From an uncultured Bacteroidota bacterium (GTDB taxonomy: Bacteria > Bacteroidota > Bacteroidia > Bacteroidales > P3), in contig CADAWR010000003.1 of NCBI GenBank assembly GCA_902791695.1, positions 1 through 64,000 on the forward strand: DNA of 64,000 nt, given 5' to 3'. The notes beneath the pieces were generated by a model. The model was not told the origin of the DNA. It made no database searches and saw only the letters and a program-made list of their open reading frames with translations. Shown here in pieces: positions 1-64,000 of this stretch. Position numbers and translations under genes: made by a program. The stretch's first letter is position 1; every line of letters begins with the position of its first letter.

Positions 1-161
1 GCGGCGCAGAAAAAGCACAAAATTTGCCATTTCTGTGCGAAAACAGCCAAAAAACGCGCCAAACACGCAATAAATCACTGTGTGTTATGATTTTACACAT
101 CACACACCCACCCTTTTCGGCAAAAGATATCAACACCCCCGTCACGTGGCATCCCCCACGC

Positions 162-282
162 ACCCGCTCCGTACCCGCTCCGTCTGTTCTACGGTTGTTC
201 ACCGGTTGTTTACCTATTAAAACCGTCGAACAACCGGTGAACAACCGTAGAACAGACGGAGGGAGGTCGGAGGAAGGTCGGC
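162..282. repeat. 11-bp-phased palindromic array, copy 1
   Basis: Eleven consecutive 11-mers run without a phase break, beginning ACCCGCTCCGT, ACCCGCTCCGT, CTGTTCTACGG, TTGTTCACCGG, and ending GAACAACCGTA, GAACAGACGGA, GGGAGGTCGGA, GGAAGGTCGGC. Nested inside is a perfect inverted repeat with 33-bp arms (178-210 and 229-261) around an AT-rich 18-nt centre. Because 11 is not a multiple of 3 the periodicity is not coding. The array lies upstream of the wza promoter. Bases 1-161 hold nothing I recognise. Related arrays occur at 9609, 25458, 45479 and 59651. Confidence 0.85.
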
Positions 283-389
283 CTAGAGACAGAATCGCAC
301 GGGGGGCTAATGAGAGATGTTAAGCAGATGAAAGGCAAAGAGATTACACAGAAAAGGGAGTGTGCCTGACATCACGCTGCAAAATATTT

Positions 390-420
390 TTTGCAGTTAT
401 TAAAATAGTTCGTATATTTG
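390..420 (+). promoter_or_regulatory. Bacteroidetes-type promoter of the wza operon
   Basis: TTTG at 390-393 and TATATTTG at 413-420 are separated by 19 nt, an exact fit to the Bacteroides consensus TTTG-N19-TAnnTTTG. Transcription would start near 424, leaving a leader of about 70 nt before the ATG at 496. Confidence 0.75.
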
Positions 421-495
421 CACAATGCTATGTTGTGGCGCAAATGCGCTACAGCTGTGATTAACAATATATAAGAATAAAAATACAATATAAAT

Positions 496-1323
496 ATGAA
501 ATTGAATAACGTAAAATTATCGTTGTTTGCCGCCGCATTGGGGGCGATGCTTGCAGTGTCGTGCGGTACGAGCGAAGAGCTTGCATATGTGCATGACGCT
601 CCGCGCAACGCAGAGACTCCGATTACCGGCAGGTTCACCAAGGGTATCCAGGCCAACGACCTGCTGAGCATCTATGTGGAAAGTGAGACGCCAGCCGCCA
701 CGATCCCGTTCAACCAGGAGACAAACAAGATTGCCATGTCGGACGGCGTGGTGATGAACCCCGGTTCGTCGGCTGTGAACGGCTATCTGGTGAACAATGA
801 GGGCGACATAATCTTCCCCGTGCTGGGCCGGGTGCATGTGCTTGGCATGACGCACGACGAGCTGGCCACCGAGCTGCAGCGCCGCTTGGTGAGCGAGGGG
901 CATATCCTTGACGCACAGGTGACCGTGAAGCTGATGAACTTCAAGGTGTGCGTGCTTGGCGATGTGGCACGCCCGGGCATGATTGTTGCCAACGGCGAAC
1001 GAATGACGATATTCGAGGCACTGAGTATGGTGGGCGACCTGACGATATACGGTCAGCGCCAGAACGTGACGGTTATCCGCGAGGAGAACGGCGTGCGCAC
1101 CGTGGGCGAGCTCGACTTGAGCTCGAAGGATGTGTTCGAGTCGCCGTTCTACTACCTGCACCAGAACGACGTGGTGTACGTGGAGCCGAACATGAAGAAG
1201 AAGAAGAGCGCCGAGCGCGACCCGATGACGATGACCTACATATCGACCGGTCTGAGCGTGCTGAGCGTGCTGAGCTCGATGTTCTACTACTGGGTGCTGT
1301 CGCAGTACTACATGAAGAAATAA
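496..1323 (+). CDS. wza: Wza-like polysaccharide export outer-membrane lipoprotein
   Basis: Predicted outer-membrane export channel component for exopolysaccharide. The 275-residue protein starts with a lipoprotein signal and lipobox LAVSC (lipidated Cys23). Residues about 45-150 look like a Poly_export domain, with NNEGDIIFPVLGRVHVLG and a following amphipathic helix. Residues about 150-235 look like a SLBB domain, with VLGDVARPGMI and YYLHQNDVVYVEP. A hydrophobic helix near 250-270 could cross the outer membrane, as the Wza C-terminus does. It is shorter than E. coli Wza (about 380 aa), which is usual in Bacteroidetes. The wzc-like gene follows 36 bp downstream, the classic pairing. Family assignment is firm; the exported polymer is not known. 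Confidence 0.9.
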   Translation: MKLNNVKLSLFAAALGAMLAVSCGTSEELAYVHDAPRNAETPITGRFTKGIQANDLLSIYVESETPAATIPFNQETNKIAMSDGVVMNPGSSAVNGYLVNNEGDIIFPVLGRVHVLGMTHDELATELQRRLVSEGHILDAQVTVKLMNFKVCVLGDVARPGMIVANGERMTIFEALSMVGDLTIYGQRQNVTVIREENGVRTVGELDLSSKDVFESPFYYLHQNDVVYVEPNMKKKKSAERDPMTMTYISTGLSVLSVLSSMFYYWVLSQYYMKK

Positions 1324-1359
1324 CAGGAACAAGAAAACGAACAAACAGAAATACAGACA

Positions 1360-3807
1360 ATGGAGAATAACAAACAAATCCAGGGCAACGCTGAAGGCGC
1401 CAACGAGCAGGGCTCAATCAACTTGCGCGACATAGTGTTCCTTGTGCTGAACAATTGGTACTGGTTTGTGATTTCGGTGGTGGTGTGCCTCGGAGTGGCA
1501 GCACTGGTGTACAAGATGCAGCCCAAGACCTTCACGTCGTCGGGCACCATCCTGGTGCGCGACAATGGCAACAAGGTGAGCTACACCTCGCGCAACATGG
1601 ACCAGATTATGAACAGCATGGGTTGGGACAATTCCAACCTGTCGCTGGAGAACGAGATATACATGCTGCGTTCGTCGTCGCTGATGGCACAGGTGGTGCA
1701 GCGCCTGAACATGCACTATTACTGCAACCGCAGCGATTTGTTCCGCAAGGTTACCTACTACCAGGATGCGCCGGTGGAGCTCACGGTGCATGATTTGAAG
1801 GAGGACCGCCTGCCACAGCTTGACCTGAGGGTGACGCTGAAAGCCAACAACAAGTATGCCTATGAAATCAGGGGCGACCGCTACAGCAAAACCGCCAAGG
1901 TGTTGAAAGGCGAGGCTTACTACAGCCAACCCATCAATATCGACGACACGGTGTCGTTCAGGATTGAGAAGACCCGGTTCTACAGGGACGACATGGAAGG
2001 CATGCGCCTGTATGTCGGCGTTAACGAGCCGCTAACGATGGCGCGCGGCATGATAAACAACCTGACGGTTAGCCGCGTTGACAAGATGGCCTCGATTCTC
2101 TCCATCTCGTACAAGGACCCAAACCAGAAGCGCGCCGGCGACATTGTGGACACGCTGATTGCGGTGTACAACGATGACGCCGTGGAGGACAAGAACAAGG
2201 TGGCACAGAAGACAAACAGCTTCATCAGCGAGCGTATAGCACTTATCAGCGGTGAACTTGACGTGGTCGACGCACAGGTGGAGCAGATCAAGCGCAGTTC
2301 AGGTATGCCTGAGCTGCAAGGCGCCGCCAGCACACTGCTGCAGACCGGTACCCGATACAATGAAGAAGTGGTGCGACTGGAGACGGAGCTGACCCTGATA
2401 CGATTCATCAAGAACGTGCTCTCCGACCCCACCAACAAGGAGGACCTGCTGCCTGCCAACGTGGGTATCCAGGATGCCGGCATACAGAGCATGATTGCAT
2501 CATATAACTCGCTGGTGAACCAGTACCAGCGCGTGAAGACCACCGGTGGTGCCAACAACCCACAGGTGCGCAACCTTGTGTCGCAGATGGACGCCCAGTG
2601 GAGCGCCATCAACTCGGCCGTGAACAACCTCCTCAATGCCACACAGGTGCGCCTGCAGGACGCCAAAGGCCAGGAGGCCAAAGCCCGCGGACAGATTGCC
2701 GCCATGCCTGGCCAGACAAAGGCTGTCACCGAGGTTACCCGTCAGCAGAAGATTAAAGAGGAGCTGTACCTCTACTTGCTGAGCAAGCGCGAAGAAACCG
2801 CCATGAACCTGGCAGTGACAATCTCCAACGCCAAGGTGGTGGAACCTTCGAAGACCAGCCTCACCGCTCCGAGACTTATGATGTTCGCCCTGGTGGCCAT
2901 AGTGCTCGGTTTGGCTTTGCCTGGAGTGATCATGTTCTGCATTAGCTTCTTCGACACCAAGCTGCGTTCGAAGGGAGATATTGAGCGCTTCACGAATCTG
3001 CCCATCCTAGGCGAGATACCGCAGAAGCCGGCAGCCCGCGCCAACGACGAGATCATCGTCACCGCCAACGGCACCGACGTGGTCACAGAGGCATTCCGCC
3101 TGCTGCACTCCAACATACCGTTCTTCTTGAAGGACGGCGAGAAGGTGATACAGACCGTGTCTACCACGCCTGGTGAAGGTAAGTCATACACGGCCTTGAA
3201 CCTGGCGCTGTCGCTGGCATATGTCGGCAAGAAGACGATACTGGTTGACTTCGACCTGCGTAAACGCTCGCTGTCGAAGACCATCGACCGTCACAACCGT
3301 ATGGGCTTGATACACTACCTGCTCGACCAGGATGACAATTTCGAGAAGTACATCATGCACAGCGAAACGAGCGACCACCTCGACTATATCGTCTGCGAGA
3401 AGACGCCGCCTAACGCCACACAGCTGCTGATGGGCGAGAAGCTTGACCGCCTTGTGGCATACCTGCGCGAGCACTACGACTACATCATCTTCGACTCGAC
3501 GCCCGCACAGATTGTGGCAGACGCCGCTATCATCAACCGTGTGGCAGACCTGACCGCGTACATCATGCGTGTGGGTCGCCTGAACAAGAACTCACTGCCA
3601 TACATCCAGGAGATGGCCGACAAGGGCCGCTTCAAGAACATGGCAGTCATCATGACCGACGTACCGCTGCTGCGCAAGCGTTACGGTGGCTACGGCTACG
3701 GTTATGGCTATGGTTACGGCTACGGTTACGGATATGGCTATGGTTATGGCTACGGATATGGTTACGGCTATGGCTATGGCGAAGAGAGCGATGCCTCGAA
3801 CGAATAA
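1360..3807 (+). CDS. wzc: Wzc-like chain-length regulator and BY-kinase with Tyr-Gly tail
   Basis: Inner-membrane polysaccharide co-polymerase fused to a bacterial tyrosine kinase. TM1 lies at about 32-51, followed by a Wzz-type periplasmic domain with coiled-coil stretches, TM2 at about 506-530, then the CpsD/BY-kinase domain. Walker A is TPGEGKS (around 603-609), Walker A' is ILVDFD (627-632) and Walker B is IIFD (709-712). The C-terminus is extraordinary: Y775, then fifteen uninterrupted Tyr-Gly dipeptides (Y778-G807), then EESDASNE. C-terminal tyrosine clusters are the autophosphorylation targets of this family, so the tail fits the role, but its regularity is unusual. The gene sits 36 bp after wza and 21 bp before rmlA. 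Confidence 0.92.
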   Translation: MENNKQIQGNAEGANEQGSINLRDIVFLVLNNWYWFVISVVVCLGVAALVYKMQPKTFTSSGTILVRDNGNKVSYTSRNMDQIMNSMGWDNSNLSLENEIYMLRSSSLMAQVVQRLNMHYYCNRSDLFRKVTYYQDAPVELTVHDLKEDRLPQLDLRVTLKANNKYAYEIRGDRYSKTAKVLKGEAYYSQPINIDDTVSFRIEKTRFYRDDMEGMRLYVGVNEPLTMARGMINNLTVSRVDKMASILSISYKDPNQKRAGDIVDTLIAVYNDDAVEDKNKVAQKTNSFISERIALISGELDVVDAQVEQIKRSSGMPELQGAASTLLQTGTRYNEEVVRLETELTLIRFIKNVLSDPTNKEDLLPANVGIQDAGIQSMIASYNSLVNQYQRVKTTGGANNPQVRNLVSQMDAQWSAINSAVNNLLNATQVRLQDAKGQEAKARGQIAAMPGQTKAVTEVTRQQKIKEELYLYLLSKREETAMNLAVTISNAKVVEPSKTSLTAPRLMMFALVAIVLGLALPGVIMFCISFFDTKLRSKGDIERFTNLPILGEIPQKPAARANDEIIVTANGTDVVTEAFRLLHSNIPFFLKDGEKVIQTVSTTPGEGKSYTALNLALSLAYVGKKTILVDFDLRKRSLSKTIDRHNRMGLIHYLLDQDDNFEKYIMHSETSDHLDYIVCEKTPPNATQLLMGEKLDRLVAYLREHYDYIIFDSTPAQIVADAAIINRVADLTAYIMRVGRLNKNSLPYIQEMADKGRFKNMAVIMTDVPLLRKRYGGYGYGYGYGYGYGYGYGYGYGYGYGYGYGYGEESDASNE
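3691..3780 (+). repeat. Fifteen-copy GGY-TAY hexanucleotide tract coding (Tyr-Gly)15
   Basis: Ninety bases alternate TAC/TAT with GGC/GGT/GGA codons, giving fifteen Tyr-Gly units at the 3' end of the wzc-like gene. The codons are mixed rather than identical, so the tract is a degenerate hexamer repeat. Copy-number change by whole units would keep the reading frame. Confidence 0.95.
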
Positions 3808-3828
3808 ACCAAACACAGCAAGGTATAG

Positions 3829-4710
3829 ATGAAAGGAATAGTACTGGCGGGCGGCTCCGGCACCCGCCTTTACCCCATAACAAAGGGCGTCAGCAAGCAG
3901 CTGCTACCGATATACGACAAACCGATGGTGTACTACCCCATTTCGGTGTTGATGCTTGCCGGTATACGTGACATACTGATAATCTCGACGCCGCACGACC
4001 TACCGGGCTTCAAGCGCCTGCTTGGCGACGGCAGCGATTTCGGTGTGCACTTCAGCTATGCCGAACAGCCCTCACCCGACGGATTGGCCCAGGCCTTCAT
4101 CATTGGCGAAGAATTCATCGGCGGTGACGACGTATGCCTTGTGCTCGGCGACAATATCTTCCACGGCAACGGTTTAGGCAAGATGCTGCGACAGGCCGTA
4201 TACAATGCCGAGGTCGACAAGAAAGCCACTGTGTTCGGCTATTGGGTGGCCGACCCTGAGCGCTACGGCGTGGCAGAATTCGACGCCGAAGGACGTGTGC
4301 TGAGCATTGAAGAGAAGCCTAAGGAACCCAAGTCGAACTATGCTGTGGTAGGCCTCTACTTCTACCCCAACAAGGTGGTGCAGGTAGCTAAAAGCATCAA
4401 GCCTTCGGCCCGAGGCGAATTGGAGATAACATCAGTTAACCAAGCCTTCCTTGCCGACGGCGAACTGAACGTACAACTAATGGGACGAGGCTTCGCATGG
4501 CTCGATACGGGCACCCACGATTCCTTAGCCGAGGCATCGACATTCATTGAGGTTATAGAGAAACGCCAAGGACTGAAAGTGGCCTGTCTGGAAAGTATCG
4601 GTTACGAGATGGGCTGGCTAACAGACGACGACATCCGCCGTGTTGCTCAGCCCATGATAAAGAACCAATACGGCCAGTATCTAATAAAGATGATTGACGA
4701 CAAGCGGTAG
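3829..4710 (+). CDS. rmlA: Glucose-1-phosphate thymidylyltransferase RmlA
   Basis: Makes dTDP-glucose from dTTP and glucose-1-phosphate, the first step to dTDP-L-rhamnose, in the cytosol. The nucleotide-binding signature [19 protein letters not shown] occupies residues 7-25, [16 protein letters not shown] follows, and [10 protein letters not shown] carries the metal-binding Asp near residue 111. The ending [14 protein letters not shown] matches the family. Its 293 residues are the normal length. It starts 21 bp after wzc and precedes rmlC by 10 bp. Confidence 0.96.
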
Positions 4711-4720
4711 TTTATAGTTA

Positions 4721-5281
4721 ATGAATATAATAAGAACAAATATAGATGGTGTACTGATTGTAGAGCCGCGCGTATTTGGCGATGCACGAGGCTACTTCTT
4801 CGAGAGCTACAACGCACGCGATTTCCATGAGCAGACAGGTATAGATGTGACATTTGTACAAGATAACGAGTCGAGCTCAAGCTATGGCGTGGTGCGAGGG
4901 CTGCACTTCCAAAAGCCGCCCTACACACAAAGCAAGCTGGTGCGCGTTGTGGAAGGCACAGTACTTGACGTGGCTGTTGATATACGTAAAGGCAGTGCTA
5001 CATACGGACAACATGTGGCAGTAGAACTATCTGCCGACAACAAGAGGCAGTTGTTCTTGCCAAAAGGGATGGCTCACGGCTTCGCCGTACTTAGCGAGAG
5101 GGCGGTGTTCCAATACAAATGCGACGAATACTACCACCCCGAAGCGGAGGGCGCCATTGCATGGAATGACCCCACTCTGGCCATCGACTGGAAGATTGAG
5201 CCCAGCAAAGTGCTACTCTCCGACAAAGACCGCAAGCACCCGATGTTTAATGATTTCGTAACCCCTTTCGTCAAAGCATGA
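4721..5281 (+). CDS. rmlC: dTDP-4-dehydrorhamnose 3,5-epimerase RmlC
   Basis: Cupin-fold epimerase acting on dTDP-4-keto-6-deoxyglucose, third step of dTDP-rhamnose synthesis. Recognisable segments are PRVFGDARGYFFESYN near the N-terminus, VRGLHFQKPP with the catalytic His, VLDVAVDIRKGSATYG, and FLPKGMAHGFAVLSE. The 186 residues match the family. Its last codons overlap the rmlD start by 4 bp (ATGA), implying coupled translation. The second-step enzyme RmlB is not encoded in this window. Confidence 0.96.
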   Translation: MNIIRTNIDGVLIVEPRVFGDARGYFFESYNARDFHEQTGIDVTFVQDNESSSSYGVVRGLHFQKPPYTQSKLVRVVEGTVLDVAVDIRKGSATYGQHVAVELSADNKRQLFLPKGMAHGFAVLSERAVFQYKCDEYYHPEAEGAIAWNDPTLAIDWKIEPSKVLLSDKDRKHPMFNDFVTPFVKA

Positions 5282-6150
5282 ACATACTGGTCACAGGAGC
5301 CAACGGACAATTGGGCAGACACATGCGCCTGCTGGCACCGGCATCGGCGCACCACTGGCTGTTCACCGACGTCGAGGAGTTGGACATCACCTCGCGTGAA
5401 GATGTGACCACCTTTGTAGCACAGAACAATATAAGCCTGATAGTGAACTGCGCAGCCTACACCAATGTAGACAAAGCAGAGAGCGACGAAGCTACAGCGC
5501 TGCGCATCAACGGCGACGCCGTAGGATATATGGCCGAGGCCATGAAGGCCGTCGGCGGTACGCTGATACACTTCTCCACCGACTATGTCTTTGGCGGAAC
5601 CCCTCATAACACCCCCTGCAGCGAAGAGCTGAAGGCCAACCCCACCGGCGCCTATGGCCGTACAAAACTGGCCGGAGAGAACGCCGCCGCAACATGCCAT
5701 CACCTAATTTTCCGCACCTCGTGGCTCTACAGCGAATACGGCAAAAACTTCTTGCTCACAATGCTTCGCCTCACTGCAGAAAAACCAGAGCTGAGAGTGG
5801 TCTTCGACCAGGTGGGCACACCAACATATGCAGGCGACCTTGCCAAAGCGGTATTCACCATCATCGAAAGCGGCGAATATGCGCGCCATGAGGGCATCTA
5901 CAACTATGCCAACGAGGGTGTGTGCAGCTGGTATGACTTCACGAAAGAGATAGCGCGACAAAGCGGCCACACCGCATGCCGCATACTGCCCTGCCACAGC
6001 AACGAGTATCCAAGCCCAGTTAAGCGGCCCGCCTATTCAGTGCTCGACAAGACCAAGTTCAAAGAAACATTCAACCAAGAGATACCTTACTGGACCGAAG
6101 CGCTAACACGCTGCATGTCCGGCATCAAACAACAGAAAAACAATGGCTGA
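5278..6150 (+). CDS. rmlD: dTDP-4-dehydrorhamnose reductase RmlD
   Basis: Final NAD(P)H-dependent reductase giving dTDP-L-rhamnose. It is an extended SDR with the N-terminal Rossmann motif VTGANGQLGR, FSTDYVFGG in the middle, and the catalytic YxxxK as YGRTK. The C-terminal substrate-recognition segment includes KRPAYSVLDKTKF. Length (290 aa) is typical. It overlaps rmlC by 4 bp and the next gene by 8 bp, so the three are tightly coupled. Confidence 0.95.
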   Translation: MNILVTGANGQLGRHMRLLAPASAHHWLFTDVEELDITSREDVTTFVAQNNISLIVNCAAYTNVDKAESDEATALRINGDAVGYMAEAMKAVGGTLIHFSTDYVFGGTPHNTPCSEELKANPTGAYGRTKLAGENAAATCHHLIFRTSWLYSEYGKNFLLTMLRLTAEKPELRVVFDQVGTPTYAGDLAKAVFTIIESGEYARHEGIYNYANEGVCSWYDFTKEIARQSGHTACRILPCHSNEYPSPVKRPAYSVLDKTKFKETFNQEIPYWTEALTRCMSGIKQQKNNG

Positions 6151-6706
6151 CGAAGTATTCATACACGAAAGCTCGTATGTCGACGACGGCTGCACCATAG
6201 GTGCCGGCACCAAGATATGGCATTTCTGCCATGTACAGAAAGGCGCCGTGATAGGCAAAAACTGCTCCTTCGGGCAAAACGTCAATATCGGCAACAACGT
6301 GCATATAGGCAACGGCGTGCGCATACAGAACAACGTGTCTGTCTATGAGGGCGTGGAGATAGAGGACAATGTCTTCTGCGGCCCCTCGTGTGTGTTCACC
6401 AACGTCACCACCCCGCGTGCCCATTTCCCCGTACACGGAGTCTACGCCAAAACCCTGATAAAAGAAGGTGCCTCGCTGGGCGCCAACAGCACCGTGGTGT
6501 GCGGACATACCGTAGGCCGCAGCGCCCTGATTGCCGCTGGTGCGGTGGTCACCAAAGACGTGCCCGACTATGCCCTTATGGCCGGTGTACCCGCGAAACG
6601 CATAGGCTGGGTGTGCGAATGCGGCAAACGCCTTGATGACAGCCTCCACTGCGAGTGCGGTCGCGAATACATGCTAAACAACGGCAGTTTGATTAAAAAG
6701 AAATAA
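6143..6706 (+). CDS. WbpD/WlbB-like left-handed beta-helix N-acetyltransferase
   Basis: Predicted acetyl-CoA-dependent transferase acting on a UDP-3-amino sugar; WbpD/WlbB make UDP-2,3-diacetamido-glucuronate. Hexapeptide repeats fill residues about 5-145, for example DGCTIGAGTKIWHF, AVIGKNCSFGQNVNIG and SLGANSTVVCG. The ending YALMAGVPAKRIGWVCECG is characteristic of this subfamily, and the following CECG...CECG cysteines look like a small zinc-knuckle. It overlaps rmlD by 8 bp. Partner enzymes for a diacetamido-uronate (WbpA, WbpB, WbpE) are not in the window, so the exact substrate is inferred only. Confidence 0.8.
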   Translation: MADEVFIHESSYVDDGCTIGAGTKIWHFCHVQKGAVIGKNCSFGQNVNIGNNVHIGNGVRIQNNVSVYEGVEIEDNVFCGPSCVFTNVTTPRAHFPVHGVYAKTLIKEGASLGANSTVVCGHTVGRSALIAAGAVVTKDVPDYALMAGVPAKRIGWVCECGKRLDDSLHCECGREYMLNNGSLIKKK

Positions 6707-6717
6707 TACAACAAGCC

Positions 6718-8655
6718 ATGATAAGGTTCTTTAAAAGACTAAGCTTCCTGATCATAAAAAAATACCGCCATTCGACAATATCGCAATGGGCAGTGCTTGT
6801 AATGGACATGGTACTGTTTGTACTGTCGTTCATTCTCATGGAAGCATTCCGTGCCGGTAGTTTCCACGGCCTCAGCCTGAGAGGCACGGCTGTGCAGTTC
6901 ATCATTGCACTGATGGTGACGATAATCGCATTCTTCTTCACCGGCTCCTATCGCGGCATAATACGCCATGCCGGCATGAGCGACATCTACAAGATACTGC
7001 TCGCCACCGGCGGTCCCATGCTGCTCTACTGGACGGTGAATATAGTGAACAACCAGTTCCGCCCGCCTATTATATCCAATTTATATCTGCTCTCCTACCG
7101 TGAGTCACTCATCCTATACCTGCTGCTGGCGGTATTCATGATCATCACCCGACTGTACATGCAACGCATATACAATGACTATTTCCGCCGCCGCCGCAAC
7201 TCCGTCAATGTTGCAATCTACGGTGCCGGAGCGGCAGGAATCATCACCTACAATGCACTGCATCAGGATGTCAACATAGAGTACCATGTGGTAGCTTTCA
7301 TCGACGACGACATGTCGAAAGTAAACCAGGAACTCAACGGCGTGCCTGTGATGCGCATGCGCAAAGTACTTGAGCCCAAATTCATCAAACAAAAGGACAT
7401 CAGCCAACTCATCATTGCCATACCGTCAATCCGCATCAAACACAAGCAAGCCATCACCACACGCGCCCTCGACCTGGGCCTCACCGTCAAGGCCGTGCCG
7501 CATGTCACCAAATGGCTCAACGGCTCCTTCTCGGCAAACCAGATCCAGGACATCAAGATTGAAGACCTGCTGGAGCGCGAGCCCATCAAGATGGACAACA
7601 TCAACATCGTACGCGAGGTAGTCGACAAAGTGGTGCTCGTCACCGGCGCCGCCGGCTCCATAGGCTCCGAGATTTGCCGCCAGCTGATGCTCTACAAACC
7701 CAAGAAAGTCATCCTCCTCGACCAGGCCGAATCGCCGATGTACGACCTCCAGTTCGAGCTTAAGAACACCTACACGAACGACCTTGACCGCATGGAATTT
7801 GTCATTGCCAACGTCAAGGACCGTCCGCGCATGGAGGAAGTCTTCGAGCTCTACCACCCGCAGCTGGTCTACCACGCCGCCGCCTACAAGCACGTGCCCT
7901 TCATGGAGGAGAACCCCTACGAGGCCGTGTATGTCAACGTCTTCGGCACCCGCAACGTCGCCGACCTCGCCATCAAATACGGCGTGCAGAAATTCGTGAT
8001 GATCAGCACCGACAAGGCCGTCAACCCCACCAACGTCATGGGCGCCACCAAACGCATGGCCGAGATATACATCCAGAGCCGCTCCACCGACCAGACGCAC
8101 TTCGTCACCACGCGCTTCGGCAACGTGCTGGGTTCCAACGGCTCGGTCATACCGCTCTTCAAGAAGCAACTAGCCGCCGGCGGCCCGCTCACCGTCACCC
8201 ACAAGGACATCATCCGCTACTTCATGACCATCCCCGAAGCCTGCAACCTCGTGCTCGAGGCCGGCGCCATGGGCGAAGGCGGCGACATCTTCGTGTTCGA
8301 CATGGGCAAGCCTGTCAAGATATACGACATGGCCCGCAAAATGATACAGCTCAGCGGTCTGCATAACATCGAAATCAAGGAGATAGGCCTGCGCCCCGGC
8401 GAAAAGCTCTACGAGGAACTGCTGGCCACCAAGGAGAACAACATCCCCACCTACCACCCGAAGATTATGCGTGCCCAGGTGCGCCGCTATCCCATCGAAG
8501 CCATCGACAAAGAGTACAACCAGCTGTGGGACATCCTCGAGACAATGGACGACATGAAGATTGTCGGCAAGATGAAGAGCATCGTGCCCGAGTTCCTCTC
8601 CAACAACTCGGTCTACTGCCAGCTCGACGCGGTTACCCCCCCCAATCAACACTAA
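6718..8655 (+). CDS. Membrane-bound nucleotide-sugar 4,6-dehydratase (FlaA1/WbpM/CapD family)
   Basis: Predicted UDP-GlcNAc C6-dehydratase-type enzyme supplying 6-deoxy-amino sugars. Four hydrophobic segments span about residues 20-145. A CoA-binding-like Rossmann domain follows (VAIYGAGAAGIITYNAL), then the catalytic SDR domain with VTGAAGSIGSEI and STDKAVNPTNVMGATKR, where Met stands in the usual Tyr position as in the WbpM group. RPGEKLYEELL closes the core. Length (645 aa) is typical of the long membrane form. It lies 11 bp after the acetyltransferase and is the last gene of the operon, ending 9 bp from a convergent gene. Confidence 0.9.
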   Translation: MIRFFKRLSFLIIKKYRHSTISQWAVLVMDMVLFVLSFILMEAFRAGSFHGLSLRGTAVQFIIALMVTIIAFFFTGSYRGIIRHAGMSDIYKILLATGGPMLLYWTVNIVNNQFRPPIISNLYLLSYRESLILYLLLAVFMIITRLYMQRIYNDYFRRRRNSVNVAIYGAGAAGIITYNALHQDVNIEYHVVAFIDDDMSKVNQELNGVPVMRMRKVLEPKFIKQKDISQLIIAIPSIRIKHKQAITTRALDLGLTVKAVPHVTKWLNGSFSANQIQDIKIEDLLEREPIKMDNINIVREVVDKVVLVTGAAGSIGSEICRQLMLYKPKKVILLDQAESPMYDLQFELKNTYTNDLDRMEFVIANVKDRPRMEEVFELYHPQLVYHAAAYKHVPFMEENPYEAVYVNVFGTRNVADLAIKYGVQKFVMISTDKAVNPTNVMGATKRMAEIYIQSRSTDQTHFVTTRFGNVLGSNGSVIPLFKKQLAAGGPLTVTHKDIIRYFMTIPEACNLVLEAGAMGEGGDIFVFDMGKPVKIYDMARKMIQLSGLHNIEIKEIGLRPGEKLYEELLATKENNIPTYHPKIMRAQVRRYPIEAIDKEYNQLWDILETMDDMKIVGKMKSIVPEFLSNNSVYCQLDAVTPPNQH

Positions 8656-8664
8656 ATAAATAGG

Positions 8665-9546
8665 TTACAGCATCAACGCCACTACCTTGCGCAGCACCTG
8701 CCGCGTACCGGTAGTGTCGTATAATGTCGTCTGGACGATATACTGCCCGCGCGGGAGCACCGCCCCATTGTCGGCATGCCCGTCCCACACCAACGTCCCG
8801 TGGGTGCCTAAAAGAGCGTTGTTGAGCAACAGCCTCACACGGACACCCCGCGCGTCATAAATCTCAATCTTCGCCATCAGCGAACCGTCCTCCACCTCAT
8901 AGGTCACCTCAAGCTCGTCCTGGTAGCCATCGCCGTCAGGCGAAACAACATCGGACGAGAAGGCGAACGCACGCTCCTCGACAAGGGCCTCCATGCTTTG
9001 CGAGTTCTCGTAGCCAGGGGTGCCGTAGCCGCTCGTCGACGAAGCCGAGAACCAGTTTCCGGAATCATTCGTAGCACGTTCGAAGGAACGCCTCTCGAGC
9101 GACACCCCGGCCTTGTCACGCAGCAGGCGGCTGTGCATCGTCGGGTGATAGTCGAACCGGTCCACCACAACGCTGTCAGCAGTGCTGAGTATCACACTGC
9201 CGCCATCGTTCGGATAGGTCGGCAGCTGGCACTCAACAACCTTTGCCATATACCTGACGTTATAGTTCGCCGCAACCGAAGCAGCGTCCTTCGTCAACAC
9301 CACGTAGTCGTGCGGCCCCACGGTGTGCGTCGGCAGCGCATAATGCTTGCCCAGCGAGTCGCCGACCCACCTGACAATGTGGAAACCCGACAGCTCCACG
9401 GCTGCATCGCCGCGGTTGTACAACTCCACATATTCGGCCTCGCCGCTGAGTGGTTGGTAGAGCAACTCGCTAATTGTCAATCCATACTGCCCCGTAGCAG
9501 CAAGGCAGCACAGCATCATGGCCAAAGCAGACAGCAACCTTTTCAT
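8665..9546 (-). CDS. Secreted lamin-tail-domain protein with FlgD-like C-terminal domain
   Basis: A signal peptide (MKRLLSALAMMLCCLAATGQ) is followed by a lamin-tail domain at about 22-165 (ISELLYQPLSGEAEYVELYN, GFHIVRW, FSASSTSGYGTPGYEN). Residues about 195-293 look like a FlgD/CHU_C-type Ig domain, with VVSPDGDGYQDELEVTY and WDGHADNGAVLPRGQYIVQT. Such proteins are exported and often surface-associated in Bacteroidetes; a T9SS route is possible but no standard type A sorting domain is evident. It is a single gene, convergent with the dehydratase gene and divergent from the VWA gene, with a phased array between the divergent starts. The exact role is unknown. Confidence 0.8.
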   Translation of the reverse strand: MKRLLSALAMMLCCLAATGQYGLTISELLYQPLSGEAEYVELYNRGDAAVELSGFHIVRWVGDSLGKHYALPTHTVGPHDYVVLTKDAASVAANYNVRYMAKVVECQLPTYPNDGGSVILSTADSVVVDRFDYHPTMHSRLLRDKAGVSLERRSFERATNDSGNWFSASSTSGYGTPGYENSQSMEALVEERAFAFSSDVVSPDGDGYQDELEVTYEVEDGSLMAKIEIYDARGVRVRLLLNNALLGTHGTLVWDGHADNGAVLPRGQYIVQTTLYDTTGTRQVLRKVVALML

Positions 9547-9608
9547 ACCATAGATAACGCCGTTTTGCCGAAATAATTACTTCGCGACGCCCTTTTGCCG
9601 TCCCCCCA

Positions 9609-9729
9609 CCGTACCCGCTCCGTCTGTTCTACGGTTGTTCACCGGTTGTTCGACGGTTTTAATCGTTAAACAACCGGTGAACAACCGTAGAACAGACGGA
9701 GCGGGTAAGGTGGGGATACGGTGAAAGGG
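9609..9729. repeat. 11-bp-phased palindromic array, copy 2
   Basis: Eleven in-phase 11-mers, beginning CCGTACCCGCT, CCGTCTGTTCT, ACGGTTGTTCA, CCGGTTGTTCG, and ending CGTAGAACAGA, CGGAGCGGGTA, AGGTGGGGATA, CGGTGAAAGGG. A perfect inverted repeat with 39-bp arms (9612-9650 and 9669-9707) is nested inside, the longest in the window. It sits between two divergent gene starts, so a simple terminator role is unlikely. Confidence 0.88.
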
Positions 9730-9773
9730 TAAGAAAAAAAGCACGCGTGTGCGTGTATATTGGTTTTTTTGCG

Positions 9774-9781
9774 TAATTTTG
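9774..9781 (+). promoter_or_regulatory. Possible -7 box of the VWA-like gene
   Basis: TAATTTTG fits TAnnTTTG and sits about 20 nt before the ATG at 9804. No convincing TTTG lies 19 nt upstream, so this is a weak call. Confidence 0.4.
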
Positions 9782-9803
9782 CATTCCGAAACAGACACTG
9801 GAG

Positions 9804-11771
9804 ATGATTATTGACTACCCTTGGTACTATGTGTTACTGTGCCTTTTGGCCGGTGCGGCATACGCCGCGGCGCTGTACTTCACGGGGCGCAAAGCGTTCC
9901 CTAAGCGGCTGCGATGGCTGTTGGCGGCACTACGGTTCATTGCCGTATCGGCAATAGCGTTCCTGCTCCTGGCTCCCGTGGCCCGGCAGACGGTGCACGA
10001 GCGCCAGAAGCCCCACGTGGTGATGGCTGCCGACGTGTCGCAATCCGTGGCAGCGAGCGCCGACTCGGCATTCAGCCTTGAAGCCCTCGCCGGAGAGGTT
10101 GAAGGCAACTGCATGGTAAGCATGGAGACCTTCGGCGGCAGCGCCACCGACATCGGCGAGGTGCTGATGCGCCACAGCCACGACGACATCGCCGCGCTGG
10201 TGCTGGCCACCGACGGCATCTATAACCGCGGAGGCAACCCCGCCACCGTGGCCGAGAGGCTGCCGTTCCCTGTCTATACCGTGGCCCTGGGCGACACCAC
10301 TGTGCGCCGCGACGCCGCGCTCGCCGACCTGCGCTGCAACCGCATCGCCATGCTCGGCAACGACTACCCCGTGGAGGTCACCGTGAACGCCTCGTGGCTT
10401 GGCGGACGTAGCGCCCAGCTCACAATATCAGATGCCGGCGGCAACGTCATGCACCGGCAGAGCATAGGCTACAACGGCGACAACTTCTCGACCGTCGTCA
10501 GCGCCACCCTGCCTGCGAAGGCACCGGGGCTGCAGCGCATAACAGTGAAAATAGAGCCCATCGAGGGAGAGTTCTCGGTGCAGAACAACACCATAGCGTT
10601 CTACATCGACGTGCTGGACACACGGCGCAAGGTGGCCATCTACGCCAATGCACCCCACCCCGACCTCGCAGCCCTGAAGCGGGCCATAGAAGCCAACGCA
10701 AACTACGAGGCCACGGTGATTTATGCCTCCGACGCCAAGCCGGACACCTCCTACAGCCTTGCCATACTGCACAACCTGCCGTCGGCAACACACCCCGACG
10801 TGGGGTTTGCCAAAGAGCTGCCGCAGCTCTACGTCATAGGCCTGCAGACCGACCTTTCGCGCTTCAACGCCCTGCACAGCGGCCTTGAGATTGTCGCCAA
10901 GGTAAGCCGAGCCAACGAAGTGACCGCAGCCCACCAGCCCTCTTTCTCACTGTTCACCCTCGACGGCGACGCTACAGCCGCCATCGAGGCCATGCCGCCG
11001 CTCTCGGCCCCCTTCGGCGAGGCCCGCATGGCCGCCGAAGTGCAGTCGCTCTTCACAGCACGGCTGGGCAGCATAGACACGCGCCAACCGCTGGTCGCCG
11101 CCACGGCACAAGGCGAGATGCGCCGCGCCTTCGTATGGGGCGAGGGGCTGTGGCGTTGGCGCCTCGCCGAATGGCAGGCCGACGGCAGCCACACACACTT
11201 CGACCGGCTGGTGTCGCAGTTGGTGGCCTTCACCGCCATGCAGCAGTCGCGCAGCCGCTTGCAGGTGGAAGCCGGACGCAGCTATGCCGACGACGAGAGC
11301 CCCGTGCTCCGCGCACAACTCTACAACGAGGCCTACGAGCTCACCAATAGTCCCGAGGTGCAGCTGCACCTGACAGGCGACTCAACCGAGGCCGACTTCA
11401 CCTTCGCCCGCGACGGTGCCGCCTACCGTCTCAACCTACCCGTGCTCAAAGCCGGACTGTACCGCTACAAGGCCACTGCCGGCGACGGTCTGACGGCCAG
11501 CGGCACCTTTGCCGTAGAGGCCCTCAATCTGGAGCATCGCAGCCTCGTGGCCGACCACAGCCTGCTGCGCACCATAAGTGCCACCACAGGTGGAGAGATG
11601 CTCTACCCCTCCGACATCGCCGAGATATCATCGCAACTGAAAGCCCTGAAGCCTACAATATACAGCCACACGCGCTACGCCGAGTTCCTGAGGCTGCCGC
11701 TCATCCTGATACTGATAATAGTGCTGCTGGGGGCGGAATGGGTGCTACGCAAATACCATGGTGAACTATGA
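9804..11771 (+). CDS. VWA-like membrane protein
   Basis: A 655-residue protein with two N-terminal membrane helices (about 5-24 and 37-59) and one near the C-terminus (about 628-647), so the bulk probably faces the periplasm. Residues about 70-175 resemble a von Willebrand A domain: DVSQS fits the MIDAS DxSxS motif and LATDGIYNRGG supplies the later Asp. The middle contains beta-rich segments and a glutamine-amidotransferase-like fold is possible, but I cannot assign it. It overlaps the flippase gene by 4 bp (ATGA), suggesting co-translation. Function is not known. Confidence 0.75.
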   Translation: MIIDYPWYYVLLCLLAGAAYAAALYFTGRKAFPKRLRWLLAALRFIAVSAIAFLLLAPVARQTVHERQKPHVVMAADVSQSVAASADSAFSLEALAGEVEGNCMVSMETFGGSATDIGEVLMRHSHDDIAALVLATDGIYNRGGNPATVAERLPFPVYTVALGDTTVRRDAALADLRCNRIAMLGNDYPVEVTVNASWLGGRSAQLTISDAGGNVMHRQSIGYNGDNFSTVVSATLPAKAPGLQRITVKIEPIEGEFSVQNNTIAFYIDVLDTRRKVAIYANAPHPDLAALKRAIEANANYEATVIYASDAKPDTSYSLAILHNLPSATHPDVGFAKELPQLYVIGLQTDLSRFNALHSGLEIVAKVSRANEVTAAHQPSFSLFTLDGDATAAIEAMPPLSAPFGEARMAAEVQSLFTARLGSIDTRQPLVAATAQGEMRRAFVWGEGLWRWRLAEWQADGSHTHFDRLVSQLVAFTAMQQSRSRLQVEAGRSYADDESPVLRAQLYNEAYELTNSPEVQLHLTGDSTEADFTFARDGAAYRLNLPVLKAGLYRYKATAGDGLTASGTFAVEALNLEHRSLVADHSLLRTISATTGGEMLYPSDIAEISSQLKALKPTIYSHTRYAEFLRLPLILILIIVLLGAEWVLRKYHGEL

Positions 11772-13021
11772 AGCAGAGGGGCATATTGCGTGAAGCAGCG
11801 ACGCTCGTGAGCGGCAACATACTGGCGCAGATGATAGCCCTGGCTGCCTACTTTGTGCTGACGCGCATCTACAGCCCCGACGATTACGGCCTCTTCAATA
11901 TCTTCTATTCATACATCGAGGTACTCATCATCCTGTCCACCTGCAAGTACGAGCTGGCCGTGGTGGTTGCCGACGACGACCGCGAAGCCGCCGCCGTGTC
12001 GCGCTTCGCCCTGCGGCTCAACACGCTGGTTTCCCTGGGACTGCTCACCATAGCCCTCGTGCTGTGGCTGACAGGAGCCCTGCCGGGCAACTTCAGCCAG
12101 CTGGGATGGATGGTACTGCTGATACCGCCGATGGTCTTTTTCTGCGGCACATCGCGCATCTACAGCTTCCTCTACAACCGCTTCCACCGCTACAGCCAGA
12201 TAGCTATTTCGGACAACGTCAACGCCGGCGCCGGAGCGCTGCTGAAGATACTCCTCGGATGGCTTGGGCTGACGCAGAGCGGCCTGCCCATAGGCACCGT
12301 GCTGGGTCAGGCGGCGTCGAACCTCAACTACCGCCTGCGGTTGCGCAGCCTTGCACTGCCGTCCACCACGATGGCGGACAACAAGGCGGCTGCAAGCAAG
12401 CACAGGAATTTCCCATTCTATGTGGCAACAAAGGACTTTGTTAGCACATTCTCATCCAACCTGCCGTTTCTTTGGCTTGCACTCTATTTCGACCGCGCCG
12501 AAGTGGGCCTTTTCGGCCTTGCGCTGACGTTCACACTGCAGCCCGTCAACCTCATAAGCACAGCCTTCGAGCGCGTGCTCTACACCCGCACTGCCGAGGC
12601 CGTGCATGCGCGCCAGCCCATAGCGCCAATGCTGCGGCGCTTCCTATTGCCGCTGGCGGCACTGGCAACAGTGGTATGTGTGGCAGCATGGTTCGTCGCC
12701 GAGCCTGTCTTCGCCTTCTGTTTTGGCGAGCGGTGGCAGGGCTGCGGCCCCTACGTGCAGGCTTTGCTGCCGTGGGTGCTCACCGGCTTCATCTCGGCAT
12801 GCATGCTGTTCATCCCCAACGTATTCTCGACGCAACGGACGGAGTTTATCTTTTATATTGTGATGCTGGTGCTGCGCGTGGCAGCCATAATAACAGGAAT
12901 AGGCGCAGCCAACTTCCTGTTGGCAATACGCCTATTCGCTGCAGCCTCGGCGACAGTGTATGTCACATTGGCCGTATGGTACCTGTGGCAGGTGCGCCGC
13001 TACGATGCTACTGTACGCTGA
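11768..13021 (+). CDS. Wzx-like oligosaccharide flippase
   Basis: Polytopic inner-membrane protein of the polysaccharide-biosynthesis/MOP superfamily, expected to flip lipid-linked oligosaccharide. It opens with ATLVSGNILAQMIALAAYFVLTRIYSPDDYGLFNIF, the usual first two helices with the YGLF motif, and has about 12 hydrophobic segments in 417 residues. Conserved-type segments include FCGTSRIYSFLYNRFHRY and LPWVLTGFIS. It overlaps the VWA gene upstream and runs 14 bp into the convergent lipoprotein gene. No polymerase (Wzy) is recognisable nearby. Confidence 0.88.
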   Translation: MKQRGILREAATLVSGNILAQMIALAAYFVLTRIYSPDDYGLFNIFYSYIEVLIILSTCKYELAVVVADDDREAAAVSRFALRLNTLVSLGLLTIALVLWLTGALPGNFSQLGWMVLLIPPMVFFCGTSRIYSFLYNRFHRYSQIAISDNVNAGAGALLKILLGWLGLTQSGLPIGTVLGQAASNLNYRLRLRSLALPSTTMADNKAAASKHRNFPFYVATKDFVSTFSSNLPFLWLALYFDRAEVGLFGLALTFTLQPVNLISTAFERVLYTRTAEAVHARQPIAPMLRRFLLPLAALATVVCVAAWFVAEPVFAFCFGERWQGCGPYVQALLPWVLTGFISACMLFIPNVFSTQRTEFIFYIVMLVLRVAAIITGIGAANFLLAIRLFAAASATVYVTLAVWYLWQVRRYDATVR

Positions 13022-13544
13022 CGAGCAGGTAGAACGTCAAGGGATCACTAATCCTCTGGCCATGGCCCAATGTAACCTTATAGAGTACCTGCTGCCCAGA
13101 GTATTCGGGCTTAAGATTGGTATGGATAGCATACTCTTGGCATGTACCGGAGGCAACGTTATAAGGCAACTTCTCGGCCGGGATGAGGCCATCATAACAC
13201 ATATCAAGGCACTCACTGACAGTTAAATCGGCAGGACCCTGCAAGACCTCAATAGAACGGTTGAAGGCATAACTATCGGCGGTTTTGTTGTCAACAAAAA
13301 TCGCAGCCGCATGATAGTGCAACCCATTCATGTCGACATCCGTAGTGGTGTAGCGCAGGGTGTCGCCAGCGGCAATTACGGGGCCGTCGCTGGCATTCTG
13401 ACGGAACACGACAGCGGTAGCCGGTTGCTCTTGATTCGGGGTGACCGTAGGTTTGGTATCCTCTTTATCTTTGTTGCAGCCGGTCAGACCAAACGTGGCA
13501 GCCACGACCATGGCGGCCATCATGTACTTGAATACTTGTTTCAT
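13008..13544 (-). CDS. Small lipoprotein of unknown function
   Basis: A 178-residue protein with a lipoprotein signal (MKQVFKYMMAAMVVAATFGLTGC, Cys23) and an acidic linker (NKDKEDTKPTVTPNQEQ). The rest is a predicted beta-sandwich with no family I recognise. It begins 21 bp after lepA on the same strand, so it is probably co-transcribed with lepA. Its last 14 bp overlap the convergent flippase gene. Confidence 0.7.
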   Translation of the reverse strand: MKQVFKYMMAAMVVAATFGLTGCNKDKEDTKPTVTPNQEQPATAVVFRQNASDGPVIAAGDTLRYTTTDVDMNGLHYHAAAIFVDNKTADSYAFNRSIEVLQGPADLTVSECLDMCYDGLIPAEKLPYNVASGTCQEYAIHTNLKPEYSGQQVLYKVTLGHGQRISDPLTFYLLVSVQ

Positions 13545-13565
13545 ATCGGTATGTTTAATTGTTTG

Positions 13566-15341
13566 TCAATCTAATTTCAACACAGCGAGGAAAGCGCTCT
13601 GCGGAACCTCGACGTTACCCACCTGGCGCATACGTTTCTTGCCCTCCTTCTGCTTCTCGAGGAGCTTGCGCTTACGTGTGATATCACCACCGTAGCACTT
13701 GGCGGTAACGTCTTTGCGTACCTGGCGCACTGTCTCGCGAGCGATAATCTTGCTGCCGATGGCGGCTTGAATGGCCACGTCGAACTGCTGGCGAGGTATC
13801 AGATCCTTGAGCTTCTCGCACATCTTGCGGCCTATTGGGTAGGCATTGTCGACATAGGTCAGTGTAGATAGGGCATCGACGGGGTCGCCGTTGAGCAGAA
13901 TCTCAAGCTTCACCAGCTTCGAGGGCTGGTAGCCATTGATATAATAGTCGAACGAGGCATAGCCCTTGGAGATGGATTTGAGCTTGTCGTAGAAGTCGAA
14001 CACTACCTCGCCGAGCGGCAGGTCGAAGGTAATCTCTATGCGGTCGGTAGTGAGGTAGTTCTGGTTCTTCAGTATACCGCGCTTGTCCATGCAGAGCTTG
14101 ATGACCGGCCCTATAAAGTCGGCCTTGGTGATAATCTGCGCATGGATATATGGTTCATAGACCTCGGCGATATTGTTCGGCTCGGGCATGCCGGAGGGGT
14201 TGTAAACGTCAATCTCCTGCCCATTGGTGAGTTTCACCTTGTATTGCACATTGGGCACGGTGGTGATGACGTCCATATTGAATTCGCGCGTGAGGCGTTC
14301 CTGCACAATCTCCATATGCAGTAGGCCAAGGAAACCGCAGCGGAAGCCGAAGCCCAGAGCCAGCGAACTCTCGGGTTCAAAGGTGAGACTGGCATCGTTG
14401 AGCTGGAGCTTTTCGATGCTGGCGCGCAACTCTTCATAGTCATCGGTATCCACGGGGTAGACACCTGCGAAAACCATCGGCTTCACGGCTTCAAAGCCCT
14501 CGATAGGTTTCTCACAAGGGGCTTGCACATGCGTGATGGTGTCGCCCACACGAACCTCCTTGCTAGTCTTGATGCCACTGATGATATAGCCCACGTTGCC
14601 GGCAGAGAGCTGTTTGCAGGGCTCCATGTTCAGGCGCAGCACGCCAATCTCGTCGGCGTCGTACTCCTTGCCGGTGGAGTAGAATTTCACATGGTCGCCC
14701 GTTTTCAGGGTGCCGTTCATGATGCGGAAATAGCTGATGATGCCGCGGAAGGGGTTGAAAACCGAGTCAAATACCAAGGCTTGTAGCGGCGCGTTGGGGT
14801 CGCCTTCGGGGGCAGGAATACGGTCGACGATTGCGTCGAGAATCTCCGGCACACCCATGCCCGTCTTGGCAGAACAACGCAAGATTTCCTCGTGCTTGCA
14901 ACCCAAGAGGTCTACAATCTCGTCGGCCACCTCTTCGGGCATTGCGCTATCAAGGTCTATCTTGTTCATCACAGGGATAATCTCCAGGTCGTTTTCAAGC
15001 GCCAGATAGAGGTTAGATATCGTCTGTGCCTGTATGCCCTGAGTGGCATCAACAACAAGAAGCGCGCCCTCGCATGCAGCGATAGCGCGCGACACCTCAT
15101 AGCTGAAGTCTACATGCCCCGGAGTATCAATCAGGTTAAGTACATAGTCGCGGTAGTTCATCTGGATGGCGTGGCTCTTGATTGTGATGCCACGCTCCTT
15201 CTCCAGTTCCATGTCGTCAAGCACCTGATCCTGCATATCGCGCTGGCTGACGGTGTTTGTCACCTCCAGCAGACGGTCAGCCAAAGTACTCTTACCGTGG
15301 TCAATATGAGCTATTATGCAGAAATTTCGTATATTCTTCAT
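13566..15341 (-). CDS. lepA: Elongation factor 4 (LepA) GTPase
   Basis: Ribosomal back-translocase-type GTPase acting in the cytosol. G1 is AHIDHGKST near the N-terminus, the switch region contains [11 protein letters not shown]3 is DTPGH and G4 is NKID. The LepA-specific C-terminal domain ends with [29 protein letters not shown] and [24 protein letters not shown]. The 591 residues match the family. A -7-like box (15347-15354) lies only a few bases before the ATG. Confidence 0.97.
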
Positions 15342-15346
15342 CGATG

Positions 15347-15354
15347 CAAAGATA
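15347..15354 (-). promoter_or_regulatory. Possible -7 box just upstream of lepA
   Basis: On the minus strand this reads TATCTTTG, matching TAnnTTTG, with a TTG about 21 nt further upstream. It ends 5 bp before the canonical lepA ATG, so use of this promoter would give an almost leaderless message. Confidence 0.45.
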
Positions 15355-15381
15355 CACTTTTTTCCCGAAATACAGCAACAA

Positions 15382-15921
15382 TCACAGCTTTTCGAGTGCT
15401 GCCTGTACGCTCAATGCCACAGCACGGCTGGTGTAGGTGGCACCAGAAACGGTGTCCACTTTCTTTTTGCGGGCTTTTTTCACCGTGAGGCCATTCCAGT
15501 TGTTGTAGAATCCTGCATCCTGCACATGCTGTGCAAACTTCGGTGTCTCCCTGTTGGGAAGAGCATAGACGCCCGTGATGACCTTCTTGGTATTGAAGGC
15601 TATCACTACCGGCGTCGGGCCATTGAAACCGTTTATGGTGTCGCTTACAGGGGTACTATAAACGACATAGCCGAGCATCTTGCCCTGCACGTCGTACACC
15701 TCGGTCCAGCTACCATTTTTCTTCATGCTCTTCACCGTCGGAAAAGCCTGCACTACAGCCATGTCTATGCCATCTGAGTTAACCTGCGGCAAAAGAGCAC
15801 GCTGCTGACGAGCATGCTGCGCATGATGCGGACATTTGCCGCAGTTGTCATGTCCGTGTTGTGCCGACGCAACACCGCCGGCAAGTAGAGTCATAATCGT
15901 TAATGCGAGTATTTTCTTCAT
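15382..15921 (-). CDS. Exported FMN-binding domain protein
   Basis: A signal peptide (residues 1-20) precedes a His/Cys-rich segment at 22-37 ([16 protein letters not shown]) that could bind metal. Residues about 60-175 form an FMN_bind domain as in NqrC/RnfG and related redox proteins. The motif SGATYTS (159-165) matches the S/D-GAT site where FMN is esterified to Thr, here probably Thr162. It starts 12 bp after the 1576-aa adhesin gene on the same strand. The electron donor and acceptor are not indicated. Confidence 0.8.
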
Positions 15922-15933
15922 GTGGTAGGATAT

Positions 15934-18900
15934 TTACTTAATAATGAGTTTGCGTACAACGACTGCCTGCTCGCCGACAATGCGGACAAAATAGGCGCCT
16001 GTGGTATAACCGTCAAGGTCAATGGTCATCGACCATTCTTCAGCGCTCCACTGACCGCAGACATGGCCATTGATATCGACCAGAGTCACTATAGACTTGG
16101 GGGCGATGCCCTTAATGGTCACCGTGCTGTTGGCGGGATTGGGGTAAAGGCTGACGGCATCGGAGCTGGCAGACTCGATACCCACACCCTCGTAGCGGAA
16201 GGTGCCAATCAGCGTCACATCGCTGTTGACGATGAAGGTGTATGGGTTTTCTCTGCTCAGCGTGTCGCCGGATGTGTTCACCCAGCCGGTGAACAGGTGG
16301 TTGCTGGCAGGTGTGGCAAGAGCCGTGAAGTTATTGCCCATAACGACTTCTGTGATGCCGTTGGGGGTCACAGAACCCATGCTGGGGTCGGCACTGCTGA
16401 GCGTCACATGATAGGTAACTATGGGATCCCCCTCGGTGACACGAAGCGTGTAATCGTGGCACACGCCCCAGTTCAAAGCAGAGCAGGCGTCGGCAAGAGC
16501 GGCGTCGGCTGCCGATGTCACATAGCTGTCAAACTCATAGTCCGAGCCCATGATGCGCATGCGGTAGAGGCCTGTATCTTGACCGGCGGGAATGTCTATA
16601 ATCGCCGCAAGAATGGATGTCGCTTCCTGCAAACTCGTACCGTAGGCGACCATCTCACTGCCCTCGAACTGCATATTGCCGTTCCAATCAATCCATACGA
16701 TGGTGCCGTAAGAATAATTGGTGCTATAGGTGATATTCACCACGAACTGGGTTCCGGCAGGAGCATCGCCCACAAGGTTGCTGTAGTTTCCGTAGTAGGG
16801 TCTCGCCGAAGGACCATCGTTGTTGTTGACAATCTCGTTGGTGCCGAAGGTTACATTGGTGATGCCGTTGCCGTCAACATTGTTTATTTCGGGCACACAA
16901 TAGCCGTAATGGATAGCCACATTGCCCATCCACAAGCCAGTGTCGCCAGCGCCACACACCGAACGCACATTAAACACATAGTCACCATCTATCTCAAGGT
17001 TGTTAACCACAGCAAAAGTGTCGCTCACAATGGCCGTTGCGACAATGCTGTCTGTGCCAGCATCGACAAGTCGGTACTGATACTCAGGTGTCACTCCGTC
17101 CCACGTAAAAGCAGCCGAGAGCCCATTCACCTCGACAGCAACATTTTCAACATGTGCACACGTCGGGAGCAAATGCAAACTCATGTTGTCAATATCTATT
17201 TCATTACTGGTGGAATACAGCAATATGTAACGTTTCTCACCCTGGTAATTGGCAAACGAAACAAATCTTGTGTCGAAGACAGAGCTGCTTGTGTTAACGC
17301 TGGCTATAGTGTCTATAGGTGTCATATTCTGTACAAAGACATTGGAATCTATCATGCCGACAAGTAGTTCGCCATAGCTATTATTAACAGACTTTATTTC
17401 CATTGACAGTTCAAGCGTATTGATGCTGACAGTATCGCCAAGCATCGGCATAATAACATAACCATAGTCATTTCCGTAGTTTGAGATATTTAGATAACGG
17501 TTATCTCCGTCCCGTTCTATGTATGGTTTGTTTTCCTCCGGGCCTCTTGCCCAGCAGGGATTAAATGAAGCATTGTACCCAACGGGCCAGTTGTCGAAGT
17601 TCTCACCAAAAGGCAACGTATCAATAGCGGTGCACTCGGTATTGAACGTAGTAAATACCGGAATTGTCTCTGTGCCGTCACTACACAGCGAGCTCACCTC
17701 TACACGATAGAATGTGCCCGAGGCAAGGCCGTAAACCGTAACAACGGTGTCAGTGACAAGCTGGTTGTATGCAGTGTCTTCGCCAGCAAACATCACCACA
17801 CGATAATTCATCACGTTGTTGGTGTCTGTTATAACCACCGTGGCACCGTCGCTCTCCACACTACGCACGGCAACGCCTTGGGCTTTTCTGCATGATGGAG
17901 CTACACGCACCGAGATATCATCCACATAAATGCTGTTATAGTATGTCCCGCCATAGCGGAGCGCTATCACGCCACTGTTATAACCGTCGAAGTTCACCTC
18001 GAACTGCTGATATTCACTGTTCTCCGTCGGAGCGCACACGGCCACCATATGGAATGAGTTGGCGTCGGACGGGTTGCTCAACACACCCACCTCAACATTG
18101 GCATTGCCATAACTACTATACAGCCATAGAGTGAGCTGAAGTGTGTTCAGAGGAGCATCAATCACGGGCAGGCCGAGAGTCGTATTAATATAGACATCGC
18201 TGCCCATGAGGAGTGCATTGTCGCCTGTATGAGCAGTACCTTGCACAACTACGGGATAGCTATATCCCGGATTAAGCATCGTCCAGCAGGGGTCGTCAAA
18301 CAGCGTCTCCGGGGTTATAGTGGGGTATACGGGATAGTTTTCAAAACCCTCATCCCACGGCAAAACACTTATAATATTACATTCTGTGGTGTATGTACCA
18401 CTTATGGCAATACTAGTGTCAGAACCGCCGCAATATGTGCGCACCGTGATTATGTACTCTGTATTGGCATCGAGGTTCTCTATGGCCACGTTTGTAATGC
18501 CTGCCACTAATTCCACGCTGTCATTGACATTGACAATCCACTGCGTTCCCTGGCCTTGCGGTGTCCAGCTTAGATAAATTGCCGTTGCCGTAATACTGTC
18601 GAGCGTCAGATTGGCAGGAGGAACACAGTTCGGCGCCTCGGTGACACGAATTGTATAGTCTTGTGCCGTAGCCCAGTTCGTCGAGAAGCAGGGATCTAAT
18701 GCCGCCGCAGCCTGTATCGAGCCGGTATAGTCGTCAAAAGCCATGTCGGCACCGGCTATACGCATACGGTAGAGTCCTGTATCCTGCGATGCCAATACAG
18801 GAAAACTTGCCGACAGTGTTGTCGGATTGTCGGAAAGGCTTTCGCCCACATATACCACTTCGTCTCGGTCGAAGACCATGTTACGGTTCCAATCAACCCA

Positions 18901-20664
18901 CACTATGGTGCCATAGCTAAAGCCAGTGGCATAGGTTATCTCAAGGTTGGCATTCAGGCCTGCGGGAACACTACCAACCAGGTTGCTGAAGTTACCGTAA
19001 TGGGTGGATGCACTGACAGGACGGCTGTTATTAACCACCTCGTCGCCATAACCGAAGCTGACATTGGTAATACCACTGCCATCAACATTGTTGGACGAAG
19101 GCTCGCAATAGCCCGTATAGAACGGCATGCTTATGACAACACTCTCATCCGAGCCGCACTGCGAATGTATGCTGAAAGTGTAGTTGGTATTAGCAGCCAA
19201 ATCGCCAATCGTGACGGTATTGTCGCCTGTAGACCCCGTGGCTACTATGCTGTCTCCTATCGTTAACTCATACACATAGAGTCCCGACTCATCCTCCCAT
19301 GCCAAGGTCACCTCTTCTTCCGTGAGGGAGGCTATAACCAGTCCGGCAGGAGGCATGCAGTCCGGCACATCGGTTACATGCAGTGTATAGTCGCGCGCCA
19401 CAGCAAAGTTTGAGGCAAAACAGGAATTGGCCTCTGCCGCAGCATTGGCCGATGTGATATAGGAGTCAAAAGCCATGTCGGCACCCGCTATGCGCATACG
19501 GTAGAAACCAGGCTCCTGTTCAGCAGGTACCATAAAACTGGCGTTCACTATAGAGGGAACCGTTATACCGCTCACACCGTACCATACGACTTCATTGCCA
19601 TCAAAAATATAATTCTTATTCCAGTCAACCCAGATTATCGTACCATAGTCGTAACCGTCCGTAGAATACGTGATGGCCACATTAGCCGGTGTGCCGGCAG
19701 GAACGGCACCCGACAAGCTACTGTTAACATAGTAACCAAGTGTGTTGTCATTCACAACCTCCTCCGCAGTGCCGAAAGTGACATTGGTAATACCACTGCC
19801 GTCATAACTGGTGATGGCAGGCTCACAATAAAAGAGGTTGATGGCCATATCCATCGTATAGCTCGAGGTATCGCCGGGGCCGCACACGCCGGCAACACGG
19901 AAATAATAGCCCGTACCTGCGATAAGGTTTTCTATGACGACCTCAGTGTCTGACACCACTCCTTCATCCACCAGCGAGTCGTTAGCGCTGTTGTATAAGT
20001 GCCATATATAGCTGCTGTTTTCACCGCTCCATGTTACCGTGGCTGTCGTCTCTGTCGCTTCCACAAGCGTCACATCGGCTGGACGCGAACATTCTGACAT
20101 TTCATGCAGGTCTACATTGTCAATACTCATTTGCGCAATCATAGTACCCTGCGCAGCCTGCACCCTAAAGATGATATTGCGGCCTTCGCTTTCAATATTG
20201 GCAAACGATATATTTTCGCCAACAATAGCCCCGTTACCGTTGCTAATAACATGTAGCAAGGTATCAATCGGTGTTACGTTATACACATATACATCAGGCT
20301 CTATTACACCCACCAGCAGTTCTGTGGGAGACGTGCTGCTGTAGTTGAATGACAGCTCCAGACCATTCATGTCAATGTCCTCGCCCACAGGTGGCATTAT
20401 AGCCCACATCACGTTATTGCCAAACATGTTACGAATATAGTAATACAGCTGCTCACCATTTACAATCGGCATCATGGCGTATCCTGTGCTCATACCCTTG
20501 CGCCAGCATGGGATGCTGTCGTCCGTGGTCGCATCGGGGATACCGCTGAAATCCTCCAGCCAAGGCAACGATTCAATGGTGCAGGGGTTACTGCTCTGCG
20601 CACTTATAGACAACGGCAATACCGTCATTGTTATTATCGCCAAAACACATAAAAGCTTTTTCAT
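15934..20664 (-). CDS. T9SS-secreted multidomain adhesin (Fn3, GEVED, jelly-roll domains)
   Basis: A 1576-residue surface or secreted protein. After the signal peptide (1-22) come a cleaved-adhesin-like jelly roll (about 25-195), then alternating Fn3 domains and three GEVED-type domains (about 280-430, 525-680 and 1255-1415), recognisable by WVDWNxNxxFD...E and YRMRIxGxD. Two more jelly rolls lie at about 765-930 and 1020-1170. A Gly/Trp repeat (HLFTGWVNTSGDTLSREN) precedes the type A T9SS sorting domain (YPNPANSTVTIKG, GAYFVRI, VVRKLIIK). Cargo of this type crosses the outer membrane through T9SS and usually loses the tail. Ligand unknown. Confidence 0.9.
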   Translation of the reverse strand: MKKLLCVLAIITMTVLPLSISAQSSNPCTIESLPWLEDFSGIPDATTDDSIPCWRKGMSTGYAMMPIVNGEQLYYYIRNMFGNNVMWAIMPPVGEDIDMNGLELSFNYSSTSPTELLVGVIEPDVYVYNVTPIDTLLHVISNGNGAIVGENISFANIESEGRNIIFRVQAAQGTMIAQMSIDNVDLHEMSECSRPADVTLVEATETTATVTWSGENSSYIWHLYNSANDSLVDEGVVSDTEVVIENLIAGTGYYFRVAGVCGPGDTSSYTMDMAINLFYCEPAITSYDGSGITNVTFGTAEEVVNDNTLGYYVNSSLSGAVPAGTPANVAITYSTDGYDYGTIIWVDWNKNYIFDGNEVVWYGVSGITVPSIVNASFMVPAEQEPGFYRMRIAGADMAFDSYITSANAAAEANSCFASNFAVARDYTLHVTDVPDCMPPAGLVIASLTEEEVTLAWEDESGLYVYELTIGDSIVATGSTGDNTVTIGDLAANTNYTFSIHSQCGSDESVVISMPFYTGYCEPSSNNVDGSGITNVSFGYGDEVVNNSRPVSASTHYGNFSNLVGSVPAGLNANLEITYATGFSYGTIVWVDWNRNMVFDRDEVVYVGESLSDNPTTLSASFPVLASQDTGLYRMRIAGADMAFDDYTGSIQAAAALDPCFSTNWATAQDYTIRVTEAPNCVPPANLTLDSITATAIYLSWTPQGQGTQWIVNVNDSVELVAGITNVAIENLDANTEYIITVRTYCGGSDTSIAISGTYTTECNIISVLPWDEGFENYPVYPTITPETLFDDPCWTMLNPGYSYPVVVQGTAHTGDNALLMGSDVYINTTLGLPVIDAPLNTLQLTLWLYSSYGNANVEVGVLSNPSDANSFHMVAVCAPTENSEYQQFEVNFDGYNSGVIALRYGGTYYNSIYVDDISVRVAPSCRKAQGVAVRSVESDGATVVITDTNNVMNYRVVMFAGEDTAYNQLVTDTVVTVYGLASGTFYRVEVSSLCSDGTETIPVFTTFNTECTAIDTLPFGENFDNWPVGYNASFNPCWARGPEENKPYIERDGDNRYLNISNYGNDYGYVIMPMLGDTVSINTLELSMEIKSVNNSYGELLVGMIDSNVFVQNMTPIDTIASVNTSSSVFDTRFVSFANYQGEKRYILLYSTSNEIDIDNMSLHLLPTCAHVENVAVEVNGLSAAFTWDGVTPEYQYRLVDAGTDSIVATAIVSDTFAVVNNLEIDGDYVFNVRSVCGAGDTGLWMGNVAIHYGYCVPEINNVDGNGITNVTFGTNEIVNNNDGPSARPYYGNYSNLVGDAPAGTQFVVNITYSTNYSYGTIVWIDWNGNMQFEGSEMVAYGTSLQEATSILAAIIDIPAGQDTGLYRMRIMGSDYEFDSYVTSAADAALADACSALNWGVCHDYTLRVTEGDPIVTYHVTLSSADPSMGSVTPNGITEVVMGNNFTALATPASNHLFTGWVNTSGDTLSRENPYTFIVNSDVTLIGTFRYEGVGIESASSDAVSLYPNPANSTVTIKGIAPKSIVTLVDINGHVCGQWSAEEWSMTIDLDGYTTGAYFVRIVGEQAVVVRKLIIK

Positions 20665-20743
20665 AATTAGGGCTTATTATTGTTATTACTATATTACTAT
20701 AATTCAAACGCATGTACGCATTTCACACATACCGCCACAAACG

Positions 20744-20774
20744 CAAACATACACTATTTTTTCTACTTGCGCAA
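20744..20774 (-). promoter_or_regulatory. Promoter of the 1576-aa adhesin gene
   Basis: Minus-strand TATGTTTG (20744-20751) is preceded about 20 nt upstream by TTG. It leaves a leader of roughly 77 nt before the ATG at 20664. Confidence 0.5.
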
Positions 20775-20800
20775 CTTTTTTTGTCACAGGGATGCATATG

Positions 20801-22477
20801 TCAGTATTCCAACACCAATACGCCGCTCACTGCCCAGTGGCTGAACATGCCCTCGACGGGCTTGCCCTGCGGGATGGCGACAGTGAGGGTGTGCTCCTCG
20901 CCGTCGATCCAAGGCGAGAGGTCGAAGTAGACGGGCTGCGTGGCGGTACCGGGGCACCAGCCGGAACGCGAGAAGTCGGACGAAGAGAGGCCGTTCCAGA
21001 AGTTGCCAGAGACGGGGTTGAGGTCGCGGTAGCAGCCGCAGTCCTGCCGCCATGGGGTGTGGGTGAAGGCGGGTTTTTCGTCGATGAGAATGGTGTTCTG
21101 CTTGGGCACGAACTCGTCGCCCTCGCCCCAGCCGCCGTGGCCGGTGGCGATGTAGCGGAGCTTGGCCGATTTCGTCTCTGGATATAATTTGAAGATAACC
21201 GTCAGCGAGTCGGTGGCGAACAGTTTGCCGTAGTTCTGCCCTGCCATTTCGAGCACGTTGCAAGTGTTGAAGAGCGGCAGCGCTAGCCCTAATTCCTCCA
21301 TGTTGTCCTCTGGAATAGTATAGTCGTTGGGATACGACTTGATGTCGACGGTGACGATGTGGCCGCCGCCGTCGTAGTTGCCTATCCATGCACCGATGAC
21401 CACGTCGCCGTCGAAGTGATAAAGGTCGGTGATTTCCTGGCGGTAATAGGTCTCGTCACGCCAGTCGATGCCGTAGCCCTTCATACGCTCGTTGAAGTGG
21501 CCCACGCCGAAGGGGGTGAAGAAGCGCACCAACTCGAGTGGCGCATCGTAGCCCGTCTGCGAGATCATGCCCTGGTAGCGCTGGCCGTCACGGCCGACGA
21601 AGGTGGGCAGCGAGTCGGGATGCTGGTTGATGCCTTCGAAGAAGCCCGGTGTGACGATGAAGAGCGAACCGGTGCGGTCGTAGGCGTCGCCGTTGCTCTG
21701 CTGGTGTATCTCCACGAAGTGCTGGTAATGGTGCGGCAGACGGGGTAGTTTGACCTTCTTGAGGATGAGGGTGCCGCCGGCGTAATTAAGCACAGTGTCG
21801 GCAGGAATGGCACGAATGCCACCGTCGATATGTGCATTCTCCTTGCCCCAGCAAATCTGCTCGTGGTCGAAGATGCGGGTGGTGACCACCAGACGTTCCT
21901 TCATGATACAGTCGAGTTCTCTCGGCGACACCCTCCTTCCACCTGCCACTGGCGACTGACTATTGGCCACTTTCTTCACATTCTCTGCCTTCACCAGCTT
22001 CATCCGCAACTGTCCGTTGCGGTGATACTCACGCAGCACGCCTTTATTCAGCCCATAATACGGCAGCGGCGTGACGTTAACCTGAGCCTTCTCGTCCATC
22101 ACAAACACCAGTGTGTTACTGTTGACAGAACACGTGTGCCGGTTGCCATCCACCCGCCATTCAAGGTCTCCCCGTGTAAAGCCCGTTCGGTAATAATACA
22201 CCGTGTCGTCATACGAGGCCGTCACCGTGATACTGTCCTCGCCATAGTCCACGCTCGTCACCGTCTGGCAGTAGCCCTGTATCAGCTGGCCGTTAGGCTT
22301 GGGTGTTGTGATGGTAATCACATTCCCCACCCTCTCAACGGTAACCACAGTGGTGTCTGTCACGTCACCGTAGTCGTACTGGTGGTACGTGAACCTGTTG
22401 GCATCCTTGGGTATCTTCACCTGTGCCACCGTGAGCAACGGCAGCGCGGCAAGCAGCAGTATAGCAATTCTTTTCAT
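20801..22477 (-). CDS. PNGase F-like peptide:N-glycosidase
   Basis: Predicted exported amidase cleaving N-glycans from asparagine. The start at 22477 gives a signal peptide (MKRIAILLLAALPLLTVAQ); an upstream in-frame ATG lies before the likely promoter. The protein is 558 aa, longer than Elizabethkingia PNGase F (about 314 mature), because roughly 230 residues precede the catalytic part. The two-domain core is recognisable: DAYDRTGSLFI with Asp267 (PNGase F Asp60), FFTPFGVGHF (RFITPYWVG in PNGase F), GGWGEGDEF with Glu455 (equivalent to Glu206), and SGNFWNGLSSSDFSRSGWCPG near 490-510. The Glu118-equivalent appears to be Gly. No T9SS tail is visible. Confidence 0.82.
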   Translation of the reverse strand: MKRIAILLLAALPLLTVAQVKIPKDANRFTYHQYDYGDVTDTTVVTVERVGNVITITTPKPNGQLIQGYCQTVTSVDYGEDSITVTASYDDTVYYYRTGFTRGDLEWRVDGNRHTCSVNSNTLVFVMDEKAQVNVTPLPYYGLNKGVLREYHRNGQLRMKLVKAENVKKVANSQSPVAGGRRVSPRELDCIMKERLVVTTRIFDHEQICWGKENAHIDGGIRAIPADTVLNYAGGTLILKKVKLPRLPHHYQHFVEIHQQSNGDAYDRTGSLFIVTPGFFEGINQHPDSLPTFVGRDGQRYQGMISQTGYDAPLELVRFFTPFGVGHFNERMKGYGIDWRDETYYRQEITDLYHFDGDVVIGAWIGNYDGGGHIVTVDIKSYPNDYTIPEDNMEELGLALPLFNTCNVLEMAGQNYGKLFATDSLTVIFKLYPETKSAKLRYIATGHGGWGEGDEFVPKQNTILIDEKPAFTHTPWRQDCGCYRDLNPVSGNFWNGLSSSDFSRSGWCPGTATQPVYFDLSPWIDGEEHTLTVAIPQGKPVEGMFSHWAVSGVLVLEY

Positions 22478-22505
22478 GCTGGTTTTTGTTGATAGTTTCA
22501 CAATG

Positions 22506-22513
22506 CAAAGATA
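22506..22513 (-). promoter_or_regulatory. -7 box of the PNGase F-like gene
   Basis: Minus-strand TATCTTTG, about 28 nt before the ATG at 22477. It supports that ATG rather than the one at 22516. The -33 element is poor. Confidence 0.5.
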
Positions 22514-22545
22514 CAACTTTTTCGCATCATAACGATTATTTTGCG

Positions 22546-22553
22546 TAATTTTG
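22546..22553 (+). promoter_or_regulatory. -7 box of the DUF4271 gene
   Basis: TAATTTTG fits TAnnTTTG and lies 23 nt before the ATG at 22577. It supports that start over an upstream in-frame ATG at 22541, which would lie inside the promoter. It is divergent from the box at 22506. Confidence 0.5.
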
Positions 22554-22576
22554 CACCGCAGAAAGGATTAAGAATA

Positions 22577-23458
22577 ATGACCGTGCGTAAGTGTATCGTA
22601 TTGTTGCTATGCGTGTTGCTATCCATGAGCACTTTTGCCCAGACGGACGAAAACGCGCAGCCTTTCTACCTGTGGGACACACCTTACCAGCAGCCTGAGC
22701 AAACCGAAGTCAACACCGGCATTTCCCTCGACAGCATCTTCCCCATGCGCGAGATACAGCCCCCCATGGTGCGCCGTTCCCTTTTCACACATACTACCCT
22801 GCCCGTCACCCACGACGACCTCCAGCAACGCACAGCAGCGGCACCGGCGCCGTGGATCTTTGTGGCCTTGGTGTTACTTATCGCCCTTATGTTCCTCTAC
22901 TACAACCGCAACAAGTTCCATATCTCGGCACTGTTCATGGCCGCTGCCGACCATCGCGCCATGGACCGCCTGGTACGCGGTGCCAACCTCAATGCCACAC
23001 GCCTTGCACCAATGGGACTCTTCGTCACCACAGCCATCGCCACCAGTGGCTACCTCATGGCCCTCACCCACAACGGCATAGTCATCTGGCTGCTGTGCAT
23101 CGTCACTCTGGCGGCAGCCTACATGCTCCGCAATCTAGTGGCACGCCTGCTGGGCAACGTCTTCGACGACAAGGACGCGGTTTCCGTCTGCATCACCAGC
23201 AACTACATTTATCACCTGCTTCTCGCAACCGCCCTGGCTCCCTTGCTGCTGCTCCAGGCCTACTTGCCATGGGGCCGCGATATCATTTTCTACATCATGG
23301 CAGCCCTCACAGCGCTGTGCCTCATCATACGCCTCATTAGATCCTTGCAACTTTTTTTAACATTCTCAAAAAGCCGCAGTTTCTATCTTTTTTTCTATCT
23401 TTGCACCGTCGAAGCAGTACCTCTCCTGGTACTCGCAAAGTGGTTTTTGATACAATAG
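22577..23458 (+). CDS. DUF4271 family membrane protein
   Basis: A 293-residue Bacteroidetes-specific membrane protein. A signal-like segment (MTVRKCIVLLLCVLLSMSTFAQ) is followed by a soluble stretch to about residue 90 and then six or seven hydrophobic helices, including IFVALVLLIALMFLYY and the last YLFFYLCTVEAVPLLVLAKW. The C-terminal half matches DUF4271 in length and pattern. In Bacteroidetes this gene commonly precedes hemD, as here (32 bp gap). Function unknown. Confidence 0.82.
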   Translation: MTVRKCIVLLLCVLLSMSTFAQTDENAQPFYLWDTPYQQPEQTEVNTGISLDSIFPMREIQPPMVRRSLFTHTTLPVTHDDLQQRTAAAPAPWIFVALVLLIALMFLYYNRNKFHISALFMAAADHRAMDRLVRGANLNATRLAPMGLFVTTAIATSGYLMALTHNGIVIWLLCIVTLAAAYMLRNLVARLLGNVFDDKDAVSVCITSNYIYHLLLATALAPLLLLQAYLPWGRDIIFYIMAALTALCLIIRLIRSLQLFLTFSKSRSFYLFFYLCTVEAVPLLVLAKWFLIQ

Positions 23459-23490
23459 ACCAGACAGTTGAGATATTATAAGTATTGAGC

Positions 23491-24726
23491 ATGAAAATCA
23501 AGAAAATCCTCATTTCGCAACCGGCACCCGCCGATTTGGAGAAATCACCCTACCGCAATTTAGTTCACAAATATAACGTCGACATAACTTTCTACAAGTT
23601 TTTCGAGGTCGTTGGCATATCTGCCTCGGACTTCCGCAAGACCCGCATACACATCGCCGACTACTCAGCTGTCATCTTCAACAGCAAGAATTCCATAGAG
23701 CACTTCTTCCGTATGGTCAAAGAGCTCCGCGAAACCGTGAGCGACGACATGAAATACTTCTGCTCCACCGAGGCCATAGCCCTCTACCTGCAGAACTTCA
23801 TCCAATACCGTAAACGCAAGGTCTTCTTCGGCAACCAGTACTTCTCAGACCTCCTCGAGGTCATGGCCAAGCACCGCGACGAAAAATACCTCTTCCCCTG
23901 CTCCGACGAGAAGCAGACCGAGTACACCAAAGCCCTCGACAAGGCCAAATTCAAATACACCAAGGCCCCGATGTACACCTCCAAGGCCCGCGACCTCACC
24001 AAGTTCGACATCGACAGTTTCGACGCCATCGCGCTCTTCTCGCCCATCGGCGTGCGCAGCCTCGTCAAGAACTTCCCCGACATCAAGGACCGCAACATAC
24101 TGATTGCCGCCTTCGGCACCTCCACCCATGCCGCCCTCAAGGAGCACGGCATCAAGCTCAACATAGCAGCACCCACACAGTCGGCCCCCTCCATGGCCAT
24201 GGCCATCGAGAACCACATCCTCGGCAAAGCACCTGAGAGCGTGGTCATCAGCAAGGGCGAAATCAGCAAGCACGGCGTGCGCAACACCATCACCACGTCG
24301 GCCAAGAAGAGCAAGCCCGTCATCGCCAACAAGGAAATCTACAAGCAGCGCATGGAGGAGAAGAAAGCCCAGGCCGCAGCACGCCGCGCAGCTCGCGCCG
24401 CCGAACGCGCCGCCAAAGAAGCCGAAGCCCAGGCCGCCGAGCGCGCCGCCAAGGAGGCTGCCGCCAAAGCCGCCAAGACCGCAGCAAAATCTGTAGCAAA
24501 GACCGCAGCAAAGACCACCACCAAGACAGCTGCCAAGCCTGCCGCAAAACCGGTGGCAAAACCCGCCACAAAGGTGGCCAAGCCTGCCGCAAAAGCAACA
24601 AAACCCGCTGCCAAGCCTGCCGCAAAAGCAACAAAACCCGCTGCCAAGCCTGCCGCAAAAGCGACGAAACCTGCCGCAAAGCCCGTGGCTAAAGCCGCCA
24701 AGACTACCACCACCAAGAAAAAATAA
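23491..24726 (+). CDS. hemD: Uroporphyrinogen-III synthase with a histone H1-like Lys/Ala/Pro tail
   Basis: HemD cyclises hydroxymethylbilane to uroporphyrinogen III in tetrapyrrole synthesis. The enzyme domain fills residues about 1-245, beginning KKILISQPAPADLEKSPY, with FNSKNSIEHFFRM, FSPIGVRSLVKNFPD and AFGTSTHAALKEHGI. The ATG at 23491 is preferred over a TTG two codons upstream. Beyond residue 245 the protein continues to 411: an Ala/Glu/Lys/Arg helix-prone stretch (about 283-330), then Lys-Pro-Ala-Ala repeats ending in KTTTTKKK. The enzyme normally stops near 250 residues. The stop codon overlaps the rnpA start by 1 bp. Confidence 0.85.
   Translation: MKIKKILISQPAPADLEKSPYRNLVHKYNVDITFYKFFEVVGISASDFRKTRIHIADYSAVIFNSKNSIEHFFRMVKELRETVSDDMKYFCSTEAIALYLQNFIQYRKRKVFFGNQYFSDLLEVMAKHRDEKYLFPCSDEKQTEYTKALDKAKFKYTKAPMYTSKARDLTKFDIDSFDAIALFSPIGVRSLVKNFPDIKDRNILIAAFGTSTHAALKEHGIKLNIAAPTQSAPSMAMAIENHILGKAPESVVISKGEISKHGVRNTITTSAKKSKPVIANKEIYKQRMEEKKAQAAARRAARAAERAAKEAEAQAAERAAKEAAAKAAKTAAKSVAKTAAKTTTKTAAKPAAKPVAKPATKVAKPAAKATKPAAKPAAKATKPAAKPAAKATKPAAKPVAKAAKTTTTKKK
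24580..24690 (+). repeat. 33-bp in-frame tandem repeat in the hemD tail
   Basis: About three consecutive units of 33 bp encode KPAAKATKPAA. Two are nearly identical at the DNA level, with small changes in the third, indicating recent tandem duplication. Confidence 0.85.
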
Positions 24727-25115
24727 TGCCATACACCTTTGGCAAAGAGGAGCGGCTCTGCAGCCGCAGCCTGATGGACAGGCTATACGCCGATGGCCAC
24801 CGCCTCATGGCGTTCCCCTTCAGCGTCCAGTGGCTCGTCGTCGATGGGCCGCAGCCCTGCCAAATCATGATTGTCGCACCCAAGCGTCGCTTCCGCCACG
24901 CCGTGGACCGCAACCATGTGCGCCGTCTCACGCGCGAGTGCTGGCGCCTCCGCAAGCAACACTTCTACACTTTTCTCCAGGAGCACAACCTCTGCCTCGT
25001 GCTCTCGCTGGTCTACGTCCACAACGAGGCAATGACCCACGACCAGCTCGCCAACAAGATGGACAAGCTCATAGCACTCCTCCGGCAGGACATCCTCAAA
25101 AGCCTTGAACAATGA
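24726..25115 (+). CDS. rnpA: Ribonuclease P protein component
   Basis: Protein subunit of RNase P, which matures the 5' end of tRNA. The RNR signature is present as [19 protein letters not shown] at about residues 54-72, after the N-terminal [17 protein letters not shown]. Length (129 aa) is normal. It overlaps hemD by 1 bp and yidD by 4 bp. Confidence 0.95.
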
Positions 25116-25354
25116 AACGCCTGTGGCTCTTCGTCAAATCGCTGCTCGCCAAGCTTATGCTGGCGCTGATAGCCTTCTACCGCACCTGCATCTCGCCGCT
25201 GACGCCACCGGCATGCCGCTACACCCCCACCTGCTCGCAGTATGCACAGGAGGCCATCCGCAAGTACGGTCCCTTCCGCGGCGGCTGGCTTGCCCTTAAG
25301 CGCATACTTCGCTGCCACCCCTTCGGCGGCTCGGGCTACGATCCCGTACCCTGA
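25112..25354 (+). CDS. yidD: Membrane protein insertion efficiency factor YidD
   Basis: Small membrane-associated helper of YidC-dependent insertion. The 80 residues contain the whole family pattern: [39 protein letters not shown], and [14 protein letters not shown]. The rnpA-yidD pair is a widely conserved arrangement, here overlapping by ATGA. Confidence 0.97.
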
Positions 25355-25371
25355 AAAAAAATTCATCTTTT

Positions 25372-25402
25372 TTTCAGAAAATCAAATTTTTCTGTATATT
25401 TG
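25372..25402 (+). promoter_or_regulatory. Promoter of the unknown gene-kamB-kamC operon
   Basis: TATATTTG at 25395-25402 with TTTC 19 nt upstream (25372-25375). A transcript would begin near 25406 and carry phased array 3 within a leader of about 205 nt. Confidence 0.6.
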
Positions 25403-25457
25403 CAGCATCGCCGCAAAAGAGCCGAAACGATGTAAAGCCGTGTGCGGCAGGATACTA

Positions 25458-25578
25458 CACCGTATCCTCTCCGTCTGTTTTACGGTTGTTCTACGGTTGT
25501 TTAACGATTAAAACCGTCGAACAACCGGTGAACAACCGTAAAACAGACGGAGAGGGTACGGAGGGGATACGGACAAAA
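25458..25578. repeat. 11-bp-phased palindromic array, copy 3
   Basis: Eleven in-phase 11-mers: CACCGTATCCT, CTCCGTCTGTT, TTACGGTTGTT, CTACGGTTGTT, TAACGATTAAA, then ACCGTCGAACA, ACCGGTGAACA, ACCGTAAAACA, GACGGAGAGGG, TACGGAGGGGA, TACGGACAAAA. The two halves are inverted repeats with a few mismatches. It lies inside the predicted 5' leader, 32 bp before the ATG at 25611. Confidence 0.85.
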
Positions 25579-25610
25579 TACATACCAACATCATAAAAAA
25601 AAACAATACT

Positions 25611-26360
25611 ATGGCAAAAGAAAAGATGACAGGGCTGCTGGTGAACGGCAGCGTGAGGACAGCAGGCGTTACCTTCTACACCAAGAACGGTAAGACCATT
25701 ATGCGCGCCGCTACGAGCAACCAGCCGCGCCGCAACAGCCGCAACCAGTTTATGGCCCGCCAGCGCATGAAACACACCACCATGCTGTGGAGCGCCTTGA
25801 AGGACAGCGACCCCATGTTCGGCGGTGCCACGAGCGCCTACAGCCGCTTCTGCACGCTGGCAAGCACCCTGCCGGTAATCTTCACTCCGCGCCAGGGCGA
25901 GTATTCCAACGCCACACTGCTGCTGCCGGGCATGCCGGTGAGCGACGGCACCCTGCCTTCGGTGAAGCAGAGTCTTGGCCGCGCCGACGGCCAGTCGGCA
26001 TTGGTGACCGAGCTTAAGCCCACCGTGCTGGGCCGCAACGAGGAGCTGCGCCTGTACTGCCTGCGCCAGACCGAGGAGAACGGCACGCCGAAGCTGCGCG
26101 TGAGCTACGCCCCGGTGCCGCGCCGCGGCGAGGGTAGCGTGGGTGGCAACACCTACAACGTGCTCACCCAGGACGACGGTACGCTGGCTCTGTCAGGCAC
26201 CTGCTTTGCCGACGACAACACGGGCTGGGCTCTGGTGCGCATCGACGGCGACCGCTGCTCGAGCCAGACGGTGGTCACCCGCTGCCGCCGCTATGAGGCC
26301 TTCACCACCGACGAGGCCATGAAGCGCAGCGCCGAAAGCTACGGCGGCCTGACTGAATAG
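25611..26360 (+). CDS. Conserved protein of unknown function, paralogue A
   Basis: A 249-residue protein of no family I can name. It is clearly paralogous to the product at 59799: both share GxTFYxxNGK, RxATSxQPxRxxRxQFxARQ, TAYSRF, VKQxLG, GTPK, QTVxTR and a final SYGGLT. No signal peptide or membrane segment is seen. The first 60 residues are strongly basic (RRNSRNQFMARQRMKH), compatible with nucleic-acid binding, and the remainder looks beta-rich. It is first in an operon, 10 bp before kamB, and a phased array occupies its leader. An autoregulatory link is speculation. Confidence 0.7.
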   Translation: MAKEKMTGLLVNGSVRTAGVTFYTKNGKTIMRAATSNQPRRNSRNQFMARQRMKHTTMLWSALKDSDPMFGGATSAYSRFCTLASTLPVIFTPRQGEYSNATLLLPGMPVSDGTLPSVKQSLGRADGQSALVTELKPTVLGRNEELRLYCLRQTEENGTPKLRVSYAPVPRRGEGSVGGNTYNVLTQDDGTLALSGTCFADDNTGWALVRIDGDRCSSQTVVTRCRRYEAFTTDEAMKRSAESYGGLTE

Positions 26361-26370
26361 CGGCAAGGCG

Positions 26371-27378
26371 ATGCCTTTCGTACAAGAGATACTGAAGCAT
26401 CGCAGCCTGTCGATAGTGGGTCTTGAGAAGAACACCGGGAAGACGGTGTGTCTTAACTATATCCTGCGACGGCTGGACGAGCTGGGGGTGCCTGTGGGCG
26501 TAACTTCCATCGGCGTCGACGGCGAACAGGTTGACAGCGTGTTCGCCACGGCGAAGCCGGAGGTGACGCTCTACGAGGGCACCCGTTTCATCACCTCGGA
26601 GCAGCACTACCTGAAGCGGCAGGCCGTCTCGGTGCTTGAGCATGTGGACAGTCGCCGCACGGCGCTGGGCCCGCTGGTGACGGCGCGCGTGCTGGTGCGC
26701 GGCAAGGTGCTGCTCAGCGGCGCCGCCACCACGGGGGTGCTCCGTGGCCAGATAGCGCAGCTTGGCAATGCCGGCTGCCGGTTGGCCATAGTCGACGGCG
26801 CCCTGTCGCGGCTGAGCCTTGCCTCGCCCACGGTGACAGACTGCATGGTGCTGGCCACCGGCGCCGCAGTGTCGGCCAACCTCAAGCAGCTTGTGGCCAA
26901 GACGCGCTTCCTGCACAGCCTGATATGCCTCGACGAGGTCTCCCCCACCCTGCGCGAGGCGCTGGGGCAGGTGGAGCAGGGCCTGTGGGGCGTGGACGAC
27001 GAGGGGGTGCCCCACGACCTCGGCATAGCGTCGGTGTTCCTCATCGGCAGCGCAGGAGGCGACCTGCTGCGCTACGGGCACACGCTCTTCGCTTCGGGGG
27101 CCGTGAGCGACCGGCTGCTCAAAGCGCTGACGCCGCTGGGCAAGGACATCACACTGGTGGCGCGCGACTTCACAAAGCTTTTCATCACACCAGAGGTCTA
27201 CAACGACTTTACGCGCAAGGGCAACCGACTGATGATGTTGCAGCGTTCCAAACTGATAGCAGTGACCCTCAACCCCACCTCGCCGCAAGGCTTCCTCCTC
27301 GACAGCCGCAACGCCTGCGACGCCCTGAGCGACGCCCTGCAGACGCCGGTGTACGATGTAATGAAGATAGAACAATGA
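26371..27378 (+). CDS. kamB: KamB-like P-loop protein, aminomutase reactivase subunit
   Basis: A 335-residue cytosolic protein with an N-terminal P-loop GLEKNTGKT (17-25), followed by alpha/beta segments such as GVPVGVTSIGVDGEQ. The pairing with a MutS-like ATPase immediately downstream (4-bp ATGA overlap) is the KamB/KamC arrangement, which reactivates B12-dependent lysine 5,6-aminomutase by exchanging damaged cobalamin. The aminomutase genes kamD and kamE are not in the window. Identification relies mainly on the pairing and on recall of the family. Confidence 0.65.
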   Translation: MPFVQEILKHRSLSIVGLEKNTGKTVCLNYILRRLDELGVPVGVTSIGVDGEQVDSVFATAKPEVTLYEGTRFITSEQHYLKRQAVSVLEHVDSRRTALGPLVTARVLVRGKVLLSGAATTGVLRGQIAQLGNAGCRLAIVDGALSRLSLASPTVTDCMVLATGAAVSANLKQLVAKTRFLHSLICLDEVSPTLREALGQVEQGLWGVDDEGVPHDLGIASVFLIGSAGGDLLRYGHTLFASGAVSDRLLKALTPLGKDITLVARDFTKLFITPEVYNDFTRKGNRLMMLQRSKLIAVTLNPTSPQGFLLDSRNACDALSDALQTPVYDVMKIEQ

Positions 27379-28757
27379 AGATAAAAGAACTGATAAAGGG
27401 CGACGCAGGATTCCAGTATGTCGTCGACAGCATGGAGCTGATGTCGGCCGCGGGGCGCCGCAAGCTGCTCGACACCGAGTGGAGCACCGACACGGCGTGG
27501 CTTGATGCCGAATGGGACCGACTGGAGAAGGCCATAGCCGCCGTACACGAATACAAATACAAGAAGCCCTACATCGACCTGCGCCACTGCCTGATGCAGC
27601 TGCACGACCTGCGCGGCACACTGGCGTCGCTGGCCAACCACACGCCCCTCAACGAGGTGGAGCTCTTCGAGCTCAAGAGTCTCGCACAGCTCTGCCGCAA
27701 CGCCACAGGGGCCATCGAGGGCCTCGGTATGGGCGACCTGCTGCCGCTGCCCGACCTCGACAGGGTGTTTGAGATTCTCGACCCCGACCACACGGGTATC
27801 GCCAACTTCTATATATACGACAGCTACGACCCGCGCCTGGGACCGCTGCGTCGCGAGCTCAGCGCACTGCAGATAGCGGGCGACAACCCGGAGCGCATTG
27901 CCGCCCTGCTGGCCGAACAGAGCGAGATACAGAGCGAGGTGTGCCTGCGGCTGAGCGACGAGCTGGTACGCTGGGCACCCACCCTCAGCGAGGCACTGGA
28001 GCAAATGGCCTACTGTGACCTTCTTTTCGCAAAGGCCGAACTCTCTATAGCCTGGAACCTCACAAGGCCTGCAGTGGGCAAAAAAACAGCCTTCTCGGGG
28101 CTCGTAAACCCGCGCCTCAAGCAACGCAACGAAGCCACAGGGCTGCGCTACCAGCCGGTGGACATAAGCATAGAGCACGGTGTGACCCTCATCACCGGCG
28201 CCAACATGGCAGGCAAGACAGTGCTACTGAAGAGCATAGGCTCGGCACAGTGCATGGTGCAGTGCGGCATGTACGCACCTGCGGAGAAGGCGGAGACGAT
28301 GCTCTTCGACAGCGTAGCCACATCGATAGGCGACGACCAGGACGAGATGAACGGTCTGTCTTCATACGCCGCCGAGATAATAAAGATAAGCGATATAGTG
28401 CGGCGCAGCCGCACGGAGCACCTGCTGGTGCTGATAGACGAGCCGGCACGCACCACCAACCCCACGGAGGGAAAGGCCATAGTGCAGGCCCTGATAGGCA
28501 TCATGCAGAAGGCCGCGTCGGCCACCCTGATAACGACGCACTACGGCCAACTGGGCGGCGACTGCCGCAGGCTGCGCGTAAAGGGCTTTGTGGAGGACAT
28601 GTCCGACCTGCCCCTCAATCCGAGAAACATAAACCTCTTCATCGACTACTCGCTGACGGAGGACGCCAGCGGCGAGGTGCCCCACGAGGCATTGCGCATA
28701 GCCAGCATACTGGGCTGCGACGAGGAGCTGCTGAAGAAAGCCAAAGAAAGCTTATAG
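27375..28757 (+). CDS. kamC: KamC-like MutS-family ATPase, aminomutase reactivase
   Basis: A 460-residue protein sharing only the core and ATPase domains of MutS. Walker A is GANMAGKT (275-282), Walker B is VLIDEPARTTNP near residue 352, and THYGQL follows as the switch region. There is no mismatch-recognition domain and no Smr domain, which argues against MutS or MutS2. The start is set at 27375 by the ATGA overlap with kamB, although the frame is open further upstream. Expected role: ATP-driven reactivation of lysine 5,6-aminomutase. A strong terminator hairpin lies about 165 bp downstream. Confidence 0.75.
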   Translation: MKIKELIKGDAGFQYVVDSMELMSAAGRRKLLDTEWSTDTAWLDAEWDRLEKAIAAVHEYKYKKPYIDLRHCLMQLHDLRGTLASLANHTPLNEVELFELKSLAQLCRNATGAIEGLGMGDLLPLPDLDRVFEILDPDHTGIANFYIYDSYDPRLGPLRRELSALQIAGDNPERIAALLAEQSEIQSEVCLRLSDELVRWAPTLSEALEQMAYCDLLFAKAELSIAWNLTRPAVGKKTAFSGLVNPRLKQRNEATGLRYQPVDISIEHGVTLITGANMAGKTVLLKSIGSAQCMVQCGMYAPAEKAETMLFDSVATSIGDDQDEMNGLSSYAAEIIKISDIVRRSRTEHLLVLIDEPARTTNPTEGKAIVQALIGIMQKAASATLITTHYGQLGGDCRRLRVKGFVEDMSDLPLNPRNINLFIDYSLTEDASGEVPHEALRIASILGCDEELLKKAKESL

Positions 28758-29250
28758 AAGCCCCGCAAGGCGGCAGTCTTTAGCCGTGGGCGTGAGCCCA
28801 TGGAAAGCCCGCAGGGCGACAGTCTTTAGCCGTAGGCGAGAGCCCATGGAAAGCCCGCAGGGCGGCAGTCTTTAGCCGTGGGCGAGAGCCCATGGAAAAA
28901 AAGGGCATAACAAATATAAAAGAGCCCCGCAGGGGCGGCACAATACCGTTATGTGCCGCCCCTGCGGGGCTCTTTTTGGATAGGTGCCGCAATGGGTACC
29001 GCGGGCTTACGCCCACGGCTAAAGACTGCCGCCCCTACGGGGCTATTTATAATAACGCCCTGTTTCCGTGGGCTTGCGCTCACGGCTATTGACTGCCGCC
29101 CACTGCGGGGCTATTTGTAATAACGCCCTGTTTCCGTGGGCTCACACCCACGGCTATTGATTGTCGCCCAATGCGGGGCTATTTATAATAATAACACCTT
29201 GTCTCCGTGGGCTCGCGCCCATGACCAACGAACATCGCTCCCGAGGGGAT
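28758..29250. repeat. Mirror-image REP-like palindrome cluster 1
   Basis: Three direct copies on the left of a module (GCCCCGCAGGG, GGCAGTCTTTAGCC, then GTGGGC...GCCC) are followed by a central hairpin at 28921-28973 and about four copies in reverse orientation on the right. No coding potential beyond chance ORFs. Confidence 0.85.
28921..28977 (+). terminator. Intrinsic terminator downstream of kamC
   Basis: A 22-bp perfect stem (AGAGCCCCGCAGGGGCGGCA plus CA, 28921-28942, with 28952-28973) and a 9-nt loop are followed by TTTTT at 28973-28977. It is also the centre of palindrome cluster 1. Confidence 0.75.
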
Positions 29251-29261
29251 TACTATAAACA

Positions 29262-29295
29262 GCCGAGGGGCTCCCCGCATGGGGAGCCCCTCGGC
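29262..29295 (-). terminator. Hairpin downstream of the giant gene
   Basis: A 15-bp perfect stem (GCCGAGGGGCTCCCC, loop GCAT) lies 20 bp beyond the giant gene's stop. The following minus-strand bases are only moderately T-rich, so termination may be weak. Confidence 0.55.
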
Positions 29296-29315
29296 ATTAG
29301 TAGTGTTACTATGAT

Positions 29316-32300
29316 TTAGCGGATCACTACGATGCGCTTGGCGGGGGCGTTGCCGGCCTTCACGAGGAACACACCGCTGGTCTCAACAGTGAAGTTCTCG
29401 ATCTCGGCGGCATTGGCACGACGCTCAATGCAACGACCGTTGACGTCATAGAAGTAGATGGTCAAGCCCTCAGCGCCCTTGACGACGACATTGTTGTCGA
29501 CGCTGTAGATGCTGATGTTGCTGTAGTCGACGCTCTCGATGCCGACGTTGTCAGCCTTGAAGGTGGCAACAACGTTGAAGGTCATACCGGCCATCTCGGG
29601 CAGGACATCGATGTAGACATCGTTAGCAAGGCTTGCAGTATCGCCGTTGACGACCCAGCCAGTGAAGAGGTAACCGCCGTTGGGAGTAGCAGTGGCGGAG
29701 ACGCTCTCGCCGGGATAGAAGCGGTAGGTGCCGGCCACGGGGTTGGTGGTACCCATGACAGGATCGTTAACGCTCAGGATCACGGTGATGCTGTCGTAGT
29801 GGAGGATGGTGAGGTTGAGGATGAGGGTGCTGTCGCAACCGGCGGCATTGGTGAACATGTGCGTCGGGGCTTCGGCAGGAGTCTCAGTGTAGGTCACACC
29901 ATACCAAGTGTAGTAGTCGTAGGCTTCGATGTTGATCTCGCCCTCGGTGCTGTGGTTGACAGTGAGGTTGAGGGTCACAGTGCTATCGCAACCGGCGACA
30001 TTGACGAGTGTCACGACATCGGAGTTGTTGGACTCGGTGTAGGTGACACCGTTGAGTGCCCAGGTGTAGCTGTCGCAAGCGGTGGCCTCGAAGACACCAT
30101 TGCTGCTGTTGCGGATGGTGAGGTTGAGGGTCACGATGCTGTCGCAGCCGCTGGCAGCGGGCAGGATAACGGTGGGTTCATTGGTCGAAGCAGTGTAGGT
30201 ACCGATGACCTCATCATTGACGATCCAGGTGTAGCTGTCGCAAGCGTTCTGCTCGTCGATGCTGTAGATGGCGCCGCTGATGGTCAGGCTGAGGGTCGTG
30301 GTGCTGTCGCAACCGTTGACATCCTGAGTGGTGTAGCTGAGCTCACCGCTCTCGGTGTAGACGTTGCCGTTCCACTCGTAGCTGTTGCAGGTGGCAACAG
30401 GATCGAGGGCAACAACCTGGCTATTGTTGATGGTCAGGACCACGGTGGTGGTGCTGTCGCAGCCATTGGCACCGGTGGTGGTGAAGCTGAGCTCACCGCC
30501 CGCAGTGTAGATCACACCGTTCCACTCGTAGCTGTCGCAAGCGGCGATGGCGTCGAGGGCAACAGTCTGAGCGTTGTTGATGGTGAGGTTGAGAGTAACG
30601 ATGCTGTCGCAACCGTTGGCAGCGCCCTGCTCGATGGTGTAGGAATAGCTGCCGCTCTCGGTGTAGGTCATACCGTCACCGTTGCTCCAGGTGTAGCTGT
30701 TGCAAGCGGTCTCGTAGACGGTGTTGTACACCGGGTTGTTGATAGTGAGGACGAGGGTGACGATGCTGTCGCAACCGGCACCGGTCTCACCTTCGTAGCT
30801 CACGATGGTGCTCTCGGTGTAGGTCACATCGTTCCAGGTGTAGCTGCCGCAAGCGGTCACGTTGATGGTCTCGGTGACGCTCTCGTTAACGGTGAGGTTC
30901 AGAGTAGCAGTAGCAACACAACCCTGGTTGTTGAGCTCGTGAGTGTAGACACCGCTCTCAGTGTAAACCTCGCCGGTAACATCCCAGAGGTATTCATCGC
31001 AAACGGTCTCGGTGACGGTGACGTCAACGGGCTGCTCGATGATGGTGAGGTGCAGGGTCTCGATGGCGGCGCAGTTGTTGACATCGATGATGTCGCGAGT
31101 GTAGTCGCCAGACTCAGTGTACTCAGTGTTGTTGTTTTCAACCCAGATGTAGCTGCCGCAAGCGGTGGCGCTGACCTCGGCGTCAATGTGATTGACGACG
31201 GTGAGGTGCAGGGTCACGATGCTGTCGCAGCCGTTGGCAGCGGTGAAGGTCTGCTGGTAGTCGCCGGAGGTGCTATAGCTGGCGTTGTTCCAATCATAGC
31301 TGTCGCAGGCGGTCTCAGTGATCTCCGTCGTCACGGGCTGGTTGATGGTCAGGTGGAGGGTAACGATGCTGTCGCAACCGTTGGCAGCCTCGAAGGTCTG
31401 CTGGTAGTCGCCGCTCTCGGTGTAGGCCTGAGCGTTCCAGACGTAGAAGAGGCACTCGCTGTCGCTGAGTTCGGTGTTGACCGAGTTCTTGATGGTGAGA
31501 GCCAGCGTCGTGATGCTGTCGCAATTGTTGGCACCGGTGGTGGTGAAGATGAGCTCACCGCTCTCGGTGTAGGTCTCACCGTTCCACTCGAAGCTGTCGC
31601 AAGCGGTGACAGGAGCCTCGGCGACAGTCTGGCTGTTGTTGATAGTCAGGCTGAGGGTCGTGGTGCTGTCGCAGCCATTGGCACCGGTGGTGGTGAAGAT
31701 GAGCTCACCGCTCTCGGTGTAGGTCTCACCGTTCCACTCGTAGCTGTCGCAAGCAGTGAAGGCGTCGAGGGCGACGGTCTGGCTGTTGTTGACAGTCAGG
31801 CTGAGGGTCGTGGTGCTGTCGCAGCCATTGGCACCAGTGGTGATGAAGCTGAGCTCACCGCTCTCGGTGTAGGTCTCACCGTTCCACTCGTAGCTGTCGC
31901 AAGCAGTGAAGGCGTCGAGGGCGACGGTCTGGCTGTTGTTGATAGTCAGCTGCAGCTTGTCGATGGAGATGCAGCCACCAGCGTTGGTGTAGGTTACCTC
32001 GTGGTTACCGCTCTCATCGTAGGTGTAGGTCTCGCCGTTGCCGGGAGTCCACTCGTAGCTGTCGCAAGCGGTGACCTCATCGAGATGCTCGATGACATCG
32101 CCAACGGTGACGGTCAGCGTGACGATGCTGTCGCAACCGCTGATGCTGGTCAAGTTCTGAGTGAAGGTATACACGCCGGCGGCGGGCAGCTCTTCAGCAG
32201 TGATGTTGAAGTTGTTCTCATTGTAGCCCTGGCCGAGGCAGACGTCAGCGGTGAGCTGGATGTCGTAGGTCGGGTTGACAGTGAGAGTGAAGTGGTAGAC

Positions 32301-35300
32301 ACTGTCGCAGGTCTCGTCGAAGTGGGAGATGTATTCAGCCTTGCCAGCCTCTTCGAGGATCTGACCACGCCAAGTGTAAGGCAGCTCGCTGGCGCAGATG
32401 GTATCTTCCTCGTAGGCCTCAGGCTTCTCAACCACGGTCAGGACGAGGTAGACGATGGAGTCGCAACCAGTGAGCGAGTTGGGCATGCGGACCGAGGTCT
32501 CGATGCTCTCGCTGTAGGTGCCGATGACGCTGTCGTTGACGACCCAGGTGTAGGGCAGGCAAGCAATGGCAGAGTCAACCTTGATAACGAGGCCCTCGCC
32601 GATGGTGAGGTGCAGGGTATCAACCTGCGGGCAACCGGCGGCATTGGGTTCACCGTTGTGGTCATAGACAACAGTGATGGTACCAGGCTCATCATAGGTC
32701 ACACCGTTAATCCAGGTGTAGCTATTGCAGGTGACAACAGTCTCGGCATTGTAGCTACCGTAGTTGACAGTGAGGTTCAGGGTGTCGGTGAAGGTCTGGC
32801 AGATATTGTTGGTCGGAGTGACCTTGTAGTACTGACCAGACTCGGTAAGGGTAAGTTCGTTCCATTCGTAGCTGTCGCAAGCGGTAACAGGATCAAGCGT
32901 CTGGCCGCTCTTGACAACGTTGAGGTTCATATTGACGGTGCTGTCGCAGCCCTCAACGGTGAGGGTGTGGAGCTCGAGGGCACTGTTGCTAGTGTAGTAG
33001 TGTTCCTCTTCGCCGGTGGCAGCGTTGTTCCAAACGAACTCATCGCAAACGGTCTCAGTCGCGTCGCTGGACTTGCTGGACTTGACGGTAATCATCGGGA
33101 TAGTGATGACACTGTCGCAACCATACTGGTTCTTGGCAGTGTAGGTCACGTCCTCATAGACACGGGTCTCTTGAGCAGCGGTATTGGCAGTGTAGACGCC
33201 GGCAACCACTGTCTCGTACTCGGTACCGTTGAAGGTGTTGACCTCCCAAGTGTAGGTGTCGCAAACCTCAACATTGTCGAGTGTCGTTTCAGGGCTGCTG
33301 TGGTTGATGACCAGGTAGACACTGTCGACACTGGGGCAGTTACCCTCGGCGCTGGCCGTGTAGGCCTTACCGTAGGCACCGCTTTCAGTGAGAGTGTAGG
33401 TCTCGCCGTTGGCAAGCGTCCAGAGATAGCTCTCGCAGCTCTCGACGGGCTCAGCAACCGTACCAGTCACGGTGTTGGTGTTGCGGTAGATCGTCAATGT
33501 GAGAGTGACGGTGCTGTCGCAACCGAAGCGATCTTCGAGGTTCACAGTGGCACCACTGGTGCTCTCGGTGTAGGTACGGCCATTCCACTCGTAGCTGTCG
33601 CACTCGAAGCGGCGCTCGGTGGTGTAGCTGATCGGGTGCTGGACGACGGTCACGTAGTGTACCTCGTTGTTATCGTCAATCTGATCATAGATATAATAAG
33701 TGTGGATGTTGTCGTAATCCTCGTAATCGAGATCGATGGTCTGGTTGAAGGCAGTGTAGGTCTCAACACCAGCGCAAAGGTCGACGGTAGGATCAGCAAC
33801 AAAGTTGTTGTAGACATTGACGGTCACATGGACAATGCTGTCGCAGTAGCGAGGATTGTCGAAGTGGACATCATAGTGGTCCTCGATATCCTCGAACACA
33901 GGAGCATTATTGACGTCATAGGTCAAAGTGTAGTCGTGAGTCAGGTTACCATAGGTGAAGACACCCATGCTGACGGGGAAGTCGACCACATCTTCGCTCT
34001 CAACGTTCTGGTTCAGCGTCAGGCGCAGCATGAAGATACTGTCGAAGTCGATGATAACGCCGTTGTCATCCGTGTTAGGCTTGTTGAAGTAGGGGTTGGA
34101 GGTGATGTACTCACCATCGGTGGTCTTGTAGAGGGCGTTGTTGTTGGCAGCGCTTTCCTCGGCAGAGATCCACTGATAGGTGACACCGTTGATCCAGGTA
34201 TAGTGGTCGCATTCGACCTTGTCTATAGCCTTGAAGTAGCCGTTGCCAACCTTGATGGTGATGTTCAGGGCGCTGTCGCAACCGCTGACGTTGGTGTAGT
34301 TCTCAACGAAGAAGTGTTCACCAATGCCAAGCATCTCATAGGTGCCATCCTGCATCTGGTAGCGGTAGGAACCGTCGCTGATCCACAGCGTGGAGTCGTA
34401 GCTGTTGCTATAACCCATGGTGAGGTTCAGGGTGACGATACTGTCGCAACCGTACATGTTGGCGCCAGTCAGAGTAACATTAGCCTCGTTCTCATCGGCA
34501 GTGTAGGTCTCACCGTTGTGAGCCCAGGTGTAGCTGTCGCAGCCATGCTGTTCATCGACACCATTGGACTTCACATTGATAGTGAGCTTCAGAGTGTCGA
34601 CGTCGAAGCACTGAGCGTTATCAGCGTTCGCGCGGCTCCACTCTCCAACAGTGCTGGCAGTGTAGGTTTCACCGTTACCGGCAGTCCAGGTGTAGGTATC
34701 GCACTCGGTGAGTTCAGTAACATTGTGGACCGTGGTAGTGATGTTGTTAGTCAGAGTGACAACGCTGTCGCAACCAGTAAGCACGCTGGTGAGAGTGACA
34801 GGCTCATAGACCACGCCGGCGAAGTACCAGGTGTTGTTCCACTCGGTGCTGTCGCAACCAGTGAGGGTCTGGGTGCCGGTGATAGCGTCGCGGCGGATGA
34901 TGGTGCGGGTAGTGACCATCTCATTGTCGGTGCCGGCATAGAGTGTACGGGTGAAGGTGTTCTCACCAACAGTGCTGAGGTCGAGGGTCTCGTCGGCTTC
35001 GGTCCACTCGAAGGTGGTCTGGTCGTTGCAGACGTAGACATCATCCAGAGTGTCGTAGTTGTTCACCAGGGTAACGGTGAGGTCGACGATGCTGTCGCAA
35101 GCGCCGGTGACATCGTAATGGAGAGTCTCGTTGACAACCTTGGTGCCAGCGAAGGTCTGCTGCAGGGCGGTGTAGTCGAAGCTGTGGTCAGCATCAATCA
35201 CCAGTGTGCCGCGGCTCACGAGGAACTGGACGGCATCGGTGTTGAAGACAGCACCGTTGATGGTGAGCTGCAGGCTGTAGATCTTACCGGTCTGATCGTT

Positions 35301-38300
35301 AGTGTCGAGCGGGTTGCTGTAGACCAACGCATTGTTGTCGGTGACATCGCGGTAGAGGGCGCCGCCTTCGGCTTCCTCGTCGGTGATGGAACGATAGACG
35401 TGGCCGTTACCAACGTATTCATTGTCATCAGCCAGAGCGTTCTCCCACGTGTACTCACCGCAGACGCCAGTGACCATAACGGGAACAATCTGGTAGTGGT
35501 TCAGAACCACATGGAAGTAAGCAATACTGTCGCAACCATTTACGGTGGTCAGGTTGAAGTTGACCGTACCATCGTAGGGAGCGGAGAAGAGCTGACCGTT
35601 GAGACGGAAGTTGTCGCCAAACACAGTAGTGTCGAACGGTGCAGTCTCATTGTTGAAGCTGTTGTTGATGGTGAGGTTGATGGTAACAGTACTGTCGCAA
35701 CCATTGACAGCAGTGAAGCTCTGGCTTATTTCGCCGGAGGTGGTGTAGGTAGTACCATTCCATACAAACTCGTCGCAACGTGTGCTGTCAGTGGTGACAG
35801 TGTAGCTTTCCTTGACGGTGAGCTTCAGGGTGTCAACATTCCAGCAATCACCAGTTGCGGGCAGCTGATACTTGAAGGTGTCAACCACGCTCTCGGTGTA
35901 GCCGCTCTTACCATTCCAAGTGAAGGTGGCAAGCTCGCTCTGGCACTTGACTTCAGTATCGACGTTGTGCTGGGTGTTAATGACAGTGAGGGTCAGGTTA
36001 ACAACACTGTCGCAGGTGATGCCGTTGAGGACCTTGGTGGTCTGATAGGTGTCATCGCCAGTACGCCAGGCGCCGTTCCACTCGATGCTGTCGCAAGCGG
36101 TCAGGGCGACATTGTCGACCAGTTCGCGGTTGCGGATGCACTTGGTGGTCATAACCATCTCCTGGGGAGTACCTTCGTTCTCGACATTGTCGACGTAGAA
36201 GATCTCGTCAACAGTCTTACCGGCAGCGGCGGCGTCGCCGTAGCAGTAGTACTGGATAGCGTCAACAGTGTCGTAGTTGTACTTGAGGTTGAAGGTGTAG
36301 TAGATGATGCTGTCGCAGTAGTAGCTGCTGATAGGATAGTCGTCCTTGTTCAGAGTGTCGAGGAGACCATTCACATCCTGCTTGGCGGCCTTCTGGGCAG
36401 CGAAGTTGAACGTGTGTTTGTTGATCACGATGTTGCCATCGTTATCGAGGCGGCTCATCAGCACATCTTCGGTTCTGTATTCGACATAAGCCTCCTGGAG
36501 GGTCAGCTGCAGGATATAGGTGCTGTCGATAGAACCATCGGTCTTGTAGGTGTTGAACTCAGGATACTCGTAGACGTTGACGAGAGTGCCGTCAGCGGTA
36601 CGCTCCTTGTAGTTGATGATCGGATTGACACGCTCACCAGCGGGCACCCAAGTGTAGGTCTTGCCGTTACGCCAGGTGTAGTCACCGCAGTTGACAACCA
36701 CTTCCTCAAAGAGGATGCTGTTGTTGACAATGAGGTGCAGGCGATAGGTGCTGTCGCAATGGTTGGCGGCGCCACCCTCGACGAGGGTCTCGATGATGCC
36801 ATCGTAAGGAGCATTGTAGAGTACATTATTATATGTATAGGAACCGCGGTTCTCAATATACTCATCCTCCTTCACAACAGAGTTGTTGATGGTGATGTTC
36901 AGGGTCATAACGCTGTCGCAGCCGTTGACGCTGGTGAAGGTATGGTTGGCAACGGTGCTCTCGGTGTAAGGACCACCGATAATAGCATCGCCGTCCGTCC
37001 AACTGTAGCTGTCGCAAGCAACGACGTTCTCGGTGATATTGTAGACCGGGTTGATGGTGAGGGTCAGGGTGATGACACTGTCGCAACCCTGAGCGTTGGT
37101 AGCGGTGTAGGTGTACTCGCCGCTCTCGGTGTAGGCAGTGCTGTTGACAACCACATTCTCGTACTGGCCGCTTGTAGTATTGAAGCTGCTGACGGTCCAA
37201 GTGTACTCGCCGCAAGCCTCGTCACTGGTGGTGCCAGCGTTGCTGTGGTTGAGGGTCAGAGCCAGGGTAACGGTGCTGTCGCAACCATTGAGGTTGGTGG
37301 TAATCCAATCATAGTTGCCGTCCTCGTCGTAGCTCTGTCCGTTGCCGGTCGTCCAGGTGTAGCTGTCGCAGACATTAGTAACGGTGACTGTCTCGGCGGT
37401 GTTGCGGTTAACAGTGTAGTACATCATAGTGTCGTTGCCAGCGTTGTTGGAGCGCTCATAGACGCCGTTGTAGGCGCCATCGCCAAGCACGGGATTGATG
37501 ACAAAGCCGTACTGGGTGGTGAAGGGCATCTCGTTTTCGCAGATGACGATGGGCTCAGCCACGGTCAGGTGCAGCACAACGACGCTGTCGCACTCGTCTT
37601 CAGCGGAAGCAACATAGTAGATACCGTCCACACTCTCGGTATAGGTGCGGCCGTTGATCCAAGTGTAGTCCTTGTTGGTCAGCACATACTGGTCAACAAG
37701 CTGACGCTGCTTGATAACGTGGCGGAAGACAGTCACGGAGTCGCAGCTGGTGACAACCGACTGACCGGAGGCCACGCTGTCGTCGACATAACCATCGCGG
37801 TAGGTGACACCATTGTAGGTGTAGCTGCCGCACTCGATAACCTCTTCGATACCGTAAGCCTTGTCATAGTAGCTCAGGTTGAGGGTGGTGATACTGTCGC
37901 AACCGTAGGCTTCGCTCATGTTGGTCACCTGGTCGGTGTAGTCGCCGAATTCGTTGAACTCATGGCCATTGGCATCCCAAGTGTAGGGCTCGCAAACACC
38001 CACGACGAGGTTCACGTTCAGCGTGGGATTGACAGTATAGTTGATAGTAACAAGGCTGTCGCAGCCGGCGGCGGTGGTCCAGTAGGCTGACTCGGTGCCG
38101 CTATAAGGCTGACCGTTGAGGGCCATAATGTGCAGCTCAACGCTCTCTTCAGCATTGTTGGGGTTCACATAGGTGTAAGCGTTGTTCGTGAACTGGCTCT
38201 CGCAGAACACCGGATCGTCAACAACATTGTAGACGGGGTTGACGGTCAGCATGAGGGTGCTGTCGATGGAGCAACCGGCGGCGTTCTTCGTGGTGGTGGG

Positions 38301-41300
38301 CACGGTGTATTCGTACTCGCCAGCCTCAAGATTGCTAGTAACGGTGCTCCAGTCGCGGATAGAATATTCTGCGGTACCCTGGCAGATGGCGTCGGTGACG
38401 GTCACCTCGGTCGGATACTTGGCAGTGAAGCGGAGCACCTTGATGGTGCTGCAGCCAAACTCGTTCTGCACCTCCTGCGACAGGATGGTGTCGCTGGTGA
38501 TTTCATGCCACAGCGCGGTGTTGCCATCCTGGGGATACCAGGTGTAAGGCACGCACTCGCTCATGCGAACGGTCTTGTGCTCAGAGTTGCGGATGGTAAG
38601 GTTGATACGGGTCCACTGGTCGCGGCCGGTCTGGGCGTTGCGGGTGCGGCGTTCGACCTGACCACTTTCACTAATGTACTCGCGCACGAGGCTGCTCTCG
38701 CAGGTCTCGTCGTTGAAGGTCACAACATCGAGGAAGAAGTTGTCGCACTCGGTGCGGTTGACCCAAGGCAGAGTGTCGGTGACAGGGTTCAGCACCAGGC
38801 TCAGGACGGCGATGCTGTCGCAACCGGCGACATTGGGCTCGTCGAGCTTCTTGGTGATGTTGGCATCGGGAGCAACGGAGGTGTTGTAGGTCACACCGTC
38901 GATCCAGGTGAAGCTCCTGTCGGTGGTCACGCAGTGGAAGTCGGTACCATAGGTGGTATAGTTCACAGTGAGGTTCAGGGTGACGGTGGAGTCGCAGCCG
39001 TACACGTTGGCACCCTCGAGGGTGAAGGTGGCGGTATTGTTGCTCTCGGTGTAGGTCACACCGTCAATCCAGGTGTACTGGTCGCAGCTGGCCTGCTGGT
39101 CGACACCTTCGTTCTTATAGTTCACCGTGAGGGCGAGGGTGACGACACTGTCGCAACCGTGGACGGTGGCGAGGGTCTTCTGGTAGTCGCCGCTCTGGGT
39201 GTACTCGTCACCGGTGAGGGTCCATGTGTATGCGTCGCACACAGTCATGGGAACGGTGGTAGCCTTGACGGGATAGACCGTCAGGTGCTGCACCTTGTTC
39301 ACCGGGCAGGTGTTGCTGTTGTCAATGTAGCTGACCTCGGCAAGCTCGGCAGTGGCGGTATAGGTGGTGCCGCCCCAGTTGAACTCGGCGCCCTCGCAGT
39401 ACTCAGCAAAGCTGTTCTCCGTGGGCATGGCTTCGATGCTGAAGGTCAGGTGCACGGTGCTGTCGCAGCCGTTGACGCTGGTGAAGGTGTAGTCGTACTC
39501 ACCCTCGCCGTTGATGGTGTTGTCACCCCAAGTGATGGGGAGCATCTCCTGGCAAGCGCTGCGCTCGGCGTTGACATCATAGACGGGATAGACAGTGATG
39601 TTGGCAGTGGTGAACTCGTTGACGCAGTTGTTCTGGTCGGTCACCGTCAGGGTGTAGGCACCGCCGACGGTGGGATTGAGCTCGACCACAGCGGTGGTGG
39701 CACCGGTGTTCCAGCTGTAGCTGTAGTTGGCGTTCTCGGTGGCAGTCAATGTCAGGGCGCTACCGGAGCAGAGAGCAGTGGTGCTGGTGCTCAGCTCGAC
39801 CACGGGCAGAGCGTTGACCGTCACAGTATGCTCGGCGGTAACCTGGCAGTTGGTGGTCTCGGTGGTGGCGGTGACAGTGTAGGTAGTGGTCTGTGCGGGC
39901 GTCACGGTGATGCTGGTGCCGGTTTGGCCGTTGCTCCAGCGGTAGGTGGCGGGCACATTATTGGCGTCGCTGACGGTGAGCGTGACGCTCTGGCCGGCGC
40001 AGACCTCGGCATCGCCGCTGATGCTCAGGGCGGGCACCGGCGTGGTGTTGACGGTCAGCGTGGCGGGCAGCGAAGCGCAGTTGTAGGTGTTGTCGGTGGC
40101 AACGAGGGTGTAGACGTTGGTAGCATCGGCGGGCTCCACAGTGATGGTGCCGTCGGTGAGCTGGTCGTCGTTGTTCCACACATAGCTCACACCGGTCATG
40201 TTGCTACCGGCAACGAGCTCGAGAGCCTTGCCCTCGCAGTAGTCGTTGATGGTGTTCTCGGTGCGGCTGTTGATGGTGGCCACAGGGGCGGGGTGCATCT
40301 GCAGCGAGAGGTTGATGACAGAGTCGGCGCCGGTGACCGAGTGCAGGGTCACCACGGTGTTGGTGGTGGCGGTGAACTCCTCGGTGGTGGTGCCGTCGGT
40401 CACAGTGTAGGTCTCGCGCTCGCAAATCTCGCCCGCGACTTCTATAATATAGTCAGGATTCAGGGTCAGGTTCAGCGTATATCTGACACTGTCGCAGTCG
40501 GCGACGTTCTTGACCACATGCTCGTACGTGCGGTAGGCAGCTTCGGGGGCAACGGTGTACTCGATCGCGTCGTTGACCAAGGTACCCTCGGCGTGGTTGG
40601 TGTAGGTCTCGCTGAAGTTAGCGTCGGCGATAGCCCAGGTATAGGTGGCGTTGGCCACTGCCTCTTCAGCTGCATGTTCGTCAACAGCCGGGCAGACATA
40701 GCTGATCTGAGGATAGTCGGCAGCAAAGTCGATGGCGTTGGCGTTGTGGTTCAGGAACACCACGGTGACGGGGCCGTCGTTGACCCAGTCATTGCTGGTG
40801 CTATTGGTGAAGGTGTAGGTGGTGTAGGTATTGGTCGTAGTGCGAGTCTCAGCAGGCTCGGCGGCGCGGGTAGCGCCCATGCCGTAGTAGAAGCTGACGC
40901 TGGGGGTGACAGTGTTGCTCAAGTTGCATCTGTAGCTGAGGCTGACCATCTTGCCAGGCTCGGTGGGATACTCGTTGACGCGCAGGAACACCGACTTGAC
41001 CTCGGACTCGTCGCCCAGGTTCAGGGCCTTCACGCCGAAGGCATAGTCGGTGTTGGCGGTCATGCCGGTGATGGTGGCGGTGTTGCCGTTAACCACAGCG
41101 GCGGGAGTGGTCTCGGCGGTGAGAGCCTGGCCGTTCAGCACAACGCTGTAGGTCTCGGTGCCGTTGTTGCGATCGTCGGCCTCCCAGGTCAGGGTGGCGC
41201 CGGTGGCGGTGATGTTCTCAGCCGTCAGAGTGGTGGGGGCGAAAGCAGCGGGCTCGGTGGTGAAGGTGATGATCTCGGTCTCCTCGCTGTTGTCGAGGGC

Positions 41301-44300
41301 GCAGACGCTCTGACCCTTCACATCATAAGCCTTTCTGGGCTGCAGGTTCTCGATAGTAGTGGAGGTCTCAGTGGTCTCGATGGTCGTCCAATCGCCGGCG
41401 GGAACAGTCTCGCCCATCAGGATGTCGTCGATAGCAACACCATAGCCATAGCTATCAGTCATCTTGAAGCCAATCTGGCAACCGGCAGCGTATGCGCCAC
41501 TAGGCATCGCTACACTGAGTTCAGTCCAAGTGGCGTGCGCTTCAGTGGTGGCGAAGATTTCGTTCCACTCACCTCCGTTGATGCGGTAGTAGACACCAAA
41601 AGCATCTATATCACCACTCCACGAGCGGTTGATATACCACATATTGAGATTCAATCCACTCTTGTCGCTTAAATCCATGGACGGAGTGACAAGATAGGTC
41701 TCATTGCCGTTGGAGGAATGTGTTATCTTTGCATTTTTAGTACCGCTGTGTGCACCGGTAGTATTGCTGTAGTCGCCGGTTGCGACCGTCCATGTACCAG
41801 GGCCTTCGGTAGTCCAGCCGTTGGGCATGGCACCGTCTTCAAAACCAGCATTGATGCCATCCACATACTCGGCATCACGGTAGCTGATGATGTAGCTGAG
41901 GTTCTTAACAGAACCCTGGTTCCACTCGACACCGGCACTGGTGGCGGTCACACTGTTATCAGTGATGGCCAGATCCGTGAGAACCGGGCACTTGGCCTCG
42001 GTGGTGAACTCCACCTTGTTGCTCCAAGCGCTCTGACCGTCAACGCCGCCGCAGTTGGCGCGCACCTTCACGGTGTAGGTGGTGTTGTCGGTGAGTTCGG
42101 TGAGGGTGTAGGGGTTGGTGGTCACGTCGATGAGGTTGTTCTCGTCGTCGTTGAGGCAGAGCTGCCAAGCGGTGGCGCTGCCGTTCTCGGTCCAGCTCAG
42201 CTCGACGCTGTTGGTGGTGGGCTCGCCAGCGGTGAGGGCTGTGGGAGCGAAGCAGGCAATGCCTGTGGTGAAGCTGACGATGTTGCTCTCGTCGCTGGTG
42301 CCGCTGGTGCACTCGCCGACTACCTTCACCTGATACGAAGTCTCGCCAGGGAGGTTATTGAACGTATAGGTTTGGGCAGTGGTGGTGCGGCTGTCGTCCC
42401 AGCTGGAGACACCGGCAGAAATCACGATGTCGTCCACATAGAAGCAGTCGTCGCCGCCATTGACAGAACCATCTTTCTTATATCTCCACGAGAAGGTATG
42501 CTGTCCGGGTTCAACATTATAGGAATAATTGTCAAAAGAGGCACTGTTTACAAACTTATTTCCTTGCTGTACGCCGTCAATGTAGAAGGTGCCGTAGTCC
42601 CAATCGTAGCTTTGATTGGTTTGCTCCGAAGAACATCTTGCGGCAAAACTAATTGTAGCAGCATTGGCCAAATCAATCGTTATGGCAAAGGTCGAAGTAG
42701 AACTGCCGACGTTGTAATTACCGCTCTTTATACTGAAACCATCACTGTTGGCAGCGGCATCCGTCACAACCCAAGGATAGGTGGCGTCGTTTGTAAAGAG
42801 GGTGCCGAGGTCATTGAGGTCGCCAGCTGCGAAGTGTGCATCAACAGGCTTGTACTCTTCACCTATAATAATAGTATATGTATTGGCGTTGCCGGTCCAG
42901 TTGATGGTGGCAGCGTGGGCGGTGACGCTGTTCTCGTCGAGGGTCACCACGGGAGCCAGACAGTTGGCCTCGGTGGTAAACTCCACCTCGTTGCTCCAGA
43001 GGCTGACGCCGTCAATGCCGCCGCAGTTGGCGCGCACCTTGACGGTGTAGGTGGTGTTGTCGTTGAGACCGTCAAGGGTGAAGGGGTTGGTGGTCACGTC
43101 GATGAGGTTCTCCTCATCGCCGTTGAGACAGAGCTGCCAAGCAGTCTCCTCAGCACCAGCGGTCCAGCTCAGCTCCACGTTGGTGGTGGTGGGCTCACCG
43201 GCAGTAAGTGAGGTAGGAGCCGGGCAAGCAACGAGGGTTGTTACAGTGAGACCAAGGGGTGCACTCTGGCCATCCTCGGCGCCGCAGTCGGCGACAAGGC
43301 TGATACTATAAGTGGTCTCGCCGGCCAAGCCGGTAATGTTGACAGTGGGGCTGTTCACGGTGATGGGATCCATGCCGCTGACAGTGATAATCCACGAAGT
43401 CTCGCTGGCAGCAGGCGTCCAGCTGAAGGAGACCTCATGGGCTGTAACGACAACCGAATTCATGTCGATATTGTCGAACGGGACAGCGGGGCAGGCAATC
43501 AGCGTGGTGAAGTCGGCAACGTCGGACCACTCGGTGGTCGTGCTGCCGCAGATACCCTGCACCTGGACAAAGAACTTGGTCTCGGCATCCAGGCCGTTAA
43601 ACACGAAGCTGTTGCCGGTGGCTGTGGTTGTGATCCATTCGCCGCCGGGGACAGTAACCTCTATGTCGTCGATGAAGAGATAGAATGCATCGTTATACAC
43701 ATATTTGATTGCGAAACGCTTGGTTCCAGCGGGGAGCGTCAACTCGTACATCTGCCAATCCAAAGAGGCAGTGACGATATCGCCATAGGTGAACGCGTCA
43801 GGGTCGGTGACAGTCTCGTCGGTGGTGTAACCGACATAGAACTGCTCGTCACCATAACTGTCGGAGTATTCTTTATAGTAGAAGCTCAGGGTGGCACCGT
43901 TCTCGGTACCGTTGAGCAGCGGGGATATCAGGGAACCATTCTGTTCACTATAGTTGAACGTGAAGCCATAGGAGCCGGTACGTTCAGGGCCGCCTGTCTT
44001 CACACCAGAACTACTGCTTGACAGATTTGCAATCCAGCCATCGGGCAGGGAACCCGACTCGAAGCTTTCGGAGAGGCCTTCAAAGACCTTGTAGCGCACA
44101 TTGTAGCTGTCGCTGAAGCCCGTCCAGCCGAGGGTGGCTCCGTGGGCGGTGATGTTGCCGACGGTCAGCTCGTAGGGTACGGGGCAGTCGGAAGTTGTGG
44201 TAAAGGACTGCACGGTGCTCCAGTCGCTCTGGTCTGAGCCAGAACAGTAGGCACGCACCTTCACGGTGTAGGGGGTCTCGGCGGTGAGGCCGGTGATGGT

Positions 44301-45044
44301 GTAGGGGTTGTCGGTGACGGTGATGGGGTGATCCTCGTCGCCGTTTACGCAGAGCTGCCAAGTGGTGGCTTCGCCACGCTCGGTCCACGAAAGCTTGGCA
44401 CTGTTGGGCCCGACCTCAGACACAGCGAAAGCGTTGGGCTTGGGGCAGGTAGAGGCGACCTCATACGTAAAAGTGGTCTTGGGAATAAAGTTCTTTTGGG
44501 AGAAGTTCACACCGTCCAAACTGCTACTACTGTAGCCAGCGCCGGAGGCGCCAGAGACAGTCTGGCCATAAAAATAAATATTTTTCCAACCGGCAGCGGT
44601 GGTATTCTCTATGCCAATAAGCAAGTTGCCACCACTATAGACGTACGGTGTAGTAAACTCAATGGTGACCTTGCCACCGTTGCCGTCGGACACAAATTCG
44701 AAAGTGCCGTTGTAGACAATATTGTCTTTAGGTTCGAAGGCACTGATTGAGGTGTAGTCAACCTCCATCAGGTACACGTCCGCCGTAGAGGCCGAGGTGT
44801 AGGGGATGTTGCTGCTGGTGGTGTAGAACGTGAGGCTGGTGATGGTGCCTCCGCTCATCTCCGCCAAATCGGCCGCAGGAATGACAAATTGACTCCGGGC
44901 GTAATTATCCCAGTAGTAGACGTATGCAGGGACATAGTTATTCGTAGTCGTCCCATCATACACAGTCAATTGTTCCTGACCTTGCGTGACCCATGGCACT
45001 AACATGCATGCCATCAGGGCCAAAGTTCGTAGAAACTTTTGCAT
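29316..45044 (-). CDS. Giant T9SS-secreted repeat protein (about 5240 aa)
   Basis: One uninterrupted frame. The ATG at 45044 gives a clean signal peptide (MQKFLRTLALMACMLVPWVTQGQ); an in-frame ATG at 45086 lies 14 codons earlier. After an N-terminal beta domain come Fn3 modules alternating with jelly-roll adhesin domains (to about 40,900), then three PKD/Ig-like domains (around 39,600-40,300). More than fifty repeats follow, of the form CDSYTWNGxTYTESG...GCDSxVTLxLTxN, each with two cysteines. A Gly/Trp repeat (GYLFTGWVVNGDTASL) and a type A T9SS sorting domain (VGIESVDYSNISIYS, FLVKAGNAPAKRIVVIR) end the protein. Probably a surface stalk or adhesin; ligand unknown. Confidence 0.9.
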   Translation of the reverse strand: MQKFLRTLALMACMLVPWVTQGQEQLTVYDGTTTNNYVPAYVYYWDNYARSQFVIPAADLAEMSGGTITSLTFYTTSSNIPYTSASTADVYLMEVDYTSISAFEPKDNIVYNGTFEFVSDGNGGKVTIEFTTPYVYSGGNLLIGIENTTAAGWKNIYFYGQTVSGASGAGYSSSSLDGVNFSQKNFIPKTTFTYEVASTCPKPNAFAVSEVGPNSAKLSWTERGEATTWQLCVNGDEDHPITVTDNPYTITGLTAETPYTVKVRAYCSGSDQSDWSTVQSFTTTSDCPVPYELTVGNITAHGATLGWTGFSDSYNVRYKVFEGLSESFESGSLPDGWIANLSSSSSGVKTGGPERTGSYGFTFNYSEQNGSLISPLLNGTENGATLSFYYKEYSDSYGDEQFYVGYTTDETVTDPDAFTYGDIVTASLDWQMYELTLPAGTKRFAIKYVYNDAFYLFIDDIEVTVPGGEWITTTATGNSFVFNGLDAETKFFVQVQGICGSTTTEWSDVADFTTLIACPAVPFDNIDMNSVVVTAHEVSFSWTPAASETSWIITVSGMDPITVNSPTVNITGLAGETTYSISLVADCGAEDGQSAPLGLTVTTLVACPAPTSLTAGEPTTTNVELSWTAGAEETAWQLCLNGDEENLIDVTTNPFTLDGLNDNTTYTVKVRANCGGIDGVSLWSNEVEFTTEANCLAPVVTLDENSVTAHAATINWTGNANTYTIIIGEEYKPVDAHFAAGDLNDLGTLFTNDATYPWVVTDAAANSDGFSIKSGNYNVGSSTSTFAITIDLANAATISFAARCSSEQTNQSYDWDYGTFYIDGVQQGNKFVNSASFDNYSYNVEPGQHTFSWRYKKDGSVNGGDDCFYVDDIVISAGVSSWDDSRTTTAQTYTFNNLPGETSYQVKVVGECTSGTSDESNIVSFTTGIACFAPTALTAGEPTTNSVELSWTENGSATAWQLCLNDDENNLIDVTTNPYTLTELTDNTTYTVKVRANCGGVDGQSAWSNKVEFTTEAKCPVLTDLAITDNSVTATSAGVEWNQGSVKNLSYIISYRDAEYVDGINAGFEDGAMPNGWTTEGPGTWTVATGDYSNTTGAHSGTKNAKITHSSNGNETYLVTPSMDLSDKSGLNLNMWYINRSWSGDIDAFGVYYRINGGEWNEIFATTEAHATWTELSVAMPSGAYAAGCQIGFKMTDSYGYGVAIDDILMGETVPAGDWTTIETTETSTTIENLQPRKAYDVKGQSVCALDNSEETEIITFTTEPAAFAPTTLTAENITATGATLTWEADDRNNGTETYSVVLNGQALTAETTPAAVVNGNTATITGMTANTDYAFGVKALNLGDESEVKSVFLRVNEYPTEPGKMVSLSYRCNLSNTVTPSVSFYYGMGATRAAEPAETRTTTNTYTTYTFTNSTSNDWVNDGPVTVVFLNHNANAIDFAADYPQISYVCPAVDEHAAEEAVANATYTWAIADANFSETYTNHAEGTLVNDAIEYTVAPEAAYRTYEHVVKNVADCDSVRYTLNLTLNPDYIIEVAGEICERETYTVTDGTTTEEFTATTNTVVTLHSVTGADSVINLSLQMHPAPVATINSRTENTINDYCEGKALELVAGSNMTGVSYVWNNDDQLTDGTITVEPADATNVYTLVATDNTYNCASLPATLTVNTTPVPALSISGDAEVCAGQSVTLTVSDANNVPATYRWSNGQTGTSITVTPAQTTTYTVTATTETTNCQVTAEHTVTVNALPVVELSTSTTALCSGSALTLTATENANYSYSWNTGATTAVVELNPTVGGAYTLTVTDQNNCVNEFTTANITVYPVYDVNAERSACQEMLPITWGDNTINGEGEYDYTFTSVNGCDSTVHLTFSIEAMPTENSFAEYCEGAEFNWGGTTYTATAELAEVSYIDNSNTCPVNKVQHLTVYPVKATTVPMTVCDAYTWTLTGDEYTQSGDYQKTLATVHGCDSVVTLALTVNYKNEGVDQQASCDQYTWIDGVTYTESNNTATFTLEGANVYGCDSTVTLNLTVNYTTYGTDFHCVTTDRSFTWIDGVTYNTSVAPDANITKKLDEPNVAGCDSIAVLSLVLNPVTDTLPWVNRTECDNFFLDVVTFNDETCESSLVREYISESGQVERRTRNAQTGRDQWTRINLTIRNSEHKTVRMSECVPYTWYPQDGNTALWHEITSDTILSQEVQNEFGCSTIKVLRFTAKYPTEVTVTDAICQGTAEYSIRDWSTVTSNLEAGEYEYTVPTTTKNAAGCSIDSTLMLTVNPVYNVVDDPVFCESQFTNNAYTYVNPNNAEESVELHIMALNGQPYSGTESAYWTTAAGCDSLVTINYTVNPTLNVNLVVGVCEPYTWDANGHEFNEFGDYTDQVTNMSEAYGCDSITTLNLSYYDKAYGIEEVIECGSYTYNGVTYRDGYVDDSVASGQSVVTSCDSVTVFRHVIKQRQLVDQYVLTNKDYTWINGRTYTESVDGIYYVASAEDECDSVVVLHLTVAEPIVICENEMPFTTQYGFVINPVLGDGAYNGVYERSNNAGNDTMMYYTVNRNTAETVTVTNVCDSYTWTTGNGQSYDEDGNYDWITTNLNGCDSTVTLALTLNHSNAGTTSDEACGEYTWTVSSFNTTSGQYENVVVNSTAYTESGEYTYTATNAQGCDSVITLTLTINPVYNITENVVACDSYSWTDGDAIIGGPYTESTVANHTFTSVNGCDSVMTLNITINNSVVKEDEYIENRGSYTYNNVLYNAPYDGIIETLVEGGAANHCDSTYRLHLIVNNSILFEEVVVNCGDYTWRNGKTYTWVPAGERVNPIINYKERTADGTLVNVYEYPEFNTYKTDGSIDSTYILQLTLQEAYVEYRTEDVLMSRLDNDGNIVINKHTFNFAAQKAAKQDVNGLLDTLNKDDYPISSYYCDSIIYYTFNLKYNYDTVDAIQYYCYGDAAAAGKTVDEIFYVDNVENEGTPQEMVMTTKCIRNRELVDNVALTACDSIEWNGAWRTGDDTYQTTKVLNGITCDSVVNLTLTVINTQHNVDTEVKCQSELATFTWNGKSGYTESVVDTFKYQLPATGDCWNVDTLKLTVKESYTVTTDSTRCDEFVWNGTTYTTSGEISQSFTAVNGCDSTVTINLTINNSFNNETAPFDTTVFGDNFRLNGQLFSAPYDGTVNFNLTTVNGCDSIAYFHVVLNHYQIVPVMVTGVCGEYTWENALADDNEYVGNGHVYRSITDEEAEGGALYRDVTDNNALVYSNPLDTNDQTGKIYSLQLTINGAVFNTDAVQFLVSRGTLVIDADHSFDYTALQQTFAGTKVVNETLHYDVTGACDSIVDLTVTLVNNYDTLDDVYVCNDQTTFEWTEADETLDLSTVGENTFTRTLYAGTDNEMVTTRTIIRRDAITGTQTLTGCDSTEWNNTWYFAGVVYEPVTLTSVLTGCDSVVTLTNNITTTVHNVTELTECDTYTWTAGNGETYTASTVGEWSRANADNAQCFDVDTLKLTINVKSNGVDEQHGCDSYTWAHNGETYTADENEANVTLTGANMYGCDSIVTLNLTMGYSNSYDSTLWISDGSYRYQMQDGTYEMLGIGEHFFVENYTNVSGCDSALNITIKVGNGYFKAIDKVECDHYTWINGVTYQWISAEESAANNNALYKTTDGEYITSNPYFNKPNTDDNGVIIDFDSIFMLRLTLNQNVESEDVVDFPVSMGVFTYGNLTHDYTLTYDVNNAPVFEDIEDHYDVHFDNPRYCDSIVHVTVNVYNNFVADPTVDLCAGVETYTAFNQTIDLDYEDYDNIHTYYIYDQIDDNNEVHYVTVVQHPISYTTERRFECDSYEWNGRTYTESTSGATVNLEDRFGCDSTVTLTLTIYRNTNTVTGTVAEPVESCESYLWTLANGETYTLTESGAYGKAYTASAEGNCPSVDSVYLVINHSSPETTLDNVEVCDTYTWEVNTFNGTEYETVVAGVYTANTAAQETRVYEDVTYTAKNQYGCDSVITIPMITVKSSKSSDATETVCDEFVWNNAATGEEEHYYTSNSALELHTLTVEGCDSTVNMNLNVVKSGQTLDPVTACDSYEWNELTLTESGQYYKVTPTNNICQTFTDTLNLTVNYGSYNAETVVTCNSYTWINGVTYDEPGTITVVYDHNGEPNAAGCPQVDTLHLTIGEGLVIKVDSAIACLPYTWVVNDSVIGTYSESIETSVRMPNSLTGCDSIVYLVLTVVEKPEAYEEDTICASELPYTWRGQILEEAGKAEYISHFDETCDSVYHFTLTVNPTYDIQLTADVCLGQGYNENNFNITAEELPAAGVYTFTQNLTSISGCDSIVTLTVTVGDVIEHLDEVTACDSYEWTPGNGETYTYDESGNHEVTYTNAGGCISIDKLQLTINNSQTVALDAFTACDSYEWNGETYTESGELSFITTGANGCDSTTTLSLTVNNSQTVALDAFTACDSYEWNGETYTESGELIFTTTGANGCDSTTTLSLTINNSQTVAEAPVTACDSFEWNGETYTESGELIFTTTGANNCDSITTLALTIKNSVNTELSDSECLFYVWNAQAYTESGDYQQTFEAANGCDSIVTLHLTINQPVTTEITETACDSYDWNNASYSTSGDYQQTFTAANGCDSIVTLHLTVVNHIDAEVSATACGSYIWVENNNTEYTESGDYTRDIIDVNNCAAIETLHLTIIEQPVDVTVTETVCDEYLWDVTGEVYTESGVYTHELNNQGCVATATLNLTVNESVTETINVTACGSYTWNDVTYTESTIVSYEGETGAGCDSIVTLVLTINNPVYNTVYETACNSYTWSNGDGMTYTESGSYSYTIEQGAANGCDSIVTLNLTINNAQTVALDAIAACDSYEWNGVIYTAGGELSFTTTGANGCDSTTTVVLTINNSQVVALDPVATCNSYEWNGNVYTESGELSYTTQDVNGCDSTTTLSLTISGAIYSIDEQNACDSYTWIVNDEVIGTYTASTNEPTVILPAASGCDSIVTLNLTIRNSSNGVFEATACDSYTWALNGVTYTESNNSDVVTLVNVAGCDSTVTLNLTVNHSTEGEINIEAYDYYTWYGVTYTETPAEAPTHMFTNAAGCDSTLILNLTILHYDSITVILSVNDPVMGTTNPVAGTYRFYPGESVSATATPNGGYLFTGWVVNGDTASLANDVYIDVLPEMAGMTFNVVATFKADNVGIESVDYSNISIYSVDNNVVVKGAEGLTIYFYDVNGRCIERRANAAEIENFTVETSGVFLVKAGNAPAKRIVVIR
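29800..39575 (-). repeat. Coding tandem-repeat region of the giant protein
   Basis: On the minus strand, repeats of roughly 150-240 bp encode 50-80 residue beta modules, each opening with a Cys-aromatic motif and closing with GCDS followed by a strand of alternating hydrophobic residues. Divergence is high in the 5' half of the gene and low in the 3' half. Confidence 0.88.
31570..31940 (-). repeat. Nearly identical 150-bp tandem copies
   Basis: Within the giant gene, successive units encoding ACDSYEWNGETYTESGEL through NNSQTVALDAF repeat with exact 150-bp spacing (for example TAGCTGTCGCAAGCAGTGAA at 31741 and 31891). Only scattered bases differ, indicating recent duplication. Confidence 0.85.
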
Positions 45045-45308
45045 AATGTTTTGTTTTTTGGTTAATAAAATTTGTTTGTTATACATTTTGTTTTTTTTCG
45101 CCTATATTTTATTCTCGCTATATTTTTTTATTTTTAACATTTCGTCGCGTCTATATATTACATATTTATGCAGCCAAAAAATACGGAGTATAAGTCCCCC
45201 ATAGATAATATACTGTCAAAAACATGCACGTTCTTCACATCATATCTTCCGCTCTTTCAGCCTATTATATATATCACCCACACTTTTCACCCGCACAATA
45301 CTGTCCTG

Positions 45309-45338
45309 CAAATATACGACTTTTTTTTAATCTGCAAA
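45309..45338 (-). promoter_or_regulatory. Promoter of the giant gene
   Basis: Minus-strand TATATTTG (45309-45316) with TTTG 18 nt upstream (45335-45338). The leader to the ATG at 45044 would be about 260 nt and AT-rich. Nothing else recognisable lies in 45087-45308. Confidence 0.6.
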
Positions 45339-45478
45339 GAAAATTTCAACAAAATCGCCACCACGTCGTTCCGCACCCCCACTCTTGCCTGCGGCCACCC
45401 CTCCCGAGGGGTGGAGCCGCACTGCCCGCCGACAGTCGCCACCCCCACCACTGCGGCGCCAACGACGCCACGCCTCCC

Positions 45479-45610
45479 CTCCGTACCCGCTCCGTACCCG
45501 CTCCGTCTGTTCACCGGTTGTTTAACGGTTTTTTGTCGGAGGGGGGTCGGAGTGGGGACGGAGCCCGGACGGAGGGAAGGCCGGGGGTAAGCTAGGGGGT
45601 AGCTAGGGGG
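45479..45610. repeat. 11-bp-phased array, copy 4 (palindromy largely lost)
   Basis: Twelve in-phase 11-mers: CTCCGTACCCG twice, CTCCGTCTGTT, CACCGGTTGTT, TAACGGTTTTT, TGTCGGAGGGG, GGTCGGAGTGG, GGACGGAGCCC, GGACGGAGGGA, AGGCCGGGGGT, AAGCTAGGGGG, TAGCTAGGGGG. The period is kept although the two halves no longer pair well. Confidence 0.82.
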
Positions 45611-45620
45611 TAATTCGGAG

Positions 45621-45890
45621 AAGCCCCGTAGGGGCGACAGTCGTTAGCCGTGGGTAGAGCTCACGGTCAATGGCCGTAACCGTCGGTAAATGAGCCCCGC
45701 AGGGGCGACAGTCGTTAGCCGTGGGCGTGAGCCCACGGTCAATGGGACGTAACCATCGGTAAATGAGCCCCGTAGTGGCGACACTTCACCGTTTTGTGCC
45801 GCCCCTGCGGGGCTCGGTCTGGTGGGGGCCGTTTCGGGTACCGTGGGCTCATGCCCACGGCTAAAAACTATCGCCCTTTACAGGGCTAAA
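45621..45890. repeat. Mirror-image REP-like palindrome cluster 2
   Basis: Two direct modules (GCCCCGYAGGGGCGACAGTC, GTTAGCCGTGGG...CACGG), a central imperfect hairpin (45765-45815), then one inverted module. Same design as the clusters at 28758 and 47824. Confidence 0.82.
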
Positions 45891-45946
45891 AATTCGGATT
45901 TTTTCGGTTAGAGATTTCTGACGGTTCTTTTCGGTCTGATTGGGAC

Positions 45947-45979
45947 AAAAAAAGCGCCGCAGAACATCTGCGGCGCTTT
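45947..45979 (-). terminator. Intrinsic terminator of tRNA-Ser
   Basis: A 13-bp perfect stem (AAAGCGCCGCAGA with TCTGCGGCGCTTT, loop ACA) followed on the minus strand by seven T residues (45953-45947), a few bases past the tRNA 3' end. Confidence 0.85.
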
Positions 45980-45982
45980 CGG

Positions 45983-46070
45983 CGGAAAGGAGGGGATTCG
46001 AACCCCTGAAGCGCTGTTAACGCTTACTCGCTTTCCAGGCGGGCCTCTTCAACCACTCGAGCACCTTTCC
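45983..46070 (-). tRNA. tRNA-Ser (anticodon GGA)
   Basis: Read on the minus strand: acceptor GGAAAGG pairs with CCTTTCC (46070-46064 with 45990-45984), discriminator G. The D-arm contains CTCGAGTGGTTGAAGAG, the anticodon loop is CTGGAAA with GGA, a long variable arm follows as in serine tRNAs, and the T-arm is GGGGTTCGAATCCCC. CCA is not encoded. The second pair of the anticodon stem appears to be a C-A mismatch. It decodes UCC and UCU. Confidence 0.93.
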
Positions 46071-46088
46071 GGAGGGTAAAAGCGGGTG

Positions 46089-46119
46089 CAAAAGTACTAC
46101 TTTTTTTCGATGTGACAAA
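46089..46119 (-). promoter_or_regulatory. Promoter of tRNA-Ser
   Basis: Minus-strand TACTTTTG (46089-46096) with TTTG exactly 19 nt upstream (46116-46119). The start would be about 15 nt before the mature tRNA. It overlaps the divergent promoter at 46127. Confidence 0.72.
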
Positions 46120-46126
46120 AAAAATG

Positions 46127-46134
46127 TATCTTTG
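46127..46134 (+). promoter_or_regulatory. -7 box of the M49-like peptidase gene
   Basis: TATCTTTG fits TAnnTTTG; the -33 position reads TTTT. The predicted start is near 46138, about 40 nt before the ATG at 46177. Confidence 0.55.
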
Positions 46135-46176
46135 CCACTCAGAACAAAAACGGAAAACCTTTAAAACATACTAATA

Positions 46177-47814
46177 ATGAAAAAGTTAATGATTTGCGCA
46201 ATGGCACTGACAATGTTTGCTGCCGTGGGCTGCAAAGGCAAGAAAGCAGCCGCCGAGAAATCGGAAATTGAACAAAAAGTGGCCGAGTACGCCGAGTTCG
46301 AGCTGACCTCCGACCTCATCGGCAACCTCTCGGACAACGAGAAGCAGCTGGTGAAGATTTTCATCGAGATCGGCGACGTGATGGACGAGATCTACTGGGA
46401 CGAGTATTTCGGCTATGAGAACCGCGCCAGCCTCGACACGCTGGTCGACCCCGCTATCCGCGCTTTCGCCAACATACAGTACGGCGCCTGGGACCGTCTG
46501 GACAGCGAGAAGCCCTTCGTGCCCGGCTACGGCGAGCGCCCGCTGGGTGCCAACTTCTACCCCGTGGACATGACTCCCGAGGAGTATGAGAACCTGGCCG
46601 ACCCGCTGAAAGAGAGCCAGTACAGCGTCATCCGCCGCGACGAGAACGGCCAGCTCTATGTGCTGCCCTACCACAAGGCCTATGAGAAGGAGCTCGCCAA
46701 AGTCGACAGCCTGCTCGAGAAGGCCATCGCACTGGCCGACAACGCCGGTCTGAAGAAGTACCTCGAGGCACGCCGCGAGGCTTTCCGCACCGACGACTAT
46801 TTCCAGAGCGACATGGTGTGGATGGACATGAAAGACAGCAAGCTGGACTTCGTCGTCGGCCCCATCGAGAACTACGACGACGCCCTGCACGGCCTGAAGT
46901 GCTCGCACGAGGCTTTCGTGCTCGTCAAGGATGAACAGTGGAGCAACGACCTGAGCAAGTTCGCCGCCCTGCTGCCCGAGATGCAGAAGCTGCTGCCCTG
47001 CGACGAGAAATACAAGAAAGAGGTGCCGGGCACCGACTGCGACATCAACGTGTACGACGTGGTCTACTACGCCGGCGACTGCAACGCGGGCTCGAAGACC
47101 ATAGCCATCAACCTGCCCAACGACGAGCGCGTGCAGCTGGCCAAAGGCAGCCGCCGCCTGCAGCTGAAGAACGCCATGAAGGCCAAGTTCGACAACATCA
47201 TGACCCCGATAGCCAACCTGATGGTATGCCCCGAGCAGGTCGACAAGGTGACCTTCAACGCCTTCTTCGGCAACACCTGCTACCACGAGGTGGCCCACGG
47301 CCTGGGCATCAAGAACACCGTCACCGGCAAGGGAGCCTGCCGCACGGCCCTCGGCGCCCAGTACAGCGCCTGGGAGGAAGCCAAGGCTGACGTCTGCGGC
47401 CTGTTCCTCACCGAGCAGCTCATCGAGCGTGGCGACATCACCAACTCGACCATCGAGGAGAACTACATCACCTTCATAGCCGGCATCCTGCGTAGCGTCC
47501 GCTTCGGCGCCACCGAGGCCCACGGCGTGGCCAACATCATGTGCTACAACTACTTCAAGGAGCACGGCGCCTTCACGCGCGACGCCCAGGGCAAGTACGT
47601 CATCGACGTGGAGAAAGCCCGCGAGGCCGCCCGCGGCTGGGCAGCCATCATCATCGCCATGGAAGGCGAGGGCGACATGGAAGCCGCCAAGGCCTACAGC
47701 GAGCAGAACGGCAAGATCGGCCAGGAGCTGCAGAACGACCTCGACGCCATCCGCAACGCCAACATCCCGCGCGACATCGTCTACAAGCAGGGTGCCAGCG
47801 TGCTTGGCCTGTAA
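46177..47814 (+). CDS. M49-like zinc metallopeptidase lipoprotein
   Basis: A 545-residue protein with lipobox AAVGC (Cys19) and a charged linker. The fold matches the dipeptidyl-peptidase III (M49) family in length and in its two zinc motifs: HEVAHG near residue 370 and EEAKAD about 37 residues later. Classical DPP III has HExxGH and EExRAD; here the first motif reads as a plain HExxH. Bacteroidetes homologues are usually listed as Zn-dependent hydrolases. It is probably attached to a membrane and acts on peptides; substrate not known. Single gene with its own promoter and terminator. Confidence 0.82.
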   Translation: MKKLMICAMALTMFAAVGCKGKKAAAEKSEIEQKVAEYAEFELTSDLIGNLSDNEKQLVKIFIEIGDVMDEIYWDEYFGYENRASLDTLVDPAIRAFANIQYGAWDRLDSEKPFVPGYGERPLGANFYPVDMTPEEYENLADPLKESQYSVIRRDENGQLYVLPYHKAYEKELAKVDSLLEKAIALADNAGLKKYLEARREAFRTDDYFQSDMVWMDMKDSKLDFVVGPIENYDDALHGLKCSHEAFVLVKDEQWSNDLSKFAALLPEMQKLLPCDEKYKKEVPGTDCDINVYDVVYYAGDCNAGSKTIAINLPNDERVQLAKGSRRLQLKNAMKAKFDNIMTPIANLMVCPEQVDKVTFNAFFGNTCYHEVAHGLGIKNTVTGKGACRTALGAQYSAWEEAKADVCGLFLTEQLIERGDITNSTIEENYITFIAGILRSVRFGATEAHGVANIMCYNYFKEHGAFTRDAQGKYVIDVEKAREAARGWAAIIIAMEGEGDMEAAKAYSEQNGKIGQELQNDLDAIRNANIPRDIVYKQGASVLGL

Positions 47815-47981
47815 GAGCCATCGGGTGGGCGCCAGTTTTTAGCCGTGGGTGTGAGCCCACGGAAAGCCCGCAAGGGCGGCAGTCGTTAGCCGTGGGTGTG
47901 AGCCCTCGGAAAGCCCGCAAGGGCGGCAGTCGTTAGCCGCGGGGGTAAGCCCACGGACCCGAAAACGGCCCCCATAAAATC

Positions 47982-48037
47982 GAGCCCCGCAGGGGCGGCA
48001 CAAAATGGTAATGTGTCGCCCCTGCGGGGGCTTTTTT
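47982..48037 (+). terminator. Intrinsic terminator of the M49-like gene
   Basis: GCCCCGCAGGGGCGGCACA pairs imperfectly with TGTGTCGCCCCTGCGGGGGC and is followed by TTTTTT at 48032-48037. It is the centre of palindrome cluster 3. Confidence 0.7.
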
Positions 48038-48093
48038 AAATGACGGCCACGTCCCCTTTTACCGTGGGCTCACGCCCGCGGCTAACGACTGTC

Positions 48094-48334
48094 GCCCTTA
48101 ACAGGGCTTTTTTTTTACGGTCACTCCCCTTTTTACCGTGGGCTCACGCCCACGGCTAACGACTATCGCCCTTAACAGGGCTTTTTATGATGTCCACGCC
48201 CCTTTTTACCGTGGGCTTACGCCCGCGGCTAACGACTGTCGCCCCTAAAAGGGCTTTTTTTGATGTCCACGTCCCCTTTTACCGTGGGCTTACGCCCGCG
48301 GCTAACGACTGTCGCCCCTAAAAGGGCTTTTTTT
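48094..48334 (+). terminator. Series of four short terminator-like hairpins
   Basis: Four units with a GCCCTTAACAGGGC or GCCCCTAAAAGGGC stem followed by five to nine T residues end near 48116, 48186, 48261 and 48334. Each is the 3' part of a reversed REP-like module. Together they could block read-through into the glycan operon. Confidence 0.6.
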
Positions 48335-48492
48335 GATGTCCACGTCCCCTTTTACCGTGGGCTCACACCCACGGCTAACGACTGACGCCCCTATCGGGGC
48401 TTAACACGGCTAACCACTGCCGCCCCTATCGGGGCTATTAACACGACTGATGACTGGCACAAGTGCCTGCCTTTTATTATTTAAATATTTTT

Positions 48493-48523
48493 TTTGCGAA
48501 AATAAAAATATTTCGTATCTTTG
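48493..48523 (+). promoter_or_regulatory. Promoter of the UpxY-led glycan operon
   Basis: TTTG (48493-48496), a 19-nt spacer and TATCTTTG (48516-48523) match the Bacteroides consensus exactly. The leader to the ATG at 48766 is about 240 nt. I see no flanking inverted repeats of the kind used for phase-variable promoter inversion. Confidence 0.8.
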
Positions 48524-48537
48524 CCATGTCCTATCAT

Positions 48538-48560
48538 GTGCATAGCATCCATCTATGCAC
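48538..48560 (+). promoter_or_regulatory. Hairpin at the start of the glycan-operon leader
   Basis: GTGCATAG and CTATGCAC form a perfect 8-bp stem with a 7-nt loop, about 10 nt into the predicted transcript. Leader RNA elements are where UpxY-type proteins act, so this is a candidate recruitment or pausing element; that role is inferred. Confidence 0.5.
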
Positions 48561-48681
48561 TGGCGGACAGGGGGTTGCGGCAACATTCCTGCGATAGGAA
48601 CGCCCGCAGTGCCGGACTTCTCCCCTACCGGCGAACCTCCGGAGGACTTCAGGCACTGGCCTGGAGGAGGGGAGGTATTGT

Positions 48682-48725
48682 GAGTCAACGAGTCTACGGG
48701 TCTACGGGTCTACAAGTCTACGAGA
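48682..48725 (+). repeat. Decamer direct repeats (GTCTACNNGA type)
   Basis: GAGTCAACGAGTCTACGGGT continues as GTCTACGGGTCTACAAGTCT, giving about four 10-bp units. A related array in the opposite orientation lies at 52461-52511. Confidence 0.75.
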
Positions 48726-48765
48726 ATATAGGTTCTTTTCGTTCTTTTAGTTCTGATTGAGATAA

Positions 48766-49263
48766 ATGGGGTGCTGGTACGCGATAAAGGTCTATTATAA
48801 CCGTGTGCAGCCGCTGATAGCGGAGTGCAAGGAGTCGGGGATGGAGTTCTTCGCCCCGACGGACATCATAGGGTCGCTGCTGTTCGTGCGTTGCGAGGAG
48901 AGCGAGGTGCTGCACCTGGCCGCGGCGAGCGACGTGAAGATGTGGGTCTACCGTACCAGTGACGGCAGCCGTCCGGCGGCGATACCGGACCGCGAGATGG
49001 AGGTGTTCCGCTTCGTGGTGACGGCAGGACGCGACGGGCTGGAGCTGCTGGGCGACGACAGGCCCGAGTACCACGAGGGCGACCGCGTGGTGGTGACCGG
49101 CGGCCCCTTCAAGGGTGCCGAGGGACACATAAAGCGCATAAAGCGCGACCGCAGACTGATAGTGACGATAAAAGGCGTGGTGGCCGTGGCCACAGCATAC
49201 ATACACCCGAGTCTGCTGCGCAGAGTGAGCGAGGCGGAGGACTCCGGGGCTCAAAGAGACTAA
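48766..49263 (+). CDS. UpxY-type NusG-like transcription antiterminator
   Basis: A 165-residue NusG paralogue. The NGN domain (about 1-95) opens with WYAIKVYYNRV and includes EFFAPTDIIGSLLFVRCEES; the KOW domain (about 102-160) contains YHEGDRVVVTGGPFKGAEG. UpxY proteins bind RNA polymerase on the leader of their own capsule operon and prevent early termination. First gene of the locus, behind a 240-nt leader, the standard place for such a factor. No UpxZ-like partner is seen. The sugar transferase begins 12 bp downstream. Confidence 0.88.
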   Translation: MGCWYAIKVYYNRVQPLIAECKESGMEFFAPTDIIGSLLFVRCEESEVLHLAAASDVKMWVYRTSDGSRPAAIPDREMEVFRFVVTAGRDGLELLGDDRPEYHEGDRVVVTGGPFKGAEGHIKRIKRDRRLIVTIKGVVAVATAYIHPSLLRRVSEAEDSGAQRD

Positions 49264-49275
49264 ACCAATGACTAG

Positions 49276-50442
49276 ATGAAACAGGGACTTTTCAGACTAA
49301 AATACGAACTTGACGGCGAGACGCCGTACACCGAGAGAGGCAGCGATGCCGGTGCCAAGCTGTGTGTGGAGAACATCGAGAACGACGAGGTGCGCAACAT
49401 GCTGCAGCACATGGCCCCGATGGGCTACAAGGAGAAGCTGGCATGGCTCATAGACCAGCCGCAGAGCTCCACGATAGCCATACTGTCGATGGGCGCTGAC
49501 AATCCTGACACCGTACGGCGGCAACTGGAACAGCGGTCGCCGGACCTGCTCTTCATATCGCGCCCGCTGCACACCATAGAGCTGCTGGACAAATACCTCT
49601 ATGCCGCCAACGCCGCGCTGCCCGACGGGGCCTACCTGTGGTGCCACTCGATGACGGCGGTGCTGCGGCGCAAGCTGCTGCTTGAGAAATACAAACGCGG
49701 CATCGGCGACCTGCTGGTGCTTACCAACTACCTGTGGCACCGCGTGTGCCCCAAGCTGAAGCTTACGCATAAGCTATACTTCGCCATCACCGGCGGCAAG
49801 AAGCGCCTCATGAACCGTGTGGAGATGATAGGGCGCCTGTACCGTGCCGGCTTCGAGGTGGTGGACGAGAAATTCAGCGACGGCGAGTTCTTCGTGGTGG
49901 CGCGCAAAGTCAAGGAGCCCATGAACGACCCCGAACCCACAGGGTCGCCGCTGATACGCCTGCGGCGCATCGGCAAGGGTGGCAAGGAGATAGTGGTGTA
50001 CAAGTTCCGCACGATGTACGCCTACTCGGAGTATGTGCAGCCCTATATATACCACTACCAGAGCCTGGAGCGCGGCGGCAAGTTCAAGGACGACTACCGC
50101 GTGAACTTCTGGGGGCGCTTCCTGCGCAAAGTGTGGCTCGACGAGCTGCCGATGGTGTGGAACATGATAAAGGGCGAGCTGAAGCTGGTGGGTGTACGCC
50201 CCCTGAGCCGCCAGTATTTCAGCCTCTACACCCCCGAGATACAGGAGCTGAGGATCAAGACCAAGCCGGGCCTGCTGCCGCCGTTCTACTATGAGGCCCA
50301 GACCCCGGAGACCATAGAAGAGGTGCAGGAGAGCGAGAAGCGCTACCTGGAAGCGTACCTGGAAGCGCCCTTCAAGACCGACTGGAAATACTTCTGGGGC
50401 ATCGTCGGGAACATACTGTTCCACCGGAAGAGGTCGAAGTAA
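49276..50442 (+). CDS. Sugar transferase with a soluble N-terminal domain
   Basis: The C-terminal part (about 205-388) is a bacterial sugar transferase of the PglC/WcaJ catalytic type: PLIRLRRIGKGGKEIVVYKF, FRTMYAYSEY, FLRKVWLDELPMVWNMIKGE, LVGVRPLSRQY, TKPGLLPPFYY. Such enzymes start glycan assembly on undecaprenyl phosphate. Unlike WcaJ or PglC there is no obvious membrane helix before the catalytic part; instead about 200 soluble-looking residues precede it, with a segment (RLYRAGFEVVDEKFSDGEFF) of the kind seen in class I methyltransferases. The catalytic Asp-Glu region is retained (WLDELP). A REP-like unit follows the stop. Confidence 0.82.
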   Translation: MKQGLFRLKYELDGETPYTERGSDAGAKLCVENIENDEVRNMLQHMAPMGYKEKLAWLIDQPQSSTIAILSMGADNPDTVRRQLEQRSPDLLFISRPLHTIELLDKYLYAANAALPDGAYLWCHSMTAVLRRKLLLEKYKRGIGDLLVLTNYLWHRVCPKLKLTHKLYFAITGGKKRLMNRVEMIGRLYRAGFEVVDEKFSDGEFFVVARKVKEPMNDPEPTGSPLIRLRRIGKGGKEIVVYKFRTMYAYSEYVQPYIYHYQSLERGGKFKDDYRVNFWGRFLRKVWLDELPMVWNMIKGELKLVGVRPLSRQYFSLYTPEIQELRIKTKPGLLPPFYYEAQTPETIEEVQESEKRYLEAYLEAPFKTDWKYFWGIVGNILFHRKRSK

Positions 50443-50452
50443 GAACCGACAG

Positions 50453-50513
50453 CCGTGGGTGTGAGCCCACGGACAGAAAAACAACAAAACCTTTTTTAGA
50501 GCCCCGCAGGGGC
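50453..50513. repeat. Single REP-like unit between sugar transferase and wzm
   Basis: CCGTGGGTGTGAGCCCACGG (50453-50472) and GCCCCGCAGGGGC (50501-50513) are the two palindromes of the clusters elsewhere. The second ends 11 bp before the wzm ATG, so it could affect translation initiation. Confidence 0.8.
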
Positions 50514-50524
50514 GACAGAAAACA

Positions 50525-51394
50525 ATGGACAAACCCAACAACCAAGACTGGACAACCGTCATACAGCCCAGGGAGGGGCTGCTGCACGTGGACTTCAAGG
50601 AGCTGTGGCGCTACCGCGACCTGTGCATGCTGTTCGTAAGGCGCAACATCACCACACAGTTCAAACAGACCATCCTGGGCCCGCTGTGGTATCTGATACA
50701 GCCCACCATGACGGTCATCATGTACATGGTGGTATTCGGCGGCATAGCGCAGATAAGCACCGACGGGCTGCCGCAGCCACTGTTCTACCTCAGCGGCATC
50801 TGCCTGTGGCAGTATTTCAACGACTGCCTGACCAAGACCTCATCGACATTCACCGCCAACGCCGGTATCTTCGGCAAGGTGTACTTCCCAAGGATGATAG
50901 TGCCCATATCCACGGTCATAAGCAACCTGCTGCGCTTCGCCATACAGCTCGGGCTCTTCCTGATAGTCTACGCCGTATACATGATATTCGGCCTCCAGGG
51001 ATACGAACACGTACACACCAACTGGTACGTGATGCTGCTGCCGCTGCTGGTGGTGATGCTGGCAGGACTGGCGCTGGGCTTCGGCATCCTCTTCTCGAGC
51101 ATGACGACTAAGTACCGCGACATGTCGCTGCTGCTGGACTACTTCGTGAGGCTGTGGATGTATGCCACGCCTGTGATTTACCCCCTGAGCACCATCACCA
51201 ACGCTAAGCTACGCCTGGTGATGAGCCTCAACCCCTTGACGGGCATTGTCGAGGCCTTCAAGTACGGCATGCTGGGCGCCGGCGAGTTCAGCTGGTGGAT
51301 GCTGGGCTACAGCTTCGCCTTCATGGTGGTGCTGCTGGGCGTCGGCGTGGTGATATTCAACAGGGTGCAGAGAACCTTTATGGACACCGTCTGA
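50525..51394 (+). CDS. wzm: ABC-2 type polysaccharide export permease Wzm
   Basis: Inner-membrane permease of an ABC exporter for lipid-linked O-antigen or capsule. The 289-residue protein has the RDLCMLFVRRNITTQFKQT entry segment, then LGPLWYLIQPTMTVIMYMVV and five more helices, with YLSGICLWQYF, KVYFPRMIVPIS and NPLTGIVEAFKYG as family landmarks. Its ATPase partner wzt lies about 3.4 kb downstream. The stop codon overlaps the next ATG by 1 bp (TGATG). Confidence 0.93.
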   Translation: MDKPNNQDWTTVIQPREGLLHVDFKELWRYRDLCMLFVRRNITTQFKQTILGPLWYLIQPTMTVIMYMVVFGGIAQISTDGLPQPLFYLSGICLWQYFNDCLTKTSSTFTANAGIFGKVYFPRMIVPISTVISNLLRFAIQLGLFLIVYAVYMIFGLQGYEHVHTNWYVMLLPLLVVMLAGLALGFGILFSSMTTKYRDMSLLLDYFVRLWMYATPVIYPLSTITNAKLRLVMSLNPLTGIVEAFKYGMLGAGEFSWWMLGYSFAFMVVLLGVGVVIFNRVQRTFMDTV

Positions 51395-52419
51395 TGGGCA
51401 AAGAGATTGACATAGCGTTTGCGCTGCTGCGCGGGGCGCTCGACGGCACGGTGCCGGAGGTGGAGCATATGGATGCCCACAGCTGGTGGCACCTGTTCCG
51501 CCTGATGCAGCAGAACCACGTGGCGGCACTGACGGCCGAGACGATAGCCGCCCTCGACGTGCCACGCGAGGTGATGATGCCATGGCTCAGCGAGCAGCAG
51601 AAAGCCAAGGACTGGTACAGCTACCAGCTTGGCGTGCAGGAAGATATTGTGGAGTTAATGGCCAAGAGCGGCATCAAGACCCTGGTGCTCAAAGGCACAC
51701 ATACGGCGCAGTACTACCCGACGCCGGAGCTGAGGGAGTTCGGCGACCTGGACCTATACTTCTACGACAAGCACGACGAGGCCGACATGGTGGCAGCGAA
51801 GCGCTTGCGCGTCAGCGTGAGCAACGAAGCCCATCACCACAGCAAATACAACTATCGCGGCGTCACCGTGGAGAGCCACTACGACTTCCTCAACACCCAC
51901 TACCCGCCCTCGAACCGCAGCTACGAGAAGATGCTCAAAGAGCAGGTCGGCACTGCCACCTTCGAGGTGCTGTTCCTGCTGCGCCACATGGCGGGCCATT
52001 TCGCCGCCAGCCGTATCACGCTGCGCGACCTGACAGACTGGGCCCTCACCTGTCAGGCGCTGAAGGACAAAGCCGACTGGACGCTGGTGGACAAGAGCAT
52101 AGAAGACTTCGGCATGACGGACTTCGTGGCGGTGCTCGACGACATAGCCGAGAGCCGCTTAGGCATAAGCCCCCTACCCCACCCGACCAGCGTGACGGCC
52201 AGTAAGGCGCTCGTGGAGAAAGACATCGTCTACGGCAGCGCCGTGTTGCGTGGCGACGGGCAGCACGACGGCCTCGACCGGCTCGGCTGGAAGCTGCGCC
52301 GCTGGCGTGAGATGGGATGGAAGCGCGAGATGGTATACAACGACAGACCGTGGCGCCTCTTCCTAGCAAGCCTCACCGCGCATGCCGAGAAGCCCCAGAG
52401 CATACTACACAAGATGTGA
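51394..52419 (+). CDS. Nucleotidyltransferase-family protein (NTP_transf_5)
   Basis: A 341-residue cytosolic protein. The region LKGTHTAQYYPTPELREF followed by GDLDLYF is the active-site-like motif of this family, common in capsule and O-antigen loci; VESHYDFLNTHYP and LRHMAGHFAASRITLRDLTD are further family-type segments. The start at 51394 fits the TGATG junction with wzm and removes 33 residues of an upstream open frame that lies inside wzm. The molecule modified is unknown. Confidence 0.78.
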   Translation: MGKEIDIAFALLRGALDGTVPEVEHMDAHSWWHLFRLMQQNHVAALTAETIAALDVPREVMMPWLSEQQKAKDWYSYQLGVQEDIVELMAKSGIKTLVLKGTHTAQYYPTPELREFGDLDLYFYDKHDEADMVAAKRLRVSVSNEAHHHSKYNYRGVTVESHYDFLNTHYPPSNRSYEKMLKEQVGTATFEVLFLLRHMAGHFAASRITLRDLTDWALTCQALKDKADWTLVDKSIEDFGMTDFVAVLDDIAESRLGISPLPHPTSVTASKALVEKDIVYGSAVLRGDGQHDGLDRLGWKLRRWREMGWKREMVYNDRPWRLFLASLTAHAEKPQSILHKM

Positions 52420-52460
52420 GTGGGGAATCTCAATCAGATTGTAATAGATTGTAAAAGAAC

Positions 52461-52511
52461 CTTGTTGACTTGTAGACTTGTTGACCCGTTGACATGTTGA
52501 CTCGTTGACTT
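52461..52511 (+). repeat. Decamer direct repeats (GTTGACNNGT type)
   Basis: CTTGTTGACT, TGTAGACTTG, TTGACCCGTT, GACATGTTGA, CTCGTTGACT: about five 10-bp units immediately before gmd. This is the reverse complement of the pattern at 48682-48725. Confidence 0.75.
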
Positions 52512-52523
52512 AAAAAAAAAGTA

Positions 52524-53603
52524 ATGAAGAAAGCACTTATCACTGGCATCACCGGACAAGACGGCAGCTATCTGGCCGAGTTCCTCATAGAGAAAGGTTA
52601 CGAGGTGCACGGTGTGCTGCGCCGCAGCAGCTCGTTCAACACCGGCCGCATAGAGCACCTATACCTCGACGAGTGGGTGCGTGACATGAAGCGCAAACGC
52701 CTCGTCGAGCTGCACTGGGGCGACATGACCGACAGCTCGTCGCTCATCCGTATCATCAGTGAGATACGACCCGACGAGATATACAACCTGGCGGCACAGA
52801 GCCATGTGAAGGTGAGCTTCGACGTGCCGGAGTTCACCGCCGAAGCCGATGCCGTGGGTGTGCTGCGCCTGCTGGAGGCCGTACGCATCGTGGGGCTAGC
52901 CGACAAGTGCAGGATATACCAGGCCTCCACGTCCGAGCTTTACGGCAAGGTACAGGAGGTGCCCCAGAAAGAGACGACACCGTTCTACCCTCGCTCGCCC
53001 TATGGCGTAGCCAAGCAGTACGGCTTCTGGATGATGAAGAACTACCGCGAGAGCTACGGCATGTACTGCTGCAACGGAATCCTCTTCAACCACGAGAGTG
53101 AGCGCCGCGGCGAGACCTTCGTCACACGCAAGATAACCCTCGCGGCGGCACGTATCGCACAGGGGTTCCAGGACAAGCTCTACCTTGGCAACCTTGACGC
53201 CCTGCGCGACTGGGGCTACGCCAAGGACTACGTCGAGTGCATGTGGCTCATGCTGCAGCAGCCCGAGCCCGACGACTATGTAGTAGCCACCGGCCAATAT
53301 CACAGCGTCCGCGAGTTCTGCACGCTTGCCTTCAAGGAAGCGGGCATCGAGCTGCGCTGGGAAGGGAAAGGAGTTGACGAGAAAGGTTTCGACATGGCCA
53401 CCGGCAAAGTCATTGTGGAGGTAGACCCCAAATACTTCCGTCCGGCGGAAGTGGAGCAATTGCTGGGCGACCCCACCAAAGCGAAGACCCTGCTAGGGTG
53501 GAACCCCAACAAGACCAGCTTCGAGGAGCTCGTCAAGATCATGGTACAGCACGACATGAAAAAGGTCAAGAAACTGCATCTCACCGAATCCTCACAAGAT
53601 TAA
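52524..53603 (+). CDS. gmd: GDP-mannose 4,6-dehydratase
   Basis: Converts GDP-D-mannose to GDP-4-keto-6-deoxymannose, first step to GDP-L-fucose. The Rossmann motif [15 protein letters not shown] is followed by [37 protein letters not shown] and the catalytic [22 protein letters not shown] is diagnostic for Gmd. The 359 residues are typical. It is followed by fcl after 77 bp. Confidence 0.97.
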
Positions 53604-53680
53604 AGGTCAAGAAATAGAGAATTTAAGAATTATCTAGTCTGGGTTGTGACAGCTCAAAATTCTCAAATTATTGATAATAA

Positions 53681-54610
53681 ATGAAGCTAGATTCAAAGAT
53701 ATACGTGGCGGGACATAGAGGCATGGTTGGTTCTGCCATTGTGCGGGAACTGCAGCGCAAAGGATATAACAATCTCGTGTTGCGGACACACAAAGAGCTT
53801 GACCTCACACGTCAGCTAGACGTGGAGCGGTTCTTCGCGGAAGAGAAGCCCGAGTACGTGTTCCTCGCCGCCGCCAAGGTGGGAGGCATCGCCGCCAACA
53901 GCGCCGCGCTGGCCGACTTTATGTACCAGAACATGACGCTAGAGATGAACGTCATCCATGCCGCCTGGCAGAATGGCGTCAAGAAATTGGAATTCCTTGG
54001 CAGCAGCTGTATCTACCCTCGTCTGGCACCTCAGCCCATGCCCGAGAGCTGTCTGCTGACCTCAGCCCTTGAGCCCACCAACGAAGCATACGCCCTCGCC
54101 AAGATTAGCGGCCTCAAGTACTGCGAATACCTCAACCGACAATACGGCACCGACTATATCAGCGTGATGCCTACAAACCTTTATGGTCCCAACGACAACT
54201 ACCATCCGGAGCACAGCCATGTGCTGCCGGCCATGATACGGCGCTTCCACGAGGCCAAGGTGCAGGGCATGCCTGAGGTAAGCTGCTGGGGCGACGGCAG
54301 TGCGCTGAGGGAATTCCTGTATGTCAACGACCTCGCCGAACTCTGTGTCTTCTTGATGAACAATTATAGCGGTAACGAGACCGTCAATGCGGGCACAGGC
54401 AAAGAGCTGAGCATACGTGAGTTAGCCGAGACCGTAGCCAAAGTGGTAGGCTATGAAGGCAAGATATTGTGGGATGCCAGCCGTCCCAACGGCACTCCCC
54501 GCAAACTCTTGGATGTCAGTAAAGCCACCCGCTTGGGCTGGACCTACAAGACCGAGCTGGAAGACGGCATCCGACTGGCTTACGATGACTTCCTTCATCG
54601 AAAACTCTAA
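53681..54610 (+). CDS. fcl: GDP-L-fucose synthase
   Basis: Epimerase-reductase that completes GDP-L-fucose from the Gmd product using NADPH. N-terminal [15 protein letters not shown], then [25 protein letters not shown], the catalytic [10 protein letters not shown], and [19 protein letters not shown]. The 309 residues match the family. A gap of 216 bp before wzt contains no gene I can support. Confidence 0.97.
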
Positions 54611-54826
54611 CCGAACTAACCGAATAAAACCGAATATCAATCAGCGGCTGCCTGCGAGCACCTTTTAAATCAATCAAACACAGCGAGTCAACTAAAAGAA
54701 CTAAAAAAAACATTGGATTTGTGTGATTCGTGGTCTTTTATATTCAGATTTGAAAAGATTATAAAAGAAATGATAAATGACCAATTAACGGTCTACAAAT
54801 GGTAATTAACGTCATAAAAGTTTTTG

Positions 54827-56077
54827 ATGGCAACAGCAATAGAATTCAATAACATCAGTAAAATCTACCGACTTGGATTGGTAGGCACCGGTACCTTGGC
54901 GCACGACCTCAAGAGGTGGTGGACCATCAATGTCCAGGGCAAAGAAGACCCCTACCTCACCATCGGTGAGACCAACGACCGCAGCACCAAGGGTGAAAGC
55001 GAATACGTGTGGGCCTTGCGTGATATCGACTTCAAGGTCGAACAGGGCGACGTGGTTGGTATCATCGGCAAGAACGGTGCTGGCAAGAGCACCCTGCTGA
55101 AGATCCTCTCCAAGGTCACCGCCCCCACCACCGGCACCATACGCGCCAAAGGCCGTATCGGGAGCTTGCTCGAGGTCGGCACTGGCTTCCACCCTGAGAT
55201 GACCGGTAGAGAGAACATCTACATGAACGGCGCCATCCTTGGCATGACCAAAGCCGAAATCACCAAGAAACTCGATGAAATTGTCGACTTCAGCGGTTGC
55301 GAACGTTATATCGACACCCCTGTCAAGCGTTACAGCAGCGGCATGATGGTGCGGCTAGGTTTTGCTGTCGCCGCCCATCTCGACCCTGAAATCCTGGTGG
55401 TCGATGAAGTTCTTGCCGTCGGCGACGCCGAATTCCAAAAGAAAGCCATCGGCAAGATGCAAGACGTCTCCCGTGGCGAAGGTAGAACAGTTCTGTTTGT
55501 CAGTCACAATATGGCTGCCGTCCGGAACTTGTGTCACACTGGAATAATTCTACAAAACGGATCTGTCGTCTTCTCTGGCACAGCCGATAAGGCGATAGAA
55601 AACTATCTCAAAAGCGACAATCTTAAGGAAAACATAACCGACAACATAAAACAAAGCCACCCAAGACTAAACATCAAAAACATAAAAATAAACGGCACTT
55701 CATCATCAATCTCCACATTAAACCCAACCCAAGGCCATCTGGATATTATGATTGAAGGAGACGCTGAGAAGATATCTAACGCTGACGCAACCCTTATTTT
55801 CAGGAACAACGACGGTGCCGCACTTGCACGCTTCTCGTTCAGCGACAAACGTGGATTGTTAAACCTGGATGGACACTTCTGCCTATCAGCAAAAATGCGG
55901 CTTCCTGAGAACATGCATGCCGGACGTTTAAAAGTTGACATCGCCATCCATCAACCCAATGTCGAGTTCTACCTTGTAGCCAGAGAATGCTGTGTTCTGG
56001 ACATTGAAGGATACATCCCCACTACAGGACAACTTCAGCCACTTTCCAGCGGACTTTTGTCTTTGGCAGAAGAGTAA
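54827..56077 (+). CDS. wzt: ABC polysaccharide exporter ATPase Wzt with C-terminal carbohydrate-binding domain
   Basis: ATPase partner of Wzm. The ATG at 54827 is preferred over a TTG one codon earlier. The nucleotide-binding domain has Walker A GKNGAGKST (81-89), signature YSSGMMVRLGF (about 167-177), Walker B ILVVDEVLAVGD and SHNMAAV. Residues about 245-416 form a Wzt_C-type beta domain that reads the polymer's end structure in characterised systems. Base and codon use changes sharply around 55,540, from GC-rich to AT-rich, close to the domain boundary. Confidence 0.92.
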   Translation: MATAIEFNNISKIYRLGLVGTGTLAHDLKRWWTINVQGKEDPYLTIGETNDRSTKGESEYVWALRDIDFKVEQGDVVGIIGKNGAGKSTLLKILSKVTAPTTGTIRAKGRIGSLLEVGTGFHPEMTGRENIYMNGAILGMTKAEITKKLDEIVDFSGCERYIDTPVKRYSSGMMVRLGFAVAAHLDPEILVVDEVLAVGDAEFQKKAIGKMQDVSRGEGRTVLFVSHNMAAVRNLCHTGIILQNGSVVFSGTADKAIENYLKSDNLKENITDNIKQSHPRLNIKNIKINGTSSSISTLNPTQGHLDIMIEGDAEKISNADATLIFRNNDGAALARFSFSDKRGLLNLDGHFCLSAKMRLPENMHAGRLKVDIAIHQPNVEFYLVARECCVLDIEGYIPTTGQLQPLSSGLLSLAEE

Positions 56078-56079
56078 CC

Positions 56080-57252
56080 ATGAAGAAGAAGCTAAGAATA
56101 ATCAAACGATTCTGTCACCGGTTGCGTGACGAGTGGTTTCCCAAGAGAGAGAAACCTCATGTCCTACAGATGCCGATAACTTCCCGGTGCAACTCATGTT
56201 GTGTGACATGCAACGTATGGAAGCATCATGAGAGAAAGGATATTGATGCTGCCGTTTTAAAAGATGCGTTGAAAGACCCATTCTTCTCCGAGGTACAATC
56301 CGTTGGCATAAACGGAGGCGAGTTCTCGCTGGTGCCGAATTTCATGGCAATACTAGAAGCTCTTACATCCCTTCCAAACCTTGTAAGCATCTACTTAATA
56401 ACAAATGGCATTGCCACAGAAAAGATCAAAGAGCATACAAGGTCTGCAAAAACCTTCTGCGCCGCTCATGGTATAAGCGTTTCGCTATGCATCTCTCTTG
56501 ATGGAGTTGGCTCCGTTCACGACACCATTCGCGGCATACCCGGCAACTTTGAGAAAACAATACAACTAATCAAGGATATCTCAAGCGACAAAAGCCTCTT
56601 TTGCGACGAGCTCATAATCGGCCACACTCTTTCCCGCTTCAACATAGACAAGACTCATGAAATAGCAGACTTTCTGTCTCCCTTTGACGTTACACTTGAT
56701 GTGCATCTGGCTGTACCCAACAAACGCATCGGCACCTTTACCGACAGCGAGAAGTACAACATTCTTGCCGATGACAAATGCCGCCAACTTGCAGCGGAAT
56801 ACTTCTACTCACGTTTTCTTTCCGAGGGCAACCTGACAGCGAAAGCACGCTTCTTTGCCAACTACTACTATCTAAAAAACCAGGGCAAAGGACGCTTATC
56901 GAATTGCCTCTATCGCTATCGCGACGTCACAATCGACGAGAACCTGAACCTGCGGCTATGTGCCACCGCAAGCGAATCCATCGGCAACCTCGGTAAAGAA
57001 AGTGCAAGCTCCATCATAAAAAGTACTCGAACCAAGAAAGAGACGAAACGACTATTGAAAGAATGCAACAACTGCATACACTATTCATACTATCCTTTAA
57101 GCGTGAAAGGACGCTTCTTATTCGCATGCGAGGTTGCGAAGCAGCAATACAGCATGACAGTATATAAATGCCACAGTCGCAGACAACGCCTCAAATTATA
57201 TCTCCATGCATTGAGTAATATAATCAAAATAGTGGTCAAATATGATTACTAA
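56080..57252 (+). CDS. Radical SAM protein in the glycan locus
   Basis: A 390-residue protein with the radical SAM cluster motif CNSCCVTC (Cys37, Cys41, Cys44, CxxxCxxC spacing) and the following GGEF (near residue 83) expected for the SAM-binding motif. The C-terminal third has further cysteines (NCLYRYRDV, LRLCATA, KECNNCIHY, FACEV) suggesting a SPASM-like auxiliary cluster. It begins 2 bp after wzt and overlaps the pyruvyltransferase gene by 11 bp, so it belongs to the operon. The substrate cannot be told; a sugar or lipid-linked glycan is an inference from context. Confidence 0.85.
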   Translation: MKKKLRIIKRFCHRLRDEWFPKREKPHVLQMPITSRCNSCCVTCNVWKHHERKDIDAAVLKDALKDPFFSEVQSVGINGGEFSLVPNFMAILEALTSLPNLVSIYLITNGIATEKIKEHTRSAKTFCAAHGISVSLCISLDGVGSVHDTIRGIPGNFEKTIQLIKDISSDKSLFCDELIIGHTLSRFNIDKTHEIADFLSPFDVTLDVHLAVPNKRIGTFTDSEKYNILADDKCRQLAAEYFYSRFLSEGNLTAKARFFANYYYLKNQGKGRLSNCLYRYRDVTIDENLNLRLCATASESIGNLGKESASSIIKSTRTKKETKRLLKECNNCIHYSYYPLSVKGRFLFACEVAKQQYSMTVYKCHSRRQRLKLYLHALSNIIKIVVKYDY

Positions 57253-58366
57253 GATTAAAGCAACCGTCATTGGATGGTACGGAACCGAGACAATCGGCGA
57301 CCGAGCCATATTGGCTGGTATTATCCGGATATTGGGTGAGGTGGCATCTGACATAACCATCGAGCTCGGCTCCCTTTACCCCATACTATCAGAACGGACC
57401 CTTCGTAATGATGGCGTTTTTTTTGAACAATGCGCGCATCAAAGCAAACTGAAGATAAGCCTTTTTGACTCCCAAAAACGCCAAGAGCTGGAACAATCCA
57501 TAAAGCACTCCGATGTTACCATCATGGGCGGTGGCCCGCTGATGGACATTGAACAGATGTATATGGTTGAGTATGCCTTTTCCTATGCCAAACGTAGAAA
57601 GAAGAAGACCATCTTGCTTGGATGCGGGTATGGTCCATTAGAGCATTCAGAAACCATAGCATGCGCCAACCGGATACTTGATACGGCGGACCTCTCAATC
57701 ATGCGCGACACCAATGCCCCTCATGCAACTGCCACCAACCTGATAGATCCTGCCGCATTTGCATGCATGGAGCACCTCGACAGGCATCCTGAAAAAACAA
57801 CGGGAGATTTCTATGCCATAAACATTCGCGACATTTCGGCAGCCGGCGGCCACTATCCAATGAATGCCGACATTGAAAACTACCTCATCGAATGGCTTGG
57901 ACGGTTCGTTGACGAAGCCGACAAACCAATACGAATGGTGCCGATGCACACTTTCTCCGTTGGCTGCGACGACAGGATTATATTGAACCGGATAGCGGAA
58001 AAACTGAAATCACCCAAAATAGAAGTCATCACCCTTCCCCCGTCGCTCGATGAGACGATGAACATTTACCGGAACGCCTGCCTGTGTATCGGCATGCGCT
58101 TCCACGCCGTCTTGATGCAAACCATCCTCAACGGCAACAACATCATTCTCGACTATACCGACCCGAAGCGTGGTAAAATCATAGAACTGATGCGACAACT
58201 CAACATCGAAGACGTCTACAAAGACAGATATCTCTCCGCCTGTCAAGTCCACAGCAAGATAACCATCAAGCCATTTGGAGACACACCCTACAAGATGGAT
58301 ATGACGCACATCAAGCAGTTTTTCGGGACATACACAACCCTCATCACACAAGCATTACAGCAATGA
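57242..58366 (+). CDS. Polysaccharide pyruvyl transferase family protein
   Basis: A 374-residue CsaB-like protein of the PS_pyruv_trans family, which puts pyruvate ketals on sugars from PEP; not all members are shown to do so. Landmarks are GWYGTETIGDRAILAGII at the N-terminus, TIMGGGPLMD, ILLGCGYGPLE and CIGMRFHAVLMQTILNGNNII near the C-terminus. It overlaps the radical SAM gene by 11 bp and the next gene by 4 bp. Confidence 0.85.
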   Translation: MITKIKATVIGWYGTETIGDRAILAGIIRILGEVASDITIELGSLYPILSERTLRNDGVFFEQCAHQSKLKISLFDSQKRQELEQSIKHSDVTIMGGGPLMDIEQMYMVEYAFSYAKRRKKKTILLGCGYGPLEHSETIACANRILDTADLSIMRDTNAPHATATNLIDPAAFACMEHLDRHPEKTTGDFYAINIRDISAAGGHYPMNADIENYLIEWLGRFVDEADKPIRMVPMHTFSVGCDDRIILNRIAEKLKSPKIEVITLPPSLDETMNIYRNACLCIGMRFHAVLMQTILNGNNIILDYTDPKRGKIIELMRQLNIEDVYKDRYLSACQVHSKITIKPFGDTPYKMDMTHIKQFFGTYTTLITQALQQ

Positions 58367-59610
58367 AAGTACTGCATATAACATATACCGATGCGGGCGG
58401 TGCAGGTATTGCTGCCGTGAGGATACACAATGCTCTGCGTGAACAAGGCATCGACAGCTCCGTTCTGGTGGCAGAGAAGACGTCTATTGACGATAAAATC
58501 CATACTGCAGAAACGTGCTTCTTACCTTCATATATACCGCCCAAGAACAAAATTCTGCGAAAAATCAAGAAAATGGCACGCAAGCGCGGCCACTTCCTCA
58601 GCACAGAGGAACACTACAACCGCCTTGTAGAACTGATACCGCCAGTTAACAAAACCTTCTTCACCTCGCCTCTCTCCAGCTACAACCTAAACCGACATCC
58701 TGCCGTCATCGAAGCAGATATCATTCACCTGCACTGGGTTGCCAACTTCATCGATTATCCCACTTTCTTTCCGGCCATCAACAAACCCATTGTCTGGACA
58801 TTGCACGACGAGAACCTCGCCTATGGCGGCTTCCATTACGGCCGGGAACGTGAACAATACTACCCTTACTATGCCGAAGTCGAAGATGCCTATTGCCAGA
58901 TAAAACAATCGTCATTGGCGCGATGCAAGGACATCCACGTGGTGGCGTTGTCCCGGATGATGAAGGATTTCTACACCACACACTCATTCCTGTCCGACCG
59001 CCCAACCACCATCATCCACAATGGCATCGACACCGACATCTTCAGGCCGCTCGACAGAAATATAGGCCGACAGGTTTATCATATCCCTGAAAACAACTAT
59101 GTAATCGTCTTCTGCTGCGTCAATCTCAACGACAAACGCAAAGGGCTTGCAGAATTGGTCGAAGCCATAAGCAAGCTGCAGCGACCCGACATAACTCTCC
59201 TCTGTATCGGCGGCGGACATTTCGACACCGACCTGCCCGTTGACATCAGATACACCGGCCCCATCAACAACCCGTATCTGATGGCAATGACCTATTCCTG
59301 CGGCAACCTCTTCGCCCTCCCCTCCTACCAGGAAGCCTTTGCACAAACCCCGCTTGAAGCAATCGCCTGCGGCCTTCCTATTGTCGCATTCCCCTGCAGC
59401 GGGATGGAAGAACTGGTCAATCCGCAAAACGGCATCGTTTGCAAGGACTTCACCACAGAATCATTAGTGGAAGGGCTAGCCGAAGTAACCAATAAAGAAT
59501 ACGATACCACCATTCTGCACAACGATATCGCACAACGCTTCAACAGCGCAGTAATCGCCAATAAATACATTGACCTATACAACAGTATACTTCACCCCGG
59601 AACCTGCTGA
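58363..59610 (+). CDS. Glycosyltransferase family 4
   Basis: A 415-residue GT-B fold enzyme. The N-terminal domain begins MKVLHITYTDAGGAGIAAVR; the C-terminal domain has NLFALPSYQEAFAQTPLEAI with the GT4 E-x7-E type motif, ACGLPIVAFPCSGMEELV next to it. Sugar donor and acceptor are not predictable. It overlaps the preceding gene by 4 bp and is followed by a 188-bp gap holding phased array 5. Confidence 0.9.
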   Translation: MKVLHITYTDAGGAGIAAVRIHNALREQGIDSSVLVAEKTSIDDKIHTAETCFLPSYIPPKNKILRKIKKMARKRGHFLSTEEHYNRLVELIPPVNKTFFTSPLSSYNLNRHPAVIEADIIHLHWVANFIDYPTFFPAINKPIVWTLHDENLAYGGFHYGREREQYYPYYAEVEDAYCQIKQSSLARCKDIHVVALSRMMKDFYTTHSFLSDRPTTIIHNGIDTDIFRPLDRNIGRQVYHIPENNYVIVFCCVNLNDKRKGLAELVEAISKLQRPDITLLCIGGGHFDTDLPVDIRYTGPINNPYLMAMTYSCGNLFALPSYQEAFAQTPLEAIACGLPIVAFPCSGMEELVNPQNGIVCKDFTTESLVEGLAEVTNKEYDTTILHNDIAQRFNSAVIANKYIDLYNSILHPGTC

Positions 59611-59650
59611 CAAGCATGCCGAACCGGCCGAAGGACCGCACCTCGACTGT

Positions 59651-59760
59651 AGATGCACCATAGTTTGACCATAATGAATGGTTGAAGGATGGTTAAACTA
59701 TGGTTAAAGTATGGTTAAACAGGCGAAGGATGGGCGGAAGCAAGGCGAAGGATGGGACAA
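59651..59760. repeat. 11-bp-phased array, copy 5 (divergent sequence)
   Basis: Ten in-phase 11-mers: AGATGCACCAT, AGTTTGACCAT, AATGAATGGTT, GAAGGATGGTT, AAACTATGGTT, AAAGTATGGTT, AAACAGGCGAA, GGATGGGCGGA, AGCAAGGCGAA, GGATGGGACAA. The left two units are inverted relative to the ATGGTT units (CATAGTTTGACCAT versus ATGGTTAAACTATG). Period and mirror layout match arrays 1-4 but the bases differ. It ends 38 bp before the ATG at 59799. Confidence 0.8.
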
Positions 59761-59798
59761 GGAATCATACCTGCAATAAACAACTAAAGTCAATACAT

Positions 59799-60518
59799 AT
59801 GGCAAAAACAGTTCAAAGCTTGCCAATCACTGGACGGCCGAAGAAGATTGGGCTAACGTTTTATATCCGCAACGGGAAGCCCGTGACGCGGGTAGCGACA
59901 AGCTTGCAGCCCAAACGGCGCACCCGCAAGCAGTTCGTGGCCCGCCAGCAGATGCTTCATAGCACCCGGCTATGGGCATTCCTGAAATGGGCCGGCACAC
60001 CGATGTTCCCGACCCAGCCGACAGCCTACTCACGTTTCTTGAGCCTAATGCATCGCACAGAGATTGTCTTCCTGCCAAAAAGAGGGTCCCTGGACGGAGC
60101 GACAATACTGCTGCCAGACATACCGGTGAGCGAAGGTACAATGCCTACCGTGAAACAAGACCTTGGAGAAGTGAACGGCGCCACAGCGTTGATTACCAAC
60201 CTGACACGCGACAGGCTCCACAGATACGACACACTGATACTATACACGCTAACACAGCACATCGACGGCACGCCGAAGGTGTGGTTCTCGCGGCGTGAGG
60301 TGACTCCCGACGAAATGACGGAGACGGCCGACGGCTTGGCGCTGATCAGTGAAGAATTCGACAATGACATGAAAGGCTGGGCCATGGTGCATGTGCGTGG
60401 CGAGAGCTGCTCTACCCAAACAGTCATAACCCGCAGCACCTATTACAAACAATTCACCACCGAGGAGGCCCTGCAGGATGCCGCCGCCAGCTACGGTGGA
60501 TTGACGAAAGACGTATAA
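59799..60518 (+). CDS. Conserved protein of unknown function, paralogue B
   Basis: A 239-residue homologue of the product at 25611, similar along the whole length, with roughly 40 percent identity by eye. The start is set at 59799 because the homology begins MAK there and 33 upstream codons run through the phased array. The N-terminal region is again basic (QPKRRTRKQFVARQQMLH); the ending is QTVITRSTYYKQFTTEEA and ASYGGLT. No signal or membrane segment. It sits inside the glycan operon, its stop overlapping the following glycosyltransferase ATG by 1 bp. Function unknown. Confidence 0.72.
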   Translation: MAKTVQSLPITGRPKKIGLTFYIRNGKPVTRVATSLQPKRRTRKQFVARQQMLHSTRLWAFLKWAGTPMFPTQPTAYSRFLSLMHRTEIVFLPKRGSLDGATILLPDIPVSEGTMPTVKQDLGEVNGATALITNLTRDRLHRYDTLILYTLTQHIDGTPKVWFSRREVTPDEMTETADGLALISEEFDNDMKGWAMVHVRGESCSTQTVITRSTYYKQFTTEEALQDAAASYGGLTKDV

Positions 60519-61342
60519 TGAAGCTCTCTATAATCACAGTAAACCTCAACAATCGCGACGGTCTTCTGAAGACAATCGACAGTGTTGTCTCGCAAACATT
60601 CAAAGACTATGAATGGATTGTCATTGATGGAGGCTCCACCGATGGTAGCAAAGAATTGATAGAACAATATGCCGATCATTTTACCTATTGGGTCAGCGAG
60701 CCCGACAAAGGTATCTATAATGCAATGAACAAAGGCATACGGGTTGCGAAAGGAGATTACTTACAGTTTTTGAATAGCGGCGATTACTTATACGACAGGA
60801 CGACTTTGGAAAAATGCTTGTTGCCGCAAAACAATGCAGATGTGATCTACGGAAATTTATATCTTACCGATTCGGGCACATCTCAACTACGAACCTACCC
60901 TGACAAGCTGACACTTAGGTTCTTCCTCAATGATACACTGTGTCATAATGCGACCTTCATAAAAAGAGACATTATTCAACAGGTATATTATAACGAGCAC
61001 AACAAGCTAGTGTCTGATTGGGAGTTTTTTTTAAGCCAAGCAATTAAAAACAAAACATTCTCTCATATCAACGAGCCCGTCATCTACTATGACATGCAGG
61101 GCATTAGTTCAAGTAGCCAACAAATTGTAGAGGAAGAACGCCAACAAGTGATTGCAAAAACCTATCCTCAAATGTTACTTGAAGATTACAAACAGATGTA
61201 TCAATTGGAGGTAAAGTTAGATAACAGCCAAGTCAAACAAGTCATAATCTACCAAAACAAAAAAAAGCTCTATCGCAAATTAATTACAGCATGCCTGATG
61301 TTAATCAATTTTATTGATAAACATTTCGGGAAAAACCAATAG
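60518..61342 (+). CDS. Glycosyltransferase family 2
   Basis: A 274-residue GT-A enzyme: SIITVNLNNRDGLLKTIDSV, then VIDGGSTDGSKELIEQY, EPDKGIYNAMNKGI, FLNSGDYLYD with the metal-binding acidic pair in altered form (SGD rather than DxD), and DWEFFLSQAI. It resembles WcaA/AmsE-like transferases. It overlaps paralogue B by 1 bp and lies 8 bp before the next transferase. AT-rich compared with genes before 55,000. Confidence 0.9.
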   Translation: MKLSIITVNLNNRDGLLKTIDSVVSQTFKDYEWIVIDGGSTDGSKELIEQYADHFTYWVSEPDKGIYNAMNKGIRVAKGDYLQFLNSGDYLYDRTTLEKCLLPQNNADVIYGNLYLTDSGTSQLRTYPDKLTLRFFLNDTLCHNATFIKRDIIQQVYYNEHNKLVSDWEFFLSQAIKNKTFSHINEPVIYYDMQGISSSSQQIVEEERQQVIAKTYPQMLLEDYKQMYQLEVKLDNSQVKQVIIYQNKKKLYRKLITACLMLINFIDKHFGKNQ

Positions 61343-61350
61343 CGAACGAA

Positions 61351-62295
61351 ATGATTTCCATCATTGTCCCTATATATAATTCCATTACATTTCTTCCAGC
61401 ATGCGTTGAAAGTATTATAAATCAAACTACTGATGATTGGGAACTGATACTTGTCGACGATGGAAGTACTGATGGTTCAGGGAGTATGTGTGACGCCTAT
61501 GCCAAGCAAGACCCGAGAATACATTCTTTCCATCAACCCAATTGTGGAGCAAGTGCCGCGCGGAATGCTGGGTTAAGGTACGCGCAGGGAGAGGTGGTAT
61601 CATTTGTTGACAGCGACGACTGGGTGGAACCTGAATATGTGGAAACCATAATCAAGAGCATGGATTCTGTTGAAGAACTAATCTTCCCCATAAGGACGAT
61701 CTATCCTGATGGGACAACCCATCAATCGCCACTTCCCATAGGTGTTTATCATGGGAGAGATGAAATAGAGGAGGTAATCGCTATAATGCACTCTGATAGA
61801 GATGAGGATACATTTGGATGGACGGCAAACAAAGCTCATCGTAAATCCATATTGACACACTATCAAATACGCTTCCCAGAAAACCTCAACTATTATGAAG
61901 ATGAAGTTTTTGCCTTGCAGTATTACAAACAAATAAAGTCTCTTAGGATTATTGACAAGCCTCTTTATAATTACCGATATTCCGAACAAGGTTTGACAAA
62001 CAGAAAGCACACTGCCGAATGTTATGAAACAGCCGCCAAACTATTGTTTGAGAACCTGCAGGGATATAAACACCCGGAATTAATCAAGGGCTTTTGTCAG
62101 CAAATCTATGATTTCCATATCCAAGCTGAGGCGCAAGAAAACTCCAAAAAAGAAAAAGTTCAGAGGATGCTTTCTTCACGCAATTTTTATCGTCAGCAGA
62201 AAGCGCTTAGATTTTCTGAACTAAGTCGTAAACGTCAATTATACTATTATCTACCCCAGATACTCTCAAAGAAAATCTTTTTAATGTTTAATTAG
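61351..62295 (+). CDS. Glycosyltransferase family 2
   Basis: A 314-residue GT-A enzyme: SIIVPIYNSITFLPACVESI, VDDGSTDGSGSMCDAYA, GASAARNAGLRYAQGEVVSF, and VDSDDWVEPEYVE carrying the DxD-type motif. The C-terminal half (HRKSILTHYQIRFPE, YEDEVF) is typical of EpsJ/WaaE-like capsule transferases. Three bp before glf. Confidence 0.9.
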   Translation: MISIIVPIYNSITFLPACVESIINQTTDDWELILVDDGSTDGSGSMCDAYAKQDPRIHSFHQPNCGASAARNAGLRYAQGEVVSFVDSDDWVEPEYVETIIKSMDSVEELIFPIRTIYPDGTTHQSPLPIGVYHGRDEIEEVIAIMHSDRDEDTFGWTANKAHRKSILTHYQIRFPENLNYYEDEVFALQYYKQIKSLRIIDKPLYNYRYSEQGLTNRKHTAECYETAAKLLFENLQGYKHPELIKGFCQQIYDFHIQAEAQENSKKEKVQRMLSSRNFYRQQKALRFSELSRKRQLYYYLPQILSKKIFLMFN

Positions 62296-62298
62296 ACT

Positions 62299-63438
62299 AT
62301 GTCCCATTATGATTTTCTCGTAGTAGGCTCAGGTCTTTATGGAGCCACATTCGCGCACCTGGCGAAACAAGCCGGGAAAAGTGTTCTTGTGATTGATAAA
62401 CGGCCCCACCTCGGCGGGAATATTTATTGTGAGAACATTGAAGGCATCAATGTGCACAAATACGGCGCCCATATTTTCCATACCAACAACAAAGAGGTGT
62501 GGGATTTTGTAAACTCCTTCGTAGAATTCAACCGCTACACAAATTCTCCTGTCGCCAATTACAAAGGAAAGCTTTTCAACCTTCCATTCAACATGAACAC
62601 GTTCTATCAGATGTGGCATATAACCACACCTGAAGAGGCACAACATAAAATTGAAGAGCAACGGGAGGAGATACGCCGCAAACTATTGCAAAACGGAATC
62701 GCCGAGCCTCGTAATCTTGAAGAGCAAGCCTTAATGCTTGTCGGAACAGACATCTATGAAGCGCTCATAAAAGGGTACACAGAAAAACAATGGGGAAGAA
62801 AATGTACGGAACTACCTGCATTCATTATCAAGCGCCTTCCTGTCCGTTTCGTATTCGACAACAACTATTTTAACGATCGTTACCAAGGGATTCCCATCGG
62901 AGGATACAACAAACTCATTGAAAGTTTGCTATCCGGTATTGAAACAATCACTGGGGCAGACTTTTTTGGAGATCGTAATCATTGGGAGTCTATAGCCGAC
63001 AAAATTGTTTTCACCGGGAAAATTGATGAGTTTTTCAACTACCAGCTTGGCCATCTTGAATATCGGTCGGTGAGATTCGAGCAAGAAGTGCATGACATTC
63101 CAAACTATCAGGGCAACGCCGTCGTAAATTACACCGACGCCGATATCGCTTATACCCGGATTATCGAGCACAAACATTTCGAGATGTTTGGTGAGGACAT
63201 AGCCAAATGTCCCCATACAGTAATCTCAAGAGAATATAGTACCGAGTGGCATAACGGTATTGAGCCCTATTACCCCATCAATGACGAACGGAACAACCGA
63301 CTTCTTGAAGAATACAAAACCATTGCAAAACAAAGACCGAATGTGATCTTTGGTGGGCGATTGGCAGAATACAGATACTATGATATGGCACCCACCATCG
63401 AACAAGCCATATCCACATTTAGAAAATATCAAAAATGA
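62299..63438 (+). CDS. glf: UDP-galactopyranose mutase
   Basis: Flavoenzyme converting UDP-galactopyranose to UDP-galactofuranose. The FAD motif is VVGSGLYGATFAHLA; KRPHLGGNIYCE and HKYGAHIFHT follow, with YTEKQWGRKCTELP and IPIGGYNKLIESLL inside and EYRYYDMAPTIEQA at the end. The 379 residues match the family. It indicates galactofuranose in the encoded glycan, consistent with the next gene. Confidence 0.97.
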   Translation: MSHYDFLVVGSGLYGATFAHLAKQAGKSVLVIDKRPHLGGNIYCENIEGINVHKYGAHIFHTNNKEVWDFVNSFVEFNRYTNSPVANYKGKLFNLPFNMNTFYQMWHITTPEEAQHKIEEQREEIRRKLLQNGIAEPRNLEEQALMLVGTDIYEALIKGYTEKQWGRKCTELPAFIIKRLPVRFVFDNNYFNDRYQGIPIGGYNKLIESLLSGIETITGADFFGDRNHWESIADKIVFTGKIDEFFNYQLGHLEYRSVRFEQEVHDIPNYQGNAVVNYTDADIAYTRIIEHKHFEMFGEDIAKCPHTVISREYSTEWHNGIEPYYPINDERNNRLLEEYKTIAKQRPNVIFGGRLAEYRYYDMAPTIEQAISTFRKYQK

Positions 63439-63445
63439 TACCCTA

Positions 63446-64000
63446 ATGGAAATAGATGTCGTTATAGTCACATACAACAGGCTACCAAAGTTAAAGAAAA
63501 CACTTGATTGCTACGAGAAACAAACAGTTCCCTTCAGGAATCTTATTATTGTGAATAATCATAGTTCTGATGGAACTATGGAATATCTGAAAGAATGGGA
63601 AAATACAAATACCCCTTTCAATAAAGTTATTATCCATACCAATGAGAATCTTGGAGGAGCTGGTGGCTTTTATATTGGCGAAAAGAAAGCTCTTTCGTTG
63701 AGCCCAGATTGGATTTTTATCGCCGACGACGATGCCTACCCAGAAGCCGATTTGATGGAGAAATTCCATCTTTTTGCCCAACAGCATCCCATTGACAATT
63801 ATTCCGCAGTATGTGCAACCGTACTGACACCCGATAGGGATATCGACATCTCGCATCGAAGCCACTACACAGTAACACCAACCAACCATTTTATCTGGGA
63901 TGCTTCGTCCCTCGAAGAGTATCAGAAACCATTCTTCAAAATAGACTTCCTTTCGTATGTCGGGCCATTCCTTAATGTTCGCGCCCTTAAAAAAGTGGGG
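63446..64000 (+). CDS. Glycosyltransferase family 2, GlfT2-like, 3' end outside the window
   Basis: The first 185 codons are present. The start at 63446 lies 7 bp after glf. VVIVTYNRLPKLKKTLDCY and VNNHSSDGTMEYL open the GT-A fold; NENLGGAGGFYIG and WIFIADDDAYPEADL carry the DDD metal motif and the GGAGGF signature of galactofuranosyltransferases. Position directly after glf fits a role in galactofuranose transfer. Confidence 0.85.
   Translation, partial: MEIDVVIVTYNRLPKLKKTLDCYEKQTVPFRNLIIVNNHSSDGTMEYLKEWENTNTPFNKVIIHTNENLGGAGGFYIGEKKALSLSPDWIFIADDDAYPEADLMEKFHLFAQQHPIDNYSAVCATVLTPDRDIDISHRSHYTVTPTNHFIWDASSLEEYQKPFFKIDFLSYVGPFLNVRALKKVG

Follow-up and report, generated by a model that had tools for sequence, protein, structure and literature searches.

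Five 11-bp phased arrays in the window

The window, i.e. the whole stretch of 64,000 nucleotides analysed here, is part of contig 3 in a draft genome that totals 2.17 Mb over 37 contigs (G000, hereafter the source genome). It carries five tracts with a period of 11 bp, two of which precede paralogous genes. The features are as follows.

149-281, no strand: array 1, type A, dispersed copy (phasing, lag-11 scan)
9598-9729, no strand: array 2, type A, dispersed copy between divergent ORFs (phasing, lag-11 scan, fold)
25395-25403, plus strand: promoter-like motif TATATTTGC, upstream of array 3 (sequence; similar layout at 30 of 44 homologous loci)
25458-25578, plus strand: array 3, type A, gene-linked, presumed leader of the P0001 gene (phasing, lag-11 scan)
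25611-26360, plus strand: P0001 gene, 249 aa, proposed reader of type-A units (family searches, DUF6266 profile match, co-variation)
45476-45612, no strand: array 4, 11-bp phased, type-A-like units on the left, no clean mirror (phasing, lag-11 scan, fold)
59634-59763, plus strand: array 5, TTTAACCATAG-type unit, gene-linked (P0002), not dispersed (phasing, locus search)
59799-60518, plus strand: P0002 gene, 239 aa, paralogue of P0001 with 46% identity (sequence comparison)

The original prediction divided the five tracts into consecutive 11-mers without slip, and this was borne out in every one of them. The window was scanned at lags 5-60 with a segment threshold score of at least 14, leaving out the repetitive ORF at 29316-45086. 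Lag 11 gave five segments (149-281, 9598-9723, 25460-25595, 45476-45612 and 59678-59719), which are the same five tracts, and none after local shuffling (mean 0 in five shuffles). The runner-up lags 24, 36 and 48 gave three segments apiece. Tandem Repeats Finder reported a period of 11 in 5/5 tracts.

Array 1 lies upstream of a polysaccharide-export gene (496-1323) and of that gene's promoter-like motif. Array 2 sits between divergent starts, as predicted, with an ORF at 8665-9546 on the minus strand and another from 9804 onward on the plus strand. Its dyad falls between 9659 and 9660, and folded as RNA it reaches −88.2 kcal/mol (z −13.4), with no shuffle equally good. A mirror-image layout had been proposed for arrays 1-4. 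The perfect arms of array 2, given as 39 bp, are present when read by eye, but array 4 has no clean mirror (RNA fold z only −3.8) and is absent among the at least 40 type-A places listed in the source genome. Array 5 is phased as described, but the locus search placed its lag-11 span at 59634-59763 rather than 59651-59760; its unit, ATGGTTAAAGT by Tandem Repeats Finder, is other than the units of the other arrays.

The exclusions made on first inspection held. The arrays are not a CRISPR, because their units are contiguous and without spacers, and they are not coding. Nor are they simple terminators: the ORFs flanking the 40 type-A arrays described below occur in all orientations. A terminator or promoter role was rejected more generally, since no sigma-70-type site was found in 9500-9900, the two short terminator-like stems in this interval both lie outside array 2, and there is no orientation bias. 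A viral origin was likewise rejected, as viral contigs held neither an exact match to an array stretch nor a homologue of P0001.

The window contains other repeats as well. Rfam 15 gave five matches over the gathering score, none of them at the arrays; matches to Acido-Lenti-1 RNA (RF01687) at 28999-29044, 45693-45738, 48062-48108 and 48136-48182 represent other dispersed repeats, and the Acido-Lenti-1 matches of the window form tandem rows of about 46-73 bp. The ORF at 29316-45086 (minus strand, 5256 aa) has many internal repeats of about 150 bp.

The P0001 gene family and the units upstream of its members

Besides P0001 and P0002, the genes preceded by arrays 3 and 5, the source genome encodes two further P0001 paralogues, both with an upstream 11-bp array of other units. 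Neither P0001 nor P0002 matched Pfam, NCBIfam or PHROGs. With P0001 as the query, 21 of 61 genomes gave a homologue; all 21 belong to this genus, and the 24 genomes tested from other families gave none; a profile search found a family member in 81 of 120 genomes of the genus. The named homologue records are metagenome-assembled Bacteroidales, many labelled as rumen or gut of ruminants.

Scanning the species genomes returned 47 loci, of which one weak match (L109) was excluded. For the remaining 46, the lag-11 score in the 350 bases before the gene was compared with the maximum of 200 letter shuffles. An array above shuffles precedes 45/46 homologues, L101 being the one that fails, and 38/46 pass a stricter lag-11 score. 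Lag 11 was the best lag in 41/46; the others gave 22 (three loci), 33 (L101) and 7 (L065). A later set gave 31/31, 7 of them redundant with the earlier set, and the first set 23/29. The six misses of the first set comprise two genes cut wrongly (L043, L052), three contig ends (L045, L047, L049) and one truly weak array (L059). The control bases were taken from these 46 loci with the gene and 420 bases upstream of it left out; they contained a single lag-11 segment in 237,240 bases by the stricter score, and on this count the idea that such arrays are a general habit of these genomes was rejected. Period 7 is the commonest lag in the flanks of L063-L108, with 24 segments in 237 kb. An ungapped palindrome scoring at least 16 lies on the array in 32/46 loci (counted from the listing), and one subgroup, that of L034 (L098-L104), is 11-phased yet not palindromic.

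AlphaFold2, run with 46 sequences, predicted the P0001 protein with a mean pLDDT of 89.6, weaker over the first 40 residues. The predicted fold consists of a beta hairpin (20-33) and a helix (44-66) followed by mostly beta structure. Foldseek found no match for this model in the Protein Data Bank at E ≤0.001, and the family profile gave just two matches against Protein Data Bank sequences (E 1.5 and 1.7). Among viral models Foldseek found one uncharacterised protein, A0A8S5RM31 (E 2.5e-6). In our reading, the invariant residues include no obvious catalytic acid or histidine set.

Comparison of the P0001 family with DUF6266 (Pfam PF19781) by hhalign gave a probability of 88.7 and an E of 2.5e-6 over residues 14-155. 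Judged by this profile-profile match, the P0001 family is a divergent relative of DUF6266. The likeness extends to the arrays: 16 of 32 tested DUF6266 genes have an upstream lag-11 score above shuffles (five doubtful by eye) and 13/32 pass the stricter score, while the other 16/32 have no array above shuffles. DUF6266-linked arrays also occur outside the genus. The P0001 family differs in falling below the cut-off of the Pfam model, which matched 0/23 members even at E 10; the sole Pfam match among these 23 was LPD28, in one member, at E 0.23. DUF6266 is present in 19 of the 31 genomes searched, with eight matches in the source genome, and was found in none of 14 control genomes. It is strongly expanded in G001 (39 matches), G004 (24) and G002 (18). 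No paper on the function of DUF6266/PF19781 was found in the open-licence literature.

Across the gene-linked arrays the units share the frame TTnnnCnnTnn and vary between members within it; weak arrays lean towards this frame because the unit finder itself favours it. For the co-variation analysis, 65 aligned proteins were reduced by 15 redundant ones to 50 with less than 90% identity, and by eight with poor units to 42. The top co-varying pair was residue 49 with unit position 5 (z 7.3), followed by residues 36, 38 and 39 with letters 2 and 3 and residue 25 with letter 10. Three rules were read from these pairs. According to rule 49, A or S at residue 49 goes with A at letter 5, Q or N with C, and others with T; according to rule 38, E38 pairs with G at letter 3; and according to rule 25, K25 pairs with T at letter 10. 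In the 42 training arrays, rules 49, 38 and 25 fitted 38/42, 42/42 and 37/42 cases, respectively.

The rules were then applied to a hold-out of 31, less 7 redundant and 6 without a confident unit, leaving 18 with less than 90% identity to the earlier set. The letters under test were set neutral in the unit finder, 3/18 had been seen earlier with the training fit, and L360 was excluded from the rule tests, its upstream region being too short. The fit was 13/18 for rule 49, 18/18 for rule 38 and 16/18 for rule 25, with permutation p-values of 1e-4, 5e-5 and 0.0016 from which ancestry is not removed. For rule 49, A/S went with A in 7/7, and all five misses were Q with T. A tree-aware scan of 2034 tests, with the tree for co-change built from residues 70 onward, gave p 3e-4 for 49 x 5 and 1.3e-3 for 25 x 10. 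The best pair, 36 x 3 (p 9e-6), was the only one to survive Bonferroni correction, and the top 20 pairs showed no enrichment in residues 20-60 (6/20, p 0.12). After tree correction, the co-variation is thus weak to modest. Rule 38 may reflect plain inheritance, because the seven E38 proteins of the training set group together on the tree.

Dispersed copies and their positions

The palindrome of array 2 was found at no fewer than 40 places in the source genome, each matched on both strands; this is a lower bound, as 40 of 140 candidates were scored. The 40 type-A arrays studied comprise three in the window and 37 further stretches; 39 are dispersed and one is gene-linked. Whether other genomic copies keep the 11-bp phase had been named as decisive by the original prediction, and they do: all 40 have a dyad and mirrored 11-bp units. 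The conserved core is about 130 bp long and made of 11-mers. The sequence is highly conserved as far as about 50 bp from the dyad on each side, and conservation tapers off by about 75 bp, with no edge; neither sharp ends nor defined terminal inverted repeats were found among the 40 arrays. Outward of the core, C-rich units run on at the left and G-rich units at the right. Over the central 110 bp, 38 copies have 78-90% identity to the gene-linked array (median 85%). By crude ORF calls, 19 of the arrays have tandem flanking ORFs, 8 divergent and 8 convergent ones, with 5 undetermined; the arrays therefore favour neither side of genes. For the remaining three P0001-family genes of the source genome, no dispersal of the array was seen, with one match each plus three weak matches.

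Contigs 3 and 9 start near-identically around an array at equal offset (L003 and L007), and one of these two copies may therefore be a duplicate; a duplicated region or an assembly break at the repeat may be the cause. Contigs of G025 also start inside arrays.

The positions of promoter-like motifs separate gene-linked from dispersed arrays. TAnnTTTG is the −7 promoter element of Bacteroidetes, and we take the motif TATATTTGC upstream of array 3 to be such an element. Within 120 bases upstream of the gene-linked array it occurs at 30/44 loci (1.8 expected), and between array and gene at 1/44. Gene-linked arrays thus mostly lie downstream of a promoter-like motif and therefore in the gene's own leader. 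For dispersed type-A arrays, the motif lies between the array and the outgoing gene in 17/48 cases (1.8 expected; crude gene calls) and faces through the array in 3/48. From these positions, transcription probably covers the master array, i.e. the gene-linked one, but not most of the copies, and this argues that the copies have a role at the DNA level.

An unlikely alternative is that the protein binds the RNA hairpin of its own leader and controls translation, the dispersed copies being by-products. Eleven base pairs also make up one A-form RNA turn, the tracts form strong RNA folds, and gene-linked arrays are located downstream of the motif (30/44, against 1/44 in between). On the gene sense strand, G-U pairs in the palindromes exceed A-C mismatches by 98 to 61, an excess that would be expected of an RNA hairpin and is not decisive for it. 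However, the palindrome by itself accounts for the hairpin energy, which the other strand equals, palindromes are absent from the L034 subgroup, and dispersed arrays lie mostly outside leaders by the same motif (17 vs 3 of 48) and keep the full array.

Dispersal is not restricted to the source genome. A combined query of eleven gene-linked arrays of relatives, with 39 candidates scored in each, gave at least 78-81 matches each in G023, G029, G025, G012 and G008. Fewer were found in G019 (25), in G002, G024 and G022 (10 each) and in G010 (1). Among the matches listed, those of G012, G029, G023 and G025 fall on the arrays of the genomes' own genes, with two types in G025. In the recently spread types of G012 and G023, the match between dispersed copies and the master extends along about 100 bp, in many copies above 95%. 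G041, a genome of another family, has three DUF6266-linked arrays with 54 matches, at 28 places of at least 50 bases including the three gene-linked ones. The arrays of G041 had no matches in G048, whose own arrays were outside the query.

The positions of dispersed arrays were compared between species. Two sites, L149 and L170, precede a DHH-domain gene (recJ-like) and a GATase gene (guaA-like), respectively. They carry type-A units in the source genome, G019 and G097 (in G097 at L149 only). Units of the G023 type, TTCTTCAGTAG, are found at both sites in G023 and at the L170 site in G008, and G001 has no array at the recJ-like site, which is apparently empty. Both flanks are common to 18 sites when the 40 listed for the source genome are compared with the 40 listed for G097. 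In the comparison with the 39 listed for G023, which are of the other type, 10 sites share both flanks and four share one; the chance overlap of 39 sites is estimated at about one or two, assuming at least 1000 intergenic regions.

In 20 further genomes per site, chosen from search matches, a lag-11 segment precedes the recJ-like gene in 12/20 (14 by a looser rule) and the guaA-like gene in 9/20 (9 by the looser rule), with many different units across genomes. Eleven of the 45 recJ/guaA regions match one of 35 gene-linked arrays, 8/11 best within their own genome; such own-genome matches in G025, G091 and G073 reach 95-98% over 94-110 bases. The other three of the 11 are the guaA site of G008, where the G023 array matches slightly better than that of G008, and two cases that match over 26-27 bases. 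The remaining 34/45 regions, many of them without an array, match none of the 35, a subset of the paralogues. Positions therefore recur between species while units switch, in several cases to the type linked to the species' own genes.

Different types at the same sites, the apparently empty site in G001 and intergenic copies without orientation bias would also be expected if the arrays were passive MITE-like palindromes moved by an unrelated transposase, with the gene as a favoured landing site. We regard such a hot-spot element as quite unlikely. Arrays with differing units are carried by 45/46 homologues, the units are predicted by residues of the protein, and Y1 transposases, the class searched, were not found in the source genome. 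The arrays have no sharp ends, and the lack of defined terminal inverted repeats sets them apart from MITEs.

Conserved positions, and the frequent location of arrays just upstream of promoter-like motifs, would alternatively fit a regulon in which dispersed arrays are operators kept by selection on their neighbours, each site co-evolving stepwise with the protein. This is very unlikely in our view: the orientation of flanking genes is as by chance, with eight convergent sites, and the match to the master over some 100 bp exceeds what separate operators need. A stepwise change of about eight units at dozens of sites also seems improbable.

A putative protein-array system and its relation to known repeats

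We propose that the arrays are rows of predicted binding sites for P0001-family proteins that have been copied and rewritten over the chromosome, and assign this reading, drawn from sequence comparison, a probability of about 0.6. The N-terminal beta hairpin and first helix (about residues 20-60) would read one 11-bp unit, and several protein molecules would bind side by side, about one helical turn apart, in two runs of units of opposite orientation that meet at the dyad. Binding at the leader would control the protein's own gene. Copies of the master array would settle at a set of permissive intergenic positions, and a change of the leading array type would bring in copies that replace the arrays already there. 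At the DNA level, the dispersed copies might anchor the protein to the chromosome, or might be passengers. The initial suggestions of a multi-site operator, of a nucleoid or replication-linked element and of a mobile palindrome would each be right in part, the leader array probably being bound by its own product and the copies being dispersed.

At even odds, we extend this proposal to DUF6266-like proteins as a whole. They would then be sequence-specific DNA-binding proteins of a new class whose residue-to-base code can be read, every one associated with an 11-bp array of its own. The leading array type would be copied over conserved positions and whole populations of sites rewritten in step with the protein, so that protein and sites evolve in concert in bacteria without a known transposase.

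Iterons and similar arrays are phased repeats read by a protein encoded alongside. The present arrays differ from these in having dozens of copies per chromosome and species-specific units, and no replicon function is indicated.

In RAYT (TnpA-REP) systems, according to excerpted accounts, a gene with cognate palindromes nearby is accompanied by many dispersed extragenic copies (PMC3116915, PMC8266576, PMC8049555). The P0001-type gene resembles this with its adjacent palindromes and dispersed copies of the same type, a likeness confined to some arrays, as 3/4 in the source genome are not dispersed. The P0001 family differs in having no HUH/Y1 transposase: Y1_Tnp was found neither in the source genome nor in the P0001 protein, and the control was positive in 5/14 known genomes. 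Further differences are the core of about 130 bp made of 11-mers, compared with short REP hairpins with a conserved GTAG tag, the presence of multiple paralogues in one genome, and the change of units between species at a shared position. Type-A units (CCGTAG) and TTCTTCAGTAG do contain the letters GTAG, which other types, e.g. TTGTCCGCTTG, lack. The system works like a RAYT-REP pair but is not one, because there is no Y1 transposase in the source genome.

BrickBuilt of Porphyromonas gingivalis is, in the excerpted description, a MITE with a minisatellite of 23-nt units, a leader and a tail, present in 19 copies in one strain (PMC4596501). As far as that description goes, it shares with the present arrays spacer-free intergenic tandem repeats in Bacteroidales and is set apart by its unit length, against 11-bp units in mostly mirror-symmetric arrays here; it names no linked reader gene.

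No earlier report of this array-protein system was found among open-licence papers, and it looks like a new kind of protein-plus-repeat system. If the proposal is true, the reading of 11-bp units would be the first function for DUF6266 and its relatives, and the natural series of protein-site pairs would offer a binding code that is readable from genomes and testable. It raises the questions of how dozens of dispersed 100-bp sites at kept positions acquire other units, and whether the cell benefits, by chromosome anchoring, or the arrays alone.

Two side observations concern array sequences. At about 215035-215125 of contig 6 of G097 (L225), one G023-type array lies amid type-A arrays, possibly the first arrival of another type in this genome. 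In the palindromes, the outer unit CCG[T/A]CTGTT tends to have the same T/A state in both halves (L140, L142, L144, L149, L154, L158, L160 and others). Half pairs were 19 TT, five AA, four TA and two AT (Fisher p 0.014), as if the two halves had been mutually corrected at this unit.
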